From assembly GCA_038380435.1 (NCBI GenBank), contig JAWZYU010000013.1:9995901-10059900 (forward strand): a DNA stretch of 64,000 nucleotides, given 5' to 3'. A program made the translations under genes and the position numbers. Of the stretch, positions 1 through 64,000 are shown in pieces. The stretch's first letter is position 1. The number at the start of each line of letters is the position of its first letter. A model generated the notes under the pieces. That model was not told where the DNA came from. It saw nothing but the letters and a program-made list of their open reading frames with translations, and searched no databases. This DNA comes from Ryuthela nishihirai. Lineage: Eukaryota; Arthropoda; Arachnida; Araneae; Heptathelidae.

Positions 1-2508
1 ATCTGACAGATAGAAGAGATGATGATGGAGATAGAGGGCTTCTTCATCGGAGGAGGGACATTCATAACAAACATCCTTAACAATTGACTTTGCAAATAAG
101 TCATTTCCACTTCCTTAATCGTTTCGACGATTGAAGTGAAATGGGTTGAAGTCTTCAATCTACAGGAATCGAAACCGTAAAAGATGAATTCCGAAGGGTT
201 GTCACAGCATAATCACGGATCATGGTTATAAGATGACTGCTTCTGCAACGTGACCGTCGTTAACAATTCCATGTTTTGTTCCCCCCCCCCCCCTGGCTGT
301 TACGATTCGCAACCCCGAGAGAAATGCCGATGCGTGAGATGAAGATTCTTTGCCGAGAGAAAATCTCGATTTATGTTCTATTACATTGCTGCACTGGCAA
401 AGGAAGCCGAAGTGTCCAAATAGATATTTCGGATTCGAAAGGGTGAAGAGGAAATCGGTGTTCGCACGAAACGTATTCGCTGAATCTACTTCCGGGGTGG
501 CTTTTTGAGGTAAATCAAAAAAGGGGAAATGCATTATCACAATTGAATCCATCAGATTCAAAAGGAGATTATTCCATGTTTTGGAGAAATTGAGCTAATA
601 CCATTTTCATAGCCCACTGAACGAACGGTTATTTGAATTTGATACGAAGTAAGAAAAAAAAAACAAAAAATGATTTTGCTCTTCCTATTTTGAACTTCAA
701 AAGGCATCAGAAGCTTTAACCCATTTCCGTTTTTTTCTTCGTCGACGACATTGGTTGCTTTCCACAACAAAACTAACGACCTGAAATAATTCACTTTATG
801 GGAGAAAGTTCAATTGCATTTTTTTTAATACTCAGTCTCGCTTCAACAATTCAACAGTGGATTCCATCTCCTCTCTCCGTAAGAGATAGGTTAGCTCAAG
901 CTGGAGGTAGAGAGGAAATGAAATGTCGTGTTAAACTCGACACGGGACCGCAAACTGTTAAGGACTGATAACCTCTCACTACTTCCAAAAAAAAAAAACT
1001 CGTCTTACTTTCGAAAAAAAATGTAATTTCCCAGAGATTAGTTTTTCTTTCTGAGGAGAGAATGGAGGAATTTCATCCATGGCAAACGAAATGCATTATG
1101 GTCAGAATCTTCACTGACTACTCGATGAAATTATTGGAACACATTGCATCATAGGTGGCGCTTTCTATCCAAAATCATCCCATGACGCACTTCTAATAAA
1201 GACACAGAAATTGAAAGGAAAACCGTAATTTTTTTTTACTTCTAGAAAATCGTAATATAATGGACTCACAGTACACGACCCTACAGTGGATACCACCAAA
1301 TCTAATGACGAATAATCACATTTTTACTGTCTGATAAAACGACCCTTACAAGCAAAGAGAGAACTTCATTAGCCGATTTTTCTCTACCTCCAAAAGACCT
1401 AAATGTGAGCAAATTTAAGTATGTTAAATGAATTGCAAATCTGCGTGAAATAACTTCAAACTGTTCTCATGAATCATTCAAAATATCCATTTCTCAATTT
1501 TTAGATTGCATTCAACAAATATGAAGGAAAGAAAATGACATAAAAAATAAGCACTTTACTTTTCGATTAGCTGGAAAAAAAGAAATCCCATGATATTTAA
1601 ACCTTATTAGATCATTAAATATTAATGCAGTATATCCCCGTACGCAAATTCATGGATTCAATTTTGACTTCATCCTTGCACTTTCCAATAACTTAATAAT
1701 CTTCTCCGGTTATTTTGCATTTAGACATTAACGGCGAAATAATAGATGGAACTTGAAAACGTTTCCTAAATGGATTAATCTTCCCACAAACGTTTAGTCC
1801 ATTAGCCATCTGTTGGAATATCGTGCAAGAAGCAAGTTGGCTCAATTAAGAGGAGGCTACCTCATCTCCATTGGTTTTAAACTAAGCGTATCACCCCCCC
1901 CCCCCCAGACACTCCTATTCCATTACTTTTTTATCGTTTTTTTTCAACAGAGGCTTCATCGATCACAATGGTGTGAAAGGACTCTTCTTCTAATAAGGCT
2001 TTTCTTTCGCCTATTGATGGTAGGAAACGAAATTTCGAGGGAGTTATTTCTACTCGGGTAAGATTTCACGGAAATTCAATTATTGGTTTGCCTTTCTCAC
2101 TATATTGCACAAACAAACAGAATACAACTGCTAATACAATCTACTTCATTTTTTTTTTCAAATACAGTGTATAGTAATTTTTTTAAATCAAATTTTGCAC
2201 TTACAGCCTTTTTACAGGAATTGGGGGGGGGGGGGGTATGTCAATGTCTATCAAATCTCTACACACGTGGCCTACAATATGGCAATTTTTAGGTTACAGG
2301 AGTATTGGAAGAAAAATAATTTAGTTTATTAACAAATATGGATCATTTTCAAGATTTAGCTTCGTTATCATTTTTTAACTTTTTTGATAAATTAATTTTC
2401 ATATCTCAAGTGTTACATAACCTGGAATCAAATTTAATTTAATTATTTGAAAATATATGCAATATCTCGTGACCATATTTTACTTAACCATAAACTCTTC
2501 TGCAACTA
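1..2508. other. AT-rich unique DNA, no gene recognised
   Basis: Only short open frames without recognisable motifs occur here on either strand. The stretch has runs of A or T, a 13-base C run at 281-293, another 13-base C run at 1894-1906 and a 14-base G run at 2223-2236. No tRNA-like boxes, terminal repeats or transposon protein motifs were seen. It is treated as intergenic or intronic sequence. Confidence 0.6.
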
Positions 2509-3437
2509 GTGTCCAAAAGTTGAACACAATTCACAAAAGTTAATAATTTGAGTCATTTGTGAGATGTCTCACATCGCGTCTATTCCTTTTCGTTAACACA
2601 AAAAAATGCAAAGTCGAGCGCTTCCTCAAAATCACTTGACGGACAAATTTGCATATGTGATTCGCAAAGCACATGCGGAATGCTACGAAAGCATCCATCA
2701 CGGAACAATAGTGTGGCACAGAGACATCATATGGATGCTTTTACAAGTGATAAAGCAATAGGTATCTTAGAGTCCAACCGATGTAGCATCGCGTAGTCAA
2801 CATGGTGACTATGGTACGATATAATAACGGTGACTTGATGGCCTGGGAAGACATTTTGTCAAAGGGACACATACTATTTCACGCCTTTACTAGAGACATT
2901 CTGACTTGAAGAAGTGTAGGGACAATATTCTTGAATCCGTTGCGAGGCGGGGCACTCTTGGTCCCCAGTTAATTTTGACAGACGATAATGCTCGTCCTCA
3001 TAGTGATCAGAGAGTCTATGAATTCCTCGAAAGTGAGGATATTCAGTATATGGAGTTACCAGCCTATAGAGAATGTTGGGATGCCCTGGGGAGACGCATT
3101 GAAGGTCGTCAACAACTTCCAATAAATCTCTCTCCCATCACCACATCAGGTCCTATTTGCTCTCGGGAAGAATGCTGTGCATTATTATCAGACTTCATGA
3201 CCAGCCTGGTAAATAGAGCGAAAGGTTATTGTGAAACTTGTTCAGCTGTTTTGGGGTCATCATACCTTAGCTATGGACTCTTCTGCGTTCATTTGCATAA
3301 CCCATGGAAATCATGCGATTCGTTTTCTCCCTGCCTAACTGTTTATTGCTTCATATGATGTCACTCCAAATCTAAATGACATTTCATTCTCGAGTTTTTC
3401 AGGTCTTCTAGAAATTGGATGTGTTACTTTTGGACAC
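2509..3437 (+). mobile_element. Tc1/mariner DNA transposon, degenerate copy
   Basis: The two ends carry matching inverted repeats. The left end reads GTGTCCAAAAGTTGAACACA after a TA dinucleotide, and the right end, read on the opposite strand, starts GTGTCCAAAAGTAACACA. Between them lies a broken transposase. At about 930 bp it is shorter than the roughly 1.3 kb usual for an intact Tc1-like element, so internal deletions are likely. The right flanking TA appears changed to CA. Family assignment rests on the transposase motif DDNARPH and the TA-flanked ends. A second element end at 48.2 kb has the same terminal sequence, so this is a dispersed family in the genome. Confidence 0.85.
2818..3290 (+). 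pseudogene. Tc1/mariner transposase pseudogene
   Basis: A transposase normally cuts and joins the element ends with a DDE/DDD metal-binding triad. One frame contains QLILTDDNARPHSDQ (about 2969-3010), which matches the second catalytic Asp block of Tc1-like transposases, followed by EFLESEDIQYMELPAY and WDALGRRIEGRQQLP. The usual stretch between PAY and WDALGRR, which holds a conserved SPDLNPIE block and the third acidic residue, is missing. The upstream part (weak similarity around WEDILSKGHILFHAF) is in another frame with a stop. The copy therefore cannot encode an active enzyme. The open frame beginning with MKKCRD at 2906 is only a fragment of this pseudogene. Confidence 0.85.
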
Positions 3438-3876
3438 CAGTGGAATAATAAGTTTTCTGATAACCTAGTAGCTACTGGCAAATGTCTATCTATCTTTTTC
3501 TAACTGTACTTATTTCATAGAGTTAGTTTTATACCTATATATATATAGACATTAATTATATATAGAGCTCTCTTAATTTCTGGGGACCGATAATATTGAC
3601 TTACATCGTTTCTGATTTTTTCCCATAATGCATAGAATTATTCGATTTCAATTCGTCAGGTTGTATAATCATTGAGGTGGAGTGGAAGCCTTTTGAATTT
3701 TGCGCATTGCCTAAATATAAGAGCCAAAACTTATAGAGGAAAAATTTCGGTCGAATATATATATATGCCAATCTCTATAATCGTGAGAATGCAATTTTGA
3801 ATTCCAAACTTAGTAATATTGCTATACTTTGATTTTATTTTCATTAGCTTAGGGAAGGAAAGGTTCTTAGGAAAGT
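3438..3876. other. AT-rich spacer with short TA microsatellite
   Basis: About 440 bases between the Tc1 relic and the LINE tail. It includes TATATATATATAG-type runs near 3535-3565 and ATATATATAT near 3757-3766. No coding or RNA feature was recognised. Confidence 0.5.
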
Positions 3877-6804
3877 ACATCATCATCATCATCATCATCA
3901 TCCTCAAGCAGCCATGGGCTACGGAGGTCCAACCAGACTGCGCAGTTTAATTCTTCAAGCATATCTGTCCTGAGCTACATCTGCTGCATCTGGCCACTGC
4001 ACACCAATTCTAACAAGGTCCTGTTTGACATTGTCTGCCCACCGCATCCTAGGTCTCCCCCTCCTTCTGAGGCCTCTAGGCACACTGTTCATAACCCTAT
4101 TCGCCAATCTATAATTATCCATACGGGCAACATGGCCAAACCAACGGAGTCTCTCTCTGCACAATATGCTGCTTAAAGGAGGTTGCAGACTCCTTTGCCT
4201 AAACTCATCATTAGTTACAAAGTTAAACCACCTAATACCCAAGATACTGCGTAAGCATCTAGAATCAAAAGCATCTAGTTTCCTGTTATCTTGTTTACAC
4301 AGCGTCCAAGTTTCACTACCATAACTAACCCTAGAAAGAACCAAACTATTATACAGTCTAATTTTAGTCTTTAGGTGTATACGCCTATTTCTCCACACTC
4401 TCCATAGATTCTTAAAAGTCCCGGCAGCAATACCTATTCGTCTGTTAATCTCATGCCGCACATCACCAGTATCTGTTACATAGTTCCCAAGGTAATAAAA
4501 CTGTGACACCTGCTCAAGACTGCAACCATTCAGATTAACTGAATCACAACCTGCCTGACCAATTTTCATCACTTTAGTTTTCTCTCTGTTTATAACCAAA
4601 CCTACTCTACTCCCAGTCTCATCAACAGCTTGAATGAAAGAGTTCATCTCATCAACATCATTTGCGAAAAGGACTAAATCATCAGCATAATCTAAATCAG
4701 AAATTTTTGTACCTCCAGCCCATTTAAGGCCAAAATCTTTCCCTTGAAGTGAATTTCGCATAACATAATCAACAACCAAACTAAAGAGAAAAGGAGACAA
4801 TATGCACCCTTGTATGTATGGCTCTCCTGCACCAGACGTAATGCTAAACCAATTGCTACAAGACTTACCAACTCTCACACACGACTCAGTGTTATTATAG
4901 AGAGCTTTCATTATGTTAACTAAATTGTCTGGTATATCATATGATTTCACAATCAACCACAAATTATGACGATCAACACAGTCGAAAGCCTTTTTGAAAT
5001 CAACAAAGCTAGCAACCAAAGGTTTCTGAAACTCTAAACATTTCTCAAGAATCTGCCTAAGCGAAAATATCTGATCTACACATCCCCTACCACTTCTGAA
5101 TCCACATTGCTCATCACGCAATTGCCTGTCAACCAGATTCTTAATTCTATTAAGCACAATCATGCAAAGAACTTTCCCTGGAACAGAGAGTAGGCTGATA
5201 CCCCTATAGTTATCAGAAGAACTGCGATCACCTTTTTTGAAAATAGGGATAATAATAGCTCTGGTAAAATCTTTAGGAACCATGCCTTTATCATAAAAGT
5301 TATTCAAAATTTCAGTCATCCAAGTGGTAACTGAAACATTCCCAGCTCTGAGCATTTCTGTAGTAATTTCATCTACACCTGGGGATTTACGAAGTTTAAG
5401 TTTAGAAATAGCCAAAATAACTTCAGATTGTGTTATAGGGCCAACATTAAAACAAGTAATGCATCTATCATCATTACAAACAATGGGAGTAGAACTAACC
5501 ACATTGTTTAGAACATCACTGAAATGCTCAGCCCACCTAGCCATGACAGAATCCTCACCTTCTATAACATTACCTTGTTTATCCTTCAATCCCTGTATGG
5601 CTTTCCGTTTTCTACCACACAAAACATTAACTATCTGGTACAGCTCTCTGCTGTTGTGCTGTCTAACTGCTTCCTCGGCTTTGTCAGCCAAGCCATCAAG
5701 CCAAAGATTCTTATCAGTAGCTAACTGATCCTTTACACGTTTATTGAGCTCTCTGTAATCCTTTCTATTAGGACTAGTAGGGTACTGATTAAGGACATTT
5801 CTGCAATTCCTTCTTTCTGAAATAAGCTCAGTTGCCTTGTCACTTAAATAATTCTGCCTCCTCTGCTCCTTTTTTCCTAAAAGAGTACTGTTAGTTTCCA
5901 AAAAAGCCTGTTTAAAATGGCCCCATTCTTCCTCAACTTCAGTATTAAGCAAACCATGACCGTCATAATGACTAAGTAGCCTATCATGGTAAGCTTTAGC
6001 TATAACTGGGTCATTCAGAGCTTCAGTATTAAAGGTAAATTTTTTAACTCTAGTTCAACACTTTTTAAGTTTAAGTTGCAAGACACTTTTAACAAGGTAA
6101 TGGTCAGATCCAATTTCAGCTCCCCTATATGCCCTGGTATTTCTAACAGAACTAGCCCATTTGCTGTTAATTAATATATAATCAATCATATTCCTATGCA
6201 GCCCATCAGGTGAAACCCATGTGTATTTATGTATGTCGCAGTGTTTGTAATATGTGTTAGTTATTCTGAAACCATTGAGTTTACTTACCTGTAGGAGACG
6301 TTGCCCATTGCCATTGCAGCTACCAATACCAAAAGGACCTATTACTCCTCCCCAAAGGTCAGAGTCGGTACCAACTTTGGCATTGAAGTCACCTAGAACA
6401 AGAGTAATATCTCCTTTCTTGACAGAATTCAAAATATCCTGAAGTTGTCCGTAAAACCTATCCTTCTCATCCTCATCAGAATCCTCAGTGGGGGCATAAC
6501 AGCAGATAACATTCAAGTCTTTAATGCTTGTCTGAAATTTTGCTGTAAGAAACCTTTCATTAATGCACTCATATCCTAGAAGAGCATCACTAGCATGTCT
6601 GCTGAGCAGCAGACCCACGCCTTGGTGATGCTTTCCATCCTCCCTCCCTGTAAAGAGAAATTTAAAGTTATTTTTAAGTATCTCACCTTTACCTGTCCAT
6701 CTGGTCTCTTGCAAGCCTAGAATATCTAGGTTATAGCGCTGGAATTCCTGCATGAGGACATCAAGAGAGTAATCTCTATGTAATGTCCTCACGTTCCACG
6801 TTCC
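3877..6804 (-). mobile_element. RTE-like LINE, copy A, nearly full coding length
   Basis: This non-LTR retrotransposon lies on the minus strand. Its 3' end is a run of ATC triplets (about 3879-3902), as expected for RTE-type elements, whose tails are short tandem repeats and not poly(A). The single ORF encodes an apurinic-like endonuclease followed by reverse transcriptase and a C-terminal domain. Five other copies or fragments of the same family occur at 17.7-21.3, 24.4-25.6, 27.5-28.3, 45.0-47.7 and 59.5-60.9 kb. Compared with the copy at 17.7 kb, the 5' untranslated part is absent, so it is truncated at about 6804. Clade placement near RTE/BovB is by motif similarity and was not tested by a tree. 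Confidence 0.92.
3955..6792 (-). pseudogene. RTE-like LINE polyprotein: endonuclease plus reverse transcriptase, one internal stop
   Basis: The protein nicks target DNA and reverse-transcribes its own RNA at the nick. The endonuclease part (first ~245 residues) shows LQETRW, LGDFNAKVGTDSD, and GSDHYLVKS near its end. It stops at 6055 with a TGA. The frame then continues without a shift for 34 codons into the 665-residue segment beginning at 5952. That segment has the reverse-transcriptase blocks IPIFKKGDRSS, FVDFKKAFDCVD, IQGCILSP and DYADDLVL, then a C-terminal region RLRWFGHVARM and RGRPRMRWADNVKQDL. The final stop at 3955 is early compared with the copies at 21.2 and 59.5 kb, which continue AWR and end GLVGPP. 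Motif B is altered: SGVRQGC of the copy at 60.4 kb is replaced by SGAGEPYIQGC. Apart from these lesions it is close to intact. Confidence 0.9.
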
Positions 6805-8259
6805 TGCAGAGAGAAAATTGTCTTTTTATGTGAGAGGTCGAGCTCAGTAAGAGGTCGAGTCAGTGAGAGGTCGAGTCAGTCTTTTTATGTGAGAGGTCAG
6901 AGCTAGTTTCAAGAATTTTCTTATTCAATCAAAATGAACATAATCGATTCGTACTTCAGGTTGTTGTCCTTGGCGTCACGGAGATGGGGGCAGAGGCTGG
7001 AGAGTATTCGTCTTTAGCAGGTTCTTTTCGCCTGTGGATTGGAATATCATCGTCTCGTGCGATGGCAAACGAAAGGATAACATGGAATGTCACACAGCAG
7101 CAGGAACGAAAGGTTGCCACGACGACGGCGGGGTGAATAATTAGTCACTTTCTGAGGTTCCAAAATTGGAATGTCAATTGTTCGGTTCGGAGATGATTTG
7201 CACTCACTTTTCTAAAGGGACATCTTCCTTTCTGCATTCACTTTAAGTCTCAATGTCTTTCTCACTGATTCAAGCTGAAACGTCGAGCCTGGTCGCACTC
7301 GCTCCGCACCCGACTGTCTTCTATCTCTTCTTTCAATTTTCAGATTTTTCCTTTTTGAATCGGAAACAGAAGTTTTCTCGAAAATTCGAGAAATCTTTTC
7401 TCCCTTCTTCCTCATTGGCCGCTCTTGGCCTTTTGTTCCGAACTTTTCGCTTTGGGTCCAATAGGGGACTTTCTAAATTTGCACCCCCGTGTAACCCTTG
7501 GATTTCGGGGAAACGGCGTCCGTGGCTAATCTTGCCTTTTCCGTGTGCTCATGATTCCTGGAACACAGTGTGTGTGTGTGTGTGTGGGGGGGGGGTGTCA
7601 CGGGGGTCGCTTGGCCACCAGGGGCGGGCGCCGTCTGTCGCTTGCGCCAGCTAATTGGAGCTGTCTTCCGCGGCGGCTCTCCCGCACACGGGTCCCGCAA
7701 CGTAATCCTACCCTTCGAAACGGCGTCGGTCTCTTCTTAAATGTCGATATGAAAGCGGATTGATGGCTTGTTCACCTTGTTACTTTAATAGGAGCGGCGT
7801 GCTTAGTGGCGTACTAGCGAGTGTGGAGCATCATATGGCCGTTCCAAGCCCCCTTTTAGGACGAAAAATTCTTCGCGCTTTTGCAGTCTCTTTTTCTTAA
7901 GAACGAGGGAGACTCACCAAGGTCACACGACGCGCCGTATAATTCGCAGCTCTTTGGTTGAGAAATGTTCATATTAAGTTATGAACAGATTGGGATCTGC
8001 TCGTAACAGAGATCTTGTATAGTGGCTGCAGTGGACCTCGTCGGCCTAGGAGAGGAACAGGCCAACAGGATCCTATGGCCTCTGAGGTGGAAGGAACTTG
8101 GATTGGAAAGGCAGGGGAGTAGAGCAGTATGAGCCCAGGCACCCCTGAGTCCTCACTGTAGCACGACACGGCTAGTTGTAGGCAAGAGAGGAGAGGTTGG
8201 AAGGGGTGGGGGGAGATGAACATGTGAAACGATAAATTGAAGAAAAGAAAGAGAGAATG
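6805..8259. other. Unique DNA with short direct repeats and a GT/G run
   Basis: Directly upstream of LINE copy A lies a cluster of short direct repeats (6820-6900). From 7200 to 7760 the sequence is less AT-rich and contains a (TG)n run ending in ten Gs (7568-7595). Open frames here have no recognisable motifs and overlap in several frames. No gene is called. Confidence 0.5.
6820..6900. repeat. Short direct repeats at the 5' junction of LINE copy A
   Basis: The string GTCTTTTTATGTGAGAGGTC occurs twice, about 60 bases apart, with GAGAGGTCGAG(T)CAG-like units between. It lies just outside the truncated 5' end of the LINE. It may be filler or local duplication formed at integration, or pre-existing target sequence. 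Confidence 0.7.
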
Positions 8260-8646
8260 GGTTGGGTTGTTTAACCTCTGAGCGGCACTTTTTTGCACAC
8301 CATGGGATAAATGGCCAGGTCACATGGACCCTGAAAGCTCAGAGAAGGTTGGGGGAGGGGACCCACTGGAACAGCTGTTGGAAGACAGATGGTAGCCTCC
8401 CGTCAAGGCCATCCAGCGTGTTCTTTAACGTGCACAGGGTATGGCTCTCCTGCACACGGGGCCACGGCTTAACATCCCATCCGACGGACGGCGGCCTTTC
8501 CAAGCCCATCGGTGTCCCCTACTGACCGTGGGCAGGGCGGGGAATTTTGCGGAGATAAATCTCAACGCTGACCCAGCTGGGACTCGAACCTGGGAACTAC
8601 AGATTACGAGCTTGGCGCGCTACCGACTGAGCCACCCCCGCCCCAA
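8260..8646 (-). mobile_element. tRNA-derived SINE, family 1 (full length, reverse orientation)
   Basis: Read on the minus strand it starts GGGGCGGGGGTGGCTCAGTC, a tRNA-like head with an A box (TGGCTCAGTCGGTAGCG) and a B box (GGTTCGAGTCCCA), followed by a ~300-bp body and an end rich in AACCC. It is flanked by the duplication AAAGAGAGAATG (8248-8259 and 8647-8658), showing insertion as a single unit. The body contains GATGGGACGTTAAGCCGTGG and GTGCACGTTAAAGAACACG, resembling central domains shared among animal SINEs; which named domain was not checked. SINEs have no protein and borrow LINE machinery. Open frames over it are accidental. Confidence 0.92.
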
Positions 8647-8689
8647 AAAGAGAGAATGAAAATGAGAGATGAAAAGACAGTTAACAGAG

Positions 8690-9330
8690 GGTGAAAATGC
8701 AAAAGTAAGAGAAAAAAAGAAATAAAAATAAAAATAGGTAAAAAAAATTATAAAAGGAATAATATAAAGAAAGAAATAGTTAAATAAAAAGGGGGGAAAG
8801 GGGGAGAGGAAAAGAAAAAAAGGAAGGGGAAAGGGGGGCGAGAAAAAGAAAAAAAGTAGGGGAAAGGGGGAGAGAAAAAGGGGAAAGGTGAGAGGTAGAG
8901 AGAGGGAGAGAGAGAGAGAGAAAAAGAGGCTGTACGGTGGTTAGAAATAAAGAAACGATGAGGGACAGAGAGTGAAGAGGGAGGTGTTGGGGAAAAAAGG
9001 GGGAGGGAATTAGGGATGGGAGAAAAAGTGCATGACAGGGCAAAGACTAGAAGAGAGATCTGAATAAATAAGAAACGGAGAAGGGGGGGGGGAAGAACGA
9101 TGTCGGTAGGGTTAAAAAGATGTTCAGAAAAATATTCGTCCTGATCTGCTGGAGGTATATATAGAGTATAGATTTAAATATAATTATTTTCTGTATTTAG
9201 GCACTTAGAGAATATAAGAAATATAGACATTTTTAATCATATGGGCACCCGGAAAAATCAGAGCTTTTCAGTGAGAGAGGTAGAAAGGTGAGAGAGATAG
9301 AAAAAAAAGTAATGAGAAGTTGGGGAGGAG
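8690..9330. repeat. Long purine-rich (GA) tract
   Basis: About 600 bases in which the plus strand is overwhelmingly A and G, with (GA)n near 8897-8920, many AGAAAAAG and GGGGAAAGG units, and a ten-G run at 9083-9092. The minus strand is therefore C/T-rich and yields a spurious Ser/Leu/Pro open frame. Such polypurine tracts can form triplex DNA, which is general knowledge and not shown here. Confidence 0.8.
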
Positions 9331-9839
9331 AAGAGAAATGAAAGATACACAGGATAATTGTAAAAACAAACTTTTAAAATTGTATGAGTTAGATATATTT
9401 GCCACGTTTGTTTTAAAATCAGTTGATGTAGTAGAAGAAACAACGAAATAATGCGTGACAATCCCGGTGCACCGCAATACTATGACTGCATATCACCTTG
9501 CGAGAGTTATCACTGAAACTGCTATCGACTAGCCAGGTTGCTGACTGTCTCAGCTGCCTTACATTGAATCTGCCTTACTGCGGGAGAAGACCTGGTGAAG
9601 AGAGAAACACTGTTTGGGATTTTTAGCCTGTCTGTAGAAATAATCATTGAGGTGCAATGAGAGTGGGATCTTTTGGGATCTTTGAATCATGGCCTAGGAA
9701 TATGCCCAGCACTCACTGGATTTTGTCCAAAATACTATGCCAAAAAATGAGATGGTATCTCTTGAATTTAGAACCAGAAAATATAATATAATATCCTAAC
9801 TCTTTGCATGGAGAAACTAACATGATGGAGAGTCAAGCT
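9331..9839. other. Unique spacer, nothing recognised
   Basis: About 500 bases of mixed composition between the purine tract and the GC-rich repeat block. No motifs, tRNA-like boxes or terminal repeats were seen. Confidence 0.45.
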
Positions 9840-10740
9840 CTCCCATCGATAAGTCACACTTAATAGGGCTGCTGTCCCGTTCTGCATGACCCTCAATCTC
9901 GTCCTCTCCGCCGGGACACCAACCGGCGGCCTCCCCAGCTATACCTCGAGCCGGACTTCGCTGCAGCCGAGCAGACAACCTACATGACCGGGGACTGCAA
10001 TCCCGGTCTGCAGGCCCCACAAGGCCACTCCATCCCAACTCCATGACACCCCAGACTTCGCTGGGGCGATAAAGGAGCCCATTCGACTGGTGACCCACTC
10101 CAGTCGGCAGGCCCTCAGTAAAGCCTCTCTATCGGGGCACCAAGACGACCTATGACTTCGCAGGGGCCGACCAATAAGTCCACTCGACTCGGGACTTCCG
10201 TCCCAGTCAGCAGACCCTCGGCCAGCCCCTCCATCGAGGCCGCAATGCACGCCAGAAACACCGACGAGCCTGCACCCAGTTTCACAGAGGCACCTTCAAA
10301 TCCTCCACCATGTGTAATAGTTAACCTAATCTTGGTAGCCTAAAGAGTTACTGGGGACTCTTAGTTTGGCTTTTCCATCGATAAGTCCGCTAGCCGGGGT
10401 GGATGCCCCCCAGCCGCGAGTCTTCAACTTCGTCCTCTCCATTGTGAACGGGCCGAAGCCCCCCAGTGAACAGTACTCCAACCACGATATCATTGAGACC
10501 GCATCAAGAAGCCCACAAGACGAGTGCACGAAGAAGGTGTGCAGCTCAGTCCACAGAACTCCCCAAGTACGGCCCCCTCAATCGAGGATGCAACCCCTTG
10601 CTTCTCAGGGGACAAGTCAATGGGACCGCAGGACCGGCCCCATCCAAACCTATCCGCAGTCCCTAGACAGGTCCACTCCACCGGGGGCCACAAGACATCT
10701 GAACTCCAGAGAGTCAGCGATCTGAACCCAACTTTTCAGA
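9840..10740. repeat. GC-rich array of degenerate ~100-bp units
   Basis: The phrase GACTTCGCTG or GACTTCGCAG recurs at about 9954, 10053 and 10154, giving a unit near 100 bp. Each unit also has a variant of ACTCGACT..GGGACTTCCGTCCCAGTC and GGCAGGCCCTC. The motif TCCATCGATAAGTC-like appears at about 9843 and 10374. The block is visibly richer in G+C than its surroundings and contains small inverted repeats such as GGGACTTCCGTCCC. Several overlapping open frames on both strands follow from the composition and share no known domain. It could be a decayed minisatellite or part of an unknown element. Confidence 0.65.
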
Positions 10741-10751
10741 GACACCGTAAG

Positions 10752-10802
10752 CCCCCCCCCCCCCCCCCCCTCGACAAAGAGGTCCCACTCCGGGGGGGGG
10801 GG
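10752..10802. repeat. Opposed C19 and G11 homopolymers
   Basis: A 19-base C run (10752-10770) is followed 21 bases later by an 11-base G run (10792-10802). The two can pair as a hairpin within one strand, and each can form four-stranded structures. Confidence 0.9.
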
Positions 10803-11815
10803 ACTTAGAAGAAACAGACTTATTTTCCTCGACAGGCACGGGGGAGGGGGAATAATTAGGCGAGACACTCGAAACACTTAAAACAACGAAAAACATGTCT
10901 GCCAAGTATTTCCGGGAAGCAGATTCAGCTCTTTCTTGTTCCTTTCCTTAAAACTTTCGTCTTCCAGCGCTGAAGGTGCAAAATAACTTCCTGTCTTTTT
11001 TCTTTTCTTCTCTCTCTCAACACCTGAATGAGGGAGCCAAAGGAGTCGAAAAGGCGATGGGAGGGAAATTTTGTTCAAATCGAAATGGAAGAAGAATTGA
11101 GGAGGATTAAAGGAAAATCTTTCATTGTACTTGAGGGAAAAAAAACGAATGGTGGAGGGGGGGGGGGTTAGGAGTAAGAAAGAAAGTGCGGCGGCCTTCT
11201 TGAAGCCGAAGGAGAATTTCAAAGCAACCTTTTCACGCAGCAGAAAGTAAATAATTGAGTTTACTTTTGAATAAAATCTTTGAAAATTTTTTGAAGTAGT
11301 TGTAAAAAAGTGTTTAACGTACCGCAGTGCTTTGAAATAATTAGCGCTATTGTTGATTTGTTCTGTATTTGTGTAATTCAATTCCTTATTTACTCTTTCG
11401 TTGAAAAGGGTCGCTAAAAGGTTTTACTTTATTAAGAATTTTAATTCTTTTTGAAAATAAGAGTAAATGAAGTACTTCCCCTACCTGATGTCATTTGGTA
11501 ACTTGAATTAATTATATCGGAGTGTTTCCATACGAGGAAATTCTTTGCAGTGGTTCGATTTATTCAATTATCAAAACGACGAGAAGAAACTTTGAGTCTC
11601 GGCGGGAAAAAAAATGACCCTACAGTTGAGACGTCATTCTCATCGAGTGCAGTTGTTCGGAAGCAGAAGGGGGGGGGGGGGGCAGAAGTGTCCTTCTTTG
11701 TCTATGAGGGGTAGATCAGTTAATCAGTTAATGATAGTCTCGCCGGCAAATGGAAATAAATGATGCAGACATCCATAACTAACGCATCACGAAGCGAGAG
11801 GTTGGAGTTCATTGG
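10803..11815. other. Unique DNA with G runs
   Basis: No gene recognised. G runs of 11 (11157-11167) and 14 (11669-11682) occur. A minus-strand frame of 167 codons (10878-11381) is low in complexity, Phe/Ser/Lys-rich and without domain motifs; it is not called as a gene. Confidence 0.5.
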
Positions 11816-12105
11816 TTTTTTTTTTTAGGTTTTATGGTGCATTAGCAACTGAGAGTACAATGCGCCAAACGAGGTAAAAAAAAGGATAAAAGTGAAAGAA
11901 TCCACAACCAAAGTTAGAAGCAAAAAACAAGAGAAGCATAAAAAAGAGCCACCGTCGGATGAAACATTAAGCCATGGTCCGGTGTGCGGAAAGGCATACT
12001 CAGCGCATATTAAAGACCATGCTCAATAGCCTTGATGGGAGGCTTCAATCCGTCTCCTAATGGCTGCTGTCCAAGGGGTCGCTCAGAGGTATAAAAAATA
12101 TACCC
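11816..12105. repeat. Unidentified dispersed repeat (copy 1) joined to a SINE family 1 fragment
   Basis: The first part, from TTTTATGGTGCATTAGCAAC through ATGCGCCAAACGAGGTAAAA, matches a longer copy at 16538-16590. From about 11952 it switches to a diverged piece of the SINE family 1 body in plus orientation (CGTCGGATGAAACATTAAGC, then GCCTTGATGGGAGGCT and GTCGCTCAGAGGTA). The composite indicates that the two repeats share insertion history or recombined. Confidence 0.7.
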
Positions 12106-13384
12106 TCTGTTACTAAAGTGAGGTATATAACATATAACGAGTTTTAGGTACTTCACATAACAATTGGTCAACATACCAAAATAGCTCCCCAAAATCCAAC
12201 CAAAATTGCCTTACCAAAATAGAGATTCCCATGTTATGGCAATGGGACCTAGGAGCTCTATAGCTTCTAAAACATGCATTTAATGGAAACACGTGACTGA
12301 AGATGAAAATCAAATCTATTTAAATCTCGATTTTCAGCAATATTCGTTCGGTATTTAAAAGAGGAGCGGAAGCCTCAATAGTTAACAATAAATGATTTTC
12401 ATAAATGCCATTAATAATTGCCTAATACTGAAATAATAATTACGCAAACATTTAAAATGCTTATTTTATTAAACGATTTGAAACAATGCCTGTTATTTAA
12501 TTTTTAATTAATTTCTGAGGTAAATTCCTTTGTCGCCTGTCTATCCTTTCAAAGTCTAAATCATTGTCTCTAGAATTAATTTGAACAATCTACAGATGCA
12601 GAACGTCAATGAAACCACGCGTCTAACATCGCGATGAATTGTCATTGCGATGAATTAAGGGACACCGGTGTAAAGGATCCATGCGAACATCAGTTACAAG
12701 TATAAACTGTTATTGATGTTTACACGCATATTTTTACCTTGGCACTTTATGCTTTACGCAGTTACAGAACTGAATCTCTCTTAGCTTTCTAATCATTTGT
12801 AACAATTCGCTGCATCCTGAAAGCCTGGCTGAAGCCTTCCTTTCATCTTCTTCTTGACCATAATTGAAAAATGGAAGTCTTTTTGGATGAGAAAGAAATC
12901 TTGCAAAAAAGACTGGTCAATATACTTCTTCATTTGGATGAGGAAATCTTAATTGAAGCCACTCAGAATAATCAGGGATTACCATTTATTGAGTTTGAAA
13001 ATAATAAATTTGGAAAAGTTAAAAAAACCCGGTCTATTCCATTTCGAAAGACATCGTCATTAAAGATATCGATAAAACTAAAGTACGAATAAAGGAGACT
13101 TAACCTTTAAAGGTAAATGATAAATTCAAGAAGTCTTCTAAATAGGCGACGCACTCCGTTCCAATCTCATTACATCGCAACTATGTAAGCCTTGAAATTC
13201 CCCCCCCCCCATGATAACGTCCAACCTTCAGAGTGAAAAATAAAAACATTGTCGTGCCTAGAGAGGGAAGGTTGCGGCAGAGTGCAAAGGCCAACACACA
13301 CTATACTCACTACAAAACACACTGGATGACTTTCGAGGAGAGATTACAATTTGTTCGTAACTGAATTTTAATATGGGGCTTCCT
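12106..13384. other. AT-rich unique DNA; one weak small ORF
   Basis: The plus-strand frame at 12871-13092 (73 codons, Lys/Glu/Ile-rich, beginning MEVFLDEKEI) is the only mildly protein-like stretch. It has no recognisable domain and no evident partner exon. It could be a small exon, but nothing here establishes that. A C run of 11 lies at 13200-13210. Confidence 0.4.
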
Positions 13385-13690
13385 TCTATACTTAGACGGC
13401 ATCGAAAGTCGGATTCCCATCTTCTCTCTGGATGGCACCGAATGTGAAGTTCCCAACTGTCTATGGAATGTGTTGATTGTGAGGCGCCAATAACGCTCTT
13501 GCTGACTTTAAATGTGAAGCTCCAATCTCCTGCAGATTGTTTTGAATGGGAAACTCTAAGCTGCCCTTGGATGGCTTTTTTGATTTCGACTCTTCCATTT
13601 GGTAACGGATGGCTCCGAATTTGAGTCCCCATCTGCCAGTGGATGGTTTCGAATGCAAGGCCCCATCTTAGTTGACTTCAAAGCGAGATT
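13385..13690. repeat. Degenerate ~35-bp minisatellite
   Basis: Variants of GAATGTGAAGCTCCAATCT followed by TGGATGGCTTT-like sequence recur at about 13439, 13474, 13508, 13543, 13578, 13615 and 13649, a period of 34-36 bp. Units have diverged, so the array is old. The period is not a multiple of three, so the open frames on the minus strand across it are probably incidental. Confidence 0.7.
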
Positions 13691-16452
13691 CCACGTTTTT
13701 GAAGGTATTGAATGTCATTCGTCCATTGCAGGTTCCTTTCTTTAACCCTCTTCCGACGTCCTACTCCTGAACGACGACGTCCTACTTGACGTTCAATCCA
13801 GCAAGAGGTGAAACGGAGCAGAGCTGAGTGGCAAAAGAGCACGCCACTTGGTTTTCCACATTGAATCAAGAATTATATTTCACGACACTTGCTTCATTGC
13901 TAAAGAAACATTCAAGTTTCCCATAAACCAAGGAAGTCAGCTATTCTCGATCAAGCTCATCTGTTTCTATGGTTTGCGTGCGAGCTAAAATACAAATGGA
14001 TAGAAACAGTTTACTCTGTACTCTTAGAAATGTCCTCTCTGTAGAAAATAAGAAGCTATCTTTTGCTAAATTCATCAACGATCTCCTATTTGGATAACAT
14101 TTCCTGCGAAGTTCAAAGCGTTGCCAACTTGAATCACTGTCAAGGAAAAGGTCAACCCCATTCTTAATTATTCAGAAAATATCTCGCAACGTTTTTGCCG
14201 CTCTCATCAATCCCAGTCCTAATTTGTGTGGCGTCTCATGACGACATATGGAATTGAGGTTTTAATTTCCTATCTGCAATGAAGCGTGCAGAAAATCTCA
14301 CCTAACTTGCAAAAAGGTATTCTTTCGGCTTTATATTCAATTTCCGAAGAGTTCCTCTCTTTTGAACAACTGAAACATTTTTCTCTGTTGACCCATTCGC
14401 AATTAATCACTCTCAGCGCTGATCTTTTCTCCACGATCTAGATACAGTTGCCAAGTGATGAGGCAATTCAAATTGACGATAGAGCAAAAGGCAGTGATGT
14501 TAGAAGACAGCCATCCTCACATACTTATATAATACATCCTATATGTAAGAGAGATGCACTCGACTTGATGTCACTCCAGAGAGATACTGGTCTTACACCG
14601 CCGTTCTCTTTTCTGCAAAGTGAATGACACTTGGGGGAGAAAATCCGAGACTAAACAATTTATCTACTTCCTCCCTCCTCCATCATCGAGACATTGTTGG
14701 CAGTGAAAGAGTGCCACGGAGAAATGTTTTTTTGCGAGATTTTTTGCAGGGACAATGTACACCAACAGAAAGATTCATTAGTTGTGTTCTTTTGGCGTCC
14801 ATGATAGCCAATGATCAGCTTTTCACCAATGACCAATTTCATTTTCATTTCCCCCTTCCATCAACTTTCCTCATGCTCTTAACCTCAGTAAACAATTGCC
14901 CAACGTTCGATAAACGTTAACAGCCGTCGCCAGGCACTTAGGTGCGAAAATTACACCACGGTTGGAGCATTACACGAAGGCGAAGCGGTCGGTTGCTTGC
15001 GGAAGATGAAAAATTTATAACCCTCGGTGCCTCGGAGAGGGAAGTACGATATTGAAAAGCTTTCAAATGGATGTCATTACTTCGTTTAATGCAGTGCTAG
15101 AGTCAGCCAACAGGAGTCGAAGCCTCAGCACCGGGCAACAACGCCATCTATCGAGGAGAGACATATTGCTGTGCCAATGACTGTCAGTCACTTCCCCCCC
15201 CCCCCCCTCACCCACAGAATGACTCAGCAATAAAAATAAAGCAATGAAGAAAAACACTTCACTGCATTCTGTGCATTTTAAATGGCATTCTTGTCTCGCT
15301 CAATACGTGAAAGAAAGAGTGATCCCCCCTTCCCCTCCCCCTTCCTTTCGGTTACGGTCTTTATTTAAATAAAGATTTTCAAGCGCCGCCTTCTTCTCAA
15401 ATGAAGACATTAATTGAGAGAAATGATGACAGCGAAGGCAGATTTGAAAACGGTGGCGTCACAGGAGGTTCATTTCGAAACAAAATGCCTTCCCTCGGAA
15501 TCCCGTCATTCTTCGTCCCAGAGATTTCTTTCCCGATTACTTGACATTTAAATGAGAGGTTAACAGATGATGCGAGCCCGTTGCGAAGACAGAGAAAAAT
15601 AAATCAGTTCCCATTCAAAAATTACTTGTTTGCAAAATGTGAATTTCTGCTGCTGCATCTACTTGCTGCAGTCGGTTTCGTCAATATCGCCGCTGCTGCA
15701 GCTGCAAAAGCACGTCGTCTGCATCGTCGGTTTCGTTCAAATTATTAGCATTAGAAAGTTTCAAGAGAACACTTTATCAATAATGAATTCAACTCTTCCA
15801 GTTGATATTGTAATTATCATTTGTCTTAATATTTAGGGAAACATGATAAAAATCAAATTCTGGTTATCACACATGAGCCGGAAAAAATGTAATCAAAATA
15901 ATTACTTTAATTTTTGAGAGAAGATACTAATTTTATTTCATATATATATATAAGAGATTTAAAAACATATCGCAAACACTTTCAGGTTCGACTTGAACGG
16001 ATTCTATGAAAACAGTGCTTGCGCGCGAGAATTTTTTTCCTTTCTTAAGAATTGAACTCGACCTAATGGCTTCGTCTACCCATCTTTGTTCCGCGACCTC
16101 GAATTCTTTATGCCATCGAGGATTATTACAAGCAGATGAAGAACATAAGAGTCGCAAAAATTACACTACTGCATCATTATCCGATTAGAAGTTGTATTTT
16201 TGAAAATATAATCTTCCCAAGAGATTTTTCCCCCCGCTTTTCCTGCTCAATGACTCATTTGGTGCAAAGTCTCCTCTTGAAGATCAAAGAAACCTTTCTC
16301 CCTTTTCGAATGCTTCACTTCACCTCCCTGGAATGTTGAACGAATTGGAAACACACCAGGAAATCCAAACTAAACAGACGACGTATACAAACTCAGTAAT
16401 CAAGTATCACAGGAAAACCCCCACTCAGGTCAATCAATTATTTCAATAGGTT
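13691..16452. other. Unique DNA, no gene recognised
   Basis: About 2.8 kb of mostly AT-rich sequence. Noted items are a 14-base C run at 15194-15207, a CTGCTG/CAGCTG-rich patch near 15648-15745 in which GTCGGTTTCGT occurs twice, and a TATATATATA run at 15942-15951. Open frames are short and without motifs. Confidence 0.5.
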
Positions 16453-16510
16453 GGACTGTTTTACCTCTGAGAGGCACATTTTTATACACAATGGGCTAAA
16501 TGGCCAGGTT
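16453..16510 (-). mobile_element. SINE family 1, 3' end fragment
   Basis: TTTTACCTCTGAGAGGCACATTT and GGGCTAAATGGCCAGG match the 3' end of family 1 elements in reverse orientation. It stops at the start of the unidentified repeat that follows. Confidence 0.8.
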
Positions 16511-16873
16511 GGTTTGGTTTAGTTGTTTGGGGTTTTATGGCGCATGAGGTACTGAGACTATAATGCTCCAAACGAAGTAAAAAGAAGCTAAAAGACAAAT
16601 ACCCCTGAACCAAAGTTAAAAACAACTGCTGCAAAAGGCAAAAGACAAAAACAACAAGATGTATATAACAGAAACAACAATAAAGGTATAAAACAATAAA
16701 TGTTGATATATAGACAGTATAAATAATGGATAAAACTAACGCAGGTGTAAATGACCTAGGTCAGATTGGCGAATAAATAACAAATGCATAAAACCATAAC
16801 CTGGTAAAATAAACCCGTATACTGTAAAAAAGCAAAAATTGTAGGTAAAAAGTATTATCAGATAAAAGATGTC
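16511..16873. repeat. Unidentified dispersed repeat (copy 2)
   Basis: Contains GGGGTTTTATGGCGCATGAG and AATGCTCCAAACGAAGTAAAA, matching the copy at 11834. The rest is A-rich (AAAGACAAAAACAACAAG and similar). No coding frame. In both copies it abuts a SINE family 1 fragment. Class unknown. Confidence 0.6.
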
Positions 16874-17680
16874 TGTCATGTCCTTCGAATTTTATATTCA
16901 TTTTTTGTATATTTTTGTTGTATTATATTGTTGTATATATTTTTATGTGTTCTTTGAAATGTTTGTGCTGGGATGACTCACTGTTGTTGTTTTCGGGTCT
17001 GAAGCTTGCTGCTTGTGGAAAGAATCAATGTCAGAAGTTGTTTCTGCCGTATATAAGACTAATTAGCCTGTGGGTGAAGTCCATGCACGAGGCTACGGGA
17101 AGGAGTTGGAACTATCAGTCTGTGCGTTAGCTGTCAAGCGAAGAGGCGCATTGACAAGCATCAAAAGGACGCCGCCTTTCTCAAAAAGTAACCCTTGAAG
17201 TCAGGGTGCGATTCCAAGAGGAAATCCAGATTCTTGGAGGATCTTGTCTTTTATTCTTGTGGTTCAGGAGGAGCCACAGTGTAGGCAAAGGTTGGTTATC
17301 CTTTCGCCAAGTTTTTGAGGTCTGTAAAGTGAGAAATTGCAGAGTGTGCAATTCTCCACCTCATTTTAGTAATATTTGCAGTAGCAAAGCAGCAAAGGCT
17401 CACGGAGTTGAGCGGTGAATTTGATAGTAGCTTTGTGGATTCAGAAAGAACCACAGTGTGAAGCAGCAAAGGCTCACAGAGTGGAGTTCATTTCCAGCAC
17501 GTAGCTGTATGTAGTGTGAATAAAAATTGTGTCGTCCCTATATAACCCTCGTGCAGTAATTGATGGACCATTGTTATTCTTCATTCAACGCAGCACAGTT
17601 GAGGCATACAGTGGCACAGGCGTAAAAACCCACGAATCTGTGATTTACACCGAAGTGAATTAAGAAACAGTTACGTCGTC
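16874..17680 (+). mobile_element. LTR of a retrotransposon, first part (interrupted by a LINE)
   Basis: Starts TGTCATGTCC and is similar along its length to the solo LTR at 45619-46405: a TTTTTATGTGTTCTTTG-like promoter region, GTCTGAAGCTTGCTGCTTG, and CCTATATAACCCTCGTG versus CCTATACAGCTCTCGTG. The alignment is interrupted at about 17680 by the LINE copy B and resumes at 21269 with AACTCGTCC and ends TCATCACA at 21306. It would act as promoter and polyadenylation region. Open frames across it are not coding for a known protein. Confidence 0.75.
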
Positions 17681-20600
17681 TGAAAGGTCTATAAATGGTA
17701 GCTAGGTAGTCACTGGAAGGAGAGCTATGCACCAATCTCCTGTGACGATGCATAGAACCGGCCAGGCCTAGCAGCTAATGTCCGACCCCGCCTTCTCGTG
17801 GTGCAGACCGTTAGTTACTTTCGAAAGAGATACTCTCTTGTGGAAGTGAACGGAAGGGGAGGGCTGCCAGATTAATGTGGCCTACTGATCTGGACAACTA
17901 TGGCTACTTTTCTTTTTTTCTACCCTGCTGAGGAGTGGTCAACCACACAGGGTCCTGGTGCTGACCATATAAACCCTCTGGATTAGACAGATATATGGCT
18001 CGGAGCTTGATAATGGATCCTGATTTTGCTGCATCGGTGGGCTTCTTTGGAGGGAAAATCTTCCGCTGTGTTTTCAGTTTGCTTGTAGATTAACAGCTCC
18101 AAGTGAATAGATTCACAGGATATGTTTATCAGCTGGTGGATAATCCTGAGCAGAAGTCATCGCAGGCATCTGAACTATTTGCTTCTATTGGCATCGTCAA
18201 ATTCTACATTGGAGGAAGTCTTCCAGTGTAGATGGCTTCAGCCTTTAGTGGTGGGGGAAAACGGGTCTTTGCCCCATGTCTGCGATTAGAGGGCTGTTTG
18301 ATATTGTTGGCATTCCCTCTATCTATAAACAAGTTTCTTTAAACATCCCACTAACCATTTTCGTTCCATAGGTAGTTGGAATATGAGGACTCTGCACAGA
18401 GCTTATTCTCTTGATGTCCTCACACAAGAATTCCACCATTATAATTTAGATATTCTTGGTTTGCAAGAGACCAGATAGAAAGATAAAGGTCAGATTCTTA
18501 AAAATAATCTTAAATTTCTCTTTTCAGGGAGGGACGACAATAAGCATCACCAAGGCGTGGGTCTGCTTCTCAGCAGACACGCTAGTGATGCTCTTCTAGG
18601 ATACGAGTGCATTAATGAAAGGTTTCTTACAGCAAAATTTCAGACAAGCGTTAAAGACTTGAATGTTATCTGCTGTTATGCCCCCACTGAGGATGCCGAT
18701 GAGGATGAGAAGGATAGGTTTTATGAACAACTTTAGGATATTTTGAATTCTGTCAAGAAAAGAGATATTACCCTTGTTCTACGTGACTTCAATGCCAAAG
18801 TTGGTACTGACTCTGACCTTTGGGGAGGAGTAATAGGCCCTTTTGGTATTGGTAGCTGCAATGGGCAACGTCTCCTACAGGTAAGTAAACTCAATGGATT
18901 CAGAATAACTAAAATTTATTAGAAACACCACGACATACAGAAGTATACATGGGTTTCACCTGATGGGCTGCATAAAAATGTGATTGATTATATATTAATT
19001 AACAGCAAATGGGCTAGTTCTGTTAGGAATACCAGGTCATATAGGGGAGCTGAAATTGGATCTGACCATTACCTTGTTAAAAGTCTCTTGCAACTTAAAC
19101 TTAAAAAGTGTTATGCTAGGGTTAAAAAATTTACTTTTAATACTGAAGCTTTGAAAGACCCAGTTATAACCAAAGCTTACCATGATAGGTTACTTAATCA
19201 TTATGACAGTCATAGTATGCTTACTACTGAAGTTGAGGAAGAATGGGATCATTTTAAACAGGCATTTTTGGATACTAACAGTACTCTTTTAGGAAAAAAA
19301 GGAGCAGAGGAGGCAGAATTATCTGAGTGATAAGGCACTTGAGTTTATTTCGGAAAGAAAGAACTGCAGGAATGTCCTTAATCAATACTCTACTAGTCCT
19401 AATAGAAAGCATTACAGAGAACTTAATAAACGTGTAAAAGATCAGTTAGCTGCTGATAAGAATCTTTGGCTTGATGGCTTGGCTGACAAAGCCGAGGAAG
19501 CAGTTAGACAGCACAACAGCAGAGAGCTGTACCAGATAGTTAATGTTTTGTGTGGTAGAAAACGAACAGGTATACAGGGATTGAAGGATAAACAAGGTAA
19601 GGTTATAGAAGGTGAGGATTCTGTCATGGCTAGGTGGGCTGAGCATTTCAGTGATGTTCTAAACAATGTGGTTAGTTCTACTCCCATTGTTTGTAATTAT
19701 GATAGATGCATTGGTGGATTTAATGTTGGCTCTATAACAGAATCTGAAGATATTTTGGCTATTTCTAAACTTAAACTTCATAAATCCCCAGGAGTAGATG
19801 AAATTACTACGGAAATGCTTAGAGCTGGGAATATTTCAGTTACCACTTGGATGACTGAAATTCTGAATATCGTTTATGATAAAGGCATGGTTCCTAAAGA
19901 TTTTACCAGAGCTATTATTATCCCTATTTTCAAAAAAGGTGATCGCAGTTCTTGTGATCACTATAGGGATATCAGCCTACTCTCTGTTCCAGGTAAAGTT
20001 CTTTCCATGATTGTGCTTAATAGAATTAAGAATCTGGTTGAGTCAATTGCGTGATGAACAATGTGGATTCAGAAGTGGTAGGGGATGTGTGGATCAGATA
20101 TTTTCACTCAGGCAGATTCTTGAGCAACGTTTAGAGTTTCAGAAACCTTTGGTTGCTAGCTTTGTTGATTTCAAAAAGGCTGTCGACTCTGTTGATCGTC
20201 ATAATTTGTGGTTGATTGTGAGATCTTATGGTATGCCAGACAAGTTAGTTAACATAATGAAAGCTCTCTATAATAATACTGCGTCATGTGTGAGAGTTGG
20301 TAAGGCTTGTAGCAATTGGTTTAGCATTACTTCTGGTGTTTGACAAGGGTGCATTTTGTTTCCTTTTCTCTTTAGCTTGGTTATTGATTATGTTATGAGA
20401 AATTCACTTCAAGGGAAAGATTTTGGCCTTAAATGGACTGGAGATACGATAATTTCTGATTTATATTATGCTGATGATTTAGTCCTTTTGGCAAATGATA
20501 TTGATGAGATGAACTCTTTCATTCGACCTGTTGATGAAACTGGTATTAGAGTAGGTTTGGTTATAAACAGGGAGAAAACTAAAGTGATGAAAATTGGTCA

Positions 20601-21268
20601 GGCAGGCTGTGATTCAGTTAATCTGAATGGTTGCAGTCTTGAGCAGGTGTTACAGTTTAATTACCTTGGGAGCTATGTAACAGATAATGGTGATGTACGG
20701 CATGAGATTAACAGACGAATAGGAATTGCTGCCAAGACTTTTAAGAATCTATGGAGAGTGTGGTGAAATAGGCGTATACACCTAAAGACTAAAATTAGAC
20801 TTTATAATAGTTTGGTTCTTTCTAGGGTTAGTTATGGTAGTGAAACTTGGACGCTGTGTAAACAAGATAACAGGAAACTAGATGCTTTTGATTCCAGATG
20901 CTTACGCAGTATCTTGGGCATTAGGTGGTTGAACTTTGTAACTAATGATGAGGTTAGGCAAAGGAGTCTGCAACCTCCTTTAAGCAGCATATTGTGCAGA
21001 GAGAGACTCCGTTGGTTTGGTCATGTTGCCCGTATGAATAATTATAGATTGGCGAATAGGGTTATGAACAGTGTGCCTAAAGGCCTCAGAAAGAAGGGGA
21101 GACCTAGGATGCGGTGGGCAGACAATGTCAAACAGGACCTTGTTAGAATTGGTGTGCAGTGGCCAGATGCAGTAGATGTAGCTCAGGACAGACCTGCTTG
21201 GAGAACTAAATTGCACGGTCTGGTTGGACCTCCGTAGCCCATGGCTGCTTGAGGATGATGATGATGAT
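17681..21268 (+). mobile_element. RTE-like LINE, copy B, full-length but mutated
   Basis: Same family as copy A, with about 700 bp of 5' sequence before the endonuclease start that other copies lack, making this the most complete copy (~3.6 kb). The 3' end reads CCCATGGCTGCTTGAGG followed by GAT repeats (21253-21268). It sits inside an LTR: the sequences flanking it, ACGTCGTC and ACTCGTCC, resemble each other and the uninterrupted LTR at 46.3 kb, so a short target duplication is possible. The 5' region (17681-18380) has stops in all frames inspected and shows no ORF1 protein that I recognise. Confidence 0.88.
18383..21236 (+). pseudogene. RTE-like LINE polyprotein pseudogene
   Basis: The frame begins MRTLHRAYSLDVLTQEF and carries the endonuclease marks (DFNAKVGTDSDLWGG, GSDHYLVKSLLQ). 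Several stop codons and frameshifts break it, for example a TAG after LQETR at about 18477 and a frameshift near the lysine run at 19300. A deletion near 20040 shortens the segment before the block LRDEQCGFRSGRG. A stop replaces the Arg of the motif GVRQGC at about 20341. The box YYADDLVLLAND and the tail RLRWFGHVARM and GRPRMRWADNVKQDL remain, ending GLVGPP. The protein cannot be made in one piece. Confidence 0.9.
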
Positions 21269-21516
21269 AACTCGTCCCTCTCTCCTGTGTGGACTGGGTC
21301 ATCACATCTGGCACAGTCGGATAGGATCCGAACAACGGGCCACTACATCTGACATAGTCCTACAGGATCCGAACTCAGGGGACATCAGAAAGTCCGAGTG
21401 TAAATGGCTCGGACGTAAAATCATGAAAATTAAAATACAAACGACGTTCTAGGTTAAAACAGGGGCAATGAATTAAAATATGTTTGATAGTTAAAACGGT
21501 GTCGCAAAACTGGAAT
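21269..21516 (+). mobile_element. End of the LTR, primer-binding-site-like sequence and leader remnant
   Basis: AACTCGTCC to TCATCACA (21269-21306) completes the LTR interrupted by LINE copy B. It is followed directly by TCTGGCACAGTCGGATAGGA, which resembles primer-binding regions next to 5' LTRs of Ty3/gypsy-type elements (TGGCxCAGTCGGTAGGA pattern; from general knowledge). A similar CATCTGACATAGTCCTACAGGATCCGAAC follows at 21348. No gag or pol coding is left before the next SINE, so the internal region is deleted. Confidence 0.6.
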
Positions 21517-21835
21517 GGCCAGGTCATAAGGATCACGAGGGCTCAGAGAAGGTGATGCGGAAAAGAGATTCACTGGAATAGCTGTTGGGAGACAGATGGT
21601 AGCTTCGCGTCAAGGCCAAGTGTGTTCTTTATGTGTGGTATAGTTCTCCCGCACACGGCGCCATGGCTTAACTTGTCATCAGACGGATGTTGACCTTTCC
21701 AAGCCCATCGACGTCCCCTTTCTGACCGATGGCAGGCTGGGGGATTTGCAGTAGATAAAAATGAGCGCCTGTCCTGATACGACTGAAACTGCAGATTGTC
21801 GCCTTGTGCGCTAACCGCCTCCAAAAGAAATCGTA
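21517..21835 (-). mobile_element. SINE family 1, old diverged copy
   Basis: Reverse orientation. Recognisable pieces in order are AATGGCCAGGTCATAAGGA, GGGAGACAGATGGTAGC, GTCAAGGCCAAGTGTGTTCTTT and CCAAGCCCATCGACGTCCCC. Divergence from the young copies at 8.3, 24.0 and 47.8 kb is high, and the tRNA-like head is poorly kept. Confidence 0.85.
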
Positions 21836-23844
21836 GTAGCTTTGAATCCAGAAATGTAATGAACGTTTCATGATAAAAATGTGCAAAAGCTGAAGTTCAT
21901 TAGCTCTGAAGGAAAAAAAAAGTAGCCATTTGTGTTGCTATTTAGCGCTTGCTTAGAAATTTTGGAGAGCTAAGCAAGATTTTCGTAAGAAGTAGATCAG
22001 GTTTAAGAAGTTATGCGGAATAGGTAAATTAGTGTTAGGTATTGTGGAAAAAACAATATTTAGGATTCATGGAAAATTTCTTGTCAGAGTAGTGAGTATG
22101 TTGAATCGTAAAAGAGTTACTTTTAAATTTGTGCTCTTTGTACAGGTGACAAAATAGAAAACTAGACCAAGCTGAGTCTGAAATAAGTGAAATTGCCCAC
22201 AGTAGAGCCTTATTATAAATATATGTAGTATTAATTGAATTTTCCTTTCAAAAATTGCTTCCATTCCCAATAACGCAAGCGTCCACGCGATACTACATAA
22301 CTTCAAAAGTAAATAGCAAAAGTCGTCGTATTTTCCCTTTACTAAAATCTGCATACATTATTCTGTCTGCACATGTATCTTGCGCCATTACATTTCGAGT
22401 TTGTATCGTTTGCATAACAGAACTGATCTCCCAAAAGCAAGACAATCTTCCTCTAATCCTTCTCCAAGACGAAGAATCTATCGTTGGCGAATCCTCAAAG
22501 ACGTCATCTTCCATCAAAGGATGAGTCATTACTAAGGAGTCTTCAACATTTCTTTCACCTTAGCGTATGTATCCGTCCATCTTGAAATTCATCTTCGGGG
22601 CAGTGTGTGGAGGGAGGGAGCCTTTCTCTTGCAACTAGAGAGTCTGCATGAATTGCGAGAGAGAGGAACAGATAACAAAGCGAAGCAGATAACCAATCAA
22701 CTCCAAATTTTTCTTACAACGAAACTTGTCGGAGACGAACAACGCAGCCGATTTCAGCTCTGATTGCCGATTCGCTCGAGGTCTGATTGTTAAGTCATCG
22801 AGCGCTGCTGCTGCTTCCCTCCTTCGGTGGCGCGCTTTGTTTGCGCGAATTCCCTCGCTCCCTCATAATGAAGGGACTTGCCCGTTGTGTGTTGCTCCAT
22901 GCAGTAATGACACATCTTTAAACGTCGACCCGCAAGACTCCAGAACGTTGTCGTTTTTTCTCCACTCTTCTCTTTCCATTCAACTCTGCTCCCCCCACAA
23001 CTCCTTCCCCCTCCCATCTTTGTCATAGTTCTCTTTCGACGGCTAGTTTGCTCGTGCAGACAGAGTTCACTGAATTGCTCATTTAGTTCCGAGATTTTGA
23101 TAATGAGTTTCGTACCCGACTGCGCTCTCCGCATCTCCAGCAAACTCTTTTTCCCTTTCTCTTGATACCAGCCAGGCATGCAGGAGGAGGAGAAAGGGCA
23201 CTTGGCGACGACGCTTACCGGAGTGTTGCTGCCGGTAGGTGACGTCACCGGAATGAAATAATAAACGAGCTCTCGCAGAAACATAATCACTGCAATAGCC
23301 GTTGCCATCGTCAGAGGAGACAAATGATCCTCCATCGATTAGGGAAGCTTTCTTTCGATTCGGCTGTTGCCATCCGTCCATCAAATGATGAATGGAGACA
23401 GGGTGATCCATCCTCCGAAAATGGACGGGGCTGAAAAGAAATCAAGTTTCGTTTAAGAAACGATAAACTTCCTTAGATTAATCGATGACCAAAGAAATAG
23501 ACAACATAATGTGACAATGCCTTTCGATTGAGGTGGGAAGACGTTGAAGAAGGATTGCACTGGGATGTCATGTGGGACGGACATTTCTCCAAACATAAAA
23601 AATATAGATTACTAATAAAAAAAAGTCAAAAATAAATCCATTTCAAAAACATATATTTAAATATCATTAAAAGACTTAAAATGTTTATATATATATATCA
23701 TGTATCCAAATTTTTGTTCTTTATAAATTTAGCAGCGCATTCCAGCAAACCGTTTAGAAATGTTTGGTTTATTGCTTTACGAGCAGTAGTTTTTTTAAAC
23801 TTGACTTTAAATAAAAATACAGGACAGTGGACAGGTATTATGCA
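21836..23844. other. Unique DNA; CpG-containing stretch at 22.7-23.4 kb
   Basis: No gene recognised. Between about 22700 and 23420 the sequence is less AT-rich, rich in CG dinucleotides, and includes the palindrome GGTGACGTCACC (about 23238-23249), a match to the cAMP-response element core TGACGTCA. Overlapping frames on both strands (for example 22790-23335 minus) have no known domain. A regulatory or exonic role is possible but not shown. Confidence 0.4.
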
Positions 23845-23956
23845 GCAGATGGTAGCCTTTAGCCAAGATCATCCAGCGTGTTCTTTAACTTATACAGGGT
23901 AGAGTTGTCCTGCACACGGTCGAAGGCTTAACATCCTATTCGACGGAAGGCGAGGT
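23845..23956 (-). mobile_element. SINE family 1, old fragment split by a younger copy
   Basis: GCAGATGGTAGCCTTTAGCC, CCAGCGTGTTCTTTAAC and CTGCACACGGTCGAAGGCTT match the middle of the family in reverse orientation. The young SINE at 23957 is inserted within it, duplicating GGAAGGCGAGGT. Confidence 0.85.
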
Positions 23957-24334
23957 TGTTGTTGTTGGGTTGTTTTACCTCTGAGCGGCACTTTTTTGCA
24001 CACCATGGGCTAAATGGCCAGGTCACATGGACCCCGAAGGCTTAGAGAAGGTTGGGGAAGGGCTGTTGGGAGACAGATGGTAGCCTCCCGTCAAGGCCAT
24101 CCAGCGTATTCTTTAACGTGCACAGGGTATGGCTCTCCCGCACACGGGGCCACGGCTTAACGTCCCATCCGACGGACGGCGGCCTTTTCAAGCCCATCGG
24201 TGTCCCCTACTGACCGTGGGCAGGGCGGGGATTTTTGCGGAGATAAATCTCAACGCTGACCCAGCTGGGACTCGAACCTGGGAACTACAGATTACGAGCC
24301 TGGCGCGCTACCGACTGAGCCACCCCCCGCCCCT
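23957..24334 (-). mobile_element. SINE family 1, young full-length copy
   Basis: Complete copy in reverse orientation, from the AACCC-type end (GTTGGGTTGTTTTACCTC) to the tRNA-like head (GAGCCACCCCCCGCCCC). A perfect 12-bp duplication GGAAGGCGAGGT flanks it (23945-23956 and 24335-24346). Relative to other copies it has a short internal deletion around 24060 (GGGAAGGGCTGTTGGG). Confidence 0.92.
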
Positions 24335-24373
24335 GGAAGGCGAGGTGATTATATAATTGTTATATATCACTTA

Positions 24374-25600
24374 TTATAGAAGGTGAGGATTCTGTCATGG
24401 CTAGGTGGGCTGAGCATTTCAGTGATGTTCTAAACAATGTGGTTAGTTCTACTTCCATTGTTTGTAATGATGATAGATGCATTGGTGGCTTTAATGTTGG
24501 CCCTATAGTACATTCCGAAGTCACTTTGGATATCTCTAAATTAAAACTGCATAAATTCCCAGGGGTAGATGAAATTATTACGGAAATGCTGGAAATGTAT
24601 CAGTTACCACATGGCTGACTGAAATTTTGAATATCTTTTACAATAGAGACATTGCTCCTAAGGATTTTACCAGAACTATTATTATCCCACTGTGAGCGTA
24701 AGTGACAAATATTATTACCATTAAATGTGGCGGCATGGCTGTCCGATTCCTGACAACAGATGGCGCCAATGGCGAATGGTAATTGATTAGATTTAGCTGT
24801 TAAGACGCTTGTGGGAAACCTGGTTCGAATCCCAATCAGGACAATTAATCATTTCGGATTTTTTTCACTTAAACTCTTAAAAACTGTTTTCATTTTCAGA
24901 AACCTGTGGTTACTAGCTTCATGGATTTCAAAAAGGCTTTTCCATCTGTTGATCGCCATAATTTGTGGTGAGAGTTGATAAGGCTTGTAGCAGTTGGTTT
25001 AGTATTGCTTCTGGTGTTCGATAAGGGTGCATTTGTCTCCTTTTCTCTTTAGTTTGGTAATTGATTATGTTATGTGAAATTCACTGCAAGGGAAAGATTT
25101 TGGCCTTAAATGGTCTGGAGATAAGAAAATTTCTGATTTAGACTATGCTGATGATTTAGTCCTTTTGGCAAATGATGTTGATGAGATGAACTCTTTCATT
25201 CGAGCTCTTGATGAAACTGGTAGTAGAGTAGGTTTGGTGACAAACAGAGAGAAAACTAAAGTGATGAAAATTGGTCAGGCAGGTTGTGATTCAGTTAATC
25301 TGAATGATTATACTCTTGAGCAAGTGTATCAGTTTAGTTTTCTTGGGAGCTATGTTATACCTAAAGATTAAAATTAGGCCATATTTTTTTGTTAGTTTGG
25401 TCTTTGTAAAGTTAAGCTATGGTAGCGAAACATAAACTCTTTGTAATCAACGGCAAATTTAATGTCTTTGATTCCAGATGTTTACGCAGTATCTTGGGCA
25501 TCAGGTGTTTTGACCTTGTAAGCAATGATGAGGTTAAGCTGTAGAGTAGGGAATCTCCTTTGAGCAGATATCTGGAGGAAAAGGCTGCTGGAAAAACGTT
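24374..25600 (+). mobile_element. RTE-like LINE, copy C, rearranged fragment
   Basis: Starts within the linker before reverse transcriptase (GEDSVMARWAEHFSDVLNN), runs to KDFTR at about 24670, and is then replaced by about 200 bp of unrelated tRNA-like sequence. It resumes near 24898 at the FMDFKKAF-like block and continues through YADDLVLLANDVDEMNSF (about 25146-25200) and C-terminal fragments to about 25580. Stops and deletions are frequent. Both ends are truncated. Confidence 0.85.
24692..24897 (+). repeat. tRNA-like insert inside LINE copy C
   Basis: This segment holds GGTTCGAATCCCAATC, a good match to an RNA polymerase III B box, preceded at about 24797 by TTTAGCTGTTAAGACGC, a possible weak A box. 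It replaces the LINE stretch encoding reverse-transcriptase blocks between KDFTR and FKKAF. It may be a third SINE family with an accompanying deletion, or filler DNA. Confidence 0.55.
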
Positions 25601-27519
25601 TTTCTGCTTATTCGACAATATATAATGTTACTACTTATTTAACAATAATCCAGGTGATTTTATTTTCCATAAAGGCAATTTTGGCAACAGATGTTAATAT
25701 CAAAGAAATATAAATCTATGGATTCACTGCTCAGTGCTTTAAAATAGGGAACATCAAATGCTGAACGAGATTGTTAAAACGTTCAGATTTTAAATAAAAT
25801 TGCTTGTGCTTTAAATGCAGTGTTTTACAAGTTACCAGAAGGAGTTTTAAACGATTTCTCCGAATGTTGCATCTGTCACTTTCTTTTGCTTTACATATTT
25901 CGTTAGAGAACCAAACGATCAAAGAGAGAAAATTCCTTGCATAGAAGTGGCAAACTGAAATGCCCTTTCGAAAGAGAGTTGATGTTTCGTTTGACAAGAA
26001 CAAGAATCGGCGGTTCGCATATTTGTTAGATCAGCCATCTGAAGCATCGAGGCAAAACTCGGTCGACCGAAGACATCGTCTGTTACATAAACAGAGCAAG
26101 CGGTTTTTCCAGTTCTTCGGCCCCGGATTTTAATTTAAGTCCGTGACAGGCTTTTCTGGCTCGTGGTAGAAACCGCAATTATTTTTCCCAACTCAGATGG
26201 CTACGAATGGTAATAATAATTATAAAAAATGAGAACAAAAACCATGAGAGAAAAAAACCCGAGAGAAGTATTTGTTCTGGCTGAAGATGAAGATGTTGGA
26301 TTTTTTTTTCTTCCCGTTCTCTGCTTGGCATGACTTAATTAACTTCAACTGCAGCCTGTTGCTTTGGCAACGCCCGCGAAAAGAAGAATATCTCGCTCAT
26401 TTTGTTTGTTCCGTGTGGCAACAGTAGCGACTTCCATTCACGAGCCTCGCCAGGAAGCCAACTTGCGCTCGTCGCACGCGATGCTCGAGAGGAACGTTGT
26501 TTATGCTCGGGGCATCGGTGCGAATGAAAACGCGCCAGTTTAATTATGACGTTCCGCGCGGCGAGATGGAAGAAATTTTGCAGCTCTAATGGTAGGAAGG
26601 GAACAGATGGAGATGGTATTTCTGTTCTCTTTCTCTGTAATTGTCTTCGTGTAGAAACAGGCAAATGCAGTCAAAGGATGCATAAGCTGTTGCTTTTGGT
26701 AAAAAGAAAAACTTCCGCAGGAAACCAGAAATACTTGTTAGAAAGAGTTTCAGCAACATAATGCAATCCATTTTTCTTTTTATACACATTTGAAATTGTA
26801 AAAGTTCATCATGATCACAGAGTTTGGTATTCACTTTCAAATGACTCTCCCCCCCCCCCCCGCCACCACCACCACCTCATGATCCTGAAGATGCAGTGTT
26901 CGCCTCCCTCGGCCAAGCATCGTTATATTTGTGAAAGCCTTAGCGAGGTCGATCCACTTCCGAACATCCGTGGCCTTTCCGATCACCAGACGTAAAGAAG
27001 GTAAAATTTATCTTTGGAAAAACGGGACTTCACTATTTCATCTATCGAGAAGGGAAACATCTCGCGACACTTGCTGCGACGTCTCATAATCAGGCCCGGA
27101 TATAGAAAAACATAAAGGGGGAGGGGGAAGGAAGTAGCCGGAAAAAAGGTAATAGGGCCACCCCTCTTACTTTTGCGACTGGATTTGAACCATTACGCAA
27201 GTGACTGGATTTCCGTTGCAGTATAACATTTTCTCCTCCGTTTCAGAGGTTTTTAAAAGGTTTCTCGAAAAAAAGCGTGACATATGTAAAAGGTTAATAA
27301 TTTTTGCCTCCATTACCCTTATTAGCATTCTCAAAGGGGGCATGACCCCTCCCTTCCTAGATCAGGTCCTGCTCAGAATCAATCCGTTAGGCAGAGACCA
27401 TTAAATTTGCGTATGGCACCTTTTTGCTGTCAGTTGAGTGAACGGGGATGGAAAAACTTACGGGAAACGGTGGAGTCGAAATCGGATAGCATTCCTGGGG
27501 CATGCTTTCGACATCATAT
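25601..27519. other. Unique DNA; candidate RFX-type site at 26358
   Basis: No gene recognised. The stretch 26320-26600 is richer in CG dinucleotides. It contains GTTGCTTTGGCAAC (26358-26371), which on the minus strand fits the X-box pattern GTTGCC-N3-GCAAC bound by RFX factors. A 13-base C run followed by CCACCACCACC lies at 26849-26876. Frames here lack motifs. Confidence 0.45.
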
Positions 27520-28292
27520 GGAGTAAATACACATCTCATCATCTTAGAGCTAAATTTAAAACAAAAATTAAAGATTTGAATGTCATCTGTTGTTATGCCC
27601 ACACAGAGGACTCTGACGAGAACGAGAAGGATATGTTTTATAGCCAGCTTCAGGATATTTTGAATTCTGTGAAGAAAGGAGATATTTCTTTTGTGCTAGG
27701 TGACTTCAATGCTAAAGTTGGTACTGACTCTAATCTTTGGGCAGGACTGTTAGGTCCCTTTGGCTTTGGTCGTTCCAATGGCAATGGGGAACGTCTTCTA
27801 CAGGTAAGTAAACTTAATTGTTTGCAAATAACTAACACATAATACAAACACCGGGGCATATATAAATATACATGGGTTTCACCTAATGGGTTGCACAGGA
27901 ATATGATACATTATATTTTAATTAACAGCAAATGGGCTAGTTCAGTTAGCAATACCAGATCATACAGGGAAGACGAAATTGGGTCTGACCATTACCTGGT
28001 CAAAAGTGTTTTGCAGCTGAAGCTTAAGAAATTTTGTGCTAACGTTAAAAAAATTAGTTATACAACTGAATGCCTGAAAGATCGAAATATAGCCAAAACA
28101 TACCATGAGAGAGTCGTTATAACAATCGTGGTATGGTTACTGCTGAAGTTGAGAAAGAATGGGATCATTTTAAACAGGCTTTTCTTGAAATCAACAGAAC
28201 TCTTTTGGGTAAAAGGGAACAGAGTAAATATAATTATTTGAGTGATAAGGCTATGGAACTTATTTCTGAAAGAAGGAAGTGCAGGATTAAGA
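27520..28292 (+). mobile_element. RTE-like LINE, copy E, endonuclease fragment
   Basis: Encodes the middle and end of the endonuclease (CCYAHTEDSDENEKD, LGDFNAKVGTDSNLW, GSDHYLVKSVLQLKLKK) and the start of the linker up to SERRKCRI. It lacks all reverse transcriptase. Loss of the 3' side is not the usual 5' truncation of a LINE insertion, so a later deletion or rearrangement is likely. Stops interrupt it, for example TAA at about 27841. Confidence 0.85.
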
Positions 28293-28805
28293 CATAAATT
28301 AGTGATTGTTATATCATTATGTGATTTACTTATTGGAAGCCATATATTTCAGCAGTAAACTTCTTGATATGTAAGTGAATGATCAGTATATTTAAGTTTT
28401 TAAAATCGTAATCTTCGTTTCTGATCTTAACGTCCAGTTGTGTCTTCGATCACCCTGCTTCTGGGAAGTCTATATTTAGAAACGTGACCTTGCCTACGGA
28501 GTCGCCGCTACCGCATGTCTGTGAACTTCGTACTTGTGGGATCACTACAAAGCTGCCACTATCTCGGCATTGGTGTCGTGAAATTACTCTGTATTATATT
28601 TCTCCACAGGATCAGATATCAATAAGGCAAACGACAGTCTGCATACTATTCCAACTGCTATTCCACTTAAAAGCAATCCTGCCACTCTACGTAGTAATTT
28701 TATGTCGCAGATAGAGAAAACGTGTTCTTTATTTAACAAAATATGCGATAAAAAAATCTGCCAATCAGACAGAATGATACAATAGCATTCGACAATGCAA
28801 AAAAG
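28293..28805. other. Unique spacer, nothing recognised
   Basis: About 500 AT-rich bases between LINE copy E and the first protein-like segment of the CR1-like composite. No motif was seen. Confidence 0.45.
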
Positions 28806-29595
28806 AAGTTAAGATCTTTGAGGATTCTTTGAAAGAAGAAGCTGATAAAAATGTCTCCTTTTCCTCTATTGATAGGAGTCCATTGGGTATTTCTCCGTTA
28901 TCCGACTTGGTAAAAAATTTGGAAGCTTTTCCGGAAAAAAAATTTGAATTACTCAATAGCGAAATACCTTTTAACAGAGCAAATATAAATTCAATTGTTG
29001 ACCATTAAGCCGTCCCATGGCCGATCTAAGGGACCTGGGTTCGAGCCCCGGGTAAGGCATGGATGTTTGTGTTGTTTTTCTGCTGAGAGTCTGCCATTCT
29101 CTCAGATCTCCTACTATGGCATATAAACTGAGAGGCTCCTGCAAGACCTCTGTGGCAAGCAACTACTTGAAGGGGTATTTATTTTTATTATTTTTTATTT
29201 ATAATACCATGTGTAACAATTCGGCTATCAGCTATAGGTCATCCAATATTCATAGTATTTTGTCAGCCCTCTTGAATTTTTATATGCCAGTGCTCTCAGT
29301 GGCCATCCTATTTCCAGCTCTGCCAATCATCAGCCTAATCGAAAGTCCTAGCAACAGCAAATCTAGTCAGTCGTCTTACTCTACTAGCTCCCAGGAATCC
29401 AACCCAAAGGTTATTGCTAAAACCCATTCGACCAGCCCAAAAACGTCTGTACTGGGCACTCGAGAAGTGCCCAATGTTACTATGGTGAGCATTCCCAAGA
29501 AAAAGCGAATTTTAGTTAATAGATTTAGCCCTATTACTACTTCAAGTGACATTGTGAACATGCTTGACAACACAGATATGCTTTTGAATGTGTGA
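28806..29595 (+). pseudogene. Possible ORF1 of the CR1-like LINE, split by a SINE
   Basis: A plus-strand frame before the SINE reads KIFEDSLKEEADKNVSFSSI and ends near NSIVDH at about 29008. After the SINE, a frame to 29595 is rich in Ser, Pro and Thr (SPSNSKSSQSSYSTSSQES) and ends VSIPKKKRILVNRFSPITTS and MLDNTDMLLNV. Its position just ahead of the endonuclease start suggests the nucleic-acid-binding first ORF of a LINE. No zinc knuckle, RRM or esterase motif was recognised, so the identity is inferred from order only. Confidence 0.4.
29009..29200 (+). mobile_element. tRNA-derived SINE, family 2
   Basis: Begins GCCGTCCCATGGCCGATCTA, has a B box GGTTCGAGCCCCGGG, then ATGGATGTTTGTGTTGTTTT, CTACTATGGCATATAAACTG and ends GGGGTATTTATTTTTATTA. 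A second copy in reverse orientation lies at 44087-44293, and an end fragment at 54000-54034. Compared with the second copy, the A-box region is shortened by about 20 bases. Its protein-like frame is accidental. Confidence 0.85.
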
Positions 29596-29805
29596 AACTC
29601 AGAACAAAAAATATCGATCTCTATGCCTCCTTTGTCATAACCTGTGATAATCAAAATCTGGATCAGTTCTTAAATCCGAATTTATGGTCGAAAAGAACTT
29701 TTATCACAGATTAAAGATCACTCCAATCAGACGCCTGTTGCTTCAAGTTCACAACCCAACAACAACTAATGACTTTCAAATAATTTGAATACTGTAGAGC
29801 TATTT

Positions 29806-29899
29806 TTATGAATCCGCGCAGCATATGCAATAAAATACAATGCACCATTTTATCTATGCTCACAACTTCGATATATTGTGTGTCTCAGAAACATGGCTC
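29806..29899 (+). pseudogene. Start of the CR1-like endonuclease
   Basis: The frame FMNPRSICNK to ILCVSETWL matches the opening of LINE endonucleases (a NARSLRNK-like start and the ETWL block that contains the catalytic Glu). It is cut after ETWL by the RNase H LINE insertion and continues after 35076. Confidence 0.75.
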
Positions 29900-29904
29900 G
29901 ATAT

Positions 29905-30790
29905 GACAGTGAAACCGCTAAGTGGGACCTCCATCCCACCAGAAGACTGAGCGTGTCATGGTCTATGGAGTTACCATCAGGTCGAGGAATTGAAATATAC
30001 ACTGATGGTTCCAAGAGCGAGGATGGTGTGGGCTTAGCCTACACTGTCTGCAATCAAGGAGCCAAAGTGTACGATTGCAAGAGGAAGGTATCAAATAATG
30101 GCTCAGCCTTCCAAGCAAAGCTGCTTGCCATCAGAGAGGCCCTAATTTGGGCACTCAATGATGGCAGTCAGAATAACGACATCCGGCTGTACACCGACAG
30201 CTGGGCAGCTCTGCAAGCGCTTGAAGATGCAAACAGCAGGCATCAGATAGTAAACGAGGTCAAGCGCCTCCTGGGCAATCAGAACATGCCCAGAGTTTCC
30301 TTCTACTGGATCAAGGCATACGTAGGTCATGAGGGGAACGAGCGGGCAGATCAACTGGCCCACTCAGCAGGTACTAACATCCAACCTGAGAGAGCGGTAA
30401 AGACTTCTAAAAATACCCTGAAGTCGATCTTAAGTCAAACAGTTATGGACGAGTGGCAGAAGCTCTGGGATACGACTGAGAATGATCTTCAAGCAAAGAC
30501 ATTCTTGCAAAGGGTCGGTCTATCACTGATGTCCTGAGACCACTATCTAACGCAGGTACTGACAGGACAAGGGAGTTTCTCAGCATATCTGGAGCGTTTT
30601 AAGATCGCTACCGACAGTTACTGCGGCTGTGGGGTTCCAGATGCAGATGTCGGGCACTATATCCTCCGGTGTCCAATTCAGAAGGGTTCGTTAACGAACT
30701 CAGGAGCTCCCAGGCTATCAGTGAGGCAGCAGGCGGGGCAGTCACGGTGTCCATCAGGAGTGCCCGAGTTAGGACGCACCTGAGGGACAT
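29905..30790 (+). pseudogene. RNase H domain and Cys-His tail of an I/LOA-like LINE
   Basis: RNase H removes RNA from the RNA-DNA hybrid during retrotransposition. The domain shows IEIYTDGSKSEDGVGLAY (first Asp), SAFQAKLLAIREAL, RLYTDSWAALQAL (Asp) and YVGHEGNERADQLAH (His and Asp). The second acidic site is Lys here (QAKLL), while copy 2 at about 34110 keeps Glu (QAELL), so copy 1 likely lost catalysis. A TGA at 30536 ends the frame. Past it, the reading continues DHYLTQVLTGQGSF and CGCGVPDADVGHYILRCP, a C-C-H-C motif typical of this LINE group's C-terminus. Confidence 0.85.
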
Positions 30791-31020
30791 GCGCTGGCTC
30801 GTCTGCCGGCTCTGGGACTCACTTTTTTGAGACAGGAGCTGCTTTCGCTCTTTTACTTATTTTCCATTTCTCTCCTGGGCTGCGCTCAGCACTCTCTTTA
30901 ACGCCACCCATACTCCACGTCCCTATTGGGTCTCGTCTGAGACATACTTCATCTTCTACTTCCAGGCTTCTCATGCCAGCTCGTGTAGTGTCGAAAGACA
31001 GAATACGAGCTATTCCCCAT

Positions 31021-31088
31021 GGGGTGCTATAATTGGGGTGGGGGGCGGTTCCTTTGGGAACCGCCCCCCAAACCAATTATAGCACCCC
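31021..31088 (+). other. 3'-terminal hairpin of I/LOA-like LINE copy 1
   Basis: Arms at 31021-31052 and 31057-31088 are complementary at 30 of 32 positions around a TTTG loop; the left arm begins GGGGTGCTATAATTGG and the right ends CCAATTATAGCACCCC. It lies about 30 bases before the element's 3' end. Copy 2 has a shorter hairpin of different sequence at the same place. It may be the structure recognised by reverse transcriptase, which is an inference from position. Confidence 0.85.
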
Positions 31089-31121
31089 CCCCCCCCCAAT
31101 TATTGAGAGGTACCTACTCTG

Positions 31122-34100
31122 ACAGCAGGCTATTTTGCACTAAAGAGGCCAAGCCACAAGCTGAAATTGTTGTTTCTAACCCTAAAGTGAATGCCATCCT
31201 GGCATATTACTCCACCACAGTGGTAGCAGTGGAGATCGGCTATGGGAGTTTAAATTTACACGCCATCTCCATCTACTGTCCACCGAGTCGGAACATCGAG
31301 GACTCATTGACTGAGCTACAAAACGTCCTAGCTCAGATCAAATATAAGAACTTAGTGGTGGGTGGTGACTTCAATGCAAAGCACCCCCTCTGGGGATCGA
31401 ATAGACAAGATATCAGAGGAGACGATTCCAATGATCCAAGACTGACGCTTTAGCGACAAGGTCACTAACAGCGACCATAAGTATTTAATGTTCCTTATGG
31501 GAGGCTGAACACCGCCCCCTCACACCACAAAAAGGTTTGCAATTGGCAAGACCCCTGACTGGTGCAAGCTCACGCGCTGTGTTGCACTGTACCTGGTTGA
31601 GATCCGCCAGTGCATAACCCGTATTTAATTGTAACTCTCTGAACAACATCGTCAGAGATATTACCGAGTGTTTATGTTCTGGTTGCGAGAAAACCTTCGG
31701 GTTTAAGGTTAAACTCCCAAAAGGTAGGGGCGGGGGTGGCTCAGTCGGTAGCGCGCCAGGCTCGTAATCTGTAGTTCCCAGGTTCGAGTCCGAGCTGGGT
31801 CAGCGTTGAGATTTATCTCCGCAAAATTCTCCGCCCTGCCCACAGTCAGAAGGAGACACCGGTGGGCTTGGAAAGGCCGCCGTCCGTCGGATGGGACGTT
31901 AAGCCGTGGCCCGTGTGCGGGAGAGCCATACCCTGTGCACGTTAAAGAACACGCTGGATGGCCTTGACGGGAGGCTACCATCTGTCTCCCAACAGCTGTT
32001 CCAGTGGGTCCCCTCCCCCAACCTTCTCTGAGCCTTCGGGGTCCATGTGACCTGGCCATTTATCCCATGGTGTGCAAAAAAGTGTCGCTCAGAGGTAAAA
32101 CAACCCAACCCAAAAGGTAGAAAGTCTGTACCCTGGTGGATACCAGAACTCGGTATCAAAAGAAAGAGGGTCTGAGCTCTAAGAAAAAGGTATCAAAGGT
32201 GCCACAATGGGGAAAGAAGTTCTAAAGAGGAGTTATATAGGAAAGAGCAGGCGGAGTAGAAGCTCGCTATTCGCCAAGCTCAGTTGGCCTCATGGCAAAA
32301 GTTTTGCAGTGAAGTTACTGCACAGAACCCCTTTACTCTGCAGTACATGCTGGCTACTGGGAAGGACATGAAACCCCTGGATATTGAGTATGTTCGCAAA
32401 AAAAGATGGGTCCAAGACCACTTCGTTTGATGAAACTATCCAGGTATTACTAGAGGGTTTATTCCCAGAGGATGATAGGAGCTCTGATGATGCCCAACAT
32501 CAACTCCTTAGGGACCATAGCAGGGTCCCACCAGACACGGAAGATGACGTTCCGTTTACAAAAGAGGAGGTCGGAGAGCTGATAAAGCCAATGGCCCGGG
32601 GTAAAGCCCCTGGCCACGATGGTCTGACAGTGAAAATTGTGATGCAGGTGTTCAATGAACACAAAGATCTATTCACCCAGCTGTATAACATCTGTCTGAT
32701 GTTATAATCTGTCTGATGTTATACAACTCCAGTCTGAGACTGGGAGTTTTTCAACAAGCCTGGAAACAGGCCGACTTGGTCTTTTTTAACAAGGCAGGTA
32801 GAGATCTGGCAGATGTAAGTTCTTACAGACCAATATGTCTGCTGCCGGTGATGGGTAAGATTCTGGAAAACTGCTCACAAATACCACTGCATTACCACTG
32901 TTGTAAGAACAACTTCCTGAACGATAGGCAATTCGGCAATTCAATGTCCACCACTGTCGCTATCAAACAGGTGGTAGACATTGTTAAGGTAAACAAAGAA
33001 AATAAATTGCACGCCTCTCTCATCGCCTTGGATGTGATGGGCGCATTTAACAATGTCTGGTGGGCTGCTATCTTAAGCAGGTTAAAAGATTGTTCTTGTC
33101 CCAGGAACATCTTTGTTCTGGTGTCCAATTGTCACCTACTCCCATGCCAGTAGGGCAGTCTCAAGGAACTTGGACAGGGGCTGCCCACAAGGTTCGTGCA
33201 GTGGCCCGTTCCTCTGGAACTAAGTTGCAGACACGGCCCTAGAGGGGCCTACCTGAGGGTGTCTGGCTCCAGGCGTATGCAGCTTGTCATATTGGCATCC
33301 ACCAGAGAGAGACTGGAGATCGCCGGCAATGCAGCACTATTGGTACTTCAAGGATGAAGTCTACGCTACAAGCTTGAGTTCAGCTGTGCGAAGACTACAT
33401 CAGTTACCGTGGCTAAGGAGGGTGTCCACAACAAGAGGTACCCGATTTTTAAACTGAATGGCAATAATATCAGCCATAAGACAACTTTAAAATACTTGGG
33501 AATCATTCTGGATGAGAGGATGAGCTGGATCCCGCACTTGCAGGACCTAAAGAAAAATGTACCAAAGTTATGTGCAAGCTGGGCGAATCGCTCGCATCTC
33601 GTGGGAACTATGAGAAGTCCTCAAAGAAATTTATTTAAGGGGCACAGAGAGGATCCTAACTTATGGAGCGGGTGCCTGGTGGCACCTGAAGGACCACTCC
33701 ATCATAGGTAGAAAGCTGCTTGCAGCTCAACGACCAGCTTTACTGCGATCACCAGAGCTTATAGGACCACATCTATGGATGCTCACCTGGTGTTAGCAGA
33801 GAACCCTCCTCTGTTTTTGACGGTCGGAAAATAAGTGACCATTTTTAGAGTCCTGCAGTCTAGGGAAAAAGCAACATTCCTTGGAGTCCAGTATGACCTC
33901 AGTGAGACCGCTATGTAGACACCCATAACACCAAAAGACTGAGTGTGTCATGGTCTATGGAGTTACTATCAGGTCAGAGAGTTAAAATATACACGGACGG
34001 TTCCAAGAGCGAGGATGGTGTGGGCTTAGCCTACACTGTCTACATTCAAGGAGCCAAAGTGTAGGACTATAAGAGGAAGGTATCAAATAATAGCTCAGCC

Positions 34101-34800
34101 TTCCAAGCAGAGCTGCTTGCCATCAGAGAGGCCCTAATTTGAGCTCTCAATGACGGCAGTCAGAATAATGACATCTGGTTGTACACAGCCGGGCAGCTCT
34201 GCAAGTGCTTGAAGATGCAAACAACAGGCATCAGACAGTAAATGAGGTCAAGCGCCTCGTGGGCAATCAGAACATGCCCAGAGTCTCCTTCTCCTGGATC
34301 AAGCACATGTAGGCCATGAAGGGAATGAGCGGGCAAACCAACTAGCCCACTCAGCAGGTACTGACACCCAACCTGAGATAGCGGTAAATACTTCTAAAAA
34401 TACCCTGAAGTCTATTCTAAGCCAACAAATTATGGACGAGTGGCAGAAGCTCTGGGATACGACTGAGAATTTTCTTTAAGCAAAGACATTCTTGCAAAGG
34501 GTCAGTCTATCACTGATGTCCTCAGGCCACTATCTCACGCAGGTATTGACGGGACATGGGAGTTTCCCAGCATATCTGGAGCGTTTTAAGATCGCTACCC
34601 ACAGTTACTGCGGCTGTGGGGTTCCAGATGCAGACTTCGGACACTACATCCTCTGGTGCCCGATCACGGAAGGGTTCGCTAGTATAACGAACTTAGAAGC
34701 TCCCACGCGATCAGCGAGGTAGCAGGCAGCGCGGTGACAGTGTCCATCAGGAGTGCCTGAGTTAGGGTGCACCTGAGGGACATAGCTGGCTCATCTGCCG
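31122..34800 (+). pseudogene. I/LOA-like LINE ORF2 pseudogene
   Basis: Endonuclease: CPPSRNIEDSL, LVVGGDFNAKHPLWGS and, after a frame break, NSDHKYLMF. Linker resumes after the SINE with VPWWIPELGIK. Reverse transcriptase: MARGKAPGHDGLTVKIV, QQAWKQADLVFFNKAGRD, SYRPICLLPVMGKILE, ALDVMGAFNNVWW and, in another frame, RGCPQGSCSGPFLWN. The YADD box is deleted; sequence jumps to LVILASTRERLEIAGNAAL. Then FKLNGNNISHKTTLKYLGII. RNase H: GRAVKIYTDGSKSEDG-like, QAELLAIREA; the second Asp block (YTDSWA) is deleted and frameshifts follow. Cys-His: CGCGVPDADFGHYILWCP. Clearly dead, but it shows the full domain order of the family. Confidence 0.85.
31728..32108 (+). mobile_element. SINE family 1, young full-length copy
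   Basis: Forward orientation from GGGCGGGGGTGGCTCAGTCG to AAACAACCCAAC. Flanked by the perfect 12-bp duplication CCCAAAAGGTAG (31716-31727 and 32109-32120). It interrupts the linker between endonuclease and reverse transcriptase of the I/LOA-like LINE, and removing it restores the reading order around KVESLYPGGYQ. It is therefore younger than that LINE. Confidence 0.95.
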
Positions 34801-35010
34801 GCTCCGGGACTCACTTCTTTGAGACTGAAGCCGCTTTTGCTCTTTCACTCAACTTCCATTTCCTACCAGGGCTGTGCTCCGCACTCCCTTTAATGCCATC
34901 CAAACTTCAAGTCCCTACTGGTCTACTCTGAGACAAACTTTCATCTTCTACTTCCAGGCTTCTCACGCCAGCTCATGTAGAGTCGAAAGATGGAATACGA
35001 GCTTTTCCCT

Positions 35011-35043
35011 ATGGGGGCGGGTCCCGAAGGACCCGACCCCCAT
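35011..35043 (+). other. 3'-terminal hairpin of I/LOA-like LINE copy 2
   Basis: ATGGGGGCGGGTCC, loop CGAA, then GGACCCGACCCCCAT, pairing over 14 positions with one bulged base. It stands about 30 bases before the 3' end, as in copy 1, but with different stem sequence and half the length. Confidence 0.85.
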
Positions 35044-35075
35044 CCCAATATTTGAGAGGTGCCTACTCTGACAGT

Positions 35076-36034
35076 TGTATGTGTCCTAAAGGTAGAGGAT
35101 AGATTGAATGCTAAAGGTGGTAGAGTGTGCTTATTCATGAAAAATCATATCCCAAAATGTCACTGTAATATCAATGCCTACTCGTTTCAGCGAGTATGAA
35201 ATTATTGGCATTTATTCATTTCACAGTGGCATATGTTGAATGCTCACAGCCGACATCCCTCCTTCTAATTCTAGCAGCCATTCTTATATGGAATATGTTA
35301 TTAGTGGCAGTATTCCAGTTCTCACTGGAGACTTTAATTTTGCCTATACAGAATGAACAACTCCATACTCTACAAATAATGCTCAAGGGCTTGCTATCTC
35401 ACGAATAAATTTCCTAGGATTCAACAACTTGTTACCTTTCCCAACCAAGGCGAAAATTATCTTGACTTGGTCTTCTGCAACCGCGATATGTTCATACTGA
35501 ACATTGAAGCATTCTGCCTCTTTCTTTCCACCAGTGATACACCTCTCCATATTCCTACTGCTTTTAACCTCAACCTCTGCACTTCTACAAATGCAGATTA
35601 CGATATTTTATCTGAATAAGTCAGCAACATGTTCACTCATCGTGGTTCTGCTCTTCCACAATTATTTGACCAACTGGCAGCCGAGTTCTCCGATACTATG
35701 TATTCATGTCTGCAACTAATTCCACGTATTTCTGTGAAAAGTAAGATCTCCAATCCCTACCTACGAAAATTAGCCAAGTTTAAATTGCTTCGAAACGATA
35801 ATAATGCTACTAATAAAGCAAATTATAACGCAGCATCCAAGATATATTCAGATGCTTCACAAAAAAGTGTTCTTCTAAGCACCTTCTTCAGCTTTGCAAC
35901 GGTAAAAATTCAAATGCGTTTTACAAAGATGCAAGAGGTAAACAAAAAGGTCCACGAGTTATCCTTCCTTTGAAACACTACAATGGTTCAACTGTCACTT
36001 CAAATCATGAAAAGGCTTCACAATTTGCGACCGA
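35076..36034 (+). pseudogene. CR1-like LINE: remaining endonuclease and linker, frameshifted
   Basis: Reading frames in order give DRLNAKGGRVCLFMKNHIP, IPVLTGDFNFAYTE (endonuclease DFN block), NYLDLVFCNRDMF and LSTSDTPP (corresponding to the SDH block, with the His not kept). The linker FDQLAAEFSDTMYSCLQLIP and KISNPYLRKLAKFKLLRND follows, typical of the region between endonuclease and reverse transcriptase in CR1/Jockey-type LINEs. Several frame changes and stops show it is dead. It leads directly into the tandem array. Confidence 0.75.
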
Positions 36035-39000
36035 CTCTTTTCGAGGCATTCCCTACTTCTGTTTTGCGTATTCTTGAATAAGCATCTCCTGTTCTGTTTT
36101 GTGTATTCTTGAATAAGCATCTCTGATCTCCTGAATATTGCATCCTCCTCAAATGATCTCTGACATCAGTCTCAGATAGTTTACTAAGAGACTACCTGGA
36201 CTGTCCAACTCAAGCTATGAGGAGCTACTGAAAGTGCTCATTATCCCGGTCGTGAGGTCTCATCCACACTTTTCGAGGCATTCCCTAATTCTGTTTTGCC
36301 TATTCAAGAAAAGGCATCTCCTGTCTGGTCTCCTCAAATGATCTCTGACATCAGTCTCAGATGGTTTACTAAGAGACTACCTGGACTGTCCAACCCGAGC
36401 TATGAGGAGTTACTGAAAGTGCTCATTATTCCGGTCGTGAGGTCTCATCCACTCTTTTCGAGGCATTCCCTACTTCTGTTTTGCCTATTCTTGAATAGGC
36501 ATCTCCTGTCTGGTCTCCTCAAATGATCTCTCATATCAGTCTCAGACGGTTTACTAAGAGACTACCTGGACTGTCCAACTCAAGCTATGAGGAACTACTG
36601 AAAGTGCTCATTATTCCGGTCGTGAGGTCTCATCCACTCTTTTCGAGGCATTCCCTAATTCTGTTTTGCCTATTCTTGAATAGGCATCTCCTATCTGGTC
36701 TCCTCAAATGATCTCTGACATCAGTCTCAGATAGTGTACTAAGAGACTACCTGGACTGTCCAACTCAAGCTATGAGGAGCTACTGAAAATGCTCATTATT
36801 CCGGTCGTGAGGTCTCATCCACTCTTTTCGAGGCATTCCCTACTTCTGTTTTGCCTATTCTTGAATAGGCATCTCCTGTCTGGTCTCCTCAAATGATCTC
36901 TCATATCAGTCTCAGACGGTTTACTAAGAGACTACCTGGACTGTCCAACTCAAGCTATGAGGAACTACTGAAAGTGCTCATTATTCCGGTCGTGAGGTCT
37001 CATCCACTCTTTTCGAGGCATTCCCTAATTCTGTTTTGCCTATTCTTGAATAGGCATCTCCTATCTGGTCTCCTCAAATGATCTCTGACATCAGTCTCAG
37101 ATAGTGTACTAAGAGACTACCTGGACTGTCCAACTCAAGCTATGAGGAGCTACTGAAAGTGCTCATTATTCCGGTCGTAAGGTCTCATCCACTCTTTTCG
37201 AGGCATTCCCTAATTCTGTTTTGCCTATTCTTGAATAGGCATCCCCTTTCTGGTCCCTCAAATGATCTCTGACATCAGTCTCAGATAGTTTACTAAGAGA
37301 CTACCTGGACTGTCCAACTCAAGCTATGAGCAGCTACTGAAAGTGCTCATTATTCCGGTCGTAAGGTCTCATCCACTCTTTTCGAGGCATTCCCTAATTC
37401 TGTTTTGCCTATTCTTGAATAGGCATCTCCTGTCTGGAGATGCCTATTCAAGAATAGGCAAAACAGAATTAGGATATACAGAGATAGTTTACTAAGAGAC
37501 TACCTGGACTGTCCAACTCAAGCTATGAGCAGCTACTGAAAGTGCTCATTATTCCGGTCGTAAGGTCTCATCCACTCTTTTCGAGGCATTCCCTAATTCA
37601 GTTTTGCCTATTCTTGAATAGGCATCTCCTGTCTGGTCTCCTCAAATGATCTCTGACCTCAGTCTCAGATAGTTTACTAAGAGACTACCTGGACTGTCCA
37701 ACTCAAGCTATGAGGAGCTACTGAAAGTGCTCATTATTCCGGTCGTGAGGTCTCATCCACTCTTTTCGAGGCATTCCCTAATTCTGTTTTGCCTATTCTT
37801 GAATAGGCATCTCCTGTCTGGTCTCCTCAAATGATCTCTGACATCAGTCTCAGATAGTTTACTAAGAGACTACCTGGACTGTCCAACTCAAGCTATGAGG
37901 AGCTACTGAAAGTGCTCATTATTCCGGTCGTGATGTCTCATCCACTCTTTTCGAGGCATTCCCTAATTCTGTTTTGCCTATTCTTGAATAGGCATCTCCT
38001 GTCTGGTCTCCTCAAATGATCTCTGACATCAGTCTCAGATGGTTTACTAAGAGACTACCTGGACTGTCCAACTCAAGCTATGAGGAGCTACTGAAAGTGC
38101 TCATTATTCCGGTCGTGAGGTCTCATCCACTCTTTTCGAGGCATTCCCTAATTCTGTTTTGCCTATTCTTGAATAGGCATCTCCTGTCTGGTCTCCTCAA
38201 ATGATCTCTGACATCAGTCTCAGATAGTTTACTAAGAGACTACCTGGACTGTCCAACTCAAGCTATGAGGAGCTACTGAAAGTGCTCATTATTCCGGTCG
38301 TGATGTCTCATCCACTCTTTTCGAGGCATTCCCTAATTCTGTTTTGCCTATTCTTGAATAGGCATCTCCTGTCTGGTCTCCTCAAATGATCTCTGACATC
38401 AGTCTCAGATGGTTTACTAAGAGACTACCTGGACTGTCCAACTCAAGCTATGAGGAGCTACTGAAAGTGCTCATTATTCCGGTCGTGAGGTCTCATCCAC
38501 TCTTTTCGAGGCATTCCCTAATTCTGTTTTGCCTATTCTTGAATAGGCATCTCCTGTCTGGTCTCCTCAAATGATCTCTGACATCAGTCTCAGATAGTTT
38601 ACTAAGAGACTACCTGGACTGTCCAACTCAAGCTATGAGGAGCTACTGAAAGTGCTCATTATTCCGGTCGTGATGTCTCATCCACTCTTTTCGAGGCATT
38701 CCCTAATTCTGTTTTGCCTATTCTTGAATAGGCATCTCCTGTCTGGTCTCCTCAAATGATCTCTGACATCAGTGTCAGATGGTTTACTAAGAGACTACCT
38801 GGACTGTCCAACTCAAGCTATGAGGAGCTACTGAAAGTGCTCATTATTCCGGTCGTGAGGTCTCATCCACTCTTTTCGAGGCATTCCCTAATTCTGTTTT
38901 GCCTATTCAAGAAAAGGCATCTCCTGTCTGGTCTCCTCAAATGATCTCTGACATCAGTCTCAGATGGTTTACTAAGAGACTACCTGGACTGTCCAACTCA

Positions 39001-42000
39001 AGCTATGAGGAGCTACTGAAAGTGCTCATTATTCCGGTCGTGAGGTCTCATCCACTCTTTTCGAGGCATTCCCTAATTCTGTTTTGCCTATTCTTGAATA
39101 GGCATCTCCTGTCTGGTCTCCTCAAATGATCTCTGACATCAGTCTCAGATAGTTTACTAAGAGACTACCTGGACTGTCCAACTCAAGCTATTAGGAGCTA
39201 CTGAAAGTGCTCATTATTCCGGTCGTGAGGTCTCATCCACTCTTTTCGAGGCATTCCCTAATTCTGTTTTGCCTATTCAAAAAAAGGCATCTCCTTTCTG
39301 GTCTCCTCAAATGATCTCTGACATCAGTCTCAGATAGGTTACTAAGAGACTACCTGGACTGTCCAACCCGAGCTATGAGGAGTTACTGAAAGTGCTCATT
39401 ATTCCGGTCGTGAGGTCTCATCCACTCTTTTCGAGGCATTCCCTAATTCTCTTTTGCCTATTCTTGAATAGGCATCTCCTGTCTGGTCTCCTCAAATGAT
39501 CTCTGACATCAGTCTCAGATGGTTTACTAAGAGACTACCTGGACTGTCCAACTCAAGCTATGAGGAGCTACTGAAAGTGCTCATTATTCCGGTCGTGAGG
39601 TCTCATCCACTCTTTTCGAGGCATTCCCTAATTCTGTTTTGCCTATTCAAGAAAAGGCATCTCCTGTCTGGTCTCCTCAAATGATCTCTGACATCAGTCT
39701 CAGATGGTTTACTAAGAGACTACCTGGACTGTCCAACTCAAGCTATGAGGAGCTACTGAAAGTGCTCATTATTCCGGTCGTGATGTCTCATCCACTCTTT
39801 TCGAGGCATTCCCTAATTCTGTTTTGCCTATTCTTGAATAGGCATCTCCTATCTGGTCTCCTCAAATGATCTCTGACATCAGTCTCAGATAGTTTACTAA
39901 GAGACTACCTGGACTGTCCAACTCAAGCTATTAGGAGCTACTGAAAGTGCTCATTATTCCGGTCGTGAGGTCTCATCCACTCTTTTCGAGGCATTCCCTA
40001 ATTCTATTTTGCCTATTCAAGAAAAGGCATCTCCTGTCTGGTCTCCTCAAATGATCTCTGACATCAGTCTCAGATAGTTTACTAAGAGACTACCTGGACT
40101 GTCCAAATCAAGCTATTAGGAGCTACTGAAAGTGCTCATTATTCCGGTCGTGAGGTCTCATCCACTCTTTTCGAGGCATTCCCTAATTCTGTTTTGCCTA
40201 TTCAAAAAAAGGCATCTCCTGTCTGGTCTCCTCAAATGATCTCTGACATCAGTCTCAGATAGGTTACTAAGAGACTACCTGGACTGTCCAACCCGAGCTA
40301 TGAGGAGTTACTGAAAGTGCTCATTATTCCGGTCGTGAGGTCTCATCCACTCTTTTCGAGGCATTCCCTAATTCTGTTTTGCCTATTCTTGAATAGGCAT
40401 CTCCTGTCTGGTCTCCTCAAATGATCTCTGACATCAGTCTCAGATAGTTTACTAAGAGACTACCTGGACTGTCCAACTCAAGCTATGAGGAGCTACTGAA
40501 AGTGCTCATTATTCCGGTCGTGAGGTCTCATCCACTCTTTTCGAGGCATTCCCTAATTCTGTTTTGCCTATTCAAGAAAAGGCATCTCCTGTCTGGTCTC
40601 CTCAAATGATCTCTGACATCAGTCTCAGATAGGTTACTAAGAGACTACCTGGACTGTCCAACTCAAGCTATTAGGAGCTACTGAAAGTGCTCATTATTCC
40701 GGTCGTGAGGTCTCATCCACTCTTTTCGAGGCATTCCCTAATTCTGTTTTGCCTATTCAAAAAAAGGCATCTCCTGTCTGGTCTCCTCAAATGATCTCTG
40801 ACATCAGTCTCAGATAGGTTACTAAGAGACTACCTGGACTGTCCAACCCGAGCTATGAGGAGTTACTGAAAGTGCTCATTATTCCGGTCGTGAGGTCTCA
40901 TCCACTCTTTTCGAGGCATTCCCTAATTCTGTTTTGCCTATTCTTGAATAGGCATCTCCTGTCTGGTCTCCTCAAATGATCTCTGATATCAGTCTCAGAT
41001 AGTTTACTAAGAGACTACCTGGACTGTCCAACTCAAGCTATGAGGAGCTACTGAAAGTGCTCATTATTCCGGTCGTGAGGTCTCATCCACTCTTTTCGAG
41101 GCATTCCCTAATTCTGTTTTGCCTATTCAAGAAAAGGCATCTCCTGTCTGGTCTCCTCAAATGATCTCTGACATCAGTCTCAGATAGGTTACTAAGAGAC
41201 TACCTGGACTGTCCAACTCAAGCTATTAGGAGCTACTGAAAGTGCTCATTATTCCGGTCGTGAGGTCTCATCCACTCTTTTCGAGGCATTCCCTAATTCT
41301 GTTTTGCCTATTCAAAAAAAGGCATCTCCTGTCTGGTCTCCTCAAATGATCTCTGACATCAGTCTCAGATAGGTTACTAAGAGACTACCTGGACTGTCCA
41401 ACCCGAGCTATGAGGAGTTACTGAAAGTGCTCATTATTCCGGTCGTGAGGTCTCATCCACTCTTTTCGAGGCATTCCCTAATTCTGTTTTGCCTATTCTT
41501 GAATAGGCATCTCCTGTCTGGTCTCCTCAAATGATCTCTGATATCAGTCTCAGATAGTTTACTAAGAGACTACCTGGACTGTCCAACTCAAGCTATGAGG
41601 AGCTACTGAAAGTGCTCATTATTCCGGTCGTGATGTCTCATCCACTCTTTTCGAGGCATTCCCTAATTCTGTTTTGCCTATTCTTGAATAGGCATCTCCT
41701 ATCTGGTCTCCTCAAATGATCTCTGACATCAGTCTCAGATAGTTTACTAAGAGACTACCTGGACTGTCCAACTCAAGCTATTAGGAGCTACTGAAAGTGC
41801 TCATTATTCCGGTCGTGAGGTCTCATCCACTCTTTTCGAGGCATTCCCTAATTCTATTTTGCCTATTCAAGAAAAGGCATCTCCTGTCTGGTCTCCTCAA
41901 ATGATCTCTGATATCAGTCTCAGATAGTTTACTAAGAGACTACCTGGACTGTCCAAATCAAGCTATTAGGAGCTACTGAAAGTGCTCATTATTCCGGTCG

Positions 42001-43283
42001 TGAGGTCTCATCCACTCTTTTCGAGGCATTCCCTAATTCTGTTTTGCCTATTCAAAAAAAGGCATCTCCTGTCTGGTCTCCTCAAATGATCTCTGACATC
42101 AGTCTCAGATAGGTTACTAAGAGACTACCTGGACTGTCCAACCCGAGCTATGAGGAGTTACTGAAAGTGCTCATTATTCCGGTCGTGAGGTCTCATCCAC
42201 TCTTTTCGAGGCATTCCCTAATTCTGTTTTGCCTATTCTTGAATAGGCATCTCCTGTCTGGTCTCCTCAAATGATCTCTGACATCAGTCTCAGATAGTTT
42301 ACTAAGAGACTACCTGGACTGTCCAACTCAAGCTATGAGGAGCTACTGAAAGTGCTCATTATTCCGGTCGTGAGGTCTCATCCACTCTTTTCGAGGCATT
42401 CCCTAATTCTGTTTTGCCTATTCTTGAATAGGCATCTCCTGTCTGGTCTCCTCAAATGATCTCTGACATCAGTCTCAGATAGTTTACTAAGAGACTACCT
42501 GGACTGTCCAACTCAAGCTATTAGGAGCTACTGAAAGTGCTCATTATTCCGGTCGTGAGGTCTCATCCACTCTTTTCGAGGCATTCCCTAATTCTGTTTT
42601 GCCTATTCAAAAAAAGGCATCTCCTGTCTGGTCTCCTCAAATGATCTCTGACATCAGTCTCAGATAGGTTACTAAGAGACTACCTGGACTGTCCAACCCG
42701 AGCTATGAGGAGTTACTGAAAGTGCTCATTATTCCGGTCGTGAGGTCTCATCCACTCTTTTCGAGGCATTCCCTAATTCTGTTTTGCCTATTCTTGAATA
42801 GGCATCTCCTGTCTGGTCTCCTCAAATGATCTCTGACATCAGTCTCAGATAGTTTACTAAGAGACTACCTGGACTGTCCAACTCAAGCTATTAGGAGCTA
42901 CTGAAAGTGCTCATTATTCCGGTCGTGAGGTCTCATCCACTCTTTTCGAGGCATTCCCTAATTCTGTTTTGCCTATTCAAAAAAAGGCATCTCCTGTCTG
43001 GTCTCCTCAAATGATCTCTGACATCAGTCTCAGATAGGTTACTAAGAGACTACCTGGACTGTCCAACCCGAGCTATGAGGAGTTACTGAAAGTGCTCATT
43101 ATTCCGGTCGTGAGGTCTCATCCACTCTTTTCGAGGCATTCCCTAATTCTGTTTTGCCTATTCTTGAATAGGCATCTCCTGTCTGGTCTCCTCAAATGAT
43201 CTCTGACATCAGTCTCAGATGGTTTACTAAGAGACTACCTGGACTGTCCAACTCAAACTATGAGGAGTTACTGAAAGTGCTCA
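36035..43283 (+). repeat. 185-bp satellite array derived from LINE reverse-transcriptase C-terminal sequence (~38 units)
   Basis: The anchor ATGATCTCTGACATCAG recurs every 185 bp: 36153, 36338, 36523, 36708, 36893, 37078, 37262, then 37646, 37831, 38016 and every 185 bp to 43196 (28 exact steps). Each unit encodes, in one frame, ILE-ASPVWSPQMISDISL and RWFTKRLPGLSNSSYEELLK, the conserved region after the reverse-transcriptase core of CR1/L2-like LINEs, where a TAG (or AAG) stands for the usual Tyr. Because 185 is not a multiple of three, units are not joined into one protein and the repeated 62- and 76-codon frames are by-products. Each unit has the palindrome GCCTATTCTTGAATAGGC or a variant. 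The last unit runs into the unrepeated LINE tail, showing where the array was born. Confidence 0.96.
37393..37473. repeat. Perfect 38-bp inverted duplication inside the satellite
   Basis: The arm CCTAATTCTGTTTTGCCTAT... (37393-37430) is followed by five bases TGTCT and its exact reverse complement (37436-37473). The anchor of this unit is lost, and the next anchor is 384 bases on instead of 370. This is the footprint expected from strand switching during replication at the natural palindrome of the unit. Confidence 0.95.
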
Positions 43284-43667
43284 ATATTCACTCCTTGGAA
43301 TGGAGAAGGTTGGTTCACGATTTAAAAATCTCTTATAAAATCATTAACAACATTCTCTATTCAAATCCGGTCGAGCCATTAATCCATGTCTTGTACTCTA
43401 GCAGAACAAGGATGCATCCTCAGTGTATATACACTGTATACTTGGCACAGCAAGTTGTTCCTCATGCGAGAACAAACTATCATTCCTTCGTATGCCGAGT
43501 TGGTCGTGTTTGGAACTTTCTGCCTTCTGACATGTTGTCCCCAACTTTGCGTTCCTCAACCACAACAAGTGTTAACCATATTGTAAATATTTCTGTTTCT
43601 GATGTCTTGAGCGGTATTAGCGTCTATTTTTGTACCTACTTCTGAATAAATAAATTAAAAAAAAATG
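43284..43667 (+). pseudogene. C-terminus and 3' end of the CR1-like LINE
   Basis: Continuous with the last satellite unit, the frame reads NIHSLEWRRLVHDLKISYKI, YSSRTRMHPQ, HSFVCRVGRVWNFLPSDML and stops at 43645. The pattern SLExRRLxxDLxxxYKI and SFxxRxxRxWNxLP is the normal end of CR1/L2-like ORF2 proteins. It is followed by AATAAATAAATTAAAAAAAAA, a short A-rich 3' end. Confidence 0.85.
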
Positions 43668-43669
43668 AA

Positions 43670-44690
43670 TCCACAAGTGTCCACAGCTAAGGTATTTGTT
43701 TCAGCAGAAAGGAAAATTACTAATCGGGTCATGTGATCTGGTGACAGTTCATCCCACTCTTTCCTGAGAGCAGTTCGTGTGTGTGGGAGATTATTAGAAG
43801 GTAGGGGTTGACAACCTTTAATGCATTTACCTAGCGTATCACATGTAATATGTTCAGTCCAGAAAAATACACTGGTGATCGATTTTCTGGACTGTGGTAA
43901 CAACCCTCAACTCGCAAGATATAAAGAAACTTTGGCCATTTGAAGACAGGCGAGCAGTAAAGCCAAAGCGCTGAGAAATTTGGAGAAAAAAGACTTTTTA
44001 ATGACAACGTCCTCTTCCGTACTGCCAAAGATAGAGGTAGATTTGCTAGAAAAAAAATCAATTGATTTCTTCTACGGAATCAGTATAAAAATAATAAATA
44101 TAAATACCCCCTCAAACAGCTACTTGCCACAGAGGTCTGATAGGAGCCTTTCAGTTTATATGCCATAGTAGAAGGTCTGTAAAGATGGCAGGACCTCAGC
44201 AGAAAAACAACACGAACATCCATTCCTGACCCGGGGATCGAATCCAGGTCCTTTAGATCAGTAGCAAAGCGGGCTAACGCTATGGGACGGCACTGAATCA
44301 ATATACAAATTATATATTTTTATAATGTAAGGAATAATGATAGTAAAAACATTGATCAGCTATGGTAGGTAATATTTGTAGCATCCTCCCTGTAGTTCTC
44401 GCATCTCCCTTATGAGATTTTCATATTTATGGACCTCACAAATGGCGAAAGACTACATAAGCATCACAACGATTTCTCACATTGTTTACGAAGCCTGTCG
44501 TGAGATCTTTTGGCAGTGGGATGGCATTAGTATATATTCAAATAGGACTCCATCCGGTTCACTTTCGAAGAATTCATCGACTATCTCAGCCCTATGAGGA
44601 CGGGCATTACCGTACATTAAAATAAACTGGGGGACCAATAGCACCCCTGAAAAGCTGTATTCGTTTAAAGAATAAATTCATTGTGAGTAG
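43670..44690 (-). mobile_element. Tc1/mariner relic, minus strand, interrupted by a SINE
   Basis: On the minus strand, FILMYGNARPHRAEIVDEFF (about 44560-44640) matches the DDNARPH block of Tc1 transposases with the first Asp replaced by Tyr and the next by Gly. The C-terminal part TLGKCIKGCQPLP and TALRKEWDELSPDHMTRLV (43690-43830) matches the region after the third acidic residue. Between them lies SINE family 2. The ends could not be placed with confidence, and no active frame is left. It directly follows the LINE 3' end. Confidence 0.75.
44087..44293 (-). mobile_element. tRNA-derived SINE, family 2, reverse copy
   Basis: Read on the minus strand: GCCGTCCCATAGCGTTAGCC (A box), GGATTCGATCCCCGGG (B box), ATGGATGTTCGTGTTGTTTT, CTACTATGGCATATAAACTG and GGGGGTATTTATATTTATTA. 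Flanked by GAATCAGTATA (about 44078) and GAATCAATATA (44294), a near-perfect 11-bp duplication. It interrupts the Tc1 relic and is therefore younger. Confidence 0.88.
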
Positions 44691-45031
44691 GTTTTCAATC
44701 CGTTTTGAATTTTTTTATTCAATAATAATAAAAAGTAAATTCCTCTTTAAGCCTCTCGCTCACCACTGATACCTGACAGGAGTTTCTCAGTCAATACGCC
44801 AGAGAGAAGATCTCCAAGGAAAGCGATATTTTAACATAAACAAAACATGAATCAGGAAAAAAAAATCATTAGAGAAAGAGAACCGAAATGCCATCTCCAT
44901 TGCCCTCGCTCTCATTTTGCTACATAAAAAACTGTATCACCCAGGTCATTAGTAATCATTGTAACTTTTTAATTCTTGATGCATTTTGAGTTTTTTCGCA
45001 CGCGCACTCACACACACATACATACAAACAA
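44691..45031. other. AT-rich spacer, nothing recognised
   Basis: About 340 bases between the Tc1 relic and LINE copy D, including a CACACACATACATACAAAC run just outside the LINE 3' end. No feature was seen. Confidence 0.45.
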
Positions 45032-47701
45032 ACAAAATCCTCATGCAGCCATGGGCTATGGTGGTGCAACCAGACTGTGTAATTTTCCTCTCCAGATAAT
45101 GTCTTTTCTGAGCTACTGTTACTGCATTTGGCCATTCTAGGCCAATTCTAGCAAGGTCCTGTTTGACATTGTCTGCCCACCGCATTCTAGGTCTCCCCTT
45201 CTTTCTGAGGCCTTTAAGAACACTGTTCATAATCCTGTTTGCTACTCTGCAGCTATGCATACGGGCAACATGGCAAAACCAATGCAGTCTCTCTCTGCAC
45301 AATGTGCTGCGAAAAAGAGGTTGATGACTCCTTCTTCTAACCTCATCATTACTTACATAGTAAAACCATCTAATGCCCAAGATACTGTGTAAGCAACTAG
45401 AATCACAGGCATCAAGTTTCTTGTTATCCTGCTTACAAAGGATCCATGTTTCACTGCCATAACTAACCTTAGAAAGAAACAAACTATTTTGCAGCCTAAA
45501 CTTAGCCTTTAGGTGTAATTTTTCCACACTCTCCGTAGATTCTTAAAAGTCTCAGTGGCAATTCCTAATCTTCTATTTAGCTCATACTGCACATCACCAG
45601 TATCTGTTACATAGCTCCTGTCATGTCCCTCTAATTTATTTTTTAGTATTTATTGTTGCATTTTATTGTGTTTTTGTTATTGTATATATTTTTATGTATT
45701 AAGTGTGTTTTTGGAAGTGCTATTGTGGGATGTGACTCATAGATGCTGTTTTTGGGTCCAAGCTGGCTGCCTGCATGGGTTGACGAGTCCAAAAAGTCTT
45801 TTACGGCCTTTTTACAACTAGCCTAGGGCACGAGTGTGAACGCAGGGGAGAGGAGCTGGGTAAGAAGGAAACAACAGTCTTGAGCGTCGCAAACTGGAAG
45901 GACGTTTGAACATGTGTCAAGAAACTCCACTCTTACTCAAAGCCCTTTAGGAGAGGGTTCGATTCTCCTTAAGGGCTCTTAAGGAGAGGTTCGATTCTAA
46001 TTAAAGGAGATGGTTCGATTCTAATTAAGTGAGATTGGTGAATCAAATATAGTTCTGTGGAACTGAAATGGATTCTATGTGAACCACGTTGTAGGCAAAG
46101 GTTAAATATCCTTTCACCGAGTCTGAGGTCGGTAAAACAAGAAACTGCAGAGTGTGGTTCTCCACCTCATTGCGTAATTGTTTGCAGCAGTCGTCCCTAT
46201 ACAGCTCTCGTGTGTGAATTGATGGACATATTTCTGTACATCACTTGGTGCAACAAGTCTGAGGCATACGTTGGTATGAGTATAATAACCCACACACCTG
46301 TTATTTCACCTAAATAAGGGTGAAGGTAATCGAAGAACTAATTCATCATCCTCCGGTGGCCATGACATTTGGAGCATTCCGTCAGATATGGTGTAGGCCA
46401 TCACAGCTCCCAAGATAATTACACTGAGACCCTTGCTCAAGAGTGCAGGCATTCAAAACAACTGAAGCACTATCTGCCTGACCAATTTTCATCACTTTAG
46501 TTTTCTCTCTGTTTATCACTAAACCTACTCTATTACCATTCTCATGAACAGCCTTAATGATAGAATTTATGACATCAACATCATTAGCCAACAGGGCAAA
46601 ATCATCTATATAACCTAAATCAGAAATTTTGAAATCTCTAGACTATTTAAGACCAAAATCTTTCCTTTGCAAAGAATTTCGCATTACATAATCAATAACC
46701 AAACAAAAGCAGAAAAGAAGATAAAATGCACCCTTGTCTAACTCCACTATCAATGCTAAACCAATCGCTAAAAGATGTACCAACTCTCACACACGACTCA
46801 GTGTTATTGTAGAGAGCTTTCATTATACTAACTAACTTATCAGGTATTCCATATGATCTACCAGTCAACCACAAATTATGTCGATCAACAGAGTCAAAAG
46901 CCTTTTTGAAATCTATAAAGCTAGCAACCACTGGTTTCTAAAACTTTAAGCATTTCTCAAGAATCTAAGTGAAATTATTTGATCAATACATCCCCTACCA
47001 CCTCTGAATCCACATTGTTCATCACGCAGTTGTCCATCAACCAAATTCTTAATTCTATTAAGTATAATCATGCAAAGAACTTTACCTGGAACAGAAAGTA
47101 AACTAATCCCCTATAATTATCACTAGAACTGCGATCACCTTTTTTAAAAATTGGGACAATGATAGCTGTAGTAAAATCCTTAGGAACAACACCTTTATCA
47201 TAAAAAATATTCAAAATTTCAGTCAGCCATGTGACAACACAAATGTTTCCATTCTAAGCATTTCAGTGGTGATTTCATACACCCCTGGGGATTTATGCAG
47301 TTTTAATTTAGCGATAACCAACGTGACTTCGGAATGTGATGTAGGGCCATCATTAAAGCCAATAATGCATCTATCCTCATTACAAACAATGGGAGTAGAG
47401 ATAATCACATTATTTAGAACTTCTCTGAATGCTCAGCCCATCTAGTCATCACAGAATCCTCACTTTCAACCACCTTGCCATGTTTATCCGTCAATAATCC
47501 CTGTATACCTGTTCGTTTTCTACCCCACAAAACATTAACTATCTGGTACAGCTCTCTGCTGTTGTGCTGTCTAATTATTTCCTCGGCTTTGTCAGCCAAG
47601 CTATCATGCCAAAGATTCCTATCAACTGTTAACTGATCCTTTACATGTTTATTAAGCTCCTTGTAATGCCTTCTGTTAGGACTAGTAGGGTGTTGATTCA
47701 T
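45032..47701 (-). mobile_element. RTE-like LINE, copy D, split by a solo LTR
   Basis: Minus strand, 5' truncated at the linker (NQHPTSPNRRHYKELNKHVK at 47701) and running through LKLHKSPGVYEITTEML, FIDFKKAFDSVDRHNLW, DSGVRQGCILSS and the C-terminal RPRMRWADNVKQDLARIGL to the CCATGGGCTATGGTGG end. A 787-bp LTR at 45619-46405 sits between the segments VINREKTKVMKIGQA and EKLHLKAKFRLQNSL. The YADD box is changed: the DNA at about 46605 reads as YIDDFAL-like. Frameshifts are present. It is clearly diverged from copies A and F, with an earlier insertion date likely. Confidence 0.88.
45619..46405 (+). mobile_element. Solo LTR with 5-bp target duplication
   Basis: Begins TGTCATGTCC and ends GGCCATCACA, the TG...CA ends of LTRs, and is flanked on both sides by GCTCC (45614-45618 and 46406-46410). 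The uninterrupted LINE copy A has GCTCC once (in CATAGTTCCCAAGG-type context) at the matching place. Internally it resembles the LTR at 16874-17680/21269-21306. A solo LTR forms when recombination between two LTRs removes the internal genes. A 5-bp duplication fits Ty3/gypsy or BEL-type integrases; which one is not decided. Orientation is taken from the LTR next to the primer-site-like sequence at 21307. Confidence 0.88.
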
Positions 47702-47734
47702 ATTAAAGTAACTTAAACATAAAATCGGGAGCTA

Positions 47735-48266
47735 CAATGCACTGCTAGTTGGTCCTATGCACACGCGTGATGCACGGAAAAAACAAGCGATTAATTTGCT
47801 CTATTCCTTATTGCGTCATATAACAGTCCCTCCAAATCTGGGGCGGGGGTGGCTCAGTCGGTAGCGCGCCAGGCTCGTAATCTGTAGTTCCCAGGTTCGA
47901 GTCCCAGCTGGGTCAGCGTTGAGATTTGTCTCCGCAAAATTCCCCGCCCTGCCCACGGTCAGTAGGGGACATTGATGGGCTTGGAAAGGCCGCCGTCCGT
48001 CGGATGGGACGTTAAGCCGTGGCCCCGTGTGCGGGAGAGACATACCCTGTGCACGTTAAAGAACACGCTGGATGGCCTTGACGGGAGGCTACTATCTGTC
48101 TCCCAACAGCTATTCCAGTGGGTCCCCTCCCCCAACCTTCTCTGAGCCTTCGGGGTCCATGTGACCTGGCCATTTAGCCCATGGTGTGCAAAAAAAGTGC
48201 CGCTCAGAGGTAAAACAACCCAACCCTCCAAATCTGAATTTGTAAATGATGCTTAACTTTTGGACA
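47735..48266 (+). mobile_element. 3' end of a Tc1/mariner element, holding a SINE
   Basis: CATATAACAGTCCCTCCAAATCTG before the SINE and GAATTTGTAAATGATGCTTAACTTTTGGACATC after it align with the right end of the element at 2509-3437 (TCATATGATGTCACTCCAAATC to ACTTTTGGACACCAG). The CACGCGTGATGCACGGAAAA stretch also matches loosely. Only the non-coding end is left. Its transposase part was not found next to it; LINE copy D abuts it at 47701. Confidence 0.7.
47841..48225 (+). mobile_element. SINE family 1, young full-length copy
   Basis: Forward orientation, from GGGCGGGGGTGGCTCAGTCG to AAACAACCCAACC. Flanked by the perfect 11-bp duplication CTCCAAATCTG (47830-47840 and 48226-48236). It sits in the 3' end of a Tc1-like element. 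Confidence 0.95.
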
Positions 48267-48389
48267 TCAATGTAGATTCACCATTTTGGCTTTCTAACTG
48301 AAAAGTGCTCCAGAATTCGACTCCTTTCGAAAAAATCGATCAATAGGCAACTACTTTCAAAACTAAAAGTTTTTGTGTGTCAATCAATC

Positions 48390-48990
48390 AGTTTTATTTC
48401 ATCATCATGTACAATTTATAACATAGAAAAATATGAGTGAACCCAAAAACCACATGGTTTGTCTAGGTCACTAAAGGAAATTAATACAAAAATCAATAAC
48501 GACTTACTCACTACAAAGATTACAAACAATCGGTGTCATTTTTCCTATATATGTAGAATGAATTTCTGCTTTACACTTGATTATTTAACATAGGTGCAAC
48601 ATCTTCCAAAGAGAAAGCTTTTTAAGCTCTGCTTGAACATATTAAAATTTTTTTCACTTCTAATTTCAAGAGGCAACTGATTGAATGATTGTAGATTTTA
48701 GGTGCGATATACGAATAATGCTTATGAGCGATTTCTTTTTTTGGAAAGTTAGTACTTTTGTAATGAAACCATCTTCGAGGGAAATCCGAAGAGTGCTTCA
48801 GAATTTTGTGTTTCCACGAAAGACGAAATTTGAAACTCTGAATGGCGACCTCTTTCCCCGGAAAAGGATTGGGAGAAAAATATGAAATTTCCTTAAATCT
48901 CATTTTCGGAACTGAAGCGTCCTGCTCTCTTGTCAGCATCCTACGCAGAGGGCATTTCACTCCGTGACCTGTACGGTCGGAGAATAACCC
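48390..48990 (-). mobile_element. 3' end of a Jockey/CR1-like LINE
   Basis: On the minus strand the frame reads FRLSWKHKILKHSSDFPRRW, KEIAHKHYSYIAPKIYN and, after a frameshift, MFKQSLKSFLFGR, a usual C-terminus of these LINE proteins (pattern YxxPKIWNxLP then FKxxLKxFL). The 3' non-coding part ends with AATAAAACTGATTGATTGACA, that is, an ATTG-type short repeat tail. It might belong with the reverse-transcriptase fragment at 51.9-53.3 kb on the same strand, from which unique DNA and a SINE separate it. Confidence 0.7.
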
Positions 48991-50107
48991 ACCAACGAAA
49001 TAAACAAACAAATGTTATTTCGGCCTCGCTCTGAATCCAGATACAATGATGATATCGATGAGAGAAGCGTAAACGATGTGAAAGGCATTCTGTTCAGCAG
49101 CAGATCAAGAAAAGTGGGGGACATGCAGTGCTGATGGCCAATGGGGGGTTGAGGGTGCTTATGGAAATATTAGATGGAAGCGCGGGAGATATTTCGGGGA
49201 GATGACTTCATCTTTGGAATCCATCTCCGGCGGCGAAGGAGAAAAGAGAACCGAACACTTCGAAGATTGTCGGAGAAAACGCGTTTTTGGGAATTACCAG
49301 CATTATGGCGCCAGTTACGAGTCCCCCTGCTACCGTTAACGCGTGTCTAATGTCGCCGCGAGGAGTTGCCGTGTAATCACGTGACCTAGGTCTACGGGCG
49401 TTTATTGGTCCTTTGGGAGGCAGACGGAAGAGTTTGGGGAGAAGAGGACGTGTACATTTCAGTTTCTGCGGATGGGAGCCATCGTGGAAGGAGTCGGCAT
49501 AGTAATGCAGAAGCGTTAAGAGCATACGGTGCAGGAGGTAATGAAAAATACCAGATTCTTTTTTTATTTATCTCGAGATTAAAAAACAAACTGGAGAGGC
49601 ATTCGAGGAGGAGTTGTGGAAATGGACCTGAAAGTGTTTTAAGTAACGATACGCTTCTGAAAGTCTCTTCAGCTTAGCGGAGCAGATGGCAGCTCTTCAG
49701 AAAAGTGAAATAATCTCCTGCTAGAATAAAGCTCCATTTTCTGAGCAACATGGAGGCAATTTCACCTTCATCGCGAATATTGTAGCACTTGCAAGCGACA
49801 TCGAAGTGGATTTTGTTTATTTCCTTGCGGAGTGTTTCGACAAAAACAGTTTTTGGTTTTTTTTCCTCCCTCGAAACGAGGATGATGCTCGTCATAAAAA
49901 AGTTGAATTGTGACCACTTTATCGATAATCGTCTGCGGTGTCGATATTCCACCAGGTGCAGTGGCCAAAGAAACATTTCTCTACCTTTTGTGAACAGGCT
50001 CCGTTGGAGATCTTCCTTCACAGAAGACGGAATCATCAAGAAGGTGGAGAAGCATAGGTCGCGTATTCTGGAAAGGTCATATGGAGTGTCCTGTATGATG
50101 CAGCAAT
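48991..50107. other. Unique DNA, no gene recognised
   Basis: The part 49150-49530 is richer in CG dinucleotides. It has open frames on both strands with no known domain. No repeat or RNA feature was identified. Confidence 0.45.
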
Positions 50108-50480
50108 GGGGGGGGGGGTGCTCAGTTGGTAGCACGCCAGGCTCGTAATCTGCACTTCTCAGGTTTGAAATCCCAGCTGGGTCAGCGTTGAGATTTATCT
50201 CTGCAGAACTCTCCGCCATGCCCATCGTCAGTAGGGGACACCACTGGGCTTGGAAAGACCGACGTCCGTCGGATGATAAGTTAAGCCGTGATCCCGTGTA
50301 CGGGAGAGCCATACCCTGTGCACGCTAAAGAACACGCTGGATGGCCTTGACAGGAGACTACCATCTGTCGCGTAACAGCTGTACAGTGGGTACCCTCCCC
50401 CAACCTTCTCCGAGATTTTGGTGTCCTTGTGGTCTGACCATTTAGCCCATTGTGTACAGAAAAGCGTCACTCAAAGGTAA
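50108..50480 (+). mobile_element. SINE family 1, diverged copy
   Basis: Forward orientation beginning with an 11-base G run (50108-50118), then GTGCTCAGTTGGTAGCACGC (A box), AGGTTTGAAATCCCAGCTGG (altered B box) and the family body to GGTAAAACAACCAACCAGCC. Substitutions throughout make it older than the copies at 8.3, 24.0, 31.7 and 47.8 kb. Confidence 0.9.
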
Positions 50481-51934
50481 AACAACCAACCAGCCAATCA
50501 ACTAAGTAGCAGAGAGAGAGAGAGTGTGTTGTGGACTCTTCGTGAATACTCACAGGTCGTCGCCCCTTTCTTAAGGATGTTTGTCTTTGTAAGGGATGAG
50601 GAGCTTGGCACGCTACCATTGGTCGCCTCTGCACTCTCGATGAAATACAAAAGGAAAATGGCGCACCTCTGGATACAAACGGGAGATCCGCAACAACAGT
50701 GTTTGAAGTTTGTTAGCCATTTTTTCTCACAATAAAAGAAAGCAACAAGCCGACACCAGAAGTTCCACCATGGTGATCACTTTCGGGCTGTGGCTTTCTC
50801 TTCTCCGATGAGGACTTTTTAAAGTATAAATCGTTTTAACTTGGAATCTGTGGAGATGGCAGATGAGAATTGGGATTTCTATTGCAATGGAAGCACTGAT
50901 TCTATGCTTTCTTCAGCTTCCTGTTAACGAAGTGCGAAGAAGAGAGATCTAAGATACAAGTGATGCTCACCTCGTGCTGTTATCAGCAATTCGAGATTGT
51001 GTGTCTTCTGAGGAAAGCAAGCAATAGAGATTGGCAACACCTGCGAGTTGTTCGAGTTTTGGTACGACGTGGACGATCGCCGGAATGTAGCTTCCGTGTG
51101 AAGGATGCTGTTGCCGACTATACGTCTTGTGTCTCAGGAACGTGAAGCAAAGTGACAATCTCGATTAAAGAAAGAACTGACAAAATTCTGATGTGAGCAA
51201 TGTTTGTGATCTGCTCTTGTTTGCAGTCCTTACGTGCCCTATCTTGCAATGTATCACTGAATCAGTGTAATGGAGTAACGTATATGTAAAACAGCTGAAT
51301 TAGAAAAATACATCTCTATAGGAAGAATATTATTACGGAGTTGATCAATTTGCGAAAAGTGTCTGATGTTGAGCCTATATTAAATGAGAGCCTTCATGTC
51401 TAAGTACGGCAAAAAGAATACTGTTCGTAAAGTAATAAAGCTGCTTCTAAGGTTAAACTTGGTGCACTCTGTAAATGTTTTGATTCATTTGAGAGAAATC
51501 CTTCCCCAGAGACTCATTAAGAGGCGAAATGGTTTCCTTAGGGCAATCACGTCGTGACACTGAGTGAATTTCTTTCCTCGATGAAACTCAACTGCGAATG
51601 TTGACTTCAACTATGACCTGGCAAGGAACGGAAGCTTCTGCCTTCGCCATAGACAACAGTTAAATGGTAGAATTGAGCGAGAAAGATCCAATTTGGGTGG
51701 ATGGGCTCCGTAACTTCCTATTAGTCTGGGGAGAATTTGGCAAACAGGAAACGACGCAGCCTGTTCGATATCTCCTTCCATGCCAGTGGGATAGTAGCTT
51801 CCTGTAACGTCTTTCCGGAGACAATGTCGAATTTGGATGTCGTTACCTGGCGACGGAAGAGAGCTCATCATCACTGCTGAATCTTGGGGGGGAGGTGATT
51901 GCGAGATAATCAACTGGGATAATCAACCTTTCCT
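50481..51934. other. Unique DNA, no gene recognised
   Basis: Includes a short (AG)n run at 50511-50524. Open frames are short and without motifs. No element ends were recognised. Confidence 0.45.
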
Positions 51935-53330
51935 TCTACCCTTCAAATACGAATCAAACCATCTCAGTAACAGTCCCCTTATATCAATAATCTCTAATTT
52001 ATTTTGTAAAATATCAATAGACAGGGAATCAAAAGCTTTCGACATATCCAGAAACAAAACCGCCACTCTTTCATTTTTGTTGAGACCATTATAAAATAAT
52101 TTTACTATTTTAGCTGTACCTTTATTTTTTCTAAACCCATACTAGTGTTCCGATAGTATAGTATATTTAGTAAAGTAATTAGTTAACCTTAAGTGCATTG
52201 ACTTTTCAAATAATTTTGAGAAGACAGTTTGTATTGAACTAGGCCTATAATTCTCTATAAGCTTTTTATCACCATTTTTATAAATTGGGATAACCAACGA
52301 ATTCTTAAGCGAAGATGGGAAAAATCCACCTGATATTACAGAGTGATAATCACTCTGTATATCATAGATATTACACTGATCACTCTCTGTAAGAGATATT
52401 AGATCTCTGTAACGTGCAGACTGAGAAGTTACCATCATCTGAAGATTCGCTTAATTTAAGCCTAAAGGCTGAATTAATTCACTTTCATTAATCCGTAATA
52501 AGGCCATTTGATTTACTCTGTAATATTTCAAAAATCTGATATGTCTTCCTCTGCAACATTTTTTATTAGATCATTACCACATTGATGTAATAATCATTAA
52601 AAGGCATCTGCGATTATCTTTTTATCATTGAAGGTATCGTGTATTCTTTCACCAATTTGGATTTCTTTTAATAGATTTTTACTATTATATTTACCAGTTA
52701 ATAATTTTCCACTGCTGTTTAGAGTCATTGCCTGCCGAAAGAATTTTATATTTGTAATAGTTATTTTTAGCGATTCTTAATTTATTAGTTAAGCTGTTAC
52801 AGAGAAGGGTGAATCTATCCTTAATTTCCTTGTATTCCTCATTATTATCTGGACAGCTTTTAAGCCTTTTATATAATTTGTTCTTTCGGTAATTAATTGA
52901 AGTGTTTCGTCTGTGACCCATGGTTTTAATATTTTCATTTTATTGTTTGGCAAATATTTCAGTTTTGTACATTCTCTAACATACATATTAATTTGATCAA
53001 AAAGGAGTCGCAATATCTTTGATCATAGTTAATAACATCTGTATCCAACTTCATATTCTTTAATTCAAGTTCTTCAAAATTAGTAACATATTTTCTATCT
53101 TCCTCGGTATCTTTTTCTATTTACGTTTCTTTTTAGTTGTAGCATTACCAAATAATGATCCGTCACGGTCGTTTTAATAATTATCGATGTAACTTTCTTA
53201 AATACCAGATAACCTCACAACAATATGACCAACACATGTATTACCAAAAAAATCTAGTTGGTTGCATAATACACTGGATAACGTAATGTATCTTAAATAC
53301 ACGAAGCTCATAGGTCTCTTAATGTGGCCA
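51935..53330 (-). mobile_element. Jockey/CR1-like LINE fragment (endonuclease end to mid reverse transcriptase)
   Basis: On the minus strand, in order: TTVTDHYLVMLQLKRN (end of endonuclease, about 53160), MKILKPWVTDETLQLI and RKNKLYKRLKSCPDNNEEYK (linker), ISGGFFPSSLKNSLVIPIYK and NYRPSSIQTVFSKLFEK (early reverse-transcriptase blocks), then, past a TAG at about 52142, YGFRKNKGTAKI, VLFLDMSKAFDSLSIDILQN (block with the first catalytic Asp) and IRGLLLRWFDSYLKGRK. It stops before the YADD box. Several stops and frameshifts are present. AT content is high, unlike the RTE-like copies. Confidence 0.85.
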
Positions 53331-54182
53331 TAAAAGCGGGAAAAATGAAATGAAATCTATTACCAATGATGAGATCACTTATTCAATTCATAATATTTCC
53401 AACGGAATAAGAGGATCACCAATTAAGTTAAAGAATCCCAACTTGGCACCCTATCTTCTTCTGAAACTATTATGAACTGAACAACTGATTTCATCGTTTG
53501 CAACAGGTTTTTCGTTTGGTTTCTTGCACTTAAATGAACAAACAGAAAGTAGTTCTGTTTCTTTTTTAACTTATACATTTCTAGCTCTTTAGTGGCAATT
53601 TCGCAAGCTTCAGAGGAAAAAAATTGTTATACTCCCTATATAAGTAATCACTTAATCACTCGAAGAACTCGTGTTGGGAAGATATTGAGGAATAACAGTT
53701 GACACATTTTCTCTCTTTCTGGGAGGAAGGGAAACTTGAACAACGTTTTGTCACTCGGACACGATGAACGTTTATCAGAAATTAATTTTTTCAAAATTTC
53801 TGCTCATGTTATCTAAACTCGTCTTGAATTCAATAAATAAAGTTGAAGAATCAGACGTGGTTCAGGGTAGTGTCACGATCTTTATTTCGATAGCTTAAGG
53901 AAAATATTGAGAATTTTTATTCGTCCTAGCAAATATATTGCCTTCAGAAAAGATAGAACAAGATGGCTAGCTCTGATTTTCTATAGTTCGATAATAAATA
54001 AAATAAATACCCCCTCAAGCAGCTGCTTGCCACTCTAAATACGAAAACAAATGCCAGAGGGTCCACAGTAGCATCAGCAATGTGACCTACATCAATTTAA
54101 GTGTGTGTATCTTTCAGAAGAGCTACTATTCTTAGCCGATTTTCCCTCCTTCGTATGAGGCCGATAAATTTGGATTGTTGGT
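53331..54182. other. Unique AT-rich DNA with a SINE family 2 end fragment
   Basis: Nothing is recognised except the short piece at 54000-54034 (AATAAATACCCCCTCAAGCA and GCTGCTTGCCAC), which matches the 3' end of SINE family 2 in reverse orientation. Confidence 0.55.
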
Positions 54183-54486
54183 TGTTTTAACTCTGAGATA
54201 TGATAAAGGACCCCGAACCCTCAAGAGACATATGGTAGCCTCCCGTCAAGGTCATGCAACGTGTTCTTTAATTAGTACAGCATATGGTTCTCCCGCATAC
54301 GAAGCAACGGCTTAACGTCCCATCCGACGGACGGCGGCCTTTCCAAGCCCATCGGTGTCCTCTACTGACCGTGGGCAAGGCGGAGAGTTTTGCGGAGATA
54401 AATCTCAACCCTGACCCAGCTGGAACTGGACCTGGGAACTTCCGATTACGAGCTTGGAGTGTTACCGACTGAGCCATCGCCGCTCC
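54183..54486 (-). mobile_element. SINE family 1, internally deleted copy
   Basis: Reverse orientation. Starts TTGGTTGTTTTAACTCTGAG, lacks much of the segment with ATGGCCAGGTCACATGG and the 120-bp following it, then continues GGTAGCCTCCCGTCAAGGTC through the conserved CGTCCCATCCGACGGACGGC to the tRNA-like head GACTGAGCCATCGCCGCTCC. Confidence 0.88.
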
Positions 54487-55179
54487 TGCTACACTAGATA
54501 TAGAAATATTTAAAGCTAAAGGTAATAAAATAAAACAGCAAAGAAATTTCTGAGAATAGGAACACGCAAAGATGCGACTACTCTATACACGTGTCATACA
54601 TTTAAAAAAGCCAGTTCATGACTCCTTTGTAAAGGACCTGCCAACTCTTATGAGCCGATTACTGCAGAGAAACGTTCCCACAATTCCTCTTCTATGACAC
54701 CCGCCAATCCTTTTTCCCTCCTCCCACGTGCTAAGAAAAAATATTCTTTCTCTGATTCTGGGAAATGAGGTCACTTTGAATCGCTTTCTTCTTCTCCCAT
54801 CGGAAGCTCGTGGACACTGTTCCGATAGTTTCCGTGTCGCGAGCTCCACTTCAGTGAACCCGGGTCGCAGCAACAAGATGCAAACACGGAGTACAATTCA
54901 CGGATGCAGAGTAACGGATGCGTGTGATCAGTACAACAGCCATCAAAAAAGGTAAGTTTCATCCCAATTGAATATGTGTGTGATGTTCACCCAATACTTG
55001 GTCCAAATCAATCACCTGCTCTTCGAATTCCGATCTGAATTTCCATTCATCGATGAATGAATCCCTGAGGCATTTCACCCGATCCCAAATCATCTACGAT
55101 CAGTTCAAAGTCTCAGTATTGACGATCTCTCCGTTATTTCTTCCCTTCAGGAAGAGAACGATCACCTTATCTCGAAGGG
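54487..55179. other. Unique DNA, no gene recognised
   Basis: About 690 bases with short overlapping frames on both strands. No motifs or repeats were identified. Confidence 0.45.
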
Positions 55180-55350
55180 CTAAGGTTAGCTCAGTAGCTA
55201 GGTGCAAGACACATATTATGCAGTTCCGGGTTCGAGTTCCTACCGAGCCAGTTCTGAGATTAATTTCCGCTAACTCCCTCAATGAGAAAGGGAATACCGA
55301 AGAGTTGGAAGCCGTGGATCAGCGCACAGAGGAGAGCTATACCCTGGGCA
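55180..55350 (+). mobile_element. Old tRNA-derived SINE related to family 1
   Basis: AGGTTAGCTCAGTAGCTAGG (A box) and CGGGTTCGAGTTCCTACCG (B box) are followed by GTTCTGAGATTAATTTCCGC, which parallels GCGTTGAGATTTATCTCCGC of family 1, and by GAAGCCGTGGATC and AGAGCTATACCCTGGGCA, also parallel. The rest is shortened. A younger family 1 copy begins right after the ATACCCTG segment. Confidence 0.75.
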
Positions 55351-56170
55351 GGCGGGGGGCGGGGGTGGCTTAGTCAGTAGTGCGCCAGGCTCTAATCTGT
55401 AGTTCGCAGGTTCAAGTCCCAGCTGGGTCAGCGTTGAGATTTATCTCCGCAAAATTCCCCGCCCTGCCCAAGGTCAGTAGGGGACACCGATGGGCTTAGA
55501 AAGGCCGCCGTCCGTCGGATGGGACATTAAGCCGTGGCTCCGTGTGCGGGAGAGTTGGGTTGTTTTACCTCTGAGCGGCCCTTTTTTGCACACCATGGGC
55601 TAAATGGCCAGGTCACATGGACCCCGAAGGCTCAGAGAAGGTTGGGGGAGGGGACCCACTGGAACAGCTGTTGGGAGACAGATGGTAGCCTCCCGTCAAG
55701 GCCATCCAGCGTGTTCTTTAACGTGCACAGGGTATGGCTCTCCCGCACACGGGGCCACGGCTTAAAGTCCCATCCGACGGACGGCGGCCTTTCCAAGCCC
55801 ACGGGTGTCTCCTTCTGACCGTGGGCAGGGCGGGGAATTTTGCGGAGATAAATCTCAACGCTGACCCAGCTGGGACTCGAACCTGGGAACTACAGGTTAC
55901 GAGCCTGGCGCGCTACCGAATGAGCCACCCCTGCCCCTGTGCGGAATAGACATACCCTGTGCACGTTAAAGAACACGCTGGATGGCCTTGACGGGAGGCT
56001 ACCATCTGTCTCCCAACAGCTGTTTCAGTGAGTTCCCTCCCCCAACCTTCCCTGCCCACGGGCTGTTCAATGGCTCCCCTTCCCAATCTTCTGCGAGACT
56101 TTGGGGGTCCTTGTGACCCGACCACTTAGCAAATTGTTTCACACATATGTGCTGCTCAGAGATAAGAGCT
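55351..56170 (+). mobile_element. SINE family 1, forward copy split by another copy
   Basis: Forward copy: head and first half at 55356-55552 (GGGCGGGGGTGGCTTAGTCA to GTGTGCGGGAGAG) and second half at 55938-56170 (CTGTGCGGAATAGACATACC, then GTTAAAGAACACGCTGG, GAGACTTTGGGGGTCC). The intervening 385 bp is a complete copy in the opposite orientation. Confidence 0.92.
55553..55937 (-). mobile_element. SINE family 1 inserted into another SINE
   Basis: Complete reverse-orientation copy from TTGGGTTGTTTTACCTCTGA to GAGCCACCCCTGCCCC. The flanks TGTGCGGGAGAG and TGTGCGGAATAG are the probable target duplication, now with two differences. Together with the host SINE halves it forms long inverted repeats, likely to fold back as RNA. 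Confidence 0.92.
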
Positions 56171-58883
56171 GGACATTGGAAATTAGCACTCTGACAATCA
56201 GGACCGGACTTGCCCTTCTGAGGCCCTGAGCTACAATAAGTTTAAGAGACCCCAAAATTTCGAAAGTCGAAATAAGTTATCTATTTATTATTCTGATCGA
56301 AGGTATCATTAAAAAACAGATATCGAATTGATGTGAGGAAAACATTATCTTTGCTTTGGTATACAATAATGATAATATTGTATACCAATAATATACTTTG
56401 GTATATAATAATGACTGTGTAGAGTTATGAGATGAACAGTGCTTGCACAATAGATTAATTTGAATAAAAAGAAAAAATTCCTGACGGTAAACTTTAAACA
56501 GAAATTTTTGAGTGCCCTCATAATCGTGAGTACCGTACTTTAGTTAGCTTATGCGAAGTCCGGCCCTACAGACAACAGTTAGCCTACCGGTAGAAATTGA
56601 GGCTCTCAATCTATCCCTCACTCCTCATCCCCATAGCGATGAGCTAGGTGCTTGTAGTAGTAGTACCTGCCTGTCGTGGGGACTTCCAAAAATAACTTCA
56701 TTTGTCTTTGAATCACTCGACAGCAAATGTTTCGGAATGCTGATGAAATGAGAAACATCCGACTCAACAATCTTTTCTAACGTTAATGACGTCACTCGAC
56801 ACGAATTAAGAGCTGAGGAGGGATCCGAATTTTACAGACAAATAGGAAGGTCGGACGAAGGGGCTTCGGATTCGAGCGGTGCACCCTGCCGCCAATGGAA
56901 GATCTAAATTTTTGTTCCGTTCCTTGGAGGAAGAGCAGCTGGATGATGCAAATGACCACGTGAGGACTGGATCGTCGGAGGCTTTCTTGACCGGATTTTC
57001 AATAAAATCATGTCCAGTTTACAATCGATTGCTTAGATCGAGTAGGTAAAACTCTAATTTCGATTCACGTGCAGTGTCGTGAAAAATCACACGCATCCAT
57101 TTTGCTTTCCAAAAGACAAACCAAACGAGACCCCCGAGATGTTGTTCTTCGCTTCGTTCCTTTCACGAAGATTCGCCATTTTGGAACCTGGATTCAGCAG
57201 ATATCCGAGATCTTCTTTTCGTCTGCTGCACTGCGTCTCCAAGAGCTCCGTCTTATTACTTGGATTATTTTTTTCGCACGCGAGATGCCCAACCGCATCT
57301 CCCTCGCGACAACTGCGTTCTCTTTGTTTGCATTTACGAACGCGAAAGCCGATATTAGGAGCGATTGTTGCGCACTTCCGTGATTTAAGAGGTTCATTGT
57401 ATCATTTCGAAGTAATAAGACTCTCTAATGGGAGACGATGACGAAGGAATATTTTCTGCTTTTGCGCGAAATAAAACTTTTCCTTCATTTCTGCCATTTG
57501 CACTGGAAATGTCTGAAGGGAAAAAGAAAGCTATTTATATGCAAATCACGTAACGTAGTGTCCCTTTCGGTAATCGAGTTCTTGTTCTTTTTCTCTCGTC
57601 TGCTCTTCAAAGTTGCTCCGTTTGCGCTGCCAGACGGAGGAGGAGGAAGTGCAAGATAAATAGGAAGGAATTTCGCCCAGATGTGGTCGCAGCACGAGGA
57701 GGAACAACAGCCACGAGGGAAAATATATTTCTTGGGATCAGTTTTCTTCTTCTTAAGCAAAGAGTGAAATCCTTTTATTAGTTTTATTTTGCTCATTGAA
57801 GTGAAAAGAAATTGATTCCCAAGAATTCATCTCAACTGAAAGTGAACTCCAGTCTCCTCCACAACGACAATTATTTCCCATCTTCATCACCTGCTCACTG
57901 AATTAGTTTCATAAAACAGTCGATATTTTACTCATCATAAGCTATTGCTCTTTCAATAATTCCATCATCTGGGCGAAAACGACTTAGATGTTACCACCTT
58001 CACCTGTGGAGGATCGCTCATCTTCGATTCCTTTAAATGTTCAAAGGTCACCATGTAAATGTTGAGCAGCATCAGATGCAGTCAATAAGATGAGGCCTTC
58101 AAAAGGAGAGTTTTAAGGTCATATTCTTCCATGGATTGTCTTCCGAGAAAGACTATAATCTTTTTTTTCCCTTCCGTTAGTGAAGAGACCCACGAAGTTC
58201 ACTTGAGGCTATGCGAGAATAAAACGACCTTTGCCAGTTTTGGATTCCAGCAGCTGTAGTATTAGCTCGAGCCAACGCGATCCCACCGAATTTTCTCTCG
58301 AAGTTTCCATTTCTAGTCGCTTTGAAATGTTGGCCATCGAAAATAAATCTCGAACCGAGATATGAATCGGAAATGAACGCTAAAGGTTTTCATCATCTCC
58401 AGTGTCGTCGTCTCCTTTTCTTTGAGCAATGGCGATGAGGAATGAGTGATCCATGCAAGCACGAGTATTTCAGATAGAGTCTTGTGCAGATGCCATTCAC
58501 TCATTCGATCGTCTGCAATCGCACCCCCACCGTTACATCACCCCATTCGTAATGTCACACTACAAAACAATCAGCAAAATATTCATTTAAGTCTTGGCTG
58601 ACATAAACTCGAGAGATTTGCATTTTTTGCTAGGGTACGGATAGAGACCGAAATGGAAACTTTCGATAGCTGTGGATTCAATAATCCATCTACTTAGAAG
58701 AATTCATTGTCCTGGGGGGGGGGATTTTCGGGCTTGGCTGAAAGCTCTAATGTTGCAGTGATTAGCGAAACTGAATGCTAAACCAAATTGAGATTTACTT
58801 TTGTGTTTTATTAAGCATTTCATCACTATTAAGCTGTTTTAAGAGAACAGGATGAAGATATGTGCAGAGGAAAAATTGTCTTG
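56171..58883. other. Unique DNA, no gene recognised
   Basis: About 2.7 kb. Direct repeats TATACCAATAAT/TGGTATATAATAATG occur at 56370-56412. The region 57060-57450 is richer in CG dinucleotides, with overlapping frames (for example 57079-57441 plus) lacking domains. A ten-G run is at 58714-58723. Confidence 0.45.
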
Positions 58884-58963
58884 GGCCAGGTGGGATCTGA
58901 ACCCACACTGATGACGATCCTGATGACGTCATCAGGAGGTATCTAGTTCAGACCCACCAGGCC
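58884..58963. repeat. Inverted repeat around a 14-bp perfect palindrome
   Basis: The centre TGATGACGTCATCA (58921-58934) reads the same on both strands and contains TGACGTCA. To its left stands GGCCAGGTGGGATCTGAACC and to its right AGTTCAGACCCACCAGGCC, which pair imperfectly. The left arm also resembles a reversed B box (GGGTTCAGATCCCA), so it may be a fold-back of a tRNA-like sequence. Confidence 0.75.
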
Positions 58964-59476
58964 ATCCTCATCCCGTTGCTTCAACCGCTTAATAACGATT
59001 AAATACTTAGTCAATCAACGATGTGCTGTGGATTCATTTGGCCTTTTGCCTTTGTCGTATGATAAACGAGGAGAAGCTTAAAAATTTCTAGACTACATTT
59101 GCGCCGGAAATTTGTATTTGGATGTCAGTACTGTTCCCATCCCAGCTACCTCTTTTGAGACATCTCTTTCACGTGTCATGTGAAGAGAGTGGCGGAATCT
59201 TCCACAACTCGGATGAGGGCGCCGGGGAATACCTTAGAGCAGCATGCACACGCGGGCCACAATCGACCTTTCGTAGTACTAAAGAGGACCACAGGCTCTT
59301 CTAAGCAGATGCTGGTGTTGGCTGAGAACCTCATTAAGCCTTAGTAAATATGGTTAGAGGCCGGGTACAACAAAACCTTGTATGTGCTCTGACAGCACTC
59401 AATTGTTTATTCTTAATCGGTAGATTATCTCTCACTTAGGGCACTCATAAACCTTTAGTAAGGAGTCAAAAAAGCG
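58964..59476. other. Unique spacer, nothing recognised
   Basis: About 510 bases up to the left target duplication of LINE copy F. No motif was seen. Confidence 0.45.
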
Positions 59477-60896
59477 CTCTTTTAATCATCATCATCATCA
59501 TCATCATCCTCAAGCAGCCATGGACTACGGAGGTCCAACCAGACCGCGCAGTTTAATTCTCCAAGCATATCTGTCCTGAGCTACATCTGCTGCATCCGGC
59601 CACTGTACACCAATTCTAACAAGGTCCTGTTTGACATTGTCTGCCCACCGCATCCTAGGTCTCCCCCTCCTTCTGAGGCCTCTAGGCACACTGTTCAAAA
59701 CCCTATTCGCCAATCTATAATTATCCATACGGGCAACATGGCCAAACCAGCGGAGTCTCTCTCTGCACAATATGCTGCTTAAAGGAGGTTGCAGACTCCT
59801 TTGCCTAACCTCATCATTAGTTACAAAGTTAAACCACCTAATACCCAAGATACTGCGTAAACATCTAGAATCAAAAGCATCTAGTTTCTTGTTATCTTGC
59901 TTACACAGCGTCCAAGTTTCACTACCATAACTAACCCTAGAAAGAACCAAACTATTATACAGTCTAATTTTAGTCTTTAGGTGTATACGCCTATTTCTCC
60001 ACAATCTCCATAGATTCTTAAAAGTCCCGGCAGCAATACCTATTCGTCTGTTAATCTCATGCCGCACATCACCAGTATCAGTTACGCAGCTCCCAAGGTA
60101 ATTAAACTGTGACACCTGCTCAAGACTGCAACCATTCAGATTAACTGAATCACAACCTGCCTGACCAATTTTCATCCCTTTAGTTTTCTCTCTGTTTATA
60201 ACCAAACCTACTGTACTACCAGTCTCATCAACAGTTCGAATGAAAGAGTTCATCTCATCAACATCATTTGCCAAAAGGGCTAAATCGTCAGCATAATCTA
60301 AATCAGAAATTTTCGTATCTCCAGCCCATTTAAGGCCAAAAGCTTTCCCTTGAAGTGAATTTCGCATAACATAATCAACAACCAAACTAAAGAGAAAAGG
60401 AGACAAAATGCACCCTTGTCGAACACCAGAAGTAATGCTAAACCAATTGCTACAAGACTTACCAACCCTCACACATGACTCAGTGTTATTATAGAGAGCT
60501 TTCATTATGTTAACTAACTTGTCTGGTATACCATATGATCTCACAATCAACCACAAATTATGACGATCAACAGAGTCGAAAGCCTTTTTGAAATCAACAA
60601 AGCTAGCAACCAAAGGTTTCTGAAACTCGAAACATTTCTCAAGAATCTGCCTAAGTGAAAATATCTGATCTACACATCCCCTACCTCTTCTGAATCCACA
60701 TTGCTCATCACGCAATTGCCGGTCAACCAGATTCTTAATTCTCACAATCATGGAAAGAACTTTACCTGGAACGGAGAGTAGGCTGATACCCCTATAGTTA
60801 TCACAAGAACTGCGATCACCTTTTTCGAAAATAGGGATAATAATAGCTCTGGTAAAATCTTTAGGAACCATGCCAAACTCAATATTCCTCTTTTAA
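59477..60896 (-). mobile_element. RTE-like LINE, copy F, 5'-truncated, youngest-looking
   Basis: The 3' end is an ATC run (59487-59508) after CCATGGACTACGGAGG. The 5' end is cut at about 60873. The 9-bp sequence CTCTTTTAA lies just outside both ends (59477-59485 and 60888-60896), with about 14 extra bases at the 5' junction, and is a likely target duplication. The coding part has no stop for 448 codons and is very similar to copy A. Confidence 0.9.
59525..60871 (-). CDS. RTE-like reverse transcriptase, open but lacking the endonuclease
   Basis: The frame holds the complete reverse-transcriptase core. In order: MVPKDFTRAIIIPIFEKGDR (residues 1-20), LRDEQCGFRRGRGCVDQIFS (~55-75), VASFVDFKKAFDSVDRHNLW (first catalytic Asp, ~90-110), ITSGVRQGCILSPFLFSLVV (~150-170), DYADDLALLAND (catalytic Asp pair, ~195-205) and the C-terminal RLRWFGHVARM and GRPRMRWADNVKQDL, ending GLVGPP. 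The N-terminal endonuclease, about 450 residues in copy A including the linker, is absent through 5' truncation. There is no promoter evidence. It is better viewed as a preserved fragment than as an expressed gene. Confidence 0.8.
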   Translation of the reverse strand: MVPKDFTRAIIIPIFEKGDRSSCDNYRGISLLSVPGKVLSMIVRIKNLVDRQLRDEQCGFRRGRGCVDQIFSLRQILEKCFEFQKPLVASFVDFKKAFDSVDRHNLWLIVRSYGIPDKLVNIMKALYNNTESCVRVGKSCSNWFSITSGVRQGCILSPFLFSLVVDYVMRNSLQGKAFGLKWAGDTKISDLDYADDLALLANDVDEMNSFIRTVDETGSTVGLVINREKTKGMKIGQAGCDSVNLNGCSLEQVSQFNYLGSCVTDTGDVRHEINRRIGIAAGTFKNLWRLWRNRRIHLKTKIRLYNSLVLSRVSYGSETWTLCKQDNKKLDAFDSRCLRSILGIRWFNFVTNDEVRQRSLQPPLSSILCRERLRWFGHVARMDNYRLANRVLNSVPRGLRRRGRPRMRWADNVKQDLVRIGVQWPDAADVAQDRYAWRIKLRGLVGPP

Positions 60897-63800
60897 CAGA
60901 CGGTCAATGCAGAAGTGAAACATAGCAACATACGAAGTTTTAGCTATGGTAACATTTATTGTTGCATCATAACAAAAGACCTCGTATCTTGAAAGGTTAA
61001 GACTGCTTTTCTGAAAAAAAAAAATCAATACGAAGTTCATCTGTGCACGCTGCGAAGTTCTGTATGTGTTACGTATGTGGGAAACTCGCTAAAACTTTTG
61101 CTTTCAGCACCAGGAAATTTTCATTTAATTGAACTTAAGTATGTTTTTTTTAAGTATGTGATTCGCGGTCACCTATCCCAAATGTGAAAAATGCTTCTGG
61201 AGGCCACGAAAATTCTCTCTAGAACGAGATGTTGATTTACGGCCTACTCTACATTTAGGTATCTCTGTAGAGTGGTGAGCATGAGGGAAATGGGAGAAGA
61301 GAAAGACTCTTTCGGTGGCGAATATCCGAGGGCGGCCTTTGTGTCCACTTGGTTCACCACTCTCTGCTGGGAGTGCGTGGCGACATTGCCTGTTGCGAAG
61401 TGAGCGAAAGCTGCGCTCAACCCGTGCATAAGGAAGTGTGCAGCTATTAAACGGGATATTTAGCCTAGAATCTTTTGGAGTTCGCGTCACAAAATTACAG
61501 AAATACGAAAACATTTTCTAGCTCGCGTGCCAACGTTACAAAAATACTTCAAAACGTTTGTTTATTCGAGGTAAGATTACCTATCCATTTATCGTATAAT
61601 AGAAATTAAGCGATACAAAATACCACGGATTTGAATATAAGCAAAGAAAATACTAAATTTTAGATTCCGTCATTAAACAATGGAACACAATAGAACATTT
61701 ATTAAAACCAAACTCATTCAATGCAAGGTAAAAACTCGCGTCACTTATTCAGCGCATTACTGAAGCCACACGGCCGTGATCAAACGAAATGAGTTTTCAT
61801 TGGTTGAGAGAGTAAAACAGCTCAGTAATCAATTAAACCTCGATAGATTTAGAGCGTATCAGTTACTTGATGATATCTTTTCTCCGCATCGGCGCACAAT
61901 GGTTTCCAATTCTTAAACTAGCGACAGACATGTATTTCTTTCACCTCTCAGGGGCGTGCCTACAAAAACGGACTCGCGTGCCATAGATTCGCCATCACTG
62001 TAATAGAGTCTATGGTTTATTAAGTGCCGCTACAGAGTGATTAATTCTCTTTCAGTGACAAAATGCGAGAATCAACCACCAGCTGGAGAATAGGGTTCTT
62101 CACGTGGGGTTTGGATGGGGGGGGGGGGGGAAGGTACATTTATTAAAAAAAGATTTTGCTTTGTGAAGCCGTCTCCTCTATTATTTCCTTACTGGTGTTT
62201 AGAGACCACTACAAGTAGAGCCATTAATGCTCAGGAAATAATTACATTCTCCCCCCCCATGAAGTATGCAAACTAACTTCATTTAACCAAAGAAATTTAG
62301 AGAGATTTGAATGAAACTTTCATTCCTAGTGAAACGTTTCCATAAGAAATATATATTTTTTTTTTGGCTAGGGTATTTTGATAATGGCTTCCCATTCAAA
62401 TAGTTTCTATTTAGCTTTAAGTTTCCAAAATTCTCCCGATCTCTCTTCTACCATCAACAGGTGAAAAAATCGTCGTATCCTCTTTCAATTCTGCTTCATC
62501 TCAAACCTTAAGATTCTTCATGACGTCATCGTCGATTCTTGTGTTCCTCTCACTCACCTGACAATGACTTTCAAGGACTGATTGCTCTGTCAGGAGGATT
62601 ACATCGAATGGCCAAGCATGACTCAACCACTGATAAGTATTTGGACCACAGATTTGAAACATGGAAGAAGCACAATTCTCACTAACAATGTTCCGTCATA
62701 ATTATAAAATGAAATAGTTTTGTGGATAAAATGAGTTTCAGGTGTTTCTTAATTTCTGTGCCAACAGGTAATTTGTCTATTTACAATAGAAATGATTACA
62801 CCATAATTATGCTATAATATTAAGAGACACGCCATTTTAGGGCAGGTGTCATAAACTATGATCTGGCAAGAGCGATTCTTTCGCAATTGACACGTTTGCG
62901 CATGCGAAGTGTGGTTCTGCTCCCTTCACGGTTACTTATATAGTCAACTCATTATTTTTTCCATCAAATATTCTAAAAAAAATTGTTTAAAGCGAAATTT
63001 AAAAATCTCAGAAAATTTTTCCCAAAGGATATGAAAGAAAGAATTTTTAGCACTTAAAAGTTCTCTCATCCCGCGACATAGCCAAAAATCTCTCTTCAGT
63101 TGTGCTGACCCTTTAAAAGATTGCCTTTGGCAAATAAAGATTAAGTGCAAATTATAATAAATCATATTTGTGGGTGGTTGGGAGAGGAGACAATAAAAAC
63201 TATGCTACCTCGCGAATGTGTAGTAAAATCCTCCAGTGACGCGTGCGAGATGATGGTATTCTTCTCCTGTTACATCACAACAGGAACCAAAAACATTGAT
63301 ACCTGCAGATGAACATTTCGTGATATTAATGGTAAAGTGACACGTGATCATCACACGAGCTTCTCTAAGGAGTGACGAATATTTCGTCTTTGCTCGCGGA
63401 TGGGAAATTCTTCTCAACGGAATTCATACGCCACGAGATAGGTGCAAGCGGACACCGGCAATCTCTTCATCACCAGATGAGTGTCTGGGATGTCAGCGAC
63501 ACTGTCTGAAAGCATCGTGTTCGTATCCTCCCCCCCCCCCACCATTCCTGCTCCTCCCTCTGTCGTCGCCGGCCAAAGAGGTCGACATTATCGACAGACA
63601 GAAGAAGGATGAACTTGTCCCCGAAACCATGACGCATCGACCATAACGGAGCTGCTACAGTGAGCTCCTCCTGGCATCACTAGTTGATGCTTCTTCCTCC
63701 CCCTCGTTTCCTTCAGTCCCTCCCTTCCATTGCCCTGTAATTACCCCCTCCATCGGTCTCGAGGCTCCGACATCGACGGGTGTAGCCGAACTGGGCACGC

Positions 63801-64000
63801 TTATGACGACAATTATCCAGTTAATTAGCTGACATTCAATTTCACAAATTGCGCTTTGGGATCCGCTTTTTAATTAATCCGCTATCATTAGAATTTTAAC
63901 GGGCTTAAAGTATCGGAAATATCTTGTGAACTGGTGAAAATGTCAATAGCTACTCTACGTTAGCTTTGAGACGCAATTCTGTCGTCTTAATAACCCACTT
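60897..64000. other. Unique DNA, no gene recognised; possible hAT end
   Basis: No protein gene seen. Near 61972-62000, ACTCGCGTGCCATAGATTC and GCCATCACTG, read in reverse as CAGTGATGGCGAATCTATGG, resemble terminal repeats of hAT elements (see findings). There is a 14-base G run at 62117-62130 and an 11-base C run at 63530-63540. The last 200 bases have TTAATTAG and TTTAATTAATCC, matching homeodomain-type TAAT sites. Confidence 0.4.

Follow-up and report, generated by a model that had tools for sequence, protein, structure and literature searches.

The window analysed here is the 64,000-nucleotide stretch C13:9995901-10059900, which belongs to a 79.9-Mb contig (C13) of a genome searched as 3.11 Gb in 1680 contigs. 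Its main feature is a tandem array of 7.1 kb, hereafter W, which is bounded on both sides by LINE sequence. TRF reported a period of 185 bp with 38.6 copies and 95% matches, in agreement with the ~38 units of 185 bp counted in an earlier sequence-only reading of this DNA, and a fuzzy anchor located 39 copies, with a spacing of 185 in 36 of 38 intervals and of 184 and 199 in the remaining two. The features of the locus are as follows (window coordinates).

35096..36021, plus strand: frameshifted left-hand LINE remains (blastn to LINE loci L015, 77 and 85%, and L024, 73-83%)
36024..36051, plus strand: left joint, from LINE linker to unit at ACTCTTTTC (compared with L015 and L024)
36057..36123, plus strand: left edge of the array, consisting of a scrambled partial unit with a 35-bp duplication (TRF, sequence)
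36145..43289, plus strand: array W, 38.6 copies of the 185-bp unit (TRF, anchor spacing)
37393..37473, no strand: 38-bp perfect inverted repeat with a 5-bp spacer, within W
43102..43121, plus strand: foreign stretch TTCCGGTCGTGAGGTCTCAT, 17-20 bp, carried by the units, example from the last unit
43269..43284, plus strand: switch zone of the last copy, from a unit-type base (site 148) to a LINE-type base (site 163)
43285..43665, plus strand: LINE C-terminus and A-rich 3' end

In alignments with two LINE-type proteins, the last copy of W together with the C-terminus (43172-43645; ASPVWSPQMISDISLRWFTKRLPGLS...) matches the region that directly follows the Pfam RT domain, from position 764 in P0001 (RVT_1 at 469-709) and from position 447 in P0002 (RVT_1 at 145-394), and the unit was therefore placed in ORF2 just after RT. 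No Pfam family was detected in the C-terminal ORF. RT itself is present in an array-free copy, L015, in which a stop-free piece (L015:3861-4496) of a 1,089-bp segment gave RVT_1 at E 2.6e-08 and matched human LINE-1 ORF2p chains by sequence. Alignment with LINE copies showed that the LINE homology of the unit begins at CCACTCTTTTC and ends near CTCA(A/T)TATTC. The foreign stretch lies between these LINE parts and measures 17-20 bp, including 3 bp in common with the LINE end. With up to four substitutions allowed, none of 33 other LINE loci contained it, 20 of these loci being stretches of 431-463 bp only. The unit also lacks 15 bp present in most LINE copies and differs from the LINE majority sequence at 11 of 168 sites. 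The sequence-only reading had derived the repeat from an ORF2 segment of the LINE; its source just after RT stands, and the 17-20 bp of foreign sequence have to be subtracted from it. That reading had also described the units as encoding an ASPVWSP segment. The place of this segment after RT was likewise confirmed, but successive 185-bp units differ in reading frame, 185 not being divisible by 3, and in 25 of the 39 window units a stop codon immediately precedes ASPVWSP, so the array is not a repeated protein. A coding role of the array was rejected.

Outside tandem context, the monomer is homologous to a dispersed element: of 455 candidates, 40 were scored, and these included lone LINE copies of 78-83% on many contigs. 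Each of the 13 long LINE loci contains the segment outside any array, once in every case but L012, which has two copies. The possibility that all copies of this LINE carry the repeats, named beforehand as an observation that would speak against local amplification, was dismissed on these lone copies and on the confinement of unit-unit joints, at up to three mismatches in 32 bases, to two arrays (see below). The two LINE copies of L012 (L012:3460 and L012:9078) lie 5.6 kb apart on one strand with equal scores to the unit plus C-terminus, which suggests a local duplication.

The borders of W agree with the earlier description of LINE sequence to the left and a C-terminus and A-rich end to the right; the left remains are read as endonuclease and linker, a judgement made from their translation. 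At the left joint ~1.1 kb bearing the RT core is missing, as had been proposed, and the 1,089-bp RT segment of L015 gave no BLAST match at E<=1 within the window. An RT-deleted LINE subfamily was considered and rejected, as a genome search allowing three mismatches recovered no left joint but this one. The joint lies where the unit (CCACTCTTTTC) and the L024 linker (CCACTTTTC) are similar, and the left partial unit has, by eye from the alignments, ~3 differences from the unit in 60 sites. Within W, the inverted repeat at 37393-37473 looks like a fold-back template-switch scar. It adjoins the two irregular spacings of 184 and 199 bp. In the second array, described next, no inverted repeat of at least 25 bp with arms up to 60 bp apart was found.

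A genome search with the unit for arrays outside LINE context had been suggested. By using a 601-bp probe we identified a second array, B, on the same contig (C13:7727351-7733088, minus strand), with 31 anchors over 5.7 kb, inverted relative to W and 2.3 Mb from it; this array was indeed elsewhere, but it lies in a 5'-truncated copy of the LINE. With up to three mismatches allowed, a 32-base probe for the unit-unit joint matched the 3.11-Gb genome 68 times, with 38 of these matches in W and the other 30 in B, as compared with 0 for the control; more divergent joints (more than 3 of 32) would be missed. At this sensitivity there are two arrays only. They lie at 7.7 and 10.0 Mb of the contig and amount to ~12.9 kb. 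In both, a non-coding monomer with homology to a dispersed element is repeated head to tail, as expected of a TE-derived satellite, whereas the high genomic abundance of mature satellites was not seen, these ~12.9 kb being set against a genome of 3.11 Gb. The arrays, 7.1 and 5.7 kb long, share one contig and gave no sign of spread on a centromere scale, and the suggested step from nucleosome-length unit to centromeric satellite thus received no support. A segmental duplication between W and B was rejected, the outer flanks having only dispersed repeats in common.

At up to two mismatches the foreign stretch had 69 matches, 38 in W and 31 in B, and the 31st match of B is its left edge. At this edge the foreign stretch runs on into the flank, which is single-copy over the 446 bp searched, and B is the only place where the foreign stretch of the unit is continuous with unique DNA. 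Because of this continuity, B is probably the birthplace. The founding joint can be read by comparing CTCATTATTC-CGG in the unit with TCATTTC-CGG in the flank, with TTC in common. The left edge of B coincides with the unit's own joint, which is required if B is the birthplace and would otherwise have a chance of ~5 in 185 (within 2 bp), by our estimate. A further marker lies at the right end of W. At site 163 the unit and the terminal copy of B (B31) have T, whereas the terminal copy of W (W39) has A, as do 30 of 31 LINE rows (for this count and for the derived sites below, L014, L017 and the second L012 copy were left out).

The sequence-only reading had the array born in place, through local amplification in the LINE of the window, and B would then be a daughter. 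W is indeed the longer array (39 against 31 anchors) and retains LINE sequence on both sides. On the other hand, nothing in the window LINE could have supplied the foreign stretch, which is absent from all 33 other LINE loci and runs into unique DNA at B; the coincidence of the B edge with the unit joint would have to be due to chance, and the terminal copy of W lacks the founder base at site 163. We therefore regard birth in the window as improbable, and the earlier statement as probably wrong.

The account that we consider reasonably probable is that B is the birthplace and W a daughter array within another copy of the LINE, transferred and enlarged in the following way. The initial tandem duplication would have taken place in the 5'-truncated LINE copy at C13:7.73 Mb, where LINE sequence (CTCATTATTC) would have been joined to the DNA just beyond the truncated 5' end (CGG...) through ~3 shared bp (TTC). 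Each 185-bp unit would thereby have kept ~165 bp of LINE and, as a birth mark, 17-20 bp of the flank. Expansion of the array at B would have followed, and a piece of several units would later have been copied, perhaps by break-repair copying, 2.3 Mb away into the window copy of the same LINE. On the right side of W the joining may have used LINE homology, and on the left side the piece might have been joined to the linker by short similarity (CCACTTTTC against CCACTCTTTTC) with loss of the RT core. Afterwards W would have been enlarged by local multi-unit duplication, and unequal exchange or replication slippage could account for the growth; the order of these events is likewise the one that seems to fit best.

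Several observations count against this account. The right-hand switch in W39 depends on one diagnostic base. The left joint of W lies at almost the same LINE base as the start of the unit's LINE part, a coincidence that the account does not explain. No empty site for B was found, its left flank being single-copy over the stretch searched, and there is no target-site duplication of at least 7 bp, the longest common word in the compared stretches being 6 bp. The derived sites shared by the two C-termini and their grouping at bootstrap 81, which are presented below, and the differences in the left partial unit of W also belong here; the latter would allow room for an older arrival.

We then compared the sequences of the two arrays. 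The mean unit difference was 3.3% within W, 2.6% within B and 3.5% between them, and the consensus sequences differ at two sites. The LINE base C at site 43 occurs in 16 of 31 units of B versus 2 of 36 of W, and the LINE base G at site 118 in 29 of 31 versus 10 of 36 (W01, W07 and W08 left out), so that B stands nearer to the LINE at both sites. The terminal units are alike: between W39 and B31 there are 5 differences in 168 unit sites, compared with 29 in 219 sites of the adjoining C-termini (p 0.0004). Since the units are closer than the C-termini next to them, it seems that the C-termini had already diverged when unit sequence passed from one locus to the other. It should be noted that the C-termini of W and B have five derived sites in common, three of them found in 0 of 31 LINE rows, and that at least five common derived sites occur in 4 of 465 LINE pairs. 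The two C-termini also form a clade at bootstrap 81 in an unconstrained tree (L012 also left out). For the C-terminus of the LINE the genome gave 887 first-look candidates, of which 40 were scored. Because of these shared sites and this grouping, W and B are not simply unrelated copies; they may represent a single small sublineage of the LINE, or some of the C-terminus may have travelled with the units.

The same five sites and the same clade would also be expected if array and C-terminus had moved jointly long ago and later exchange between the arrays had kept the units alike while the flanks diverged. Such exchange would have to act across 2.3 Mb in inverted orientation, the base of the window at site 163 would have to be a reversal, and the terminal units, which are usually the least homogenised, are alike; an ancient joint move is accordingly as doubtful as birth in the window. 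A little less probable still is a chimeric retrotransposon, in which the window element arose by template switching of RT from LINE RNA to array RNA and back to LINE and was inserted as a single piece. LINE sequence on both sides and the short-similarity left joint could be accommodated by this route, but the lower divergence of the terminal copies than of the adjoining C-terminus argues against it. Tandem arrays are prone to assembly errors, yet an error in one of the arrays is very improbable, as each has distinct flanks and its own unit variants.

With regard to growth, W shows local duplication of several units at a time: 12 of its places lie in exactly repeated two-unit strings as compared with 2.6 expected (0 of 2000 shuffles reached 12), four places lie in three-unit strings (reached by 4 of 2000 shuffles), and none in four-unit strings. 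In B, two places lie in repeated strings, which is nothing beyond chance (reached by 619 of 2000 shuffles). The T-to-G change of the unit at site 50 completes a hairpin with 8-bp arms, GCCTATTC-TT-GAATAGGC, with a folding energy of -6.4 kcal/mol (z -4.7) versus -1.9 (z -1.1) for the LINE form. The AAG variant folds less well (-3.6), and loop variants were found in both arrays. It is possible that trouble in replicating this hairpin drives breaks and thereby growth. In a rare unit of B (B05; array B is locus L010) the hairpin loop has one base fewer, CTATTCAAGATAG, which comes near a simple inversion of the TT loop.

Satellites derived from LINEs, including CR1, have already been described (PMC9659126, PMC6947457). 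Like the unit reported here, the HinfI satellite of chicken is a LINE-made tandem repeat that includes ORF2, being composed of CR1 3' UTR and partial ORF2 (PMC9659126, PMC6947457). In contrast with HinfI, the present unit carries a flank that is not LINE and forms only two small arrays, and its parent can be named only as a LINE. PROsat (Phodopus) and Pvc 20 (Phoca) are listed as LINE-1 ORF2-derived and so have an ORF2 source likewise, but from a different LINE, and their entries describe no origin locus (PMC9659126). The SINE-derived satellites of squamate reptiles, as presented in PMC10702118, also arose when part of a dispersed retroelement became tandem arrays, and some of their units contain extra unrelated sequence; they differ from our case in having a SINE parent, many loci (some up to 1000 units) and a subtelomeric link. 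For the origin of satellites from TEs, the reviews in question propose microhomology joining and non-allelic recombination (PMC9659126, PMC12628747). What is unusual here is that the probable birthplace, the founding joint and the daughter array are all visible. More tentatively, we suggest that this is a newborn satellite tagged by a unique flank, so that a single genome reveals its birthplace, its founding joint and the direction in which it spread, and that its first move was guided by homology into another dispersed copy of its parent LINE.

The locus offers a small, checkable case with a founding joint of microhomology, an origin tag and one daughter array in a copy of the parent element. 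It also indicates that reading an array from a single locus as born in place can mislead where a second array exists. If the case is general, dispersed LINE copies would serve as landing pads by which a new satellite spreads without transposition.

The window contains other LINE sequences. One LINE at 3955-6825 on the minus strand has long open frames, namely a frame of 699 aa with RVT_1 (E 1.8e-31) and, beside it, a frame of 256 aa that appears endonuclease-like by eye. Pieces akin to this LINE are located at 19293-21237, 44949-45542 and 59525-60892. Finally, 29812-30537 and ~34001-34840 are mutually similar and, on inspection by eye, resemble the RNase H-type ends of a further LINE.
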